From: Antedon mediterranea
Lineage: Eukaryota > Echinodermata > Crinoidea > Comatulida > Antedonidae
Length of the DNA stretch: 64,000 bases
NCBI RefSeq assembly: GCF_964355755.1
Contig: NC_092676.1
Coordinates: forward strand, 25,836,288-25,900,287
Reading direction: 5' to 3'
The notes under the pieces were generated by a model that saw only the letters and a list, made by a program, of their open reading frames with translations, was not told the DNA's origin and searched no databases. Of the stretch, positions 1-64,000 are shown piece by piece. Every line of letters begins with the position of its first letter. The first letter of the stretch is position 1. The position numbers and the translations under genes were made by a program.

Positions 1-182
1 GAACTAGTTTCGTAAATATACTGCTATTATTTGTGAAAATTGATATGATTATATATGATTTAGATACAGTATTATGATTTTAAGCAAATATACAAGTATA
101 TGTATATAAATATATAAGTTTTTAACTGGGAATATACAGTACCTACAGTTTGAATTAAACAATTTGTGTCTTGTCTGTTTAG

Positions 183-3100
183 ACTGGTGTATTGAGAACA
201 AATTGTGTCGATTGTCTTGATAGAACAAATACAGCTCAGTTTGTCGCTGGAAAAATTGCACTCTCCCATCAAGTAAGTAGCTATCGATCTTCTTTTACCT
301 TCTTTCTGCAAATGGTAGGCCTACTACTTTTTAACAATATACTGTATTTTACTGGAATAAACAAATAATATTTATCATTTTTTAGCTTTTTTGTCTTGGT
401 GTTTTGGATAAAATTGACCTAGAATTTGACTCTGATATTTTAAGGTAAAATTTCTTTTATTTTTAGAAACAAATTCTTTGAAAATATGCCTAAGCATTTA
501 TTTATTGCCCCTTATAAAATATTATATGACACTTTTAAAGCCTATAGAAACTTACTACTTACTAAAGCTCTGTCTACATTATTAAACTTTATTAAACTTT
601 ATGTGACAAAAAATGTGATGTGGATACGATGATATCACTACCATATTTAAGAATATCACTACCTTTTTTGGGCACATCACATTTTTTGTAAAAACTAGTT
701 TGATAGTGTGTACAGAGCTTTACGATGTAATTTCTATTTATAGAATCTTGGAAGATATGTACGAAGATCATGGAGATACATTAGCTGTCCAATATGGTGG
801 CTCGCAACTTGTACACAGTATACGTGACTACCGTAGGCTCTCTCCTTGGACGTCGCATTCCCGAGACATCAAACAGACTATGTCAAGATATTTTAGCAAT
901 GCGTTTTCTGGTTTGTGCGAAATTCAACTTTTACTTTTTAGTAGTCTGCTAGTACAAACAAAATATTCCAAATGATTGGCTAAAACAAACCATTTCTGGC
1001 ATTTATTAAAGTATTATCTTATTTTCACAGACCATGAGAAACAGTGTGCAATAAACCTTTTTCTTGGTGTCTATCAACCAACATTGGAAAGAACAAACTT
1101 GTGGGACTTGCCTTCTGACTATTATCTGCACCACACATCCACTATGGGCCGACACAAGAAGAAACCAAACTGGTTAGTCTTTTCATCCTCTACTTCCATA
1201 ACAGTAGTTTTTTTGTATATTTGTATTTACTATATGCATATAAATCTCGAATTTTCCTAATATTGTAATTTCTTTCTGTTGAAAATAATGAAACAATACT
1301 GTCTGCAGATTGGATATAATATATATATATATATATATTATATAATAATTTTTATTTGAATAGCTACACAAATTGGCTTTCCGAGGATGTCCGTTGTGTT
1401 CTACCATTTTCTCGCGATGAAATCAGGAATTGTATACTGGAGTATCAGCGAGGTGAAATTGGTGATGGTCATGTTGATATTTACATGGACCTTTATCGTC
1501 CCTCAGAGTTCTCATCCATAGAAACACTCTTTTACAGTAATATGATACATTCCATCAGGTTAGTATATTATGTTTTAGACTTTTTAATTGCACTGCCTAC
1601 TTCTCACCAAACAAATAAACGCAAATTACTGGTGGAAAATGACAATGCTGTGTGTATCTCAGTTGCTGAATCTCAATGGATATACTGTATAAATAAAATA
1701 AAAGAACTAATTCAAAATGATAAAGTAGTGGCAGGCTTTGGGAAAACACTATTCCTTCTTCAGCATCAAGACTAATTACAGTATATAGTATATACAGTTA
1801 TAAATCTTAATTTTGATCTTATTTGAATAGGAATTTCATGCCTAAAAATGTTACCTGTCACAGTCCATTTGCAGTGAGAAACGAAGAGAGGTAAGAATCA
1901 AAATTTGAGACAAAGAAAACATCACATTATTCCATTGTTTTAAATAGAAATTTACTGAATGACCTTTGGTTTTACTCTTCTAGAACAGAGTTGATAAATC
2001 AGACAATTCCTCACAGAGTATCTGCAGGAGGAAAACCAATAGATCAGGATGTATCCTCCAGTACTGAGGACAGTTCCTCTAGTGAAGATGGCACCACAGT
2101 CTCATCAGTAGAGCAAAGGAACCACAATGATGTCAGCAGCTGTGTGTCTTTTAAGGTACAAGACGTAGTTATGTTTTTGTAAAATTTAATACTAAAATGT
2201 GGCAAGTTAGGTGCTTGACCATTTCCTGTGTGAAAGTCATCCAAATTGAGCAAAGATACTAAAATTATGTGCTATGTGTATCATTTAATGTACCAGACAC
2301 ACAGTAGTTATGTTATTGTAAAATTTAATATTAAAATGTGGTATGTTAAATGCTGACCATTTCAGGGGACGATTCAGTTGGCCCGAGCCACCATTTCACA
2401 AATTGTAATGCAAAAGGTAGAACATCAAATTACGTTCAGCACTTAATTTCACTATTAGGCACTGTCTTTTGTGTGTAAAAGTCATCCCAATTGACAATTG
2501 ACTACTTGATGTGCAGTTATCCTACCAGATTAACTACTTTTATTGACACTATCCCAGAGTCCTCAATTCCAAGTCCTGGCTTTGATTTGTTGCATGGCAA
2601 ATTACAGTCCTTCATAACATTACTTAGTTTAGAAAATGTGGGTTTAGTTTTTCCTGTGAGTGGATAGTCAACTTGCTGTTATTGATGTGTGCATTCCAAA
2701 GATCACATTTCTAGAATGATCTCCCCAGTACCATAGGAGTTAGAAAAATATAGGTCGCATGATTTCACTTTTGCAGGATTTGTTTTCAACAATGAAAGAG
2801 TCTTATGGTGTAGAAATTACAAAACCAACCCGCCACGATGAGGGTATCTATCAACGGTTTGTCCAGATAGAAATCAATGCATCTGCCAAGACAACGGAGC
2901 AGATGTCACCAACGGGCAAGTCCTTCAAACGCTGTATAAAAAGGTGTACACGCCTGTAAGTAAAACCTTATTTCTATACGATTGTCCCAGACGTATATGC
3001 GGCGCTGTAAGATGCGTGCTGGTAGTGAAGACATGATTACTTTATATTTTTTAAAATTCTAATTAATTTATTTACAAGCGCTACATGTTAGCTACCAATG

Positions 3101-3430
3101 TTAGTTAGTCTACACCATCAAACTAGTTTGACAAAAAAGTGTAATATGCCTAAATAAATATGGTAGTGACATCATCAAGTCCATATATGGGCACATCACA
3201 TTTTTTTGTAACATCAAGTTTGATAGAGCATACTGTATTCTATTCTTTTTCCCCCCAGATTACACAATAGTGCATTTTCATTGGACAGCTCATATCATGT
3301 GACACCCCCAACAGTTTCTCGTCATTCCAAAGCACTGTACGAAGAAAATGTCAAACTTGCCAGTCATGGGGTGAATCACAACAAAGATGTGGATTTATAT
3401 AAATCATATGTCCGCCAAAGACATTTATGA
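183..3430 (+). CDS. FIG4: FIG4-like phosphoinositide 5-phosphatase, 3' part (5' end outside window)
   Basis: FIG4 (SAC3) removes the 5-phosphate of PI(3,5)P2 on endolysosomal membranes, in a complex with PIKfyve and VAC14 (family knowledge). Seen here are nine exons, roughly 183-272, 386-444, 744-910, 1031-1172, 1364-1558, 1831-1890, 1984-2155, 2777-2955 and 3259-3430, about 410 residues. The first exon carries the catalytic CX5R motif intact ([16 protein letters not shown]). Later blocks match FIG4 rather than other Sac phosphatases: [37 protein letters not shown], an acidic Ser-rich stretch ([12 protein letters not shown]) and the C-terminal KSYVRQRHL. The exons splice in one frame and end in TGA at 3428-3430. 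The N-terminal Sac domain lies to the left of the window. The gene is convergent with PEX7 downstream. Two MITE copies sit in its introns. Exon borders are read by eye and may be off by a base or two. Confidence 0.94.
563..722 (-). mobile_element. MITE family A, copy 1
   Basis: Foldback element in a FIG4 intron. Termini are TAAAGCTCTGTCTACA at the left and GTACAGAGCTTTA at the right. The core has the order ACATCAC / CACTACCATATTT twice, which is the minus orientation of the family. It ends only about 20 bp before the next exon (744), so it supplies part of the sequence around that acceptor. Confidence 0.8.
3108..3236 (+). mobile_element. MITE family A, copy 2 (eroded ends)
   Basis: Lies in the last FIG4 intron. 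It shows the family core (ATATGGTAGTGACATCATC, then TCCATATATGGGCACATCAC) and the GTCTACACCATCAAACTAG left arm. The right end is decayed (TTTGATAGAGCATACTG). Confidence 0.7.
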
Positions 3431-3900
3431 TAAACTTTTATAGCAATTTACCATTTTAAATAATGAAGTAAGTGGTGCAGCTCTTCATGTGAAGGGGAAA
3501 AACCCAGTATCACTTAAGCTCTGTTTACACTATTAAACTAGTTTGACAGAGAAATTGATATGCCCAAATATGGTAGTAAGGTGATCATCATTTCCATATA
3601 TGGGCAAATCATACGTCGTCACATGTTTGATAGTATAGACAGAGCTTTAGACAGTACTTTAATTGACCATTAAAGATGTAGGCAAATATAAAATTAAATT
3701 TAGATATATATTTATTCGTAATTTATTCGTAATTTGTTATTATTGATACAACCCCCTTCCCCCTAAAATGTTCACATAATAGTATCATTATTTTCTTTGT
3801 GCTTTCAGTATAATAATTTTTGAGACTATTAAAATCCTTGGTTTCTTGAATACACAGAGCTACTAAATGTGTGTGTTAGTCAAAAACCTGGCATTATTTG
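3431..3900. other. FIG4-PEX7 convergent spacer
   Basis: This is a 470-bp tail-to-tail spacer that must hold both 3' UTRs. On the plus strand a possible ATTAAA signal lies near 3669. On the minus strand two TTTATT words near 3711-3727 (AATAAA for PEX7) lie about 180 bp past the PEX7 stop. It also holds a MITE copy at 3513-3650, which may be transcribed in the FIG4 3' UTR. No coding potential is seen. Confidence 0.6.
3513..3650 (+). mobile_element. MITE family A, copy 3
   Basis: Complete copy 80 bp past the FIG4 stop codon, with TTAAGCTCTGTTTACACTAT at the left and ATAGTATAGACAGAGCTTTA at the right. The core holds a single CCCAAATATGGTAGT block. Confidence 0.8.
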
Positions 3901-6900
3901 TTATGATGCAGTGGGCAGTAGTGATTTTGGTGTGTAAACAAACATCTTTTCATCCCATCCACAGTCTACAATCTGAAAACAAATTATAAACACAATGAGT
4001 ATAGATTAATTAATAGCCATGCCTTGCATACTGTACCCAGTGGTGTACCCTCCAATGCCTGTTTTTACCTCTGGGCACTGCTCAGGGGCCCCACAAGGCT
4101 GCGAGGCCCCTGGGTTTAGCCAGTGAGCGCTCATAGCCGTTGCGCCTCTGACTGTACCTATCATTTAAAATATTGGTTAAAGAAACTTAGCAATACAATA
4201 TCGTAACGGTTACCTGTCCAGGTTTGTGCAAGTTGAAATCTAAGCCACACACAAATTCCGTATGGTGTTCTATTACTTCTAATGGCTGCGTTTGTTTATT
4301 AAAATCCCATGTTCTTACAGTGAAGTCGTACGAACAAGACGCCACCACGCTGCCAACATGCGGTGAACACTGGTAATTGAAATAACAAACTATTATTATG
4401 TATGGTACACGCAATCACTTAGATTAAATAGCTAAGGCTAGTTTAGTCATCCAGGTCAAAGTTCATTGGCAAATATTTAGGCATACAGTATTTTACAAGT
4501 CACTTGACAGTGATCTACTCCCATTAAGCTTGGTTCCCAGTAGAACGTAACGCAAGGACGTAAACGCAACGCAAGCATTTTAACCAATGACCAGCGAAGT
4601 TATAGACAGTTAGCAATCACAAGCGAATAAGCCATCGCTTGTGATTGGTCAATTCACTTGCGTTGCGTTACGTCCTTGTGTTGCGTTGCTAGTGGGAACC
4701 ACGCTTTACTTACATATGAACAGTAAGGCGTTTGAGGAACTAGTATACCACCTATTTCTAATTAATTCTATTTGTGTCTTTCTTTTCTGTTCATTATTTT
4801 CTATGATGCATTACCTTCACTCTTCTTATTGCATATGTATGTCCCATGAGCTGGAATATTGGTTCTCTTGGTTTTCTTAAATCCCACCCTCTTACTGCAG
4901 AATCCACTGATCCAGTTACAATAATATTCTGAAAAATAGAACATTATAAAGCTCTGTATACACTATCAAACTTTATGTGACAAAAAATGTGATGTGCCCA
5001 TATATGGACATGATGATGTCATATCACTACCACCATATTTGAGCACATCAACCTTTTTTTGGTCAAACTTTATACTGTATGTTGACTGCAAGGATAAGAG
5101 TTCATACCCTGGCTGCTGGGGCTTTACTCAGGCTCAAGCTCTGTCTACACTATAAAAATAATTTGACAAAAAAGTGTGATGTGCCCAAATATGGTAGTGA
5201 TATGCTTAAATATGGTAGTGATATGACATCATGTCCATATATGGGCACATCACATTTTTGTTGTCACATAAAGTTTTATAGTGTAGACAGAGCTTTATGG
5301 CTAGTCAATTGTTATTTTGTAAACATTTTTACCTCATTGTATTTACACCAATCAGCAGTAAGAACTTCTGAATTGCACACTGGCATAACCATTCTTGCTT
5401 CAAAAGATTTTCTTGTGTCCCAGATACGAAGAGTTTTGTCACCTTCAAAAACAAATTGGGTTTAGATTATCATTATGCCATGGAGTGTTGGAACAAGTGA
5501 GCTGTTACTAGAGTTTTTTATAGTGTTTAAAAGTAATTACAAGTAAACTTTGAATTACCCGTTAATTTATTGTGTTTTACCCATTAATTTATTGGGTTTT
5601 CCCCCTTACCTGATGCTGATGCAAAACAATTTGGAATATGTGGTGACCAGAGAGCACAATAGACCACATGCTGATGACCAGAAAATGTAGATAAAGAACT
5701 TGGATGGGTTAGATCCCACTGCATTTAAGAAAAAAATATATTGTTGCATAGCCATTAAATAAATACATTGTGAAAACAGTTACTATTACTACTGTACTAA
5801 TTCCATCAAAATACAATAACTAAAGCCTTATTCTTATACGATCGTTTGATTCTTTCGCAGACGTGTAGGCAGTGTTGTAAGATGGGTAGTGGCAGTGTCA
5901 CAGACACGCCATGGATATGCCATAGTAATCAATTTATAAAGTAGAACTGTTCTATTCAGGGGATTTCCTGTGAAACAAACAACACATATGTTTTAACACC
6001 ATGGCAAACCCCTATTAAGGAGACACACCTATTAAGGGAACACTTTCATTCAAAGGTGTCCCCCTAATAGGTGTTACACTGTACTTACTAGTTTAATAGT
6101 GCCATCCCAAGATGCAGACACAATTAACTGCTCGCCTCGTGTTTGGCTCCAGTTGACTCCATAAACCTATAAAAAAAATTTGATGAAATACACTATTTTT
6201 TACTTCCCAATTTGTATATATTAAGGCAAGTAATGCAAATAGTTATTAACAAGTTAGATATTGCAACAACAAAATAATAAATAGGTACAATTGGTGATGT
6301 CATGAGGGGGCCACTTATGCATTCTAGAAATTTGGTATGAATGTTTTGGTCCTAGGCATTCTACTGCACTTACTTCCTTCTCGTGTTCTTTCAGAACTTT
6401 AATAGGACCCTATAAAAAAACACAACAAACAAATTAGCTTTTAATTGTAAACATAATTTTATATATTTAATATCTTTTCATTGAGATGATTTAAAATGAT
6501 AAGATGAGGAAAAAGTCGGCCCAACCAAGATTTGAACCCGGAACCTCCTGCTTGATATGCAGATAGGTACATATAATATAAGTTAAGTACGTACTGTTGG
6601 TTGGGCAGAATCCCACACCTGTATAGAGCCATCTCCTCCCCCAGTAACAAGCAGGTTCTCATTGGATTCGGACCATGTGACATCAAATAAACCATCGCTC
6701 CAATCAAAACTGAAACAAAATAAAAGAGTACATAAAGAAATTTCAGACTATAATCGCACACCAAATTTCACATTGGCATTAGATGTGCATAGCCAACACC
6801 TACTGTAGGTCACGTCTACCCATTAAAAATGAGCAATTTGAGCCCAATTAGTTGTTTCAAATTGGCATGAATTCAAACTCCGCAAAGTCTTTAAATTGCA

Positions 6901-7676
6901 TACAGCATACATTCTGTATGATGGATCTTGCACCCACTTTTTTGAATCTACCTTTTAAGTAGTACTCCTCCTGCTGGTGTGTCATCTATGATGAAAAGTG
7001 TTCCACATCCTGCAAAAAATACATCATAAAACTTTACATTTTTAGGCTACTCACTAAAGCTTGGTTCCCACTAGAACGTAACCAGGAACGTAACGCAAGG
7101 ACGTAAACGCAACGCAAGCGTTTTAACCAATGACAAGCGACGTTATAGACAGTTAGCAATCAGAAGCGAATAAGCCATCGCTTGTGATTGGTCAATTCAC
7201 TTGCGTTGCGTTACGTCCTTGTGTTGCGTCGCTAGTGGGAACCACGCTTTACAGTCAAACTGAAAATAGGTCACCATATGGCATAACATAACATTAACAA
7301 TTAACATTCAATTTTTTTTAATGAATTAATTTTAAATTTGTTGTGGCCTGCCTATTAAATGCACCAACCAGTGACAATTTGTTAAGCAATTAAATGAACA
7401 GCAATACAAGAAATAATGTCCTATTTTTTTTTAATGCTAGGCCTAGATTCTAGTAGGCCTGTTTAGAAGTAGGGTCTAGCCCAGCTAACTAGGCTAAGCC
7501 TTTTCAGCCGCTAGATAATGCCAATAAATGGTGTTGAGAGGCCTAACTAAGCATGGCCTACCTGCTATTCCATAATGTTGGGACGTAGCAAGGGCTATTC
7601 TTTGAGGAACATATGGTGAAAACGAAACTGCAAACCCATGTCTTTTTGCAGACCAAAACGTAGGTTGGTTTTGCAT
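3901..7676 (-). CDS. PEX7: Peroxin-7, WD40 receptor for PTS2 peroxisomal proteins
   Basis: PEX7 binds the N-terminal PTS2 signal of cytosolic cargo and delivers it to the peroxisome docking complex with a PEX5-type co-receptor. Ten exons on the minus strand run from ATG at 7676 to TAA at 3901: about 7562-7676, 6952-7009, 6594-6710, 6374-6411, 6090-6165, 5611-5719, 5333-5442, 4815-4928, 4214-4371 and 3901-3972. They give about 322 residues, the usual PEX7 length. Diagnostic blocks are [20 protein letters not shown] at the N-terminus, [51 protein letters not shown] and VDCGWDEK at the end, as in other PEX7 proteins. The start is chosen because it precedes the conserved block directly and no upstream in-frame exon is evident. 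The introns carry two tandemly placed MITE copies, a pair-forming foldback element and a SINE remnant. Confidence 0.95.
4527..4708. mobile_element. Foldback MITE family B, copy 1
   Basis: A 180-bp near-perfect palindrome in a PEX7 intron. The left arm is AGCTTGGTTCCCAGTAGAAC then GTAACGCAAGGACGTAAACG. The right arm is CGTTACGTCCTTGTGTTGCG then CTAGTGGGAACCACGCTTTA. The loop contains a further inverted pair (AGCGATGGCTTA / AAGCGAATAAGCCATCGCTT). A second copy is at 7058-7251. No coding capacity. Confidence 0.85.
4947..5080 (-). mobile_element. MITE family A, copy 4
   Basis: In a PEX7 intron, starting TAAAGCTCTGTATACACTAT with the core GTGCCCATATATGGACATGA. The right arm is degraded (GTCAAACTTTATACTGTA). 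It lies only 54 bp from copy 5, which is in the opposite orientation. Confidence 0.75.
5134..5297 (+). mobile_element. MITE family A, copy 5
   Basis: Same PEX7 intron as copy 4. Left end CAAGCTCTGTCTACACTATA, right end TAGTGTAGACAGAGCTTTAT. The core has two tandem AAATATGGTAGTGATATG blocks. It ends about 35 bp before a PEX7 exon. Confidence 0.82.
6000..6090. repeat. Remnant of a pogo/mariner-type MITE
   Basis: Text of the type CCCCTATTAAGGAGACACAC followed by AAGGTGTCCCCCTAATAGGT and GTTACACTGTA resembles the TIRs seen at 17249-17655. Only the right end (a TA-flanked CAGTGTAACACC on the minus strand) is clear. It lies next to a PEX7 exon. Confidence 0.5.
6460..6565 (-). mobile_element. tRNA-derived SINE remnant
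   Basis: On the minus strand it reads GCAGGAGGTTCCGGGTTCAA then ATCTTGGTTGGGCCGAC. The GGGTTCAAATC stretch is a pol III B box. The A-box half is missing, so this is a truncated SINE rather than a tRNA gene. It lies in a PEX7 intron. Confidence 0.55.
7058..7251. mobile_element. Foldback MITE family B, copy 2
   Basis: Second copy of the palindrome at 4527-4708, nearly identical in both arms (AGCTTGGTTCCCACTAGAAC at left, CTAGTGGGAACCACGCTTTA at right) with a short insertion after the first arm. It lies in PEX7 intron 1. The high similarity of the two copies suggests recent activity. Confidence 0.85.
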
Positions 7677-7949
7677 TATTCACTTTAAAACATGCATTGT
7701 TATTAAAAATAAACAATGCTCTTTTTCTCCTCAGTTGTGTTTTTTTCTCAGCCAAGCATGCGCCACCAACGTCGTAGCCTGCTAAAACTTTTTTATATAT
7801 GCACGTAACGTAACATCACCACGCGCGGCACGACTAGCCTAAAGAGGAGGCTAGGCTAGGTATATTTCATACATTTTCATAATACTGTATAAGACCGACA
7901 AAGTACATTATTGTGAATATAATGTGCATCATGGACTACTCTATTCCCG

Positions 7950-8100
7950 GACTAGGCCTATCCTATATAGAACTAGGCCTAGCCTAGGGCCTAGACTAGT
8001 AGGCCCTACTACTAGGCCTACCTAGGCCTAGCTTACTATAGCCTAGGCTAGGTCTAGCAGGCCCCTACTAGCTAGCTAGCCTAGCCTAGTAGCGTTGACT
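7950..8100. repeat. AGGCCT/CTAGG palindrome cluster 1
   Basis: About 150 bp made almost only of overlapping words such as TAGGCCTA, CCTAGGCC and GCTAGGCT, so either strand reads alike. The same texture recurs at 20765-20910 and 23225-23530, each time near the 5' end of a gene. It is not a strict tandem repeat, as no fixed period is visible. Confidence 0.7.
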
Positions 8101-8105
8101 AATAA

Positions 8106-9016
8106 CAGGTGGGTCTGTCACGATAAATATGGTCCGGGGCCAAAATCGGTCCGGCCGGACCAGTATTGGCTCTAAAATTGTGGCCAATAGCAGTCCGCCA
8201 CTGCCAAAATCGGTCTGGGCTTTTCTTCTGTCGATTTTAATTGAATTACTAGGCCTATGATGCTGTTTTAAGTTGTTTATGGCTAGAAAAATATCCCATG
8301 ATATATATTAGTAAGTTATCTTGTCGGATAAATACTATAAATAAATGTATTTTATCTAAAAACATGACTTAGGTGTTCACTCATATTTCGGCCTGCCACA
8401 CACTCACACGAACGGGTATGAGACGCTGATATTGCCAGCTAGATTTTATTTATGATTGAGGCCTTTTTCCTTCCTCAGCCTAATCAATATTGGATAATTG
8501 TTTTATAATAATTGTATTGAATTGATATATTGATTGATTAACCATAAATAATTAATAAATTTAATTGTTTTTAACATCATGGGGAAACGAAGATGTTAAA
8601 AAAGAACAAAATGGATTAAAAACAGGCAGAGATACATATTGTATACAAAAGGCCTAACAATTAGTACTAATTATTGATGAGTTACTACTAATAATGATAA
8701 TAACAAAAACAGGCTTAATTTATAATATTAAAATAACAAATAAAACCCCGTAGTTTTCAATATAATGTCTAATCATGGCCTTTTTTTAATGATATATATA
8801 TTATGACTCATTTTGCGCACCATATAATATTGTAAGACCGGACCATATTTGGCGGCCAAAAACAGTCCTACTGCCCGGACCGATTTTATCCAGGCCGAAC
8901 CAAATCAGTCCGGGCCAAAATTGGTCCGGCCGGACAGGTTTTGGCAGCCATAAATGGTCCCCCGGACTGATTTTGCCAGCCAAAACTGATTTTGGTGTGA
9001 CCGATCCCGTCCCACA
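8106..9016. mobile_element. Non-autonomous DNA transposon with GGTCCGG subterminal repeats (hAT-like)
   Basis: The left end reads CAGGTGGGTCTGTCACGATA. The right end, read on the minus strand, is ACTGTGGGACGGGATCGGTC. Both ends carry arrays of GGTCCGG(CC) and CCAAAATCGG-like words in opposite orientation (8130-8220 and 8838-8990) around a 600-bp AT-rich centre without a reading frame. CAG...GTGGG termini and clustered subterminal repeats are typical of hAT elements (family knowledge). No 8-bp target duplication could be confirmed. Confidence 0.6.
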
Positions 9017-9209
9017 GTACAGTAATCCGGGCTAGCAAGTACCTAATAATGGACTAGCTGGGAAGTAGGCCTAGCTAGGTAGGCCCTAGGTGGTGGTGTG
9101 GTAACTCCTCTAGTCCTACCCTATACCTTTATCTGTTCAGGTTTTTTTCTTCAAAGTTTTAGAATGTACAATGATGTAATGTGTTAATAATAGGCCTAAT
9201 AGCAAAAGG

Positions 9210-9562
9210 TTAAAGATGTATTGTCCCCCAAAACCATGAAAAATAAAGATTTTTAAAATCGGACTTTGAATAGGCCATTTTGCAGTTTTAATGAAGTTGT
9301 TCACTTCCATAAGAAAAAAAACGGGGGAAAAAAATTATTTCACCTATAAAAAGACAAAATAAACAGTTAAATTACCCAAAAACTCATTGTCTTCCAGACA
9401 ATTTGACCATTTTTTGCTTTAAATTACATTTTTCTCAGGTAAATAAATTTTTTTCAGACCCAATATTTTGTGAGAGTGAATAACTATTATGTGACATTAA
9501 AATAACATATTCAACAACAAAATTAAAAAAAATATTGTTTTAGGGGGACAATATATCTTTAA
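9210..9562. mobile_element. TTAA-ended MITE family C, copy 1
   Basis: TIRs are TTAAAGATGTATTGTCCCCC at the left and GGGGGACAATATATCTTTAA at the right. The 353-bp body is AT-rich. It ends 6 bp upstream of the ATG at 9569, so the 5' UTR of the next gene probably begins inside it or is spliced from further upstream. Related copies are at 19275-19822 (complete) and 22728-22930 (truncated). Confidence 0.85.
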
Positions 9563-9568
9563 GCAAGT

Positions 9569-12500
9569 ATGGGTAAACGAAAAAAACTCAGAGACACTGC
9601 TGTGACAGAAAAAATAGGCCTAGATCCAATCGAAGAACAGAATCGACTTCGCAGTGCAGTGTTGAAAGGTTATACATTTTTTGTTCTATATTAATAATTA
9701 AAATTGTAAAATGTCATTTTTAGATATCAAAACATAAGATAGTGATTGGCTTTTGATATTGAATTCAATTAATATTAATAATATAATTATATTGTGATAA
9801 TATGTAGATTTTAAACAGAATTAAACTTAAAATATTTTTTCTCTATTTATTTAAGTATTTAGAGCACGAGTTTCATCACCAGGTGGCGGTCCAGCCATAA
9901 TTCTACCAACCGAACAACCAGGTTAGATATTGAGTTCAACCTCTAGTCAGGGCCGTAGCCAGCATGAGACAGACGAGATGCTCACCTTGCCTAAAATTTA
10001 CTATTTTCACCACGCACACAAATTCCCCAGCACAGAATGTCGTATTTTATAATAATGATAATATTATATTTCAAGCATCTTTGCCTCGTCTGTTTTCAAC
10101 CTCTTGCTATGGCCTTGTTAGTTATGATGTGTTGTTGATAATCAATTTTTTATAAAAAATATTTCATTTTAAAATACCCATGATTTATATTTCTATGTCA
10201 AGTTTATAAGAAATGTGCTGTTTCAGGTATTGAGTCTTTAATGTTTACTATTAGTAGAAAAATCAATAGGTGATCTTCAGCTACTTCCTGATCGCGAATC
10301 CAGCGAGGATGAGATGATCATTGTTGATCACGTATGTACCAGCAGGCAGGAAACATCTAAGAAAACTTCACAAAAAGAAAAGAAAAGGAAATCAAGAGGA
10401 GAAAGGAATAAAGAAAAAGATGAAAGAAATAAAGAGAAAGATGTGAGGTATAAGAAGCATGCTCCGGTAAGTTTAAAGACACTAGACCTACAATTTTTTA
10501 TGTTTTGTAAAAATAATGCATATATATTACTTTAAAAACATTAAACCAGGTCATACCTAGTCTTGATTGTTAAATGTTTTAGAGAAACAATGCACTACCG
10601 AAGTAGCTCGCGTTGAATGTCCTCTTGTGGACAGTCTTAGGCCTAGCTAGGCTTAGTTGTTTAGGCCAAGCTGGTAAAGAGCAGTAGCGTAAGGAACATC
10701 GTACACATTATATGCTTGATGTGAATATAGATTTAATGCAAGCCTACTTGGTTTTTTTTTCTGGAGTGCCCTTTTCAAACTTGAGACTAGCAACAGAGAT
10801 TATAGTAAATAGACCCAAACTGGCTTTGCCACATAACATTTTTCCCCTTTTATGAAAAGAATGACATTCCTGTAGTGTAAAATCATGTGGAAATATACTG
10901 TATCTAGGGAAGAGTATAATTTCCATAGTGTACTTTGAAAATAGAGTTTTACTATTTGAAAATAGGTAAACAGTCAAGCAAGAGCAGAGTTCAGAAAACA
11001 TGTAAAGCGAGCTGATGAGATTGTTTCAGTAAGTATTTCTATCATTTAAAACTTTATTATTCCTTGCTGCGTTAGTAACGCTTTATCTTGGAATTGTATA
11101 ATGAGCCTGAATGCACTAATGCACACATTGATTTCTTCTTTCCCTTTTTAGTTTTCAGTTATTAAAACTTTTTCAAACAATTTACAAATCATTGTTTATA
11201 TATGTATGATTCATGTGAATAAAGTGATTGATGATCATTAATCTATATATGTATCTATATTTGTATTACCTACCTAAATAATATTCTAAACAATGATTTT
11301 TTAATTGTAAATATGATTATTATATTTCTTATATTATATTAAGTTTAATTTGTTTTTCAGAAGTCAAAATTGGGGAGGCAGAGAGCACTGCAAAGTTATT
11401 CTAGTATCACCCAAAATCGTCTAACGGTAAGGAAGAAGAAAGTTTTTAGAACATACATTTTTAAAGTTCATGTTAACGAGACAAAACGTTGTAAATATGT
11501 TTTCTTTGTGTTTTTTTTTACAGAGAAAACTTGGACTTTACAATCAAGGTAAAAAATCAGATAGAATCATCAGAGGTAAGGAATTGTGTACAGTAAACTC
11601 TCCCATTATCGGACACATTGTCTGAACACCGAAAAATTTCCCAAAACCAGAAACTTGAGGTACAAAAGGTTCCAAATTCTTTTTTTTTAACTATTAAAAA
11701 CACATTCTGAATACTAGACTTTTCAGAAAACCAGGCATATTGGGCCAGCCCAAAGGTGTCCGGTATTGGGAGAGTTGACTGTATATATAAACTTTATTTT
11801 TAATTTTTAGAATCATAATATTAATATTCGCAATGATATAATTCTTCAGTATTAGGGCCTGTGCAAGACCTGAGCAACCACAAAGAGAAGGATCAGGAGA
11901 TCTTAAAGAAAATAATTTTTTTTTAAAGAAAAAGTATGGTATGACAATCACGCAGCCCCTGATTGGTCAGTCTTGAATCTTTCAAGAAAGAAAGAAAAAA
12001 ATTCTTAATTCCGCTTATCTATAATTTTTCTATAATTTTATTTTTCTCTTCAGAACATCTGCCTGTACATGACAGTGTGTTAAAGAGGACAGAGAAAGAT
12101 CTAAGGAAAATTCTGGATAAATCAAATGATGGTATTGAATGTCCGTCAACACCACAATCTGCCCCTTCATCTGAACATCCACTTAATGTATGTGATGATA
12201 ACATGAACAATACATATTACAGCTGTCAAAGCAGTATTAGTTACTCCAGGTAACTAATTGGGCAATAGTATACAAATAATGAATGTTTATAAGTGTAATG
12301 GTACAAATAATGGCATGAAGTGAATGAAAGGTTATATTTGAAAAATATAGGAAAATAGTACTATTGAACAACCATGTAATAGTGTGTACTATTGCACGCC
12401 ATGAGACCTACAATCGTCCAATCAAATGAGAGGAATTTATTTAGGTTTTATATAATATTGAGAAAACATCTCAGGAAATTATGATGATAGTTTTAAATGG

Positions 12501-15500
12501 TATTGTGTAATAGTTAACAAATCTGGAAGCTTACAACATGGAATTGTAGTGAAAAAACATTCTTAAAACTATTTTATAAATTGTAGTACTTATAGGAACT
12601 TGGTGTATATCCTGTATATTATTGTAAAACAGTACTTGAATTTGGCATGTACCTGTATTATTTATTTATGAATGGCGTTCATCATGCGATTCAAGGAATA
12701 TGGTTCTTTTAATAACATTTTTCCCCGTCTGTTATCATTTTTGATAGTGAAAAGCGGTCTGTAACGAATGAGAACAGTGAAACAGTAAAGAATCATCTTG
12801 AAGAATTTTCATCTCCAAATGTAAGTTTAATATTAGACTAGAATTAGAATCTTCTTTTCGGGGTATACATTATAAATTTAATCTCTAAACACAGTTAAAA
12901 AAGGGATAAATAGACCACCCAGCAACAATGATAAAATAATCAAAGAGTATACAGTATAGATGAGAAAATCTAGAGAGTTTATCTAAACTATATTTTTAGT
13001 AGGTAGATAATTTTTTGTAATTGACACCATTTTTTTTTAAAGGAACCTGATTTAAATAACGTAGCAGAAGAATTATGCAATTCAATTGACCTATCTGTGT
13101 TTCCTGGAAGAGGTATTTATTAAAACTTTCTCAAAACTTGAACAAAATTAAATGCCCGAAAATATCAGGTATTCCGTAAAATACAATACCACTTTAAACC
13201 ATGGTTCATAACTATGTTTTACTATAATTTACTAATTTATAAAAATAATGATAATCCTTTTTTTTTTATAGATTTATTTTTAGAAATACAAACGGAGCTT
13301 ATGAAGACTTTAGCAATTAAGTAAGTCTTGTATTTTTCATTCAAAGTGAAGATTAAAAATAAATATCGAAAGAATATTTAAAAATCTATTAAAAAAACAC
13401 TCTAAAGGTAAAGGTGAGTCCCGTGTTCATTCTGAACGTAGGGGAATGAGCTGTTAGGAGCTCATTGTACTAAGCCTGGGCATTATGTGGTAGGGTGGCC
13501 AGTTCTTTTCCACGCCACCTTTTTCTCTCTAGCATTTTCAACCAGGTACTCATTTTACAGCTGAGTGAACTGGGAGTTGTTGGGAATTGAACCCGGGTCT
13601 CTCTGTATGATAGTCAAGTGTCCTAACCACTCGGCTGCCCAACTCCAAACACTCTATATATTCTGTAAAATGTTTTTTAGAATTCTACAGATTTATTTAA
13701 TTGTACGAATGGTGTAGATTTATTAGATGCTGAGATCCTTAGTAATTAATACAGTTTTTTTTTAAATTAATTGATACATAATTTTACTTTCTATGGACCA
13801 GAGATTCTAAAATAAAACATTGAATGAATTAATTAATTATATTTTATTATTATTATTAATAGTTCTAGAATGACTCCCAGTAAGTTGACTCCAGCCATCA
13901 AACAGCAAGCAAGAAACTCACAATCTGCGAGAAGAAATCTACACACTTTGTTGTCAAGTGCAGGTAAAAGTAATTTTCCTCAAGCTTAACTGGAAACTGA
14001 GAAAATTTGGATTAGAAGCCCTCCATGTGCCAACACCAGCTAGCAGTGCAGGCCTACCAAATCAGCACACTGGGAGACGATCCCCTACTTATTGCAAATA
14101 ATGTACTTTTTCATTGTTTTTCTTATTTTTATGCCTGTTCATCTCTGAAATTGCTTTTGCTACTCATTATTTTTAATCATGAAGAAAATTTGTTTTTATT
14201 TTATGTGGAAGAAATAAATGTTGATTTGATTGATTGATTGATTGAACTTTAACATACACTATATACATGTGACCAACGACTTTAGGTCCCATCCGAAGCA
14301 TGGTTAAATGAGTTGTATTTACAATAAACATTATTTTTGTATTTATGTGTAGAACAACTTCCACATCATAGCGATGTGCAAGAATCACATTCGGAAACTT
14401 GTACTAGTGGTGAAATCACAACAAACTTTGACCCAACGAAGAGCATGACCAGTATTTTTCACACAAGGTCTAGGCGAAAAGATGATGTCAGTAAGTTAGA
14501 GTACATAAAGTATGATGATGCAAGTAATTTACAATGTACAAAGTTTAGGACAAGAGAAAATACAAGGAATGTACCATGTACACAGTCTAGGCCTGATGGT
14601 AAGTGTAGTATAGGTTCTAGACAATTCATTTTATTGGTAAAAAGATAATTTTGGCACACAAGGTGTTTCATTCATTTATGTACAATACAATGATATTGAA
14701 ATGACTAGAATACAATAACTAACTAAAGCTCTGTCTACACTATCAAACTTTATGTTACAAAAAAATGTGATGTGGCCATATATGGACATGATGATGTCAT
14801 ATCACTACCATATTTGGGCATATCACTGCAATATTTGGGAATATTACTACCATGTTTGATAGTACAGCACTTGATATCTATCCTCTGTATATCAATTTCA
14901 AAGAATATATTACCATGTACAAAATCTAGGCCTGATAATAAGTGTAGTCTAGGTTCTAGACGATGATTCACTTCATTGGTAAAAAGATAAATAAATATTT
15001 TGGCACACAAGGCGTTTCATATGTATAATACTTGAGCTAACAAATTAATATTGAAACGCCGACTAGAATACTGACAAACATAAAATCGACAATAACTAAT
15101 TCTAAAGCTCTGTCTACACTATCAAACTTGATGATGACATCATATTACTACCATATTTGGGCACATCACTCTTTTTTTTGTCAAACTTGATAGTTTAGAC
15201 AGAGCTTTACGGTGTACCATTTCAATTCAGATGAACCTGCTTTTAGTCTCTTCCATGAGGACAACGAAAATTACAGTAGTCATGGAAACAGAAATCAGGT
15301 ATGGTATGTTTGGATTTTGATTAGTGTTTGTGAAATCAGAAAGTCGCTAAATTATAGATTACTCTTCACTTACTTTTGCCACAGATTCAAACAGTAAGTA
15401 ATTTTACGACAGCAACAACGCTTCTAGATTTTGCTGAGAGCAGCCATCACCAGGGAAATGATAGAGAAACAGATTGTGGTCTAAGCGCAATGAACATGAT

Positions 15501-16306
15501 TAGAAAAAATGAGCAGTCTTCATTGCAAGCACACGATGCAGTTTCTACACAGGTATACAATGAGCCAAACATATATATATATATATATATATAAATCGTG
15601 GTAAATTTAACGCAGATCATGAAAGCGAAAGTGCTCGATACAAAATGTAGAGCCAAATATAGAGCCAAGCACCTGAAGATTGAGTTCATACTCATGAAAC
15701 AGCCTGTAGTGCAATAAAATGTTCAGTTGGTAATTTACTAGCGTCTTTATCATTTATTTATATATATATATATATAACGTAATCTCTGTAAGCGAGAGTA
15801 TACATCACAAGATATACAAATGTCAGAAAAAATATTCTAGCCAAAATGATTAAAATCTGTCTTTTTTTATTAAATTTCAGATGCCATATGGTAGCAGTTT
15901 GGATTTTCTTGATGAGCTAGATAAAGGTCCATTGCATAGCACTGTACCTCAATCACAATTTGACCCACGACAACAACACTATTCGGAAACAAGGGCCAGC
16001 TTTTTTTCTCCAGAAGAATTCAACCTCGCCAATCCAAACTTGATGACAAACACGGAAGATCTATTCTACGAGCCTGCTCTCTTTCCCGAAATTTCACCAA
16101 TGAAAGGCAGCGTTTATCCCAAGGTCAAAGGTCATCATAAGGTCAAAGGTCATCATAAGGTCAAAGGTAATCACAAGAGAAGGTGTTGGCATGTGGATAG
16201 TGACAGTGATGATTCACCAGTCCTCTGCTATAAGTGTTTGGATCACATTAAACCTCCAGATGTGGATGGTTACTCTCCAAAATTTCATCCCCAAAAAATG
16301 TATTAA
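9569..16306 (+). CDS. Unrecognised multi-exon gene, about 610 residues
   Basis: I do not recognise this protein. About 15 exons join in one frame: 9569-9668, 9856-9921, 10270-10466, 10966-11028, 11361-11426, 11524-11575, 12054-12249, 12752-12820, 13043-13112, 13272-13320, 13863-13963, 14353-14490 (or to 14599), 15231-15298, 15385-15552 and 15881-16306. The start MGKRKKLRDTAVTEKIGLDP is the only ATG in frame with exon 1. Exon 3 is very lysine-rich (KEKKRKSRGERNKEKD), with possible nuclear localisation signals. The middle (RKHVKRADEIVSKSKLGRQR) is basic and probably helical. The C-terminal exon has a KVKGHH triplet repeat, an acidic DSDSDD patch and two CxxC-like cysteines (CYKC). No membrane segment or signal peptide is seen. 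A nuclear or centrosomal role is conceivable but unsupported. It is convergent with RSPH14. Confidence 0.75.
9952..10150. repeat. Possible transposon remnant in an intron
   Basis: Begins with CAGGGCCGTAGCCAGCATGA, a terminus seen on many invertebrate DNA transposons. Nothing further is diagnostic and no matching right end was found. Confidence 0.3.
11591..11781. mobile_element. pogo/Tc1-mariner-type MITE with TA target duplication
   Basis: A 191-bp element with TIRs CAGTAAACTCTCCCATTATC and, at the right, CGGTATTGGGAGAGTTGACTG. It is flanked on both sides by TA. It lies in an intron of the 9569 gene, 15 bp after an exon. CAGTA...TACTG termini at TA sites are the signature of pogo/Tigger-like elements (family knowledge). 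Confidence 0.82.
12260..12440 (+). repeat. Dispersed repeat D, copy 1
   Basis: Contains GCATGAAGTGAATGAAAGGT, AATAGTACTATTGAAC and GTGTGTACTATTGCACGCCA. The same text appears inverted at about 25130-25375, so this is an interspersed repeat. Its ends are not sharply defined. Confidence 0.6.
13405..13646 (-). mobile_element. tRNA-derived SINE with 10-bp target-site duplication
   Basis: On the minus strand the head reads GAGTTGGGCAGCCGAGTGGT, an A box, followed about 30 bp later by GACCCGGGTTCAATTCCCAA, a B box. The insertion is bracketed by AAACACTCTA at 13395-13404 and again at 13647-13656, a direct repeat expected from retrotransposition. It lies in an intron of the 9569 gene. It is not a tRNA gene, since the 5' acceptor stem and 3' half do not pair. 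Confidence 0.85.
14020..14247 (+). repeat. Retroelement 3'-end-like remnant with (TTGA)n tail
   Basis: An apparently non-genic stretch (CCATGTGCCAACACCAGC, then GACGATCCCCTACTTATTGC) leads into AATAAATGTTGATTTGATTG and a short (GATT)n run. A short tandem-repeat tail after an AATAAA-like word is typical of LINE or SINE 3' ends. The family could not be named. Confidence 0.4.
14556..15075 (+). repeat. Duplicated exon end and intron, split by a MITE
   Basis: A block of about 160 bp at 14556-14716 (CATGTACACAGTCTAGGCCT, then GGTAAAAAGATAATTTTGGC) recurs at about 14912-15075 (CATGTACAAAATCTAGGCCT, then GGTAAAAAGATAAATAAATA). A family A MITE sits between them. In the first copy TGATGGTAAGTG provides a donor for a longer version of the preceding exon. 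In the second copy that donor reads ATAAG and is dead. Confidence 0.7.
14724..14871 (-). mobile_element. MITE family A, copy 6
   Basis: Starts TAAAGCTCTGTCTACACTAT, with a two-block core in the minus orientation. The right arm ends early at CATGTTTGATAGTACAGCAC. It is inserted between the two halves of the 14556-15075 duplication. Confidence 0.78.
15103..15212 (-). mobile_element. MITE family A, copy 7 (short form)
   Basis: The shortest complete copy (110 bp), with perfect-looking ends (TAAAGCTCTGTCTACACTAT and AGTTTAGACAGAGCTTTA) and part of the core deleted. It ends 18 bp before the exon at 15231. Confidence 0.82.
15569..15780. repeat. (AT)n microsatellites flanking a probable retroelement tail
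   Basis: AT runs at about 15569-15592 and 15758-15775 bracket a short segment ending CAGCCTGTAGTGCAATAAAA. This may be the 3' end of a retroelement that targets or generates AT repeats. The identity is uncertain. Confidence 0.4.
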
Positions 16307-17120
16307 CTATTAACTATTACTGTGTTGTCTGTTGCTCTGTGAAATGTATATCAAAAGAAACCCGCTCTGTTTAAAAAGTTAATATTTAATTATAAATTTA
16401 GTGAAAATAATTATAGATCCAAATTTTCCAAATTAATTCTGTAAATGATTGTAAATACGGTACCTTTTAGTAAAAAAAAACCACATAAAAACCTGCCCAA
16501 ATTTGCTATTTTGAACTTGAACTAAAGGCATGATATATACTGTATAAAGGTTTATGATATAAACATTTACTAGAATACCTATACCAGTCGCTAGCCACTA
16601 TGTAGTGTTGTTTTGAATCACAAACCATACTTAATATAAAGATAATATAAACAAGATAAATAAAATTAGTTAGAGACGTTGACAGAGTCTTGTGGCATAT
16701 TTGTAGCACTCCTCTCCAATTAACATTAATAATTAATTATATAAACTTGAGGCAAAACAAGTTAAATAATGAAAAGAAAACTGAATTTATTGGATTTTAA
16801 TCAACCTGTCTATGTACAGACCATGCACATTTATAATATATATTACATATTTACAAATTGAATACATATATTAAATGGAATCTTTTTATTCCTTCAATAA
16901 AACTGAAAATCAACAATTTGGGTGGCCGCTTACAATATTGAGATACGCATGACCATTTTTGTAACATTGGCCTGGCCTGTAGTGTGGTGGTTTAAAATAA
17001 CACTGGTTAATTAATAGTGTTTAAATTATTTAAATAAATGCATTTTACAGCATTAAATAGCCCAGTTATGGAAATTAATTATGTATAGTGTAGTTAATTA
17101 CTTAATTAGTAATACAATGA
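16307..17120. other. Convergent spacer between the 9569 gene and RSPH14
   Basis: This spacer contains the 3' UTRs of both genes. AATAAA on the plus strand at 16896-16901 and TTTATT (AATAAA on the minus strand) at 16885-16890 nearly coincide, so the two transcripts probably overlap at their 3' ends. No coding sequence is seen. Confidence 0.6.
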
Positions 17121-20100
17121 CTATGGTTTCCAGGTGATAACTTTAACAGCAATTTCAGCAGCTTTCCTGACTGCTTCAGTCTGTTCAAGGTCTTTGTTAG
17201 TCTTTATCTCAATCTGTAAAAAGAATGAGCCAATGAAAATGCAGTAGAACCTCTATTAATGGGGCACAACAAAGTGTCCATTTAGGGGTGTCTCCTGAAT
17301 AGTGGTGCTCCCTTAATAGGGTTAACCTTAGTTTAAAAATATAGTATTTCCTCTTTTTTCTTGGGGAAAGTGTCCCCTTAATAGAGGTATCTCCTGAATA
17401 GTGATTGGCTATTTAGTATTAAAACATCTCATATTTCCCTTCCTTTCTCTAGAAAGTGTCCCCATAACTGGGGTATCTTCTGAATAGATTAGGCTATTTA
17501 GTATTAAACATATAATATTGCCCTTCATCCCCTGTATCTCCCAAATAGTGGTTGGCTATTTAATATTAACAACATATAATATTTTGCCCTTCCTTTCTCA
17601 GGAAAGTGTCCTCTTAATAGGGGTTTCCCACAGAAAGGGTTCAACGGTAGATCAGTATTTAACATTACTTACTCTGTCAACATATTTTAATAATTCTTTT
17701 CTTGCCTGCGGAGCCTCTGACAAAGTTGTAATTGCCTGAATATATCAAAATGAAAAAGTTAATTCTTACAAAGTTTTTTAACATGGCACCAACTTTCAGA
17801 ACCAATAACATTGTTTCATAGTATTATTCAATTAATATCGTTGCTGGGAAGTTTACAGTTTAATTTAAATGTAGGCAAAAAAATTATCACAATTATGAAA
17901 AATACCTTGATAGCATTGATTCTAACTTCACTGCTTGGGTCACCAACAAGGCTGACGAGGGGTGGGATAGCATCTGCCTTCAAAGCACTGTACTTTCCTT
18001 TCGTTGTTATAGTTATACTAAAATACCACAAATACAAAATACAATCAATCTTATTTCGATCACAATCACACACACAAAAAAATATTAAGATGGAGTAGGA
18101 TGTACAACAGGTAAAGCCTGAAAAACATTTTACACCTACAAGTTATGACAGGAGTAGTACAGTACTAGTAAAACAGAGTGATATTTATAAAAACAAATCT
18201 TGAAACATTCATGTTCATTGCCACTTTTAAGCTCTGTCTAGTTTGACAAACTAGTGTGATGTCCCAAATATTATAGTGATATTCCCAAATATGGTAGTGA
18301 TATTACATCATCATGTCCATGTATATATACACATCACATTTTTTTGTCACATAAAGTTTAATAGTGTAGACAGAGCTTAACAACATGTTATTCAAGAATT
18401 CAGCCATATGTGATTAAGAAAAGATTATTCTTACGTTGCTATGGCTCCCGACGCTTTTGCTCGGACATCAGTGTCACTGTCTTTGAGAAGTTTCACAAGG
18501 TCAACTAAACTGTTACATTCACATGCTTTGTTCTTACCATCCAGAGGAACACTAAAAAAAATAATAATAATTTATTACACTTACTATAAATGTTTTAAAT
18601 TTGTTTCGATTATATTACTAAAGCTCTGTCTATTCAGGTACTGTACTATCAAACTAGTTTGAAAAAAAAAGGGGGGTGATGTCCCCAAATATGGTAGTAG
18701 TGATACAGTATGATGTCATCGTTTTTATATATGGGCACATCACACCTTTTCTGTCACATAAAATTTGATAGTGTAGACAAAAGCTTAAGACAATACACTA
18801 CAATACGCAATATGTATTTAAAAAAATTATTTTACCAGAAATCCCCATTGTCAATTTTTGTTATTATCCCCTAGTATGACATATAAATACAACTGCATGG
18901 AGTGATATTACTGCAGTAATGGTAAATGTGTGTGTACCTCAAGTCCATTATGTCCCTAGCTGCCTTAGCTCGGATTACAGGGGACTGATGTTTTAATAAT
19001 TCTGTAAACACTTCCATTCCACCCGCTATTAGTGCTTGAATCTGCTCTAACCTCATACAAAAATGCAAAGTATCCAAAATGTATTCCTGTCAATAAAAAG
19101 TAAATTAAATTTAACTTATGTCATGCAAGTAGGGCTAAACATTATCAGTTAATGATCCCGAAATTTGAGACTACAAAATAAAGATCTACAATACAAAGTA
19201 TCTAAAAAAGCAACAACAAACAACTTAACAAATATAGATAAAAATGGCAATTTCTAATTCGTCCTAATAATAATTTAAAGATGTATTGTCCCTTGAAACA
19301 CAAAAAATGAAGGTTAAAATATTCTAAATTTAAATTGGCCATATCAAAGTAATATTAAAGTTATTCGCTTTAAGTCGAAAATTCGAGCCAAAAACAACAA
19401 GTTTACATAATTAACAGGAAAATTAGTTGGATTACATTTCGTCTGGAAAATTGTCGCGAGCGAAAGTAAACAAAGATTTCAAACCCCTAGTATGCATTAT
19501 GCATGATGTTAATTAGGATTGTTTTCAACTTGTCACGGTTGAGAAGGTGTTCTCACACAGATCGCAAGGAAGTTTTTTTGATTATGCATACAGAGTACCA
19601 AAAACAAGCACATTATGAGATATGTTTTGATTAAAAGTAATTTTTTGAACAAAAAAAGGTCTGTATATCAGTTAAATGATTTTTTTTCCGACTAATTTTT
19701 GGTGAAACTAAAGTTAATAACTATTAGTATTATGATACTTCAAAATGACCAACCTTTTTTTCAAAATCTTTTTTTTTTGGTTTTTTTTTTTGGAATTAGT
19801 CAAAGGGACAATACATCTTTAAACTCTATATAATTTTGTTTTTTTTACGGATTATATTTATGAATCTATATTGTCCTTTTTTTATGTTGTTTGACAGCTT
19901 GACTGTCCTTCAATAAAACTTTTTGTAACAAAAAGTGTGATGTGCCCAAATATGTTATGATATGACATCATCATGTCCATATATTATCACATCGCATTTT
20001 TTTGTCACATAAAGTTTGATAGTGTAGACAAGCCTTTACCTTAATATCATCTACTTCAATTTTGAGTTTATCAACAAGGATTGGAATTAGGCTTGCTTCA

Positions 20101-21006
20101 ACCATACCCTCTGCTCCCGGGTAAAACTCGCATAGCATTTCAATTGCCATGTGCGTATTTTTTCGTACTATGTACACATCATCGTCAAACAGCCTTGACA
20201 GAGGAATGATGATGCTTTCATCTATAAAGGCATCGCGCCCGCTATTGTGTCCTAAAAATAATAAGTTAAAAAATATTATAGTTACAATATGTTTTCTATA
20301 GAAATAGCCTAGGCCTCCAGTCAATCTGGTTTTGAGTTGACATTTAATTATTTATTACTTTAATTAAAAAAATCATTTAAAACTTTTTTTATTACGTACC
20401 GGAAATAATATAGAGAACTTCTGTTGTTTTATTTCTGACCGTTCCATCAGAATCTGTTAGAAGGGTTTTTAAACTTGACACAACGCCTGTAATATAAAAA
20501 AATTAACGAGGGCCGACGATACTAATTTATTAAAAACTTGCAACACTAAAATGTGTTGCTTTCAAACATAGAGTACAACACATAACAGTTGTTTGGTGAC
20601 GCTTACCAACTTTTAATGCTTCAACTATATGCTCAGGATCATGAAGATAATCGCAAAGTGCCATCAATGCTCGTTGTCTTGTTATCAATTCAGGATCATT
20701 TAATTCCGAGTTCTGTAAAAAAATTAAATTTAAAAATAAAATGAATAAAAAGTCTTTTAGTTTAGGCCTAGCCTAAAACCAGGCCTACTAGTACTAGTAA
20801 CTACATCTAGGCCTAGAGCCTAGCTAGTTAAACAAAGCAAGTTAAGCAAGGCTACCTAGGCCAGGCCCTACTCTAGCCTAGGAGGGGCCTACTAGGCCTA
20901 GACCTTTACTCACCAGCTTAGGAAGTGCTCTATCGCCGTACGCAAGTGGTGCTTTAGTTGGGTCAATATTTGGTGGAAGACGAGCAGATATTCTTGACGT
21001 TGCCAT
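17121..21006 (-). CDS. RSPH14: Radial spoke head 14 homolog (armadillo-repeat protein, RTDR1)
   Basis: RSPH14 is a component of the radial spokes of motile cilia (family knowledge). Nine exons on the minus strand run from ATG at 21006 to TAG at 17121: about 20914-21006, 20606-20713, 20398-20487, 20039-20253, 18938-19087, 18434-18551, 17907-18016, 17672-17738 and 17121-17215. They give about 348 residues, the same length as the human protein. Matching blocks are the N-terminus MATSRISARLPPNIDPTKAP followed by GDRALPKL, TRQRALMALCDYLHDPE, KTTEVLYIIS, IRAKAARDIMDLR, TTKGKYSALKADAIPPLV and the C-terminal AVKVITWKP. The repeated pattern of short paired helices fits ARM repeats. Its 5' end faces the SCO-spondin-like gene. 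Three MITE A copies, one MITE C and a tandem-repeat element lie in its introns. Confidence 0.94.
17249..17655. repeat. Tandem-repeat element with pogo-like ends, in an RSPH14 intron
   Basis: Starts CAGTAGAACCTCTATTAATG. It contains three or four imperfect units of the type GAAAGTGTCCCCTTAATAG then GGTATCTCCTGAATAGTG then TTGGCTATTTAGTATTAA, and ends near GGGTTCAACGGTAG, an imperfect inverse of the start. It looks like a MITE whose interior was amplified in tandem. The related remnant at 6000-6090 has a single unit. Confidence 0.6.
18229..18382 (+). mobile_element. MITE family A, copy 8
   Basis: RSPH14 intron. Left TTAAGCTCTGTCTAG with part of the left arm lost; right AATAGTGTAGACAGAGCTTAA. 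The core has two tandem blocks. TTAA borders both ends. Confidence 0.8.
18619..18789 (+). mobile_element. MITE family A, copy 9
   Basis: RSPH14 intron. Left TAAAGCTCTGTCTATTCAGG with a short insertion in the arm; right ATAGTGTAGACAAAAGCTTAA. Confidence 0.75.
19275..19822. mobile_element. TTAA-ended MITE family C, copy 2
   Basis: A 548-bp complete copy in an RSPH14 intron, with TTAAAGATGTATTGTCCCTT at the left and AAGGGACAATACATCTTTAA, shifted by a few bases, at the right. It is longer than the 9210 copy, with extra unrelated interior sequence. No reading frame. Confidence 0.85.
19897..20038 (+). mobile_element. MITE family A, copy 10 (left end decayed)
   Basis: The core is intact and the right arm reads TTGATAGTGTAGACAAGCCTTTA. 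The left TIR is unrecognisable except for ACTGTCC. It ends at the edge of an RSPH14 exon, whose donor lies at about 20037. Confidence 0.7.
20765..20910. repeat. AGGCCT/CTAGG palindrome cluster 2
   Basis: The same texture as 7950-8100 (GGCCTAGCCTA, AGGCCTACTAGT and similar), in RSPH14 intron 1, ending within 5 bp of the exon 1 donor. Confidence 0.65.
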
Positions 21007-21689
21007 AATAATGGTGAAGACTCAAATATATTAATATAATGTAAAATAATTGATTTTGAATAAAATTCAGAAGGTGGTGTGTAAAACTGCATTAGCTCAA
21101 CACAAAACCTGTTTTTTAACACATCACGTCGTTAGTTTTTTCGGTATTATTGTTGATTGTTGCTAGGTTTGGGAATGTGCACATGCGCATTCCGGCTACA
21201 CAGATTCCACATCAGCATGTACCCCCTCTAGAGTTCAAGCATTTTTCCAACATTTTTAACTACACAATACATTTTTATTACAAACCGAATTTTATGCCTT
21301 TTGGATTTGTTTTCTACTATTTTTACCTTCTTTCAAGTGTTTTGTAATTGTTTTCTTGTTTTGCCCTGCATATGATTGGTCCTCCAAGTTTTACCCTGGG
21401 ATGTTTGTTACATTCTTATGTATTTTTATTTGAATTAAAAGATGATGACGATAAATTATTAATTTAAATTATAATTAATTAGTAACAACTACACACATGA
21501 AAGTCGGCTCTTCATACCTAGTCTGAGCGAAAGTTTATTTTGAATACATAATAATCATACAACTTAGTCCTGGTAACTCCATTATTTGAAGATAGTGTTA
21601 TACATAATCAGTTTATTGGTTTTAACAATGATTTCTTAGATTAAGTTCTTTGTGGATATGGATCCTGGTATTCCGAAATAAAAGATGAA

Positions 21690-21755
21690 TGAATGAATGA
21701 ACGAACGAACGAACGAACGAACGAATGAATTGATGGATGAATGAATTAATGAATG
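21690..21755. repeat. Tetranucleotide microsatellite (GAAT/GAAC)n
   Basis: Runs of GAATGAATGAATGAACGAAC and similar: an imperfect tetranucleotide tract with a GAAT to GAAC change in the middle. Confidence 0.9.
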
Positions 21756-22345
21756 TTAAATGAAATGTTAACAGGGGATTTAGTATGAAATAAAAGCGGG
21801 ACGAACCCACAAGTGACTAACGAATAAAATAGGACCTACTAATAATGATATTATTAATAGAAAAAGAAAAGTAGTCTGGCATTTATAATACTGATTAATA
21901 GATTACATAGCGATTGTACAGTCATGGTAATTAAGATGTGTGATGATTCTTTTTTAAATAAATCGGCCTATCTGGAAGGTGTATACTAAATTTTGCTTAA
22001 ATTTTGGAATTTAATTAATATTAGATAACCTTGCATACCCAAATTATACTTGTTAATAATATGCATAATTATACAATGCTTTATAATATACGGACGGAAT
22101 ATACCGATTTAATTGCGCCAGTTGTGCCAAAACAAACCAACTCAACATCTGCTGCGCGCGAAAACCCAAACAGCTGATAATATCTTTTTATTTTAATCTT
22201 TATTCAGGCAATTATTGCTCTTACAAATGTCACTCTTTACAAATCATTAATTGATTAAATTAATTAATTTCAAAGAAAACAATAGAGAATGTAATAATGA
22301 TATTGTAATGATCCTTTTTCTGCTGACGGAAGCCATTATGCGCAG

Positions 22346-22352
22346 TATATAA
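22346..22352 (+). promoter_or_regulatory. Candidate TATA box of the SCO-spondin-like gene
   Basis: TATATAA about 145 bp before the ATG at 22496. If used, transcription would start near 22376 and leave a 5' UTR of about 120 nt without a need for an upstream exon. Confidence 0.4.
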
Positions 22353-22495
22353 TTAAGCTCTTGAGATTTTAGATTTAGAGACTATCGATACTTCAACGAG
22401 TTTACAAGTGGTCGAGTCAAGACCATTAACTGTTTTTAAATAGATTAAGTAGAAGAGGACAACTTGTTTTTTGGACACATCAGGGGTCAACCAAT

Positions 22496-25400
22496 ATGGG
22501 TATCTCCATAATACCCGTAGTGTTTGCTATATGTATAATTGTTCCAGCGGGCTTAGCGCAAACACCTCCAAGGTAAGAACGTCAAGTTTATCGTATTCAT
22601 GTGTTTTTGGGGGTAGAAATATTTCCTTTAGTTTATGAATTTTACCCAAGTTCTTAAGTTATTCATTTTTTAATACATTTATTTGTTGTTTGTATATTTT
22701 TTCAATTGTATTTTTTGTTAAAGATGTATTCTCCTACACAAAAATGAAGACTTTGAATATGCCATTTTAATATTTTGAAATAAAGTTAATAACTTACTTC
22801 GAAAAAAAACATGTTTTCACTTATAAAAAGTTCAACCATAAACCTATCTGGCAACCAATTTGACTATTGCCTTAAATTACAATTTTTTTAGTTCAAATTT
22901 TTGATCTAACTGAATAACTATTAAAACAAACATTTTTATAAATTTTTTTTTAAAATTTGTATATAAGTCGTATCGACTGTGACGTGTCATGAATAATTTT
23001 AAAGTTCTACTATAGAAAGTTTGTGTAATATAGAGGGCGTAATCCCGCGGAAAATTTAAAGGCCATAGATCTTTGATTCTATACGCAAAACGCATTGCGC
23101 AGTTAGTTATAGATAAAAAATGCAATAGATTTAAGGCGGTAAATGATGCTTAACAGGCCTACAAAAATTAACCATAGGCGCTAATAATAATCGTAATTTC
23201 ACCTCCTTTGTGTTAGAGATAGGTTTAGGCGGTCTTAGGCCAGGCTAGTTAAAAATGCATTTTTATTAGGCCTAACTAGTAGGCCTAGCCTAGGCCTAGG
23301 AGGCCCTAACTAGGCCCTACTACTACTATAGGCCTAGTAGTAGGCTAGTAGGCCTATATTATTAATATAAATAAGGTAGGCCTAGGCCAGCCAGGCCAGG
23401 CCCAACTAGCCTAGTCATTAGGCTAATGATAAGGCCTACCTACCTATAGTATAGAGGCTCTAGCCGGGGCTAGTTAATTAAGGTCTGGCTTTAGTATAAA
23501 ACGCCATCATAATAATACAGTTAGGCCTAGGCTATATGAACTAATGTTTTCCGCCCTGTTTTGTCTCATTTTTTGCTCGGCATTTAATATTAATTATCTT
23601 ATTTGTTTAGCGAGAGCCATTACTGCCCTCAAGTGGATTTTCAAAATGTAACAGAGACCGACACTGTGGCGTGTGCTGATATTGGCAGTTCTGCCGTAGT
23701 GGATGAAGGATGGTTAGCAGACACCGGAAAATCTGTATTCTCTGACGAAAATGACGTCCTTACGTGCCATATATACAGGTAACAATATTTGAATTTCTTT
23801 TCTTTTGATTGATAAATAAAGTTTAAGATTATTTCAAAACTTTTTTAGTTATAAAGTTTGTCAACTTTGTGTGAAATACTATCTATCAGTAACCTATTTT
23901 TTAAAATAAAAAGTAATTTAATCAATAATCTACTTTTCATGGTATTTTTGTTCTGGTATGCAATTTGTATAAAATATGTAAAACCCAAATATAAAACAGG
24001 CCAAGTAATATCAATTAAAATGCATGTCTTTTCAGAGTCATTGAAAAAGAAGTAACCGTTCAAGTTTGTTGCGATGGCTGGGAAGGATCTGTCTGCGAGA
24101 AAGGTGAGCATGTGATTCTAACATCAGGCCTATTTTGTGTCAGGCCTATACTATGTCCCATACTTCATGTTCATCAGTTAAATTATTATAAAGTTAATAA
24201 GTAAAATTTATTTTGTCCTACAGCAATTTGTGACCCAGAATGCTTGAACGGAGGTGTGTGCGTATCACCTGACACCTGTAGCTGCACGTCAGAATATGAG
24301 GGCGCTTACTGTCAAACTGAAATAGGTACATAAAATATGTGGTTTTCTATAGCATACATACTGTACTACTAATATAGGTTAGCTGCTACTAATCACACTG
24401 GATAAACAATACTAGATTTTACTGCTTAGAAGTGTGTCATATACTAGTGTTTTAATGAGCACACAATAGGATACTCAATTAAAATATTTTTATGATGATA
24501 TAAATAAGTAGTGTTTTTTTTTCTATTTTTTCAGCACAAGAAAATAATGAAGTTCAGTCTGGTAAGTAATAATAATTATAATTTAATTCGGTTACATTTT
24601 CAGGCCAAAAACATTTATTTTACTTTTTCAAAAGCTGTATGGTTATACAGGAACAATACAAATTTTAGCACTAAGAAACTGTGTACATTTGATCACAACT
24701 CTTTGACCATCTATTGTATTTAATTTTAAAACAATTAACTTATTTTTTTCTTGCCATTAAACTAATATCATTTCTAATTAATTAGTGTTTGATATGTACA
24801 GAATTTTAAAATTCATTTCTCTAAACTACAGAAGGCGATGATCTTGCGCAACGAGCGTATGCAACTTGCGTGTCATGGAACGGTGATCACTACCGTACAT
24901 TTGACGGAACGTACTTCACATTTAATGGACAGTGCACATATACCTTTGCTTCTGATATGTACGGTGCATGGAGTATTCGTGTAAAGAATGTCGATTGCAA
25001 TGATATTAATACTTGTCATAAGGTAAAATTAAATTTTTTTTGAATGTTTTTTTGTAGTTTGTACATGGACCTATTAATTAGGTAGTCCATGGTTCGTACA
25101 ACTCAATGATGGGGTAAAACATAATAACACATAAATAAATTCCTGTCATTTTGGACGGTTGTGGGTCCCATGGTGTGCAATAGTATGTACTATTTAACGA
25201 TCATATAATGGTACTTTTTTTTTTCATTTTTTCGTGTACATAAAAATGTTCTCGCGTACGAAATAGAATTTCACGACTATTACTATGAACAAAACCTTTC
25301 ATCATTCACCTCATGAAATTATTTGTACCACTCCACTCATCAACATTGATTATTTGTATATTAGTCATCCATTGATTAAAACATTGTTCATGCTTTAAGT

Positions 25401-28400
25401 GACAATTTTATTTAAAAAAACTGTTATATAGGGAAATTGATAAGCCTAGCTGAAAATGATAATTACATTCTCAACATATCTTTTGTTTTGTTTTGTTCTG
25501 TAGCAACTAGTAACACGTATTCCTAATTCTCTGTCTACACTATCAAATTTTATGGGACAAAAAAATGTGATGTGCTCATATATGGACAAGATGATGTCAT
25601 CTACCATATTTGAGCATATCACTGCCATATTTGGGCACACCACACTTTTTTTGTCAAACTAGTTTGATAGTGTAGACAGAGCCTTACTGTGTACAGTATG
25701 TTACTACGATAAAGTGTACACACATTCCTCGCTACGTCTCAGTTGGTGGTTAAAATTTGTAAAAGTTCACAAAATTGAATAAGCTACATCATATATTGTA
25801 ACTAAATGTTCTTTTTATTTCTTGCCACAGCGTATTGAGATCATGCTTAATTTTGATGAACTTATCATTGAGAATGGTAATATTCTTTACAATAATCAAC
25901 CAGTAACAGCATACCCTTTTTATACAAATGGTAAGTATGCAAATAATTCCTACTAAATTAAAACAATTGAACACATTCATTTGAATACAAATTACCAATT
26001 TTTAAGTTGCATTATTAGAAATACTTTTCAAATTTTGTGTTTGAATGCTCTACACTTTTTATTATGATTCAATTTAGTACAAGTTTGAAAAAGTATTAAA
26101 GTATAAAATTAAAAATTATTTTGATAAAACTGTTTTCTTTATATTCTAACCCTTTTATCTATAACTCATATCTGATGATGATAACTGTTTCTACACACTT
26201 TTTTCGCGATTTAATAGTAATTTTTCAAGCGCCATAAATGGCGCTTCAATTGATACAGACAAAAGAAACGCAGCAGAATATGAAAGGACGATGTTGCCAA
26301 GAAAAAAATATACCAACAACAGATCTGTAAAATAGATCAGATTAGGTAAGGAATAATAAAAGACAAACATTATTATGGGATGGAGAAGATAAGCACAGTA
26401 GTTAATTCGTGAAAGTGGTATCCAAAAGGACCAGGAGAGTAGAGTGTTTACTGGCCCACCGTATCCTGTGACACAAGCAAAGGCAACCCAACCGAGAGCC
26501 ACAGACCATGAAAATCGACAGAGAGTAATGTACACCACCGATCCTGCTTTATTTATTGGGTTACCATGGTAAGTTCCGTATAGACCATAAACAACAGCGA
26601 GAGCAATACCAGTTGCAGCCAGCCATCCCATAATAGCTACGAATCGAGGCATACGAACACGATCTTTGTATTTATACAAAATGTAACCAAGAGCCATACC
26701 AACTAAGTACGTGGAGATACGAGTATATGGGCGAATGTATATTACATCAGCGCCAAGTGTTCTTTGATCTGGTGTCTGGGGAAGGAGACCGGCATAAATA
26801 CTGTATTTCATTGAGATGCCAATCAAACTGCCGAAGCAGGTTATGAGGAGACCACTCCAGAATGCCACTCCAACAAAGAAGTAGTGATACAAAAGATAGA
26901 TAACAAATGGACTTATGATGTAGAATTGCATGTCGTTAGCAAGATACCAACTCCATCCAATACATTCTTCATTAATACCTGACGGGTAGAGGTTATTGAT
27001 GTACAAAAGGTTTGTCCACCAATATTTCTGGCAGGGTGTCACTGCACTCGCAATACCAAATACAGGATTTGGAGAAAAAAAAGCTTGGTAAAGAGGACCA
27101 TTTGCAAAATGAATTGTAAGAGTTGTGAAAATAAAGATTACCATCATGTAAACGGGAGTGAGTCGTAGATATCTGTGAACATAAAACATGACCCAGTTAA
27201 GCTTACCATCATGTTTCTGTAAATATTTAAGGGTTAAGTAAGTTACGAGCAAGCCACTTAGAAAGAAGAAAGAATCAACAGAGAATGTAGCATTGCCAAC
27301 TGCTTGGAATGTGAATCGGCTGATTATGTCTAGAGTTACTGTAGGATTACTAAATAAGGTCATTGCGAATGCATAAGTATGTCCTAACATAACCCACCAT
27401 AAACTAATAACTCTAATACCATTTAAAGCACCTAGACTTTGTTCTCCTTGCTTGGTTTTTAAAATCTTATCACCGTTGATTAACAAAGAAAAGCAGAGGA
27501 GAACTTTCCCAAAAATACTTCTTCCGGTCTGTCTGTCTGCCCTGCGTGTATGTGATGCACCAGTATGTAATGCTATTCCTTCGGTTGTGGGAGTATTATT
27601 GATACTGTTTACATTTGCATCATCTTCAGTTAGTTTTTCAAATCCATCTTGGCGGCTTACTTTGTGTCTCATCCAGATGTCGTACACAGTTCCAATTACG
27701 ATCAATAGTCCAAAGAAAGATAGAAAAATCAGACAAATGATTGCAGCGGCTGAGTATTCTGGTACCTCATTGCATAGAACATATGACACAGATAGCAGAC
27801 TATCCGGTGTTTTAGGTCCCAAGATTTCCATCAGATCGCTGTCACTGCAGCTGTCGGGAACACATATTCCAATACTAGGAAGCTTAGTTTTTCTAGCATT
27901 AAGTCCAGCGACGCAATATTTTCCTCTGTAATTGATTCGTCCATCACCAATTTCTCTCGTCTGGTTTAAGCATTCGTCATAAAGTCCAAGCCAATACTGA
28001 ATGTTTCCTTGAAGGATACCAGGTGGGAGTTTACCGTAGGAGTCTACCATCATCAACGCATAATTTTCTCCTAGCAAAAGATCTGATTGGAATGTTTTTA
28101 AGTCAATTTGACACTGACTTAGACTTGGTTTTGTTGTCATCGTATTTATGGGAAGCTCAGTTACATTTATTGTTGTGTAGTTTGTGACAATTGTGACAAA
28201 TGATGAATGATTGGTGACATTTCCGTCTGCGGTTGTAGGCACATCTGTTTGATTCCATTTGGATGTAGCAGTATCCATATCAGATGTTGTTGATTCTGAA
28301 GGACTAGCAGTAGTTGGTTGCACTGATACCAAGTCTGCTGATGGGGACAGCAACGGTTTCATAATAAGTTCATCCACAGCTGCTTGTAGTTCCTCTGCCT

Positions 28401-31400
28401 TGGCCTGGTATGAATTGACATACCTTTGTTTGGCGATGAGTTTCATTGCCTCCACCTCATTATTGACAACCTGTGGTTGAGCTTGGCAGCTCACAGCCAA
28501 TATCATTACCAATAATAACATTCCAGTCATTTTAGAAGCAATAGTACCTTGTATCAGTTACAATATATACAGCTTTTTATATGCTGTGTTTGCTCCAAAT
28601 GGGATATGGACTTTGATTGTACAATATACACAAATCTGGATTGTGTAATGACAATAAACCAATCAGAATTGTTCAATCTTACGTCATATGTATGTTTTTG
28701 TCAATTGATGTATTCTGATAGATATTGGTCAAACACATGGTCTACCTTATCTAATAAGATTTGTTTACAGTGTAAACACATATTTGATATTATCCTTCTT
28801 TATGGCCTAGATCTTTACTGGTATTCTGTAATTTAGTTTGTGTAAACACATATTTCATTACGGTAGTCTATATATATATTTGGGAGTATATTGAAGCTGA
28901 AAAAAACTTTTTCAATTAGTTTTCAAATAACTTGCTTCTAACTTTATGTATAATGTTTTGTATAATTGAAAACCAACAATAATATTGTGTTTCTTTGACA
29001 TGGTATTTTTATTAATACTGATTTTTTTTTTAATACATTTTATTATGAGATGAATAGAATTTGGGCATTTTGATTATCAAAAGTGATGTTTTGAGAATAT
29101 TGACTGTTTCAAAAAGTGTGTACATGTACATTATTTAACATGTACATTACTTTTAAAATATTTAATAAGTACTGTAACACTGATAATAAATGTATTATTT
29201 TTTTCCATAAGGAATATCAATTACTGTTACTGGTGACTATACATTTATGGATAGTAGTTTGGGTGTGTCAGCCAAGTGGGACATGGCCAGCACTATCTAT
29301 GTGACACTTTTGAATGAGATGGTGGATACTTCTGCTGGCCTTTGTGGAACCTATGACAATGATCCATCTAGTAAGATTCTTTTATTACTAAACCTTTTTT
29401 TACCTTTTCGTATATTTATACACCTTTGTATAAAATAAGTTATCTTGAAATTCAGTACTTACTATTATGGCAAAACTTATTTTTGTGAATAAAAGAACCA
29501 GAACATATAAAATTTCCAAATATGGATCTTTTTATGATGTTAGCTCGTATTGTTAATACGTTTTAAAATAAATAGCTCTGCAGCAATGCATTTAAGACCT
29601 ACAGTGTCAATGCCGTCTTGCCTGTTTTTTGATTCAAATTTATATTGTCTTTTTTTTTTATAAAATAAATAATGAAATAAATAAAGAAATTTAATAATAC
29701 CTTAGTGGCTTATTTTTGTAGATGATCTTACAATGAAAAATGGTGAGATAACAACAATAGTATCTCAGTTTGGTAATTCTTGGGAAGCAGTTACAGTTGG
29801 TGAAGTAAGAAAAACGAATTTTTTTTTAAACCGTTTTTATTCATTTATTTGTAAAGTCTATCAAAAAAACGTAATTGTTGTGGAATAACATGAATTGCAC
29901 CTTAATTGCGGACAACACACGCAATTATTTTAAATCGAAATTCAAAACAAACATTTATTTCTCGTATAAATTCATAATGTAAAGTACAGTCTATTTCGTG
30001 AGTTCCGTACCTGTATAGACTCTACATACTGTATGCCATTATTCGTCTCTCGTTTTTTTATTCTTTTAGACGTGTACAGGTCTTGGAACTGATAATCCAT
30101 GTGATACGTACCCGGATCGGTTAAATTCCGCAGAGTTGATGTGTACCATGTTGTCAGCAGAAGAATTTGAGGATTGTCATAGTACAGTAAGTCAATTTCA
30201 ACTACTAGAGGAGGCTTAGAATCTAAGAATACAGTGCTGATAGTCTTGGCCTTAGATTTCATATTGCAAGGGTTTCATATTGGGCTTAAGTCTAAAGCTT
30301 TGTCTACACGATCAAACTAGTTTGTCAAAAAAACTGTGATGTGCCCAAATATGGTAGTAATATGACATCATGTCCATACAGTATATGGGCTCATCACATT
30401 TCTGTCACATAAAGTTTGATAGTGTAGACAGGCGTAAGACCTTTATCTTAACAGTACGTACACCAGAATAGCCACCACTTGCAATAGTTTTTGTGTAAAA
30501 GCAGATGCGCAACTAGAGCTACATAGCTGATTGCGTAAAATAAAACTGATATCACTCATTTGTTACAGATTGAATATACACCATATTACGATTCGTGCAT
30601 ATATGACATCTGTGCTTGGGGTGACACCAGCGATAACATAATGGCGGTGCTGTGTGAAAATTTACAAGCGTATTCCAGAGAATGTGCTTCAGAGAACATC
30701 ATACTAGACTGGAGAGACGGTGTATGCCGTAAGTTAATATTTTATTTATACTGGGCGACTTCTTCAGTCAAGGACTGGTCTCCCAGAGGGCCCAGTTATG
30801 AATGTGATGTACTATCAATCAATCAATCAATAAATTTTATTTCTCAAATAAAAACAAAATACAGTTACATTTTCTAGAAATAATAGATAATAAATGAGAA
30901 AAAGGGTACCCCACTGGAAGCTTAAGCTTTAAAATGTGGGGTCCAGGCAACATATATTTAAAATTAAGGTAAGGTACTAGTACACCGGGGTAACCCCCAA
31001 CTCATCCCGAAAGATGTACTAGGTTCTTTAAAGTGCACATGAGCTAGATGTGTACACTCGACCTATGGTTTATAGTTCTTATTCGAGAAGACTCGTTCTA
31101 CCACCAGAACCATGGAGCAAGTGAGCCTCAAACCTTTGCCAATGTTACGGCTAGACCACTCACTCGCTCGTTATATGTTTTGACATTATAGCCATCCCGA
31201 ATTCAGAGGACACCTCTATGAAGGAACACTTTGTTTGGTCCCGAATGTGTCACATTAATAGACATTCTACTGTATATAAAAAAATGTTTTAAATTTATGT
31301 TTTTCAGCCAAGGAGTGTCCAGGCCTCATGGTGTACAAAGAATGTGGCAGCATGTGCAAACTGACGTGCGCCACCAGCAACATGGATCTCTCGCAGCATT

Positions 31401-34400
31401 GCTCACCAGAATGTGTCAGTGGGTGTGAATGCCCTACTGGATTCGTTGAAGAAAATGGTGAATGCATTCTGGTTGAAGAATGCCCATGTGTTTATAATAA
31501 AGAGAATTACAGATCTGGCGATGTTATTCAAATTAAATGCAACAACTGGTGAGAATGATACCTTTAATTATCTAAATTAATTATCTAAATTCAACTATTG
31601 AATAAATTGTATAAAAATGTATTCAAAGTTGTGGTGTTTATAGACACTGAATTATTTATAAACTGTTTTTTCTAGTACCTGTAATACAGGACAGTGGAGT
31701 TGTTCAAATGACGTCTGTGAAGCGACATGTTCAGTCATTGGTGATCCGCATTATATCACCTTTGATCAAAAGTATTACACATTCCAAGGTGATTGTGACT
31801 ATGTGCTAGCTGAGGTGAGCACAAATTTTCCTTAAAGCTCTGTCTACACTATCAAACTAGTTTGACAAAAAAAGTGTGATATGCCCAAATATGGTGGTGA
31901 TATGCCCAAATATGATACTGATATGACATCATCATATATATATATGGCACATCCTTTTTTTTTTTGTCACATAAAATTTGTTAGTGGAAAACAGGCTTGA
32001 GTCCTTATTCCCTTAAACTGTATAAAAAAAAATGTACCAAAATAGTATTTATTTTTTTTTTTCATCCATAGGATTATGTTGATGGTAAGTTCAGCATTGT
32101 CACAAGTAACGCTGAATGTGGAAGTGGTATGTCCCTCACCTGCACACGCTCCGCCATCGTCACGGTATCCAGGACCGTTGTGACGCTGAATCCTAACTTG
32201 GAGGTTCTCGTTAATGGCCGTGTCGTTGAATTACCATTCGAAAATGCAGATTTGGCCATTGTCCAAGCATCCTCCATGTTTGTTGTGATTCATAGTTACA
32301 GTTTGAGAGTGGAATGGGATGGAATCTTCCGGTTATATGTTACAGTTCAACCATCATTTATGCATAAGGTTTGTATGTAATATCTCAAGGTTCAATTCCT
32401 GATTATGATGACTCCAGTCCACTTCTTAGCTGTTAATAAGTAACTGGTTAAAAAAAAAGGAAGGATAAGGAGATGTGGAAAGGAAACTTTACCGAGAATC
32501 ATATTTTGACAACGTATTAGGGTACGTATGATTTCTGAACTATTGCGAGATTTACAATATCGCCGATAAGCCTAATGCAGGTAAAATTAGCAATTGAAAT
32601 GAAACACTAATTCGTTGTCAAAATATGGTTTTTTAATTGTTTTAATTGAACCATGTTTCATGAGGGTAGCCCATCCAGCAACCCTCGACAATACAATACA
32701 TACAATACAAAAATACATTATCATAACAAATTAATTATAATTCGAGCCGCGGTAAAGAAACAAATGAAAGAAATTGTATTGCACAGTTTATACTTATTGC
32801 TGATATATTAGATTTTTTTCTTTACTTTGAAACTTGCAGTTACGTGGACTTTGCGGTACTTACGATTTCAACCAGAACAACGATTACATGACACCTGAAG
32901 GTGACATTGAAACGAGTAAAATTGAATTTGCAAACAAATTCAAAACAAGTAGCGAGTGTGCAGATCTCGTCGAGACGCCGACCATCACCCTACCGTGTAG
33001 CGTGAACCTATTCATGAGTAGCTTTGCTATAGAGAAGTGTAGTATTATTTACCAAGACATCTTCAAACCTTGTCACGGCTTTGTGGCCGCTGAGCTGTAT
33101 TATGATCTTTGTTTGTACGATGTATGTGGTTGTGATTCCGACAAGTCAGCTGATTGTCTATGCGGTGCGATTTCCGCTTACGCACGCCAGTGTGCGAATG
33201 CCGGTGCTGCGATATACTGGAGAGAGGACAGCCTTGTTAATGAATATTGTGGTAAGTTTTTTTCACTTTTATTATTTAAATACAAAAATTCTTAATTTAG
33301 AAAATAATTGTTTATGATATATTTTATCCTGTAATTGATGTCTACACTGTAGGATAAAAATTTTCAAAAAAATATATATATAATTGTATCTTGCCACATA
33401 AAGGAAAGACTTTCATAAATTTGTTTTTACTTTTATTTAGTTAATTAAGAAATTGTGTCCAGATCCAGTTAATAACTGATTTTCGTCTTGTTCTTTTACA
33501 GCCGTTCAGTGTGAGGGCAACAGTGTATACACAGAGTGTAGTCAGGGTTGCGGCATGACCTGTAGCCAACTGGCGTTCCCATGCGTTCAGGATGATTTCT
33601 GCGTTGCCGGTTGTATATGCCCTGAAGGTCAGGCTATCAGCGATAACGGGGAATGTGTGCCGTATGCATCATGCTACTGTACTTTTGAGGATCAGTCCTA
33701 CAGTCCTGGACATGTTTTGGAAAGACCTTGTATGACATGGTGAGTTGTACAGTACCACACATCTTTGCTATTATTCTTGTCATTAGAACAATCCATCGTA
33801 TTGTAAAAGAGTAAAACCTTTTCTATTAATTTTTTTAACATTGGTGTCTCTAAAATGTTATTTGTAACAATACGATTTAACCTTTAAAGATTTTTAATAT
33901 TCTATACTTTTAATTGGATTTGCTGACAACCGACATTTTTTTTTTTTTTACGAAGACGAATAAAGTTTCTTGTATCAAAACTGTACCACATTCAAATAAC
34001 TCATCAAATCCCACCTTTTTAATTTCCACATCATTAATCTTTTGCTTTTCTTAAAATGTTTATTGTTTAAGTGCTTTAGATGCACTCTGCATTTTGCATT
34101 ATATTGAATTTAACATTATTTTATTATGATTTATATATATTCTGATATCTTTCTGAATAGACTTAATGTATATTTGTATAGATTTTTCTTGCACCGCATT
34201 TAAAATTGAAAATAATTGTTAAAAATAGTGTTTGTGCTAATGGTACATTTGTGTGCGAGGGAGAAGAATGTGCCGATGAAGTTGTCTGCCCGAACAATCT
34301 TGAGTACGTGCCTAACGCATCAGAATGTCCAAAGACGTGTTTTAACTACGACAACTATGAAGAATGCTCTAGTTCAACGCGTTCGGGATGTGCGTGTATA

Positions 34401-37400
34401 GAACCCTATATTCTGGCTGTAAGTACATTCTCCATACTAGATTGTAATAATACACTTTTATTAGTGTAATGGGGATTTCGAGAGATGTTATTTTTCATAG
34501 TCATTATTATTGTGGAAAAGGGGAGATGGAAAGGCTTAGAAAGACATGAGAGAACATGTAAAGTATGTAAAAATATAATTGTTGAAAATGAATTTCATTT
34601 TATTTTACAATGTACATATAATGATTTAACAAACAAATTCATTCCAAAATTTATTTGTGTGTATTCTTCTATTAAAAAACAATGTTTATTACTTTCAAAC
34701 ACAAACTTTAAAATTTAGGAAAATATGTCTACTTTGCTTTTGAAAGAAGAAATAATTATCTTAAGTTATAGTCTATTATTTTTTTATATTAGGGCCAATG
34801 GCCCATATACTATGTTGAATAATAAAAGGGAAAGAAATAAAGTTAGTTTAATATCTTTTACTTTTTTAGGGGGATGAATGTGTCTTACCAGAGGATTGCC
34901 CATGTCGTCATGGTGGTATTCGATACTCTAAAGGTGAAACTATGCATCCAGATTCATGTAACTCTTGGTAAATATTTACATAAAATACTGTTTTCTCTAA
35001 TATGCAGTTTTTCTATTCTGTTACGTTTTAATTTGAGCCAAATGTCAATGATTATGTTTGTGATAAATACAAATTATTTATTTTAGTACCTGTAAAGGAA
35101 GAAAGTGGGACTGTACTGATGTTCAGTGTTCAGGTAGGATATAGTTTTGTTCTAGATAAAACCGGTGGAAACCAGTTCTTCATGTTTCAGTGCAATATTA
35201 TACAATGATGTGTTTTAGTAAGGTGACTGATTGGTGCAATAGCTATAAAACTTACTGCCGTAGCTATCCTAAAGTAATAGTATCATTTGTGCTTTGATGA
35301 GTGTGTGCTGATCATAGCCAAGATTAAGACTTTTTTAATAGTGTTTGTACCTCCGTGACTTGTAAAAAAACAATATTAATACCATTTTTAACTCTCATTC
35401 ATCATTACAGGAACTTGCTCTGTGGTTGGAGAAGGACATTTTCAGACTTTTGATGGTAAACTGTACACATTTGCCGGACCCTGCCAATATGTTCTTGCAG
35501 AAGCATCAAACAATGCATTCTCAATCGATGTGGAGACCGTGCTATGTGGAAGCAGCGGTATAACATGTACTCGTGCTATCGACATTCATATTGGAAACAT
35601 CACCATTTTTATGGTTAAAGGCTCCGAGATCAGCGTGAATAATGTGCAGATCACGCTACCGAAGTACTATAATGATTTGCGTATCGAGCAGTCTGGAGTC
35701 TACTACATTGTTACCAGTGACATTGGTCTGAAAGTGAAGTGGGATTTAGGTAATGTCTTTATTTACTTACTTTGCTTATTACCAAGAGTGCCAATTGCAA
35801 AATGTTCATCACTCTTTGTAGAAGGCATTCCTTTCATTTCCAACAATGGTCTTCTTTTAGAGTGAGATAGACTGTAGAGCGGTATGAATCATATGTGTGA
35901 GGTTATAGGTGTAAGAGCTTCCAGTCTGTGTCTTTAGGCAAGATGCTTTAACTTAAATCATAATCTCCCAATCACTGGAATTCATTCACAGCCTCTGAGA
36001 TTCTGACTAGTAACTGCAAAATATTCATCCCCTTTTGTTGAAGACATACCTTAAGTGTTAAAGTTCCCAGTTTGTGTTTTAGGCAAGATGCTTAGTCTGA
36101 GCCATTCTATGTAAAGTTCCACCTTATGTTATTTAATGTTAATTTATTCACAGGTACTAGACTGTATGTTGAAGTTGACCCTCTGTTTAATAGTTTAACA
36201 TCCGGTCTGTGTGGAAACTATGATACTGACCAGACCAACGATTTTACCACTAGAACAGGATTGGTTGAGCAGTCGTCTGAGAACTTTGCCAACAGTTGGC
36301 AAGTGTTGAACAACTGCCCAGATGTTGAAGAGCTTTCTCTTGACTCTCCTTGTGAGGTTAGTTGAACCAGAGAAGAGTACAACTGCCATTTTAAAAGAGT
36401 AGGGGATTGTCTTCTGGTGTGCTTATCTGTGTAGGCACTGCACTGCTAGCTGCCATGGATCTGTAGAGGGCCTAATCTGAATTTCCTCCATTTATAGTTA
36501 AGCTTGAGGGTGATAAAAAATATTCACAAATTCACAATCTACCATTCAGCGTTGTGTCTCACATTGTGATTGGTTGTAACTGTAATTGTTGTAACTTTCA
36601 GTCTTCCACATGCATGTCAGATGTACACATTATTTACATATATATATATATCAGTTACTTATATTATTATTGTGTTTTTTAGTTACATCCAGAGCGTAAA
36701 GCATGGGCAATGCGACACTGTAACATTATACTACACAGCACTTTTGAAGAATGTCATTCCAAAGTTGAGCCTGAACCATATTTTGACCGATGTACTTATG
36801 ATGCTTGTGGGTACGTTACTTGAATACATTTTGATTGGTCTAAATAAGATTCCCTTGATTGGTCCAATATATATATGCATAGACCTATTGTTCATTTTCA
36901 GTTATTTTACATATTATATTTGTTCTCATTAGGTCAAGTATTGTTCATCAAATTTGATCTTTCTAATTTTTACTATTGTATATTCAATTCAGTTTCGTTT
37001 TGTTACTTCACAATTCTGTCTTTATAATGTTTTTTAAGCTACAGTATATTTATACCATTATATTTTACCATTTTATATATGTTTTTTTAAATCAAGTTTC
37101 ATTTATCATTATTTCACAATTCTGACTTATAATGTATTTTGTTACGTGTTCTTGTTAGTTGTGATTATGGTGGTGACTGTGAATGTCTTTGTACGGCTGT
37201 TGCTGCCTATGCTCAAGAATGTAATGATGCTGGAGTTTATATCAAGTGGCGATCACAAGATCTTTGTCGTACGTGTTTATTTTCTTAACTTCATCACGAT
37301 TGTCGTCGTCAAACAAAGTTGCACCTCATTTGTTAATATTTGTATCATTTGTTGGTACATTCATAGTGTACTAACATTTGTCTTGTTTCTTTCGCTTTTC

Positions 37401-40400
37401 ACGCCCATCGGCAAATCCTGGCTCCTCCATCAAGACCATTTTTAATATTCATGTACAATGAAAATGAAGACTGCAAAACAGGTTATTGTATATTAATTAA
37501 CACAATAATATTTCTTGTTGATTTTTAGCGATGCAGTGCGAAAGTGGTCTGGAGTACATGGCGTGTGGACCTACTTGTCGTCAAACATGTGACACCATTA
37601 GCGGAGAGGATCCATTACACTGTAGTGAATGTGTGGAAGGTTGTCACTGTCCACATGGATATGTAGCCCAAGGTACTTGGTTTTACTCTATTACACTTTG
37701 ATTTGCAGAAAACTGTAAAGCTCTATCTACACTTTCAATCTTTATGTGACATAACAAATGTGATGTGCCCATATATGGACACGATGATGTCATACCACTA
37801 CCATTGGGCTTATCACTACCATATTTGGGCACATCACACTTTTTTTGTCAAACTATTTTGATAGTGTTGACAGAGCTTTAGACTTTTTAGTACATCTGTA
37901 TTTAAGATATACCTATCAAAAAGTCCGCAAGGTCTAAAAAAAAAAAAGAAAGAAAAAAAGTTATCAAATCAAAAATCAAAATTAAAAAAAAGTTTGGTCC
38001 CCATAAGACAAGATTTCCTTAAATTACAATTGTTTTTTTTTGTACTTCAGATGAAGGATGTGTACTGGCAGATGAATGCCCTTGCGTCTATGAAAATGGA
38101 GAATATCCACCTGGCACTGTCATCACCAAGGAATGCCAAAACTGGTAATTTATTAGTTATTTTGTAAACTTTCATTGTAAATTTTAATTGAATATGTACT
38201 TTGATTAAATTCTGGTGGGAAAACAAGTCTTCTCAGATAAGCACTGTAAACCGTAGGTCCAGTGTACACATCTAGCTCATGTGCACTTTTAAGAACCTAG
38301 TACATCGTTTGAGACAAGTAGGGGGTGTACAAACACAGCCACTGATCATAACTGGGCTGTTTGGGAAACCAGTGTTTGACTGAAGAGGTTACCCAGTATA
38401 AATAAATAACAAATTCAAATGAGCTTTATGGAATAATAAATAAAAATTAATTCCCATTCATTCATAAAATTGATGACATTTTTCAATTTTTATATTAACC
38501 AGCACGTGTTACCGAGGAAAATTTGTTTGTTTGGGAGAACCATGCCCAGGTAAATTTTGTTTTATTTGTTTTTTCTTTTAATATTTTACTTATTTATAAC
38601 ACATGATAGTTTATGTATATATAAAAATCAAAATAAAAAATATGCCTTAATATAAATTTATTTATTAGTGTTAATAAATTTAATTGAGGCAATTTTAATT
38701 TGATTTTTTCTAAGCTCTTTGATTTATATATATAATATATATATTTCTATATTAATGAAAAATCAAGACTCAAGTTAATAATTTAACATATTTATTATAT
38801 ATATGTGTGTATATAAATATGTGTTAATAAATATGTTGAATTATTAACCTGAGTCTTGATTTTTCATTTATATTGCTCTACTGTATCAAGCACTCTTATT
38901 CATGATCTGGATCAAGTCTACCACGCAGATGATTTTCTATATTATATATTATTATTGATGAGGGCGTGAGGCGCAGTGTGTTGGACGTTGGACTACCGAT
39001 CGTCAGACCTAGGTTTGAACTCTCGCCGCATTGCTTGTATCCGTAGGCAAGATACTTTACGTTGCCTCTCTCCACCCAGGTGTATAAATGAGTACCCAGT
39101 TAGATCTAGACACAACTTTGCGCTGGTTACCGGCTGCATTATGGGAGTATGTTTCCATACATGTTTGATCTGGGGTAATAATGCTTGTAAAGCGCCTTTG
39201 AGCATGATTACTCATGAAAAGGGCGCTATATAAATGTGGTATTATTATTATTATATATTTTTTTAAAAATATTGTTATTTTCTGCAGAGGGTACTTGTGG
39301 ACAAAATGAAATGTCCTGCACTAATGGAAGATGTATTCCACTTGGATGGACTTGTGATGGCGCCGATGATTGTGGAGATGGAAGTGACGAGTTTGAATGT
39401 GGTAAAATAAATGATTTAAATATGTTTTATTTCAATTCACATCCATCACACGAGAGCTCTTTAAAAAAGGATAGAATATAGCCTAAAACCTTGTCTACAC
39501 TATCAAACTAAAAAAAAATGTGATGTGCCCATATATGGATATGATGATGTCATACCACTACCATATTTGGGAAGATCACTACCATATTTGAGCACAGCAC
39601 ACTTTTTTGTCAAACTAGTTTGATAGTGTCAGAGTGACGGAGCTTTAAAAACATAAAAACAATTGATGAGATGTACAATGCCTTCTATAAACAGTATTCC
39701 TTCATCATTTAAAAGATAATGTTGTTTTATTTACAGTTTTTACATGTGGAACTGATGAATTTACTTGCGACAATGGCCACTGTATCGACGATGCATTTCG
39801 ATGTGATGGTGTTCCTGATTGCTTTGACAACAGTGATGAACATGGTTGTCGTAAGTTTCACATTTCTATTAAAGTTTCTAACGCTTATGACTACTATTAA
39901 ATATATCTATTACATGAGTTACAAAGTTTATTGGTTCATTAACACATTTCTTCTGGTATGTATGATTATGTGTATATGAAATTATTAAGGCATGGTTTTT
40001 TTTTGGTGGAAATTGAGGTATGCTGGTCATTAGAACATTATAAGATAAAGTTTAATATTGATTTTAACATGATATTGTTCATTATTTTTATAGCACCTCC
40101 TACATGTACTGAAGAAGAATTTACCTGCGACAGTGGTTTTTGTATCCCAAAGTCCTTCCGTTGTGACGGAGAACTTGATTGTGGTTATGATGACAGGAGT
40201 GATGAGGAGGATTGTAAGTATCTATGTTGAATAATAAAACAATGCAAAGAATCAGAATATACGAAAATTCCTCTTAGATTTATAATTATCAGAATCAAGA
40301 ATTTTCTTCACATTTTTTATTATCAGCGGCTATAATTGGTCACTAGCTAAACACAGATATCCCAGAGCGTAAAGCCTTGATGCAACTACCCAATGTTGGA

Positions 40401-43400
40401 GGGCCCGTTAGGAGTGTTAAACCAGGAGCCTTTGCCCCATGCGTTACACCACTGCCTACAATCATTCCTCTTCAGCTCTGATGGTGCTTCTCCAGTGCTG
40501 AAATCTATACCAGTAACTCCTCAGGAATCATAGCATTTTTTTTTTTTTATTTATTTTTTTTTATTTATTCAATTTCTGCCATATACATAACAAAAAAGAC
40601 AAAACAATTATAAAAGGAGGCACGGAAAGACCAAACAGGTGCTAAACACCTATGCTAGTTGGTCAACCCAGAACAGAGAAAAATAAATAAATTACGTTCT
40701 ACAATAAAAGCATCGACAAGAAAGCGACCAACTACACACATTTTCAATATCAAAATTATTTTAAAAATAAATATTGAGATAATTAAGTAATTTGGTTTTA
40801 AAATGTACTATCTCTTAATGTTACACTTGCAGGTTATGAATGTTCTGTGCGTGAGATGGTCTGCGCATCAGGTGAATGCCAACCTATTACACATCGTTGC
40901 GATGGACACGATGATTGTGGTGATATGAGTGATGAGTATGAATGCCGTAAGTCTGTTTAAAATCTATTTGAATGAATTTGTTATTTATTTATACTGGATA
41001 ACCTCAGTCTAAGACTGGTCTCCGAAAGTGCCCAATTATTATCAATGTCAGTGTGTGTACTAGTATGTCACTGGGATAACCCCCTACTCCTCTTGAAAGA
41101 TGTACTAGGTTCTTTAAAGTGAGCTAGATGTGTACACTAAACCTATGGTTTATTGTCCTTATCCGAGAAAATTTCATTGAAGGTACACAAAATATACTAG
41201 ACCTACCTACCTAGGCCTATATTAGATCTACCTACAAAAACATAGAAGGAAAAAGATATGTTAATTATCAATTATTATGGATTGTGTTTTTTATGCTTTG
41301 ATAAAGTGTCATGAATTTAATATAGATGTCATTTGGGAATTTGTTCCATAATTTGGTTGTTTTGTGATCTAATTATACAGTGTAACCTTTGCAATAATCT
41401 TCTATTTCTTGCAGCTTGTATATGTGATGGTCTGTTTGTATGCAATGACTGCAACCAGTGTCTTCCAGAGTTGGAGGTTTGCGATGGAGTTGCACAGTGT
41501 TCCGATGGAAGTGATGAAGTAGACTGCCGTAAGTTGCATAGCATATAGATAATTGGGAAGGGTTGTGCTTTCAACAACATGGGTGATACGTATATTGTGT
41601 TGTTGGTCTGTCGTGTGGATCTAGAATCTACCAAAACAGTGTTGAAGAATCGAGAGAGGAAGATATGCCCTAATATCCCTGCATGTTCACAATGTATATG
41701 ACGTAACTAGTTCCTAGTACCTGTAGGTGGTCTTAAATCATTTTTTAAAATTCATATATAAATCAAAAAGACAATGAGAGCTGAATATCAATGAATATAG
41801 AAGTAAATCAAGTAAAGGCCAGATAGTCCCAGGCTTTTGAAAAACACTTCTTTCGTCTATGATATTGTGCATTTTGGCAGAGAAATAAGTACTGTAATAT
41901 GCGGCAGGACAAGAGTTGATACTCTATATAACATTGTTTTTTACAGCTTGCAAGAATGGAACTTTCAGTTGTAGTTCAGGGGAATGCGTTGAACAAAGTC
42001 AATTGTGTGATGGTGTGAGTGACTGTGAATCTGAAGAAGATGAGGCCGTTTGTACAACTACAGGTATATGTCAATAGTTTATTCATTAAAGGGGGATTCT
42101 GGGTTTAAAATTGCTTTTAAATATCGTTTATTTATTAAATAAAAAATATTATAACAATATAGACATTTCAGAATGAAGAAGTAATAACGAGAAATTAAAA
42201 AAATTAAATTTCATATACATTTTAGGGTAAATTCATGGAAAGTCTGTTTTTTAGCAGCTTAGGGAAGCTCATTAATATTCATGAGATATTCACAAAATCA
42301 CGTCACCAGTGGATTCCAAACTCGCGACGTCATGTACGTTGTGTTTGTCAACTAATTTACATCTCTCTCCCCTGTCAAACGACGACCACCATTGTGATCA
42401 TTGTGAAATACATTTTTTGTAGATTTTCTAAGCTAGGCCTAAAGTGTAATAATAACAGTAGTAGCATATATTTATTTGACATTTAATGAAATACAAAATT
42501 TAGTACAGATACGGAGTCATAAATTATACTATTTTTATACCTCTATAGTACAGATCGTATTATCGGCTTCACGTACAATACTACTCTAGGCCTAGCCTAA
42601 TAATAATATGGGCGAGAGCCATTCTGACTAGGGATTCCATGCCACGATGGCTACGTTAAAACAATGGGGCCCATGGGCCTAGCTAGCCTACTACTAGACG
42701 ATTGGCCCATAAATAAATAACAAAACCCATCCTATCAACCAAACTCCTAAACAATCTAAACCTAAAACATTCTACAAAATCGGCTGTAAATATTGAAGCA
42801 AAACAAGGTCCGATCGCCGTCCACACGTATGGTGTCCCGATCGTCTAAGTAGGCCTAAAATAAATAGGTTTAGTTTACTCTCCAAAAAAGCGGATACTCA
42901 TGCATCAAGCAAGTAGACCAGGTAGTAGGAAGGAGACCTAGCCGATCCGGCCCAGTTAAAAATTGAGCTAGCTAGTGTAGTAGACCCTATGCGAATTGAT
43001 ACTACCAGGCCTTTTACTATCTGCACTACACAAATATTCCAACTCTCTCATTCGAGCTATATTATCTATACCATTCCGGTAGGTCGAGTCGACCTTCAAT
43101 CAAATACTGTACATCGTTCATGTTGTGATTATAGACGGGGTATACTCGACCCGACCAGTTTGGTATTGTTGTATCTGCTTATCACGTGACGATGCCAGGC
43201 ATGGGCAGCAGAGAGAACACGTGTATCGTCGTCTCGCTCGATCCTCAGCAGGAATGTACAGTATACGTTACGCTTCATTGATTTTGATTTTTCCCTAAGT
43301 CGGTGCGAAAATCGGCAAACGTAAAGTGCAAACATATCTAATTTTTCACTGTTTTGATGAATTTTCATAAAAAATTGACTTTATAAATGGGAAGACCGAC

Positions 43401-46400
43401 TAAAATTACATCAGATAAGTATAATTTTACAAAAGTAATTGATATGGTTTATGATAACGAGTCGTCGGAAGATGGACCATTTCACGAATTTCCTATTTTG
43501 TAACCACAGTGTGATTTTGCCGTAGCTGCACTTGTAATCTGGCCTGATTTCACAGCCTTCGTTCTGCTTCACTGGACGCTTATATAAATTGAAACTTTTA
43601 CCGTTCAAGAGACAAACAAATATATTTTACATTTTTTACTATTCATTTTAAACCCGGAACCCCCCTTTAAGCTCTGTCTACATCAAACTAGTTTGACAAA
43701 AAAAAGTGTGCCCAAATATGGTAGCGATGTGCTTAAATATGGTAGTGATAGGCATAAATGGTAGTGATATGGTATAATCATGTCCATATATGGGCACATC
43801 ACATTTTGTTGTCACATAAAGTTTGTAGACAGAGGATTCCTTTAGTGAAATATTATGATTTAACTAACTTACTGATTTTATGTATTTTAGCTATAAATAG
43901 TATTGATTATAAGCATGTAACAAATCATTATTTTCTTTACTATTATTTTATCTATATTGTTAATGAAGTATAAGAATATAAATAATAGCTTGACCTCACT
44001 ATTTTTTTATATTTTAGCTTTGCCAACTACAACACCAATTCAAACGACAGTATATACCACCACTGGAGCTAAACTAACCACTGGAGCTGAACTAACTACT
44101 GGAGCTGAACTAACTACCGGTGCACAACAAACCACTGGAGCTGTACAAACCACCAATGCACAGCAAACCACTGGAGCTGAACTAACCACTGGAGCTGAAC
44201 TAACTACCGGTGCACAACAAACCACTGGTGCACAGCAAACCACTGGTGCACAGCAAACCACTGGTGCACAGCAAACCACTGGAGCTGAACAAACCACTGG
44301 AGCTGAACTAACTACCGGTGCACAACAAACCACTGGTGCACAGCAAACCACTGGTGCACAGCAAACCACTGGAGCTGAACAAACCACTGGAGCTGAACTA
44401 ACCACTGGAGCTGAACTAACTACTGGTGCACAACAAACCACTGGTGCACAGCAAACCACTGGAGCTGAACAAACCACTGGAGCTGAATTAACCACTGGAG
44501 CTGAACTAACTACTGGTGCACAACAAACCACTGGTGCACAGCAAACCACTGGTGCACAGCAAACCACTGGTGCTGAACAAACAACCGGAGCTCAACTAAC
44601 CACTGAAGCTGAATTAACTATTGGTGCACAGAGAACCACTGGTGCACAGCAAACCACTGGTGCTGAAATAACCACAGGCCCACAGCAAACAACTGGAGCT
44701 GAACAAACCACCGGTGCACAGCAAACCACTGGAGCTGTACAAACCACCAATGCACAGCCAACCACTAGAGCTGAACTAACCACTGGAGCTGAACTAACTA
44801 CCGGTGCACAGCCAACCACCAGTTCACCGCAAACTACTGGAGCTGAACAAACCACTGGTGCTCAGCAAACCACAGGTGCACAGCAAACCACAGGTGCTCA
44901 GCAAACCACAGGTGCACAGCAGACTACCGGAGCTGAACAAACCACCGGAGCTGAACTAACCACCGGAGCTGAACAAACCACCGGAGCTGAACTAACCACC
45001 GGAGCTGAACTAACCACCGGAGCTGAACTAACCACCGGAGCTGCACAAACCACCGGAGCTGCACAAACCACCGGAGCTGAACAAACCACCGGAGCTGAAC
45101 TAACTACCGGAGCTGAACAAACCACCGGAGCTGAACAAACCACCGGAGCTGAACATACCACCGGAGCTGAACAAACCACCAGAGCTGAACAAACCACTGG
45201 AGCTGCACAAACCACCGGAGCTGCACAAACCACCGGAGCTGCACAAACCACCGGAGCTGCACAAACCACCGGAGCTGAACATACCACCGGAGCTGAACAA
45301 ACCACCGGAGCTGAACTAACCACCGGAGCTGAACTAACCACCGGAGCTGCACAAACCACCGGAGCTGAACATACCACCGGAGCTGAACATACCACCGGAG
45401 CTGAACTAACTACCGGAGCTGAACAAACCACTGGAGCTGAACAAACCACTGAATCTTCTAGTACATACCCACCAGGATGCACTGAAGATGAATTTGCTTG
45501 TGACAATGGAGATTGTCTCCCAGGGGGTGTCAATGGAGTGGTTTGCAATAATATTAATGACTGCGGTGATAACTCGGATGAGAAGTATTGTGGTAAATGT
45601 TGAACATAATTGACCATATTTACAGAAGTTTTTCCCACCTATAAATGCAGCAGTTACTTCTTAAATGGTTTTTTGTTATTGGCTATTTAAATTTATATTA
45701 TCTATCTATAGAAGTAAAGCAGAACTTTAATTCCCTAAACTAATGTTTCAATAAAAGTTAATAATACAAATTTAACATAAAACTAATGTCTGTATTTAAT
45801 TAAACATGTTTTTTGTTTACTTGTAGGAACGACACCAACAACAACACAAATAGGTTGTACAGTATATGAATGGAAATGTACAGCATTTGATAAGTGTATC
45901 AATACTACACAGAGATGCAATGGCATTCTGGATTGCCCAGACGCGAGTGATGAAATTGATTGTGTTATTGAAACAACAGAAGCTCCCATGACAACTAGAT
46001 ACTTGACCCCAACTGGAGAGATCAAGACGACCCCTGGTCCATATTTGACAACCACAGGTAAAACATTGATAGCTTACAGACAAAACACTCATATTATGGG
46101 CAGAGTAAATTTTATTATAATACAGTACAGTATAATTTCTTATGTTCTTTTTTTACAGGTCAGACACCAATTTCTACAGCTGTGACTACAGCTCTACCAC
46201 CAATATCAACTACAGGAAAACCATCAGCTGTGACTACAGGACGGTCAACAGCTGTGACTACAGGACGACCATCAGCTGTGACTACAGCTCTACCACCAAC
46301 ATCAACTACAGGAGAGCCATCAGCTGTGACTACAGCTTTACCACCAACATCAACAACAGAAGAGCCATCAGCTGTGACTACAGGACAGCCATCAGCTGTA

Positions 46401-49400
46401 ACAACTGCTCTACCACCAACATCAACTACAGGAGAGCCATCAGATGTGACTACAGGAAAGCCATCAGCTGTGACTACAGCTCTACCACCAACATCAACAA
46501 CAGGAGAGCCATCAGCTGTGACTACAGGACAGCCATCAGCTGTAACAACTGCTCTACCACCAACGTCAACTACAGGAGAGCCATCAGCTATGACTACAGG
46601 AAAGCCATCAGCTGTGAGTACAGCTCTACCACCAACATCAACAACAGGAGAGCCATCAGCTGTGACTACAGAACAGCCATCAGTTGTCACTACAGGACGG
46701 CCATCAGCTTTCACTACAGCTCTACCACCAACATCAACAACAGGAGAGCCATCAGCTGTGACTACAGGACAGCCACCAGCTGTAACAACTGCTCTACCAC
46801 CAACATCAACTACAGGAGAGCCATCAGATGTGACTACAGGACAGCCATCAGCTGTGACTACAGAACAGCCATCAGTTGTCACTACAGGACGGCCATCAGC
46901 TGTCACTACAGCTCTACCACCAACATCAACAACAGGAGAGCCATCAGCTGTGACTACAGGACAGCCACCAGCTGTAACAACTGCTCTACCACCAACATCA
47001 ACTACAGGAGAGCCATCAGATGTGACTACAGGACAGCCATCAACTGTGACTACAGGACAGCCATCAGCTGTGACTACAGCTCTACCACAAACATTAACAA
47101 CAGGAGAGCCATCAGCTTTGACTACAGGACAGCCATCAGTTGTCACTACAGGACGGCCATCAGCTGTCACTACAGCTCTACCACCAACATTAACAACAGA
47201 AGAGCCATCAGCTGTGACTACAGGACAGCCGTCAGCTGTGACTACAGCTTTACCACCAACATCAACTACAGGAGAGACATCAACTTTGACTACAGGTTTG
47301 TAGTTTTTTGTAAAAAAATTTGTTCCTCATTCGTTTACACTTAAAGTGAGTTGTGTTTTCTGATTTCAAATTCAACGTAATACTTTTAAACACGGAAAAG
47401 TTTTCACAATGAGTATAATCAACATCCCCATCTTCTTTCAGAAATAGCTGGTAGTACTGTATTTACCACAACGTTTGGAACCGTTCCATCTACATGTGCT
47501 GTAGGGCAATTTCATTGCTTGAGTGGAGAATGCATTGACGCTTCTAAGCTCTGTGACACAACACCGGATTGCTCAGATTACTCTGATGAAAAAGGATGTG
47601 GTATGTATTAAAACATTTTGCTAATTCATAACTAATAATTGTAAAGTTATTTTATTGTCAAATCCAAATTAAAAAAAAAAATGAATACTCTGTTAATATC
47701 AGTCAGATGTTTTGCGCTACACTGACTTAATTTGTACTTTACACTAAGTACATTGAGAACACTAAGTAGATTCGAGCCCAGTTAAACAGCGGGTACTGCA
47801 CCAACCGGATTGTAATTTTTTTGTGTTGTCAATGTACTTTTAGTATAACGTACAAATTACGTCAGAGTAGGGCAAAACATCTGACCAATTACTTACTGAT
47901 GCAAAGCTACTCCACATTAGTTAAACAATTAAAATCCTGTTATATATCATTATTAACAAATGGCTCGTTACACTATATTTCTTACAAATATTTACTTTGA
48001 ATATTTTTCTTACAGGAACTACTATGCTGCCAACAACATCTTTTCAAACTACTGAATTTTCTGGTAAGTATTCCTTATCGTGTTTGTTTTTATAGAATAT
48101 TTTAATTTGCTGAAATCTCAAGATTTATTTCTGGCTGTTTTACTTTATCGTTTTGATTTAGATTTCAGTTTTTTATATTTGTATCTCCATTGAGATCCAG
48201 CCCACATCATTGCCTTTGGATTAATACATTATATACTATTATTTTACAGATTATTGTAGCACTAAACTTGGATTGGAAGATGGCACCATAGAACCACATC
48301 AGTTATCAGCATCATCCACAGAAGAAGGAAACAGCCTTAGTAACTTAGGACTTAATAGTCCTGTAGATGCAAATGGCAACACTGGTTGGTCACCAGCAGC
48401 TGATGATTCAAACCGCTGGGTTACTATTGATCTTCAAAAACCTACTGTCATAACAGCCATTCTTGTGCAAGGAGGAGGTTTATATTCAGAACTATATGTC
48501 ACAGCAGTGGAAATTGGTTACAGTGATGATGGCACAGAATTCTCATTCATTAATGCGGTTCTGACTGCCAATGAAAACGATTTTGAATCTCAGAAGATCC
48601 AATTAATTCAACCGATAACAACACAGTTTTTAAGAATAAAGATTGTGGATTATAATGGGGAAAAAGCAACGTTAAGAACTGAATTACTTGGATGCGATGT
48701 AGAAGGACCAGCTGTAACAACAGGACAACCATCTATTTTAACAACAGAACAACTCTATACTACCGGACAAATGTCAACAGTAACGGCATGGCAAACATTA
48801 CCATCTACTACATCAGTTCTGGATCTCACACAAATGACGACATTTGTTTCATTCAAGCCTATAACAACTGCACAACCACCAATAACAACCAGCATACCAT
48901 CAGTTCAGACAACAATTTCTACAACAGGACCACCAACACTTGTAACAACAGGACTGCCATCAGTTGTAACAACAGGACTGCCATCAGCTGTAACAACAGG
49001 ACAGCCATCAGCTGTAACAACAGGACAGCCATCAGCTCTAACAACAGGACAGCCATCAGCTATAACTACAGGACAGCCATCAGCTGTAACAACGGGACGG
49101 CCATCAGCTGTAACAACAGCTCTACCGGCAACATCAACCACAGAACAGCCATCAGCTTTTACAACAGGAGAGCCATCAGCTATAACTACAGGACAGTCGT
49201 CAGCTGTAACAACACCTCTACCACCAACATCAACTACAGGACAACCATCAGCTGTTACAACAGGACAACCATCAGCTGTGATTACAGGACAGCCATCAGC
49301 TGTAACAACAGCTCTACCACCAACATCAACTACAGCACAGCCATCAGCTGTTACTACAGGTCAACCATCAGCTGTAACAACTGCTCTACCTCCAACATCA

Positions 49401-52400
49401 ACTACAGGACAGCCATCAGCTGTGACTACAGAACAGCCATCAGCTGTGTCTACAGGACAGCCATCAGCTATAACTACAGGACAGCCATCAGCTGTAACAA
49501 CAGCTCTACCACCAACATCAACTACAGGACAGCCATCAGCTGTAACAACAGGAGAGCCATCAGCTGTTACAACAGGTCAACCATCAGCTGTAACAACTGC
49601 TCTACCACCAACATCAACTACAGGACAGCCATCAGCTGTTACAACAGGTCAACCATCAGCTGGATCAACTGTTCTACCACCAACATCAACTACAGGACAG
49701 CCATCAGCTGTAAAAACAGGAGAGCCATCAGCTGTAACAACAGGTCAACCGTCAGCTGTAACAACTCCTCTACCACCAACATCAACTACAGGACAACCAT
49801 CAGCTGTTACAACAGGAGAGCCATCAGCTATAACTACAGGACAGCCATCAGCTGTAACAACAGCTCTACCACCAACATCAACTACAGGAGAGCCATCAGC
49901 TGTTACAACAGGACAACCATCAGCTGTAACAACAGCTCTACCGCCAGCATTAACTACGGGACAGCCATCAGCTGTCACAACAGGACAACCATCAACTGTT
50001 ACAACAGGACAACCATCAGCTGTAACAACAGGACGGCCATCAGCTGTAACTACAGGACAGCCATCAGCTGTGACTACAGGACAACCATCAGCTGTAACAA
50101 CAGCTCTACCACCAACATCAACTACAGGACAGCCATCAGCTGTGACTACAGGTCAACCATCAGCTGTAACAACTGCTCTACCTCCAACATCAACTACAGG
50201 ACAGCCAACAGCTGTGACTACAGGACAGCCATCAGCTGTGACTACAGGACAGCCATCAGCTGTAACAACAGCTCTACCACCAACATCAACTACAGGACAG
50301 CCATCAGCTGTGACTACAAGAGAACCATCAGCTGCTACAACAGGACAACCATCAGCTGTTACAACAGAACAACCATCAGCTGTAACAACAGGACAACCGT
50401 CAGCTGTTACTACAGGACAGCCATCAGCTGTGACTACAGGACAGCCATCAGCTGTAACAACAGCTCTACCACCAACATCAACTACAGGACAGCCATCAGC
50501 TGTAACAACAGGAGAGCCATCAGCTGTTACAACAGGTCAACCATCAGCTGTAACAACTGCTCTACCACCAACATCAACTACAGGACAGCCATCAGCTGTT
50601 ACAACAGGTCAACCATCAGCTGGATCAACGGTTCTACCACCAACATCAACTACAGGACAGCCATCAGCTGTAACAACAGGAGAGCCATCAGCTGTAACAA
50701 CAGGTCAACCGTCAGCTGTAACAACTCCTCTACCACCAACATCAACTACAGGACAACCATCAGCTGTTACAACAGGAGAGCCATCAGCTATAACTACAGG
50801 ACAGCCATCAGCTGTAACAACAGCTCTACCACCAACATCAACTACAGGAGAGCCATCAGCTGTTACAACAGGACAACCATCAGCTGTAACAACAGCTCTA
50901 CCGCCAGCATTAACTACGGGACAGCCATCAGCTGTTACAACAGGACAACCATCAGCTGTCACAACAGGACAACCATCAGCTGTTACAACAGGACAACCAT
51001 CAGCTGTAACAACAGGACGGCCATCAGCTGTAACTACAGGACAGCCATCAGCTGTGACTACAGGACAACCATCAGCTGTAACAACAGCTCTACCACCAAC
51101 ATCAACTACAGGACAGCCATCAGCTGTGACTACAGGTCAACCATCAGCTGTAACAACTGCTCTACCTCCAACATCAACTACAGGACAGCCAACAGCTGTG
51201 ACTACAGGACAGCCATCAGCTGTGACTACAGGACAGCCATCAGCTGTAACAACAGCTCTACCACCAACATCAACTACAGGACAGCCATCAGCTGTGACTA
51301 CAAGAGAACCATCAGCTGCTACAACAGGACAACCATCAGCTGTTACAACAGAACAACCATCAGCTGTAACAACAGGACAACCGTCAGCTGTTACTACAGG
51401 ACAGCCATCAGCTGTGACTACAGGACAGCCATCAGCTGTGACAACGGCTCTACCACGAACATCCACCACAGGACAGCCATCAGCTATTACAACAGGACAA
51501 CCATCAGCTGTTACAACAGGTCAACCATCAGCTGTTACAACAGGAGAGCCATCAGCTATAACTACAGGACAGCCATCAGCTGTAACAACAGCTCTACCAC
51601 CAACATCAACTACAGGACAGCCATCAGCTCTAACAACAGGACGGCCATCAGCTGTTACAACAGGACAACCATCAGCTGTAACAACAGGACAACCGTCAGC
51701 TGTTACTACAGGACAGCCATCAGCTGTGACTACAGGACAACCATCAGCTGTAACAACAGCTCTACCACCAACATCAACTACAGAACAGCCATCAGCTGTG
51801 ACTACAGGTCAACCATCAGCTGTAACAACTGCTCTACCTCCAACATCAACTACAGGACAGCCATCAGCTGTTACAACAGGACAACCATCAGCTGTGACTA
51901 CAGGACAGCCATCAGCTGTAACAACAGCTCTACCACCAACATCAACTACAGGACAGCCATCAGCTGTGACTACAAGAGAACCATCATCAGCTGCTACAAC
52001 AGGACAACCGTCAACTGTAACAACAGCTCTACCACGAAAATCAACTACAGGACAGCCATCAGCTGTTACAACAGGACAACCATCAGCTGTTACAACAGGA
52101 CAACCATCAGCTGTAACAACATTACAACCGTCAGCTGTGACTACAGGACAGCCATCAGCTATAACTACAGGACAGCCATCAGCTGTTACAACAGGACAGC
52201 CATCAGCTGTGACTACAGGACAGCCATCAGCTGTGACAACGGCTCTACCACCAACATCCACTACAGGACAGCCATCAGCTGTTACAACAGGACAACCATC
52301 AGCTGTAACAACAGGAGAGCCATCAGCTGTAACTACAGGACAGCCATCAGCTGTAACAACAGCTCTACCACCAACATCAACTACAGGACAGTCATCAGCT

Positions 52401-55400
52401 GTGACTACAGGTCAACCATCAGCTGTGACTACAGGTCAACCATCAGCTGTAACAACTGCTCTACCTCCAACATCAACTACAGGACAGCCAACAGCTGTGA
52501 CTACAGGACAGCCATCAGCTGTGACTACAGGACAGCCATCAGCTGTAACAACAGCTCTACCACCAACATCAACTACAGGACAGCCATCAGCTGTGACTAC
52601 AAGAGAACCATCAGCTGCTACAACAGGACAACCATCAGCTGTTACAACAGAACAACCATCAGCTGTAACAACAGGACAACCGTCAGCTGTGACTACAGGA
52701 CAGCCATCAGCTGTGACAACGCCTCTATCACCAACATCCACTACAGGACAGCCATCAGCTGTTACAACAGGACAACCATCAGCTGTAACAACAGGAGAGC
52801 CATCAGCTGTTACAACAGGTCAACCATCAGCTGTTACAACAGGTCAACCATCAGCTGTAACAACTGCTCTACCACCAACATCAACTACAGGACAGCCATC
52901 AGCTGTCACAACAGGAGAGCCATCAGCTGTTACAACAGGAGAGCCATCAGCTGTTACAACAGGTAAACCATCAGCTGTAACAACTGCTCTACCACCAACA
53001 TCAACTACAGGACAGCCATCAGCTGTTACAACAGCACAACCATCAGCTGTGACTACAAGACAGCAATCAACTGTAACAACAGCTCTACCACCAACATCAA
53101 CTACAGGACAACCATCAGCTGTTACAACAGGAGAGCCATCAGCTATAACTACAGGACAGCCATCAGCTGTAACAACAGCTCTACCACCAACATCAACTAC
53201 AGGACAGCCATCAGCTGTAACAACGGGACTGCCATCTGCTGTGACTACAGGACAGCCATCAGCTGTTACAACAGGAGAGCCATCAGCTGTTACAACAGGA
53301 GAGCCATCAGCTGTTACAACAGGACAGCCATCAGCTGTTACAACAGGACAACCATCAGCTGTAACAACAGGACAACCGTCAGCTGTGACTACAGGACAGC
53401 CACCAGCTATAACTACAGGAGAGCCATCAGCTGTAACAACAGCTCTACCGCCAACATCAGCTACAGGACAGCCATCAGCTGTAACAACAGGACGGCCATT
53501 AGCTGTCACAACAGGACAACCATCAGCTGTTACAACAGGACAACCATCAGCTGTAACAGGACGGCCATCAGCTGTGACTACAGGACGGCCATCAGCTGTG
53601 ACTACAGGACAGCCATCAGCTGTGACTACAGGACAACCATCAGCTGTAACAACGGCTCTACCACCAACATCCACTACAGGACAGCCATCAGCTGTTACAA
53701 CAGGACAACCATCAGCTGTAACAACAGGAGAGCCATCAGCTGTTACAACAGGTCAACCATCAGCTGTAACAACTGCTCTACCACCAACATCAACTACAGG
53801 ACAGCCATCAGCTGTCACAACAGGAGAGCCATCAGCTGTTACAACAGGAGAGCCATCAGCTGTTACAACAGGTAAACCATCAGCTGTAACAACTGCTCTA
53901 CCACCAACATCAACTACAGGACAGCCATCAGCTGTTACAACAGCACAACCATCAGCTGTGACTACAAGACAGCAATCAACTGTAACAACAGCTCTACCAC
54001 CAACATCAACTACAGGACAACCATCAGCTGTTACAACAGGAGAGCCATCAGCTATAACTACAGGACAGCCATCAGCTGTAACAACAGCTCTACCACCAAC
54101 ATCAACTACAGGACAGCCATCAGCTGTAACAACGGGACTGCCATCTGCTGTGACTACAGGACAGCCATCAGCTGTTACAACAGGAGAGCCATCAGCTGTT
54201 ACAACAGGAGAGCCATCAGCTGTTACAACAGGACAGCCATCAGCTGTTACAACAGGACAACCATCAGCTGTAACAACAGGACAACCGTCAGCTGTGACTA
54301 CAGGACAGCCACCAGCTATAACTACAGGAGAGCCATCAGCTGTAACAACAGCTCTACTGCCAACATCAGCTACAGGACAGCCATCAGCTGTAACAACAGG
54401 ACGGCCATCAGCTGTCACAACAGGACAACCATCAGCTGTTACAACAGGACAACCATCAGCTGTAACAACAGGACGGCCATCAGCTGTGACTACAGGACGG
54501 CCATCAGCTGTGACTACAGGACAGCCATCAGCTGTGACTACAGGACAACCATCAGCTGTAACAACAGCTCTACCACCAACATCAACTACAGGACAGCCAT
54601 CAGCTGTGACTACAGGTCAACCATCAGCTGTAACAACTGCTCTACCTCCAACATCAACTACAGGACAGCCATCAGCTGTTACAACAGGACAACCATCAGC
54701 TGTAACAACATTACAACCGTCAACTGTGACTACAGGAAAGCCATCAGCTATAACTACAGGACAGCCATCAGCTATTACAACAGGACAGCCATCAGCTGTG
54801 ACAACGGCTCTACCACCAACATCCACTACAGGACAGCCATCAGCTGTTACAACAGGACAACCACCAGCTGTTACAACAGGACAGCCATCAGGTATAACTA
54901 CAGGACAGCCATCAGCTGTAACAACAGCTCTACCACCAACATCAACTACAGGACAACCATCAGCTGTTACAACAGGAGAGCCATCAGCTATAACTACAGG
55001 ACAGCCATCAGCTGTAACAACAGCTCTACCACCAACATCAACTACAGGACAGCCATCAGCTATAACAACAGGAGAGCCATCAGCTGTTACAACTGGTCAA
55101 CCATCAGCTGTAACAACTGCTCTACCACCAACATCAACTACAGGACAGCCATCAGCTGTCACAACAGGAGAGCCATCAGCTGTTACAACAGGTCAACCAT
55201 CAGCTGTGACAACTACTCTACCACCAACATCAACTACAGGACAACCATCAGCTGTTACAACAGCACAACCATCAGCTGTGACTACAGGACAGCCATCAGC
55301 TGTAACAACAGCTCTACCACCAACATCAACTACAGGACAACCATCAGCTGTTACAACACGAGAGCCATCAGCTATAACTACAGGACAGCCATCAGCTGTA

Positions 55401-58400
55401 ACAACAGCTCTACCACCAACATCAACTACAGGACACCCATCAGCTGTCACAACAGGAGAGCCATCAGCTGTTACAACAGGACAACCATCAGCTGTAACAA
55501 CAGGACAACCGTCAGCTGTGACTACAGGACAGCCATCAGCTATAACTACGGGAGAGCCATCAGCTGTAACAACAGCTCTACCGCCAACCTCAACTACAGG
55601 ACAGCCATCAGCTGTTACTACAGGTCAACCATCAGCTGTAACAACAGGACGGCCATCAGCTGTGACTACAGGACGGCCATCAGCTGTCACTACAGGACAG
55701 CCATCAGCTGTGACTACAGGACAACCATCAGCTGTAACAACAGCTCTACCACCAACATCAACTACAGGACAGCCATCAGCTGTGACTACAGGTCAACCAT
55801 CAGCTGTAACAACTGCTCTAACTCCAACATCAACTACAGGACAGCCATCAGCTGTTACAACAGGACAACCATCAGCTGTGACTACAAGACAGTCATCAGC
55901 TGTAACAACAGCTCTACCACCAACATCAACTACAGGACAGCTATCAGCTGTGACTACAAGAGAACCATCAGCTGCTACAACAGGACAACCGTCAGCTGTA
56001 ACAACAGCTCTACCACCAAAATCAACTACAGGACACCCATTAGCTGTTACAACAGGACAACCATCAGCTGTTACAACAGGACAACCATCAGCTGTAACAA
56101 CATTACAACCGTCAGCTGTGACTACAGGAAAGCCATCAGCTATAACTACAGGACAGCCATCGGCTATTACAACAGGACAGCCATCAGCTGTGACAACGGC
56201 TCTACCACCAACATCCACTACAGGACAGCCATCAGCTGTTACAACTGGACAACCATCAGCTGTTACAACAGGACAGCCATCAGGTATAACTACAGGACAG
56301 CCATCAGCTGTAACAACAGCTCTACCACCAACATCAACTACAGGACAACCATCAGCTGTTACAACAGGAGAGCCATCAGCTATAACTACAGGACAGCCAT
56401 CAGCTGTAACAACAGCTCTACCACCAACATCAACTACAGGACAGCCATCAGCTATAACAACAGGAGAGCCATCAGCTGTTACAACTGGTCAACCATCAGC
56501 TGTAACAACTGCTCTACCACCAACATCAACTACAGGACAGCCATCAGCTGTCACAACAGGAGAGCCATCAGCTGTTACAACAGGTCAACCATCAGCTGTT
56601 ACAACAGGTCAACCATCAGCTGTGACAACTGCTCTACCACCAACATCAACTACAGGACAACCATCAGCTGTTACAACAGCACAACCATCAGCTGTGACTA
56701 CAGGACAGCCATCAGCTGTAACAACAGCTCTACCACCAACATCAACTACAGGACAACCATCAGCTGTTACAACACGAGAGCCATCAGCTATAACTACAGG
56801 ACATCCATCAGCTGTAACAACAGCTCTACCACCAACATCAACTACAGGACAGCCATCAGCTGTCACAACAGGAGAGCCATCAGCTGTTACAACAGGACAA
56901 CCATCAGCTGTAACAACAGGACAACCGTCAGCTGTGACTACAGGACAGCCATCAGCTATAACTACGGGAGAGCCATCAGCTGTAACAACAGCTCTACCGC
57001 CAACATCAACTACAGGACAGCCATCAGCTGTTACTACAGGTCAACCATCAGCTGTTACAACAGGAAGGCCATCAGCTGTAACTACAGGGCAGCCATCAGT
57101 TGTAACAACGAGACGGCCATCAGCTGTGACTACAGGACAGCCCTCAGCTGTGACTACAGGACAGCCATCAGCTGTAACAACAGGACGGCCATTAGCTGTG
57201 ACTACAGAACAGCCATCAACTATAACTACAGGACAGCCATCAGCTATAACTACAGGACAGCCATCAGCTGTAACAACAGCTCTACCACCAACATCAACTA
57301 CAGGACAGCCATCAGCTGTGACTACAGGGCAGCCATCAGCTGTGACTACCGGACAGCCATCAGCTGTAACGACAGCTCTACCACCAACATCAACTACAGG
57401 ACAGCCATCAGCTGTGACTACAGGAGAACCATCAGCTGTTACAACAGGACAGCCATCAGCTGTGACTACAGCTCTACCACCAATATCAACTACCGGACAG
57501 CCATCAGCTGTGACTACAGGAGAGCCATCCGCTGTTACAACAGAACAACCATCAGCTGCTACAACAGGACGGCCATCAGCTATAACTACAGGGCAGCCGT
57601 CAGTTGTAACAACAGGACGGCCATCAGCTGTGACTACAGGACAGCCATCAGCTATAACTACAGGACAGCCATCAGCTGTAACAACAGCTCTACCACCAAC
57701 ATCTACTACAGGACAGCCTACTGCTGTTACCACAGGACAGCCATCAGCTATAACTACTGCTCTACCATCAACATCAACTACAGGACAGCCATCAGTTGTG
57801 ACTACAGGACGGCCATCAGCCGTGACTACAGCTCTACCACCAACATCAACAACAGGAGAGCCATCAGTTGTGACTACAGGACAGCCATCAGCTGTAACAA
57901 CAGGAGAGCCATCAGTTGTTACAACAGGACAACCGTCATCTGTTACTACAGGACGGCCATCAGCTATAACTACTGCTCTACCACCAACATCAACTACAGG
58001 ACAGCCATCAGTTGTGACTACAGGACGGCCATCAGCCGTGACTACAGCTCTACCACCAACATCAACAACAGGAGAGCCATCAGCTGTGACTACAGGACAG
58101 CCATCAACTGTAACAACAGGAGAGCCATCAGTTGTTACAACAGGACAACCATCAGCTGTGACTACAGGAACAACAGCTCTACCACCAACATCAACTACAT
58201 TACAGCCATCAGCTGTAACAACTGCTCTACCACCGACATCAACTACAGGACAGCCCTCAGCTGTAACAACAGGAGAGCCATCAGTTGTTACAACAGGACA
58301 ACCATCAGCTGTTACTACAGGACAGCCATCAGCTGTAACAACAGGACGGCCATCAGCTGTGACTACAGAACAGCCATCAACTATAACTACAGGACAGCCA

Positions 58401-61400
58401 TCAGCTGTAACAACAGCTCTACCACCAACATCAACTACAGGACAGCCATCAGCTGTGACTACAGGACAGCCATCAGCTGTGACAACAGGACAGCCATCAG
58501 CTGTGACTACAGGACAGCCATCAGCTGTAACTACAGGACAGCCATCAGCTGTAACAACAGCTCTACCACCAACATCAACTACAGGACAGCCATCAGCTGT
58601 GACTACAGGACAGCCATCAGCTGTGACTACAGGACAGCCATCAGCTGTAACGACAGCTCTACCACCAACATCAACTACAGGACAGCCATCAGTTGTGACT
58701 ACAGGACGGCCATCAGCCGTGACTACAGCTCTACCACCAACATCAACAACAGGAGAGCCATCAGTTGTGACTACAGGACAGCCATCTGCTGTAACAACAG
58801 GAGAGCCATCAGTTGTTACAACAGGACAACCGTCATCTGTAACTACAGGACGGCCATCAGCTATAACTACTGCTCTACCACCAACATCAACTACAGGACA
58901 GCCATCAGTTGTGACTACAGGACGGCCATCAGCCGTGACTACAGCTCTACCACCAACATCAACAACAGGAGAGCCATCAGCTGTGACTACAGGACAGCCA
59001 TCAACTGTAACAACAGGAGAGCCATCAGTTGTTACAACAGGACAACCATCAGCTGTGACTACAGGAACAACAGCTCTACCACCAACATCAACTACATTAC
59101 AGCCATCAGCTGTAACAACTGCTCTACCACCGACATCAACTACTGGACAGCCCTCAACTACAGGACAGCCCTCAACTGTAACAACAGGAGAGCCATCAGT
59201 TGTTACAACAGGACAACCATCAGCTGTTACTACAGGACAGCCATCAGCTGTAACAACAGGACGGCCATCAGCTGTGACTACAGAACAGCCATCAACTATA
59301 ACTACAGGACAGCCATCAGCTGTAACAACAGCTCTACCACCAACATCAACTACAGGACAGCCATCAGCTGTGACTACAGGACAGCCATCAACTGTGACAA
59401 CAGGACAGCCATCAGCTGTGACTACAGGACAGCCATTAGCTGTAACGACAGCTCTACCACCAACATCAACAACTACAGGACAGCCATCAGTTGTGACTAC
59501 AGGACAGCCATCAGCCGTGACTACAGCTCTACCACCCACATCAACAACAGGAGAGCCATCAGTTGTGACTACAGGACAGCCATCAGTTGTGACTACAGGA
59601 CAGCCATCAGCTGTAACAACAGGAGAGCCATCAGTTGTTACAACAGGACAACCGTCAGCTGTTACTACAGGACAGCCATCAACTGTAACAACAGGACGGC
59701 CAACAGCTGTGACTACAGGACGGCCATCAGCTGTAACTACAGGACAGCCATCAGCTGTAACAACAGCTCTACCACCAACATCAAGTACAGGACAGCCATC
59801 AGCTGTGACTACAGGACAGCCATCAGCTGTGACTACAGGAAAGCCATCAGCTGTAACGACAGCTCTACCACCAACATCAACTACAGGACAGCCATCAGCT
59901 GTGACTACAGGCCAGCCATCAGCTGTGACTACAGGACAGCCATCAGCTGTGACTACAGCTCTACCACCAATATCGACTACCGTACAGCCATCAGTTGTAA
60001 CAACAGGAGAGCCATCAGCTGTTACAACAGATGAACCATCAGCTGTAACAACTGCTCTACCACCAACATCAACTACAGGGCAGCCATCAGCTATAACTAC
60101 AGGGCAACCATCAGCTGTCACAACAGGAGAGCCATCCGCTGTTACAACAGAACAACCATCAGCTACTACAACAGGACGGCCATCAGCTATAACTACAGGG
60201 CAGCCATCAGTTGTAACAACAGGACGGCCATCAGCTTTGACTACAGGACGGCCATCAGCTGTGACTACAGGACAGCCATCAGCTATAACTACAGGACAGC
60301 CATCAGCTGTAACAACCGCTCTACCACCAACATCTACTACAGGACAGCCTACAGCTGTTACTACAGGACAGCCATCAGCTATAACTACTGCTCTACCACC
60401 AACATCAACTACAGGACAGCCATCAGTTGTGACTACAGCTCTACCACCAACATCAACAACAGGAGAGCCATCAGTTGTGACTACAGGACAGCCCTCAGCT
60501 GTAACAACAGGAGAGCCATCAGCTGTAACAACAGGACGGCCATCAGCTGTGACTACAGAACAGCCATCAACTATAACTACAGGACAGCCATCAGCTGTAA
60601 CAACAGCTCTACCACCAACATCTACTACAGGACAGCCATCAGCTGTTACAACAGGACAACCATCAGCTATAACTACAGGACAGCCATCAGCTGTAACGAC
60701 AGCTCTACCACCAACATCAACTACAGGACAGCCATCAGCTGTAACAACAGAACCATCAGCTGTTACAACAGGACAGCCATCAGCTATAACTACAGGACAG
60801 CCATCAGCTGTTACAACAGGACAACCATCAGCTGTGACTACTGGACAGCCATCAGCTGTAACAACATTACGGCCATCAGCTGTGACTACAGGACAGCCAT
60901 CAGCTATAACTACAGGACAGCCATCAGCTGTAACAACAGCGCTACCACCAACATCTACTACAGGACAGCCATCAGCTGTTACAACAGGAAAGCCATCAGC
61001 TATAACTACAGGACAGCCATCAGCTGTAACGACAGCTCTACCACCAACATCAACTACAGGACAGCCATCAGCTGTGACTACAGGACAGCCATCAGCTGTA
61101 ACAACAGGAGAACCATCAGCTGTTACAACAGGACAGCCATCAGCTGTAACTACAGGACAGCCATCAGCTGTTACAACAAGACAACCATCAGCTGTTACAA
61201 CAGGACAACCATCAGCTGTTACAACAGGACAACCATCAGCTGTGACTACAGGACAGCCATCAGTTGTTACAACAGGACAACCATCAGCTGTGACTACAGG
61301 ACAGCCATCAGCTGTAACAACAGGACGGCCATCAGCTTTGACTACAGGACAGTCATCAGTTGTGACTACAGGACAACCATCAGCTATAACTACAGGACAG

Positions 61401-63920
61401 CCATCAGTTATAACAACTGCTCTACCACCAACATCAACTACAGGACAGCCATCAGCCGTGACTACAGGACGGCCATCAGCCTTGACTACAGCTCTACCAC
61501 CAACATCAACAACAGGAGAGTCAACAGCTGTGACTACTGGACAGCCATCAGCTGTAACAACAGGAGAGCCATCAGTTGTTACTACAGGAGAGCCATTAGT
61601 TGTTACTACAGGACAACCATCAGCTGTAACAACAGGACGGCCATCAGCTGTGACTACAGGACAATCTACTACAGGACAGCCATCAGCTGTTACAACAGGA
61701 CAGACATCGGCTACAACTACAGGACAGTCATCAGCTGTAACAACAGCTCTACCACCAACATCTACTACAGGAGAACCATCAATTGTTACAACAGGACAGT
61801 CATCAGCTATAACTACAGGACAGCCATCAGCTGTAACAACAGCTCTACCATCAACGTCAACTACTGGACAACCATCAGCTGTGACTACAAGACAACCATC
61901 AGCTGTTACAACAGCTCTACCACCAACATCAACTACAGGACAGCCATCAGCTAATACAACAGGGCCACCATTAACACGAGGCACTACAACCTTTACTCCA
62001 GCAGTTACTACAGGTTAATTTTAAATTAAATAACAACAAATCATAATCTCCAATTATTGTACATTAAAGTGATATTTTGCTATTATGTATGTTATTACAG
62101 CTGAAGTAAAGAAATAACTCACTAGCAGTAATAATTTTATTTTTTAACAGAACGAGTTACTACTTGCTACAGTGGTGAATTCATATGTAAAAGTAATGGT
62201 GAATGCATTCCTGGAGATTCTGTGTGTGATCGTGATTGTGATTGCAGAGATTGTTCTGATGAAGAAGTCTGTGGTAAGTTAAATCAATTTCATAAGCTCA
62301 TTTGCGGATTGGTTGTAAATTTATCTTAGTTTTATTTATTTTTTTTTTATATATTGAGGTATAAGTTGAAAAACACATAAAGCATAAAAAACAAAATGCA
62401 GCTAAAGCCTAAAAAAATATGATTACAAATACCATAACATTTAAATTCTAAAATGACTTTTGTTTTTAAAAAGTTTTTATATTATACATCAATATTGAAA
62501 AATAAATGCTATTAGGAGACAATAGTGCAAGCTGCCTTTACATTTGTTTGATTCTGACTTAAAGGTTTTACAACTACTACAAGAAAACCCAATGCGGAAG
62601 CAACAACTATGGAATCTACTACTGCGCCGGAAAGTACAACTGTTAGAAATAGATACAGTACTACAGTAACTACAACGGTTTATATTAGGCCAAATGCAAC
62701 TACTCTACCTTACACAACAAGAGAGCATGAAACATCTGCTTTTGTGCCAAGTACTATTGTAACAACCAGTAATGGTGTTGAAACCACTCTGGTACACACT
62801 ACTGGTGTGGTCACTTCAGGCTTGCCAACCACTAATGCTGTATATACAACTGGACAACAAAAAACAACTGCCGGTTTTGAAACAACTACTGGTCAACAGA
62901 TAACCACAGGTGAACATATCACAACCGGTGGACAGATGACCACAGGGCCACAAAATTTGAACCCAACCACATTTAGAGAAGTGACTGTTGAAGAAGCAAC
63001 TACAGGTAGCCCAGTAACAACTGAACACAAGACAACCGTCAATGTTCAGACAACTGGTCAACCTATGACCACAGGTCAATCTATGACCACTGGTCGTGAA
63101 ATGACCACTGGTGCACAACAAACTACTGGTATGGAACCAACAACCAGTTTGCTAACGACTGGTAATCAACCGACAACTGGTGAACAAGCAACAACTGGCG
63201 TACCAATGACAACGGGTATACAAACAACTACCGGATTTATACCAACTACGACTGGTCTTCCAGTTACCAGTGGTGTACCAACTACCACTGGAATACCACT
63301 TACAACCGGAATCGAGAAAACTACCGCAGTGGAATCTACCACTGGTTTTCTTACTACTACCGTTATCACCACCTCTGAAACAACAACTACTATTGCTGTA
63401 ACTACACAAAAGCCAACAGGTTAGTTTTTTATCATAGTTATATAATTTTGCCAAGTAAAGTATTTGCTTTGTGTGTTTGTTAGCACAATAGCATATCCAC
63501 AATTTTTAAGTTATCGTCCTTAATTTTTTAGTGTTAATATGTATATACTTACAGAACATACCTATATATTTTCAGGAAAGTGTATATGTTGGTCACGGCA
63601 CAAAACCTTATTATATTAATATCTTTCATACAAGATATTAAACATCAGTTGTGAGCCGTTTCTCTCCTAATAATGTTTTCCCTGATATATTTTACTTCAC
63701 TCAGTTTCTGAGTGCTTTTCTTATTCTTTGTTGTATTCTATTCTAGTTACTGAACTGACAACACCTTGTCAGTACGCTGAGTGGGGACTGTGGAGTGAAT
63801 GTAGTGTGTCGTGTGGCACTGGAAACAAGACTAGATCTCGAAGTTTCACCAATGAAGCCGACTGCCAGATAACGGAGAACAATTACGATACTGAATACTG
63901 CAATGAAATGGCTTGTCCAA
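22496..63920 (+). CDS. SSPO: SCO-spondin-like giant secreted glycoprotein with mucin domains (3' end outside window)
   Basis: SCO-spondin is a large secreted matrix protein. In vertebrates it polymerises into Reissner's fibre in brain fluid. About 41 exons in one frame give about 7,600 residues before the window ends. The start [20 protein letters not shown] followed by AQ is a signal peptide. The order is EMI-like (22496-24103), EGF (24224-24325), VWD-C8-TIL three times (24832-38549), LDLrA 1-6 (39288-42063), mucin 1 plus LDLrA 7, LDLrA 8, mucin 2, LDLrA 9, F5/8C plus mucin 3, LDLrA 10, mucin 4 and the first thrombospondin repeat. The set EMI-VWD-LDLrA-F5/8C-TSR in this order is known to me only from SCO-spondin. 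The mucin segments are not in the vertebrate protein. Module introns are phase 1. A mucin or otogelin relative is the alternative, but LDLrA, F5/8C and TSR modules argue against it. The exon chain is by eye and needs a transcript. Confidence 0.87.
22728..22930. mobile_element. TTAA-ended MITE family C, copy 3 (truncated)
   Basis: The left TIR TTAAAGATGTATTCTCCTAC and an interior matching the 9210 copy (GACTTTGAATATGCCATTTT, CACTTATAAAAAGTTCAAC, CCTTAAATTACAATTTT) are present. The right end is missing. It is in SSPO intron 1. Confidence 0.7.
23225..23530. repeat. AGGCCT/CTAGG palindrome cluster 3
   Basis: The largest of the three clusters, in SSPO intron 1, with many overlapping GGCCTAG and CTAGGCC words and no fixed period. 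Confidence 0.65.
25130..25375 (-). repeat. Dispersed repeat D, copy 2
   Basis: Reverse-complement match to 12260-12440 (ACCTTTCATCATTCACCTCA, TGTGCAATAGTATGTACTAT), with a poly-T-rich insertion in the middle. It is in a VWD1 intron. Confidence 0.6.
25526..25687 (-). mobile_element. MITE family A, copy 11
   Basis: Left CTCTGTCTACACTATCAAAT, right TTGATAGTGTAGACAGAGCC. Two-block core in the minus orientation. VWD1 intron. Confidence 0.82.
26191..28530 (-). CDS. NRF-6-like membrane acyltransferase, one exon, nested in an SSPO intron
   Basis: A 779-residue intronless reading frame on the minus strand, complete from ATG 28530 to TAG 26191. Residues 1-17 are a signal peptide ([15 protein letters not shown]). 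A Thr/Ser-rich stretch with N-glycosylation sites follows to about residue 130. Then comes the NRF domain ([55 protein letters not shown]), a membrane segment near 260 and an acyltransferase-3 domain with the usual blocks ([20 protein letters not shown] with the likely active-site His, [24 protein letters not shown]) and about ten membrane spans. NRF-6 of C. elegans acts in lipid and drug transport; the substrates of most relatives are unknown. The lack of introns and the antisense position suggest a retroposed or long-intronless copy. TTTTATA at 28575-28581 and TTTATT at 26058-26063 could be its TATA box and poly(A) signal. Confidence 0.93.
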   Translation of the reverse strand: MTGMLLLVMILAVSCQAQPQVVNNEVEAMKLIAKQRYVNSYQAKAEELQAAVDELIMKPLLSPSADLVSVQPTTASPSESTTSDMDTATSKWNQTDVPTTADGNVTNHSSFVTIVTNYTTINVTELPINTMTTKPSLSQCQIDLKTFQSDLLLGENYALMMVDSYGKLPPGILQGNIQYWLGLYDECLNQTREIGDGRINYRGKYCVAGLNARKTKLPSIGICVPDSCSDSDLMEILGPKTPDSLLSVSYVLCNEVPEYSAAAIICLIFLSFFGLLIVIGTVYDIWMRHKVSRQDGFEKLTEDDANVNSINNTPTTEGIALHTGASHTRRADRQTGRSIFGKVLLCFSLLINGDKILKTKQGEQSLGALNGIRVISLWWVMLGHTYAFAMTLFSNPTVTLDIISRFTFQAVGNATFSVDSFFFLSGLLVTYLTLKYLQKHDGKLNWVMFYVHRYLRLTPVYMMVIFIFTTLTIHFANGPLYQAFFSPNPVFGIASAVTPCQKYWWTNLLYINNLYPSGINEECIGWSWYLANDMQFYIISPFVIYLLYHYFFVGVAFWSGLLITCFGSLIGISMKYSIYAGLLPQTPDQRTLGADVIYIRPYTRISTYLVGMALGYILYKYKDRVRMPRFVAIMGWLAATGIALAVVYGLYGTYHGNPINKAGSVVYITLCRFSWSVALGWVAFACVTGYGGPVNTLLSWSFWIPLSRINYCAYLLHPIIMFVFYYSLPNLIYFTDLLLVYFFLGNIVLSYSAAFLLSVSIEAPFMALEKLLLNREKSV
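28575..28581 (-). promoter_or_regulatory. Candidate TATA box of the nested NRF-6-like gene
   Basis: TATAAAA on the minus strand about 45 bp before the ATG at 28530. If real, the nested gene has its own promoter and a 5' UTR of only about 20 nt. Other TATA-like words nearby keep this tentative. Confidence 0.35.
30292..30438 (+). mobile_element. MITE family A, copy 12
   Basis: SSPO C8-1 intron. Left TAAAGCTTTGTCTACACGAT, right TTGATAGTGTAGACAGGCGTA. Single-block core. Confidence 0.78.
30755..31180 (-). mobile_element. tRNA-derived SINE family E, full copy
   Basis: On the minus strand it starts GAGCGAGTGAGTGGTCTAGC (A box) and has AAAGGTTTGAGGCTCACTTG (B box), followed by a body with CGAATAAGAACTATAAACCA, GTACACATCTAGCTCATGTG and, at the end, GACCAGTCCTTGACTGAAGA. 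The body recurs at 38185-38400 and 40985-41175, showing a dispersed SINE family. It is in an SSPO intron. Confidence 0.75.
31833..31999 (+). mobile_element. MITE family A, copy 13
   Basis: Left TTAAAGCTCTGTCTACACTA, right decayed (TTGTTAGTGGAAAACAGGCTTGA). Two-block core. It starts 19 bp after the first VWD2 exon. Confidence 0.8.
34490..34835 (+). mobile_element. Non-LTR retrotransposon (LINE) 3' fragment
   Basis: Translates to [20 protein letters not shown] followed by [16 protein letters not shown]. This is the CxxC...H...C zinc-knuckle-like end that follows the reverse transcriptase domain in many invertebrate LINEs. It is followed by a GGGCCAATGGCCCATATACT tail and AATAATAAA. Only the 3' end is present. 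SSPO intron. Confidence 0.65.
37716..37880 (-). mobile_element. MITE family A, copy 14
   Basis: Left TAAAGCTCTATCTACACTTT, right TTGATAGTGTTGACAGAGCTTTA. Two-block core. SSPO TIL-4 intron. Confidence 0.8.
38185..38400 (+). mobile_element. SINE family E, body fragment
   Basis: Shares GTGTACACATCTAGCTCATG, TAAGAACCTAGTACATC and CAGTGTTTGACTGAAGAGGT with the copy at 30755-31180, in the opposite orientation. The tRNA head is missing. Confidence 0.6.
38963..39256 (+). mobile_element. tRNA-derived SINE family F, complete, (ATT)n tail
   Basis: Starts GGGCGTGAGGCGCAGTGTGT with A-box-like text. The B box is in GACCTAGGTTTGAACTCTCG. The body ends GCGCTATATAAATGTGGTAT followed by (ATT)n. This head-body-tail layout is that of a SINE. 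It is in the SSPO intron before LDLrA 1. Confidence 0.8.
39483..39648 (-). mobile_element. MITE family A, copy 15
   Basis: Left CTTGTCTACACTATCAAACT, right GTTTGATAGTGTCAGAGTGA then CGGAGCTTTA, with a small insertion. Two-block core. Between LDLrA 1 and 2. Confidence 0.78.
40985..41175 (-). mobile_element. SINE family E, fragment
   Basis: Contains CAGTCTAAGACTGGTCTCCG, GATGTACTAGGTTCTTTAAA and GAGCTAGATGTGTACACTAA, matching the 30755-31180 copy. The tRNA head is missing. Between LDLrA 4 and 5. Confidence 0.6.
42088..43669. mobile_element. 1.6-kb non-autonomous transposon with TTAA ends, family G
   Basis: TIRs are TTAAAGGGGGATTCTGGGTT at the left and AACCCGGAACCCCCCTTTAA at the right, filling most of the 2-kb intron between LDLrA 6 and mucin 1. 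The TTAA at both ends fits a piggyBac-type target site, although the TIR is not a textbook one. The interior is less AT-rich than its surroundings and includes CGCGACGTCATGTACG and CACGTGACGATGCC. No reading frame of useful length is found. Confidence 0.65.
43669..43836 (+). mobile_element. MITE family A, copy 16
   Basis: Abuts the right end of the family G element and shares its final TTTAA. Left TTTAAGCTCTGTCTAC, right partly lost (TTTGTAGACAGAGGATT). It has three ATGGTAGTGAT blocks, the most in the window. Confidence 0.78.
44018..45592 (+). repeat. SSPO exon: mucin domain 1 (TTGAEQ hexapeptide repeats) plus LDLrA 7
   Basis: A single exon of 525 codons. About 75 tandem 18-bp units encode TTGA followed by EQ, EL, QQ, AQ or EH, rich in Thr and suited to mucin-type O-glycosylation. 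Units up to about 44930 mostly use ACT GG(A/T), while later units use ACC GGA, so two separate amplifications are joined. The exon ends with an LDLrA module ([17 protein letters not shown] to [10 protein letters not shown]). All three frames of the minus strand stay largely open over the array only because the unit length is a multiple of 3. Confidence 0.92.
45827..46057 (+). other. SSPO exon: LDLrA 8 with Thr-rich flanks
   Basis: A six-cysteine module, [20 protein letters not shown] to [10 protein letters not shown], followed by a short Thr/Pro linker ([20 protein letters not shown]). Confidence 0.9.
46159..47295 (+). repeat. SSPO exon: mucin domain 2 (octapeptide repeats)
   Basis: A single exon of 379 codons with about 45 tandem 24-bp units, alternating TTG(E/Q)PSAV and TTALPPTS. 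It uses the same octapeptide as mucin 3, but with GEPSAV and GKPSAV more frequent, so the array has spread between exons of the same gene. Confidence 0.92.
47442..47600 (+). other. SSPO exon: LDLrA 9
   Basis: [20 protein letters not shown] to [10 protein letters not shown], preceded by a Thr-rich stub ([10 protein letters not shown]). Followed by a 15-residue linker exon at 48017-48061 ([15 protein letters not shown]). Confidence 0.9.
47601..48016. other. Intron after LDLrA 9 with a short palindrome
   Basis: Contains TCAGATGTTTTGCGCTACAC and, about 140 bp later, an inverted match (GTAGGGCAAAACATCTGACC), with TTTGTACTTTACACTAAG / AGTATAACGTACAAATTACG between. This is a probable small foldback element of about 180 bp (47699-47887), family unknown. 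Confidence 0.5.
48250..48699 (+). other. SSPO: discoidin (F5/8 type C) domain
   Basis: The first 150 codons of the giant exon. [54 protein letters not shown] and ELLGC follow the F5/8C pattern. There is a paired first and last Cys and the typical LG(M/L)E(D/S)G.I entry. F5/8C domains bind membranes, glycans or collagen. In SCO-spondin this domain sits within or after the LDLrA array, as here. Confidence 0.92.
48700..62013 (+). repeat. SSPO: giant mucin domain 3, about 4,440 codons in one exon
   Basis: The exon that starts with the F5/8C domain continues without an intron or stop to 62013. From about 48930 it consists of some 540 tandem 24-bp units, mostly TTGQPSAV with [24 protein letters not shown] and TTGQPSAI variants. 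Higher-order copies are visible: 49621 onward repeats at 50581 onward (offset 960, later 984), 52861 onward at about 53770 (offset 909), 54890 onward at 56283 (1392), and 57795 onward at 58692 (897). Irregular units all differ by whole codons: an extra Ser near 51985, a lost Thr near 53556 and shortened units near 58166 and 59061. Almost no Cys or aromatic residues occur, as expected for an extended O-glycosylated brush. Confidence 0.93.
62151..62273 (+). other. SSPO exon: LDLrA 10 with two extra cysteines
   Basis: [20 protein letters not shown] then [16 protein letters not shown]. It has eight Cys instead of six, the extra pair lying in the calcium-binding half. The final SDEEVC is intact. 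Confidence 0.85.
62565..63419 (+). repeat. SSPO exon: mucin domain 4 (irregular TTG repeats)
   Basis: A single exon of 285 codons, Thr-rich with loose units such as [20 protein letters not shown] and [15 protein letters not shown]. The units are much less homogenised than in mucins 1-3, so this may be the oldest array. The acceptor is the unusual but valid TGACTTAAAG. Confidence 0.85.
63747..63920 (+). other. SSPO exon: thrombospondin type 1 repeat
   Basis: [20 protein letters not shown] then KTRSRSF to YCNEMAC. It has the WxxW C-mannosylation motif (WGLW) and the CSVSCGTG O-fucosylation motif (CxxS/TCxxG). It ends at a GTAAGT donor, so the gene continues past 64000, where more such repeats are expected. 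Confidence 0.92.
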
Positions 63921-64000
63921 GTAAGTGATCTTTTACATGTTTACTTGTAAATAGAGACTTTTCAAACACAGCTTTAAGTTCGTTGACATAAAATGAATAC

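Follow-up and report, generated by a model that had tools for sequence, protein, structure and literature searches.

A SCO-spondin-type gene with mucin arrays in the crinoid Antedon mediterranea, predicted to encode a polymer-forming mucus or cuticle protein

SCO-spondin (SSPO), the main component of Reissner's fibre, is a giant secreted protein that comprises three D assemblies (VWD-C8-TIL), an array of LDLa modules, an F5/8C (discoidin) domain, a mixture of TSR and TIL modules and a C-terminal cystine knot. Mammalian SCO-spondin has more than 20 TSRs, and in the vertebrate protein some of the TSRs precede the F5/8C domain. VWF and the gel-forming mucins form polymers through disulphide bonds, by means of their VWD-C8-TIL assemblies and a cystine knot. 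The gel-forming mucins MUC2, MUC5AC, MUC5B and MUC6 combine D assemblies and a cystine knot with a PTS repeat encoded by a giant central exon; the mammalian members are not known to carry LDLa, F5/8C or TSR modules. D assemblies are also found in VWF, in hemocytin/hemolectin and in the sea-star footprint protein Sfp1. Hemocytin and Sfp1 have discoidin domains as well, and none of the three is known to have a TSR or LDLa array; of these proteins, VWF was compared here by sequence. SCO-spondin is thought to polymerise as VWF and the gel-forming mucins do (PMC8487547), and orthologues are known in echinoderms and other invertebrates (PMC8261243, PMC5543218). Giant single mucin exons are documented as well: exon 30 of MUC2 measures 8,793 bp (PMC6269512), and a figure of 10.7 kb for the mucin exon of MUC5B is cited in the same paper. 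Finally, limpet pedal mucus contains a SCO-spondin-like protein, P-vulgata_3, a chain of 1,604 residues whose listed domains include VWD, C8, TIL and five LDLa modules but not F5/8C, TSR or a mucin array (PMC7333891).

The locus described here lies on contig NC_092676.1 of the Antedon mediterranea assembly (GCF_964355755.1), in a stretch of 64,000 nucleotides hereafter called the window (positions 25,836,288 to 25,900,287; coordinates below are those of the window unless a contig is named). A gene model was built by reading exons and Pfam matches on genomic DNA over the window plus 11 kb beyond it. The gene occupies approximately 22.5-74.9 kb of the plus strand, its final 11 kb lying outside the window. 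It shares VWD, C8, TIL and LDLa with the limpet protein and, on its domain order, it is assigned the architecture of SCO-spondin plus mucin domains.

The centre of the gene is a single exon of 13,764 bp (48250-62013, plus strand), a multiple of three with phase 1 at both ends. An AG at 48248-48249 and a GT at 62014 flank it, and its translation yields 4,587 full codons and no stop, so that the single open frame that had been read between these two splice sites is borne out. The same reading had this exon join a discoidin domain to about 540 octapeptides, and this also proved accurate. Codons between 48252 and about 48700, at the start of the exon, encode a complete F5/8C domain (positions 1-127 of Pfam PF00754, E 4.8e-21); its closest solved structures are C domains, namely those of coagulation factor V and neuropilin. 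This domain is undivided within one exon, whereas most F5/8C matches in the genome are interrupted around profile position 82-85, as an intron at that point would do. The repeat follows from 48714 to 62013 and comprises 4,433 residues in 547 units, 519 of which are exactly eight residues long; the commonest are TTGQPSAV (223 units) and TTALPPTS (82), and the pattern loosens over about 80 residues at its start and about 20 at its end. Threonine makes up 27.9%, serine 12.4% and proline 14.5% of the repeat, cysteine is lacking, and the 1,785 Ser/Thr residues are accompanied by one N-glycosylation sequon. Near 52.8 kb the array contains a 909-bp tandem duplication whose copies agree perfectly over 480 bp or more; the exact length of the array may therefore depend on the assembly or the allele.

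A tandem array with such a duplication could be a non-coding satellite, or an assembly artefact, within an intron. That reading is very improbable, since 13.3 kb run without stops or frame shifts, the array is in frame with the F5/8C domain and the stretch contains no N. The coding frame has no stop in the repeat, whereas the five other frames have 4 to 643, each of the reverse frames having at least 27. Units differ from one another at third positions of the coding frame: there pN/pS is 0.29 among units of the TTGQPSAV type (n=419) and 0.15 among those of the TTALPPTS type (n=98), while the two remaining forward frames give 0.74-3.6. Since array units evolve in concert and copies are not independent, these ratios mark the frame and not the strength of selection. 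One reverse frame has identical wobble columns and cannot be separated from the coding frame by pN/pS, so the strand is assigned from the union with the F5/8C domain and from the splice sites. The repeat frame is under coding constraint, and a satellite array is rejected on the open frame and the pN/pS values.

Around the giant exon, the exons form an orderly series. The probable first coding exon (22496-22573, 3' end not fixed), which was located by scanning for a start followed by a hydrophobic stretch, would supply the ATG and a signal peptide. It is followed by an EGF-like exon of phase 1-1 (24224-24325), recognised by eye from its cysteine pattern and without a Pfam match. The first VWD-C8-TIL assembly is spread over several exons (24832-31548; Pfam VWD partial, C8 at 30569-30718, TIL); the second (31676-33739) and the third (35411-38144, with a splice from 36810 to 37159) each match Pfam VWD, C8 and TIL. 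Six LDLa exons of phase 1-1, all with Pfam Ldl_recept_a matches, come next (39288-39401, 39737-39850, 40094-40213, 40833-40946, 41415-41528 and 41947-42063). One exon (44018-45592) then encodes about 480 residues of TTGAEQ-type hexapeptides and the seventh LDLa, as read from its repeats, Pfam match and splicing. The eighth LDLa has a Thr-rich tail (45827-46057; Pfam, splicing) and precedes a mucin exon of 378 residues with the octapeptides of the giant exon (46159-47295; repeat reading, splicing), the ninth LDLa (47442-47600, E 2e-13) and a mini-exon for a Thr-rich linker (48016-48063, GT-AG, phase 1-1). Downstream of the giant exon lie the tenth LDLa (62151-62273, E 4.6e-8), a fourth mucin stretch placed by splicing (62565-63419; 284 residues, Thr 35%) and the first TSR (63705-63920, Pfam TSP_1), all on the plus strand. 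Beyond it come ten further TSRs, TILs and a putative cystine knot, up to a stop near 74,900, past the end of the window; in the last exon a knot-like pattern of cysteines stands just before the stop, and AATAAA signals are present. The four mucin stretches jointly contain 2,221 Ser/Thr. The model is less certain than at its centre in the 5' third (N-terminus and first two D assemblies) and at the 5' border of the TSR1 exon.

Two other features of this stretch may be mentioned. An intronless minus-strand frame of 788 residues (26191-28557), with NRF N-terminal and Acyl_transf_3 domains of the nose-resistant-to-fluoxetine type, lies nested within the region that the first VWD assembly occupies. 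A 21-bp tandem unit, GTGATATGCCCAAATATGGTA or its complement, occurs at 5176, 14798, 18252, 31876 and 43707 of the window and probably belongs to a dispersed repeat.

A gene boundary between the F5/8C domain and the TSRs would have undone the initial reading of the locus. No such boundary was found: the giant exon is followed by an intron of 137 bp before the tenth LDLa, too short to accommodate one, and the 16 consecutive exons that begin with LDLa1 and end with TSR2 all have phase 1-1 and, once spliced, give 6,322 codons free of stops. The idea that a second gene begins downstream of the array is accordingly rejected, as phase and domain order continue across the intron. The uniform phase means, however, that any of these 16 exons could be skipped in frame, and the donor at 62014 scores weakly. 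The repeat exon might thus be retained in some transcripts only, giving a long mucin isoform in mucus cells and, by skipping, a classic SCO-spondin elsewhere. I regard this as rather unlikely, since skipping of the giant exon would take out the F5/8C domain too and donors elsewhere in the gene are just as weak. Read-through of the same donor might alternatively create an early 3' end, with a short product that ends after the array and lacks TSRs and cystine knot. Read-through would meet GGT-TAA at once (in-frame TAA at 62016-62018), and two ATTAAA hexamers (62025 and 62063) lie within the 137-bp intron. Yet such hexamers are frequent in AT-rich DNA, and the LDLa, mucin and TSR exons downstream keep the phase and match the family, which makes such an alternative end distinctly unlikely.

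The proposal that the gene is SCO-spondin-like is well supported and extends to the whole gene, in the order D assemblies, LDLa, F5/8C, TSRs and knot pattern. Pfam matches and exon reading give the three N-terminal VWD-C8-TIL assemblies that membership of the SCO-spondin family requires. Nine of the ten LDLa exons precede, and one follows, the single F5/8C domain, which therefore stands among LDLa modules; the eleven TSRs are mixed with several TILs. The C-terminal Cys_knot match (E 4e-4) reaches 20.9 bits against a curated Pfam cut-off of 24, and in a phmmer search of the PDB the best match of this region was the VWF knot, at a marginal E of 0.07. Three D assemblies, an LDLa array, F5/8C, a TSR/TIL mix and a giant, here predicted, secreted product are common to SCO-spondin and the crinoid gene, and a C-terminal cystine knot may be as well. 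The crinoid gene differs from SCO-spondin in its four mucin stretches, in having eleven TSRs, all of them after the F5/8C domain, and in lacking a recognisable EMI domain. No EMI was found in 14-29 kb at E values up to 0.01-0.1, thresholds at which a divergent or intron-split EMI could escape, and the gene is for this reason filed as SCO-spondin-like rather than as proven SSPO.

The gene also has the combination of VWD-C8-TIL assemblies and a PTS domain by which gel-forming mucins are recognised, and it shares D assemblies, a PTS repeat in a giant central exon and probably a cystine knot with MUC2, MUC5AC, MUC5B and MUC6. Here the PTS exon carries an F5/8C domain too, which is not known from mammalian gel-forming mucins. 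Over its full length the third D assembly can be aligned with D assemblies of VWF and MUC2, its best single-domain matches being VWF D2 (218 bits) and VWF D3 (161 bits). It retains the GDCxCxC cysteines of VWF positions 1097/1099/1101, which D2 partly lacks, while the insert that bears Cys1142 of VWF is missing from the alignment; in VWF, these are interchain cysteines. None of the three assemblies has the CGLC motif that is present in D assemblies of VWF and mucins; all read xGLC, and the gene is thus not filed as a gel-forming mucin and would at best work like one. Multimerisation via the D assemblies is plausible from these residues, but the xGLC motifs and the absent Cys1142 insert suggest that it may use fewer bonds.

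The sequence-only reading had taken the union of F5/8C and mucin repeat to be a novelty. When the genome assembly (18 contigs, 354 Mb) was searched by domain, this part of the claim did not hold, as two further loci carry such neighbours. At the first of them (C1:30907877-30981927), the genome domain searches placed C8, F5/8C and spondin-type TSRs together. In the 40 kb of this locus that were read (30921500-30961499), F5/8C domains alternate with mucin stretches, one of them an open frame of 1,441 residues, and in one exon within C1:30942486-30944495 an F5/8C domain is followed directly by a mucin repeat of about 450 residues. The F5/8C domain of this exon and that of the giant exon are 27% identical over 114 residues, a level at which descent from one ancestral F5/8C-plus-mucin exon is not claimed. 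The second locus (C1:15095000-15176254, minus strand) is a giant gene that encodes C8, LDLa, many F5/8C domains alternating with several mucin stretches whose units are TTGEPSGS octapeptides, and kringles; a TSR motif was looked for there and none was seen. Both genes have C8, F5/8C and mucin stretches in common with the gene of the window, and the 30.9-Mb locus resembles it further in its TSRs and in the exon joining F5/8C to mucin; both differ from it in their several F5/8C domains and other repeat units. A literature search of partial coverage returned no report of mucin arrays in a SCO-spondin-type protein, so that, while SCO-spondin orthologues and giant mucin exons were already known, a protein of this type with mucin arrays seems new.

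The genome searches yielded a few observations of separate interest. About 30 C8 domains with nearly identical scores recur with a period near 1.7 kb at C3:38097596-38153103; this is a tandem array homogenised recently, perhaps in the style of IgGFc-binding protein. C8, dense tandem F5/8C exons and one TSR lie within 200 kb at C2:23843576-24041506, where there are possibly further VWD/F5/8C genes. Contig C2 also carries a Hox cluster of twelve genes, which from their homeodomain signatures I take to be Hox1 to Hox8, Hox9/10 and three Hox11/13, an ambulacrarian set. Contig C4 encodes crinotocin, a peptide known from Antedon mediterranea (PMC9793003): its nonapeptide reads CFWRTCPVG and has a signal peptide ahead of it and GKR after it. 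Both findings agree with a crinoid as the source of the DNA. The crinoid peptide PCNP15 was searched for and not found, and searches for mitochondrial COX1 and for GFP gave no match either.

What might such a protein do? The reading favoured here, to which I give a probability of about two in three, is that this is a complete SCO-spondin-type gene of a crinoid which has acquired PTS domains at four places among its LDLa and F5/8C modules, and that its product is a disulphide-polymerising, O-glycosylated mucin, that is, a polymer of mucus, cuticle or glycocalyx. The product would be secreted, and its three VWD-C8-TIL assemblies and putative C-terminal cystine knot would link it into disulphide-bonded chains in the manner of VWF and the gel-forming mucins. 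Its Thr/Ser/Pro composition predicts heavy O-glycosylation, which would turn the repeat into a stiff, hydrated bottle-brush about 1 micrometre long. The F5/8C, LDLa and TSR modules may recognise partners among lipids, glycans or proteins and keep the polymer on the surface of an epithelium. Mucus gland cells of the tube feet and epidermis, or radial glia, are candidate sources, in keeping with the limpet protein in pedal mucus (PMC7333891) and with the reactivity of echinoderm nervous tissue and epidermis to antisera against bovine Reissner's substance (PMC2705372).

Alternatively, the gene may encode the crinoid Reissner-substance protein, a fibre or neural cuticle made by radial glia in which the arrays only lengthen and hydrate the chain, with no general role in mucus. 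The architecture is the same as that of SCO-spondin, antisera to bovine Reissner's substance stain radial glia, nervous tissue and epidermis of echinoderms (PMC2705372), and such staining of glia is also described in PMC10570448. Reissner's fibre has, however, been reported in chordates only (PMC5543218), and the presence of two or more further F5/8C-mucin genes in the genome suggests an epithelial mucus family, which leaves a purely neural function the less likely alternative, well short of even odds. A SCO-spondin-type gene with about 4,400 mucin residues probably makes a polymer-forming mucus or cuticle protein, and a role in mucus or cuticle is more economical than a Reissner-fibre-like one.

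The gene unites two families that are usually kept separate, SCO-spondin, which is neural and fibre-forming, and the gel-forming mucins. It also points to a suspension feeder as the source of a very large natural polymer, predicted to be O-glycosylated. A broader and more tentative hypothesis is that crinoids possess a family of SCO-spondin-like mucins, in which the chordate Reissner's-fibre protein is represented by a true gel-forming mucin in several copies. If true, this would support the descent of Reissner's fibre from the mucus of a ciliated epithelium.
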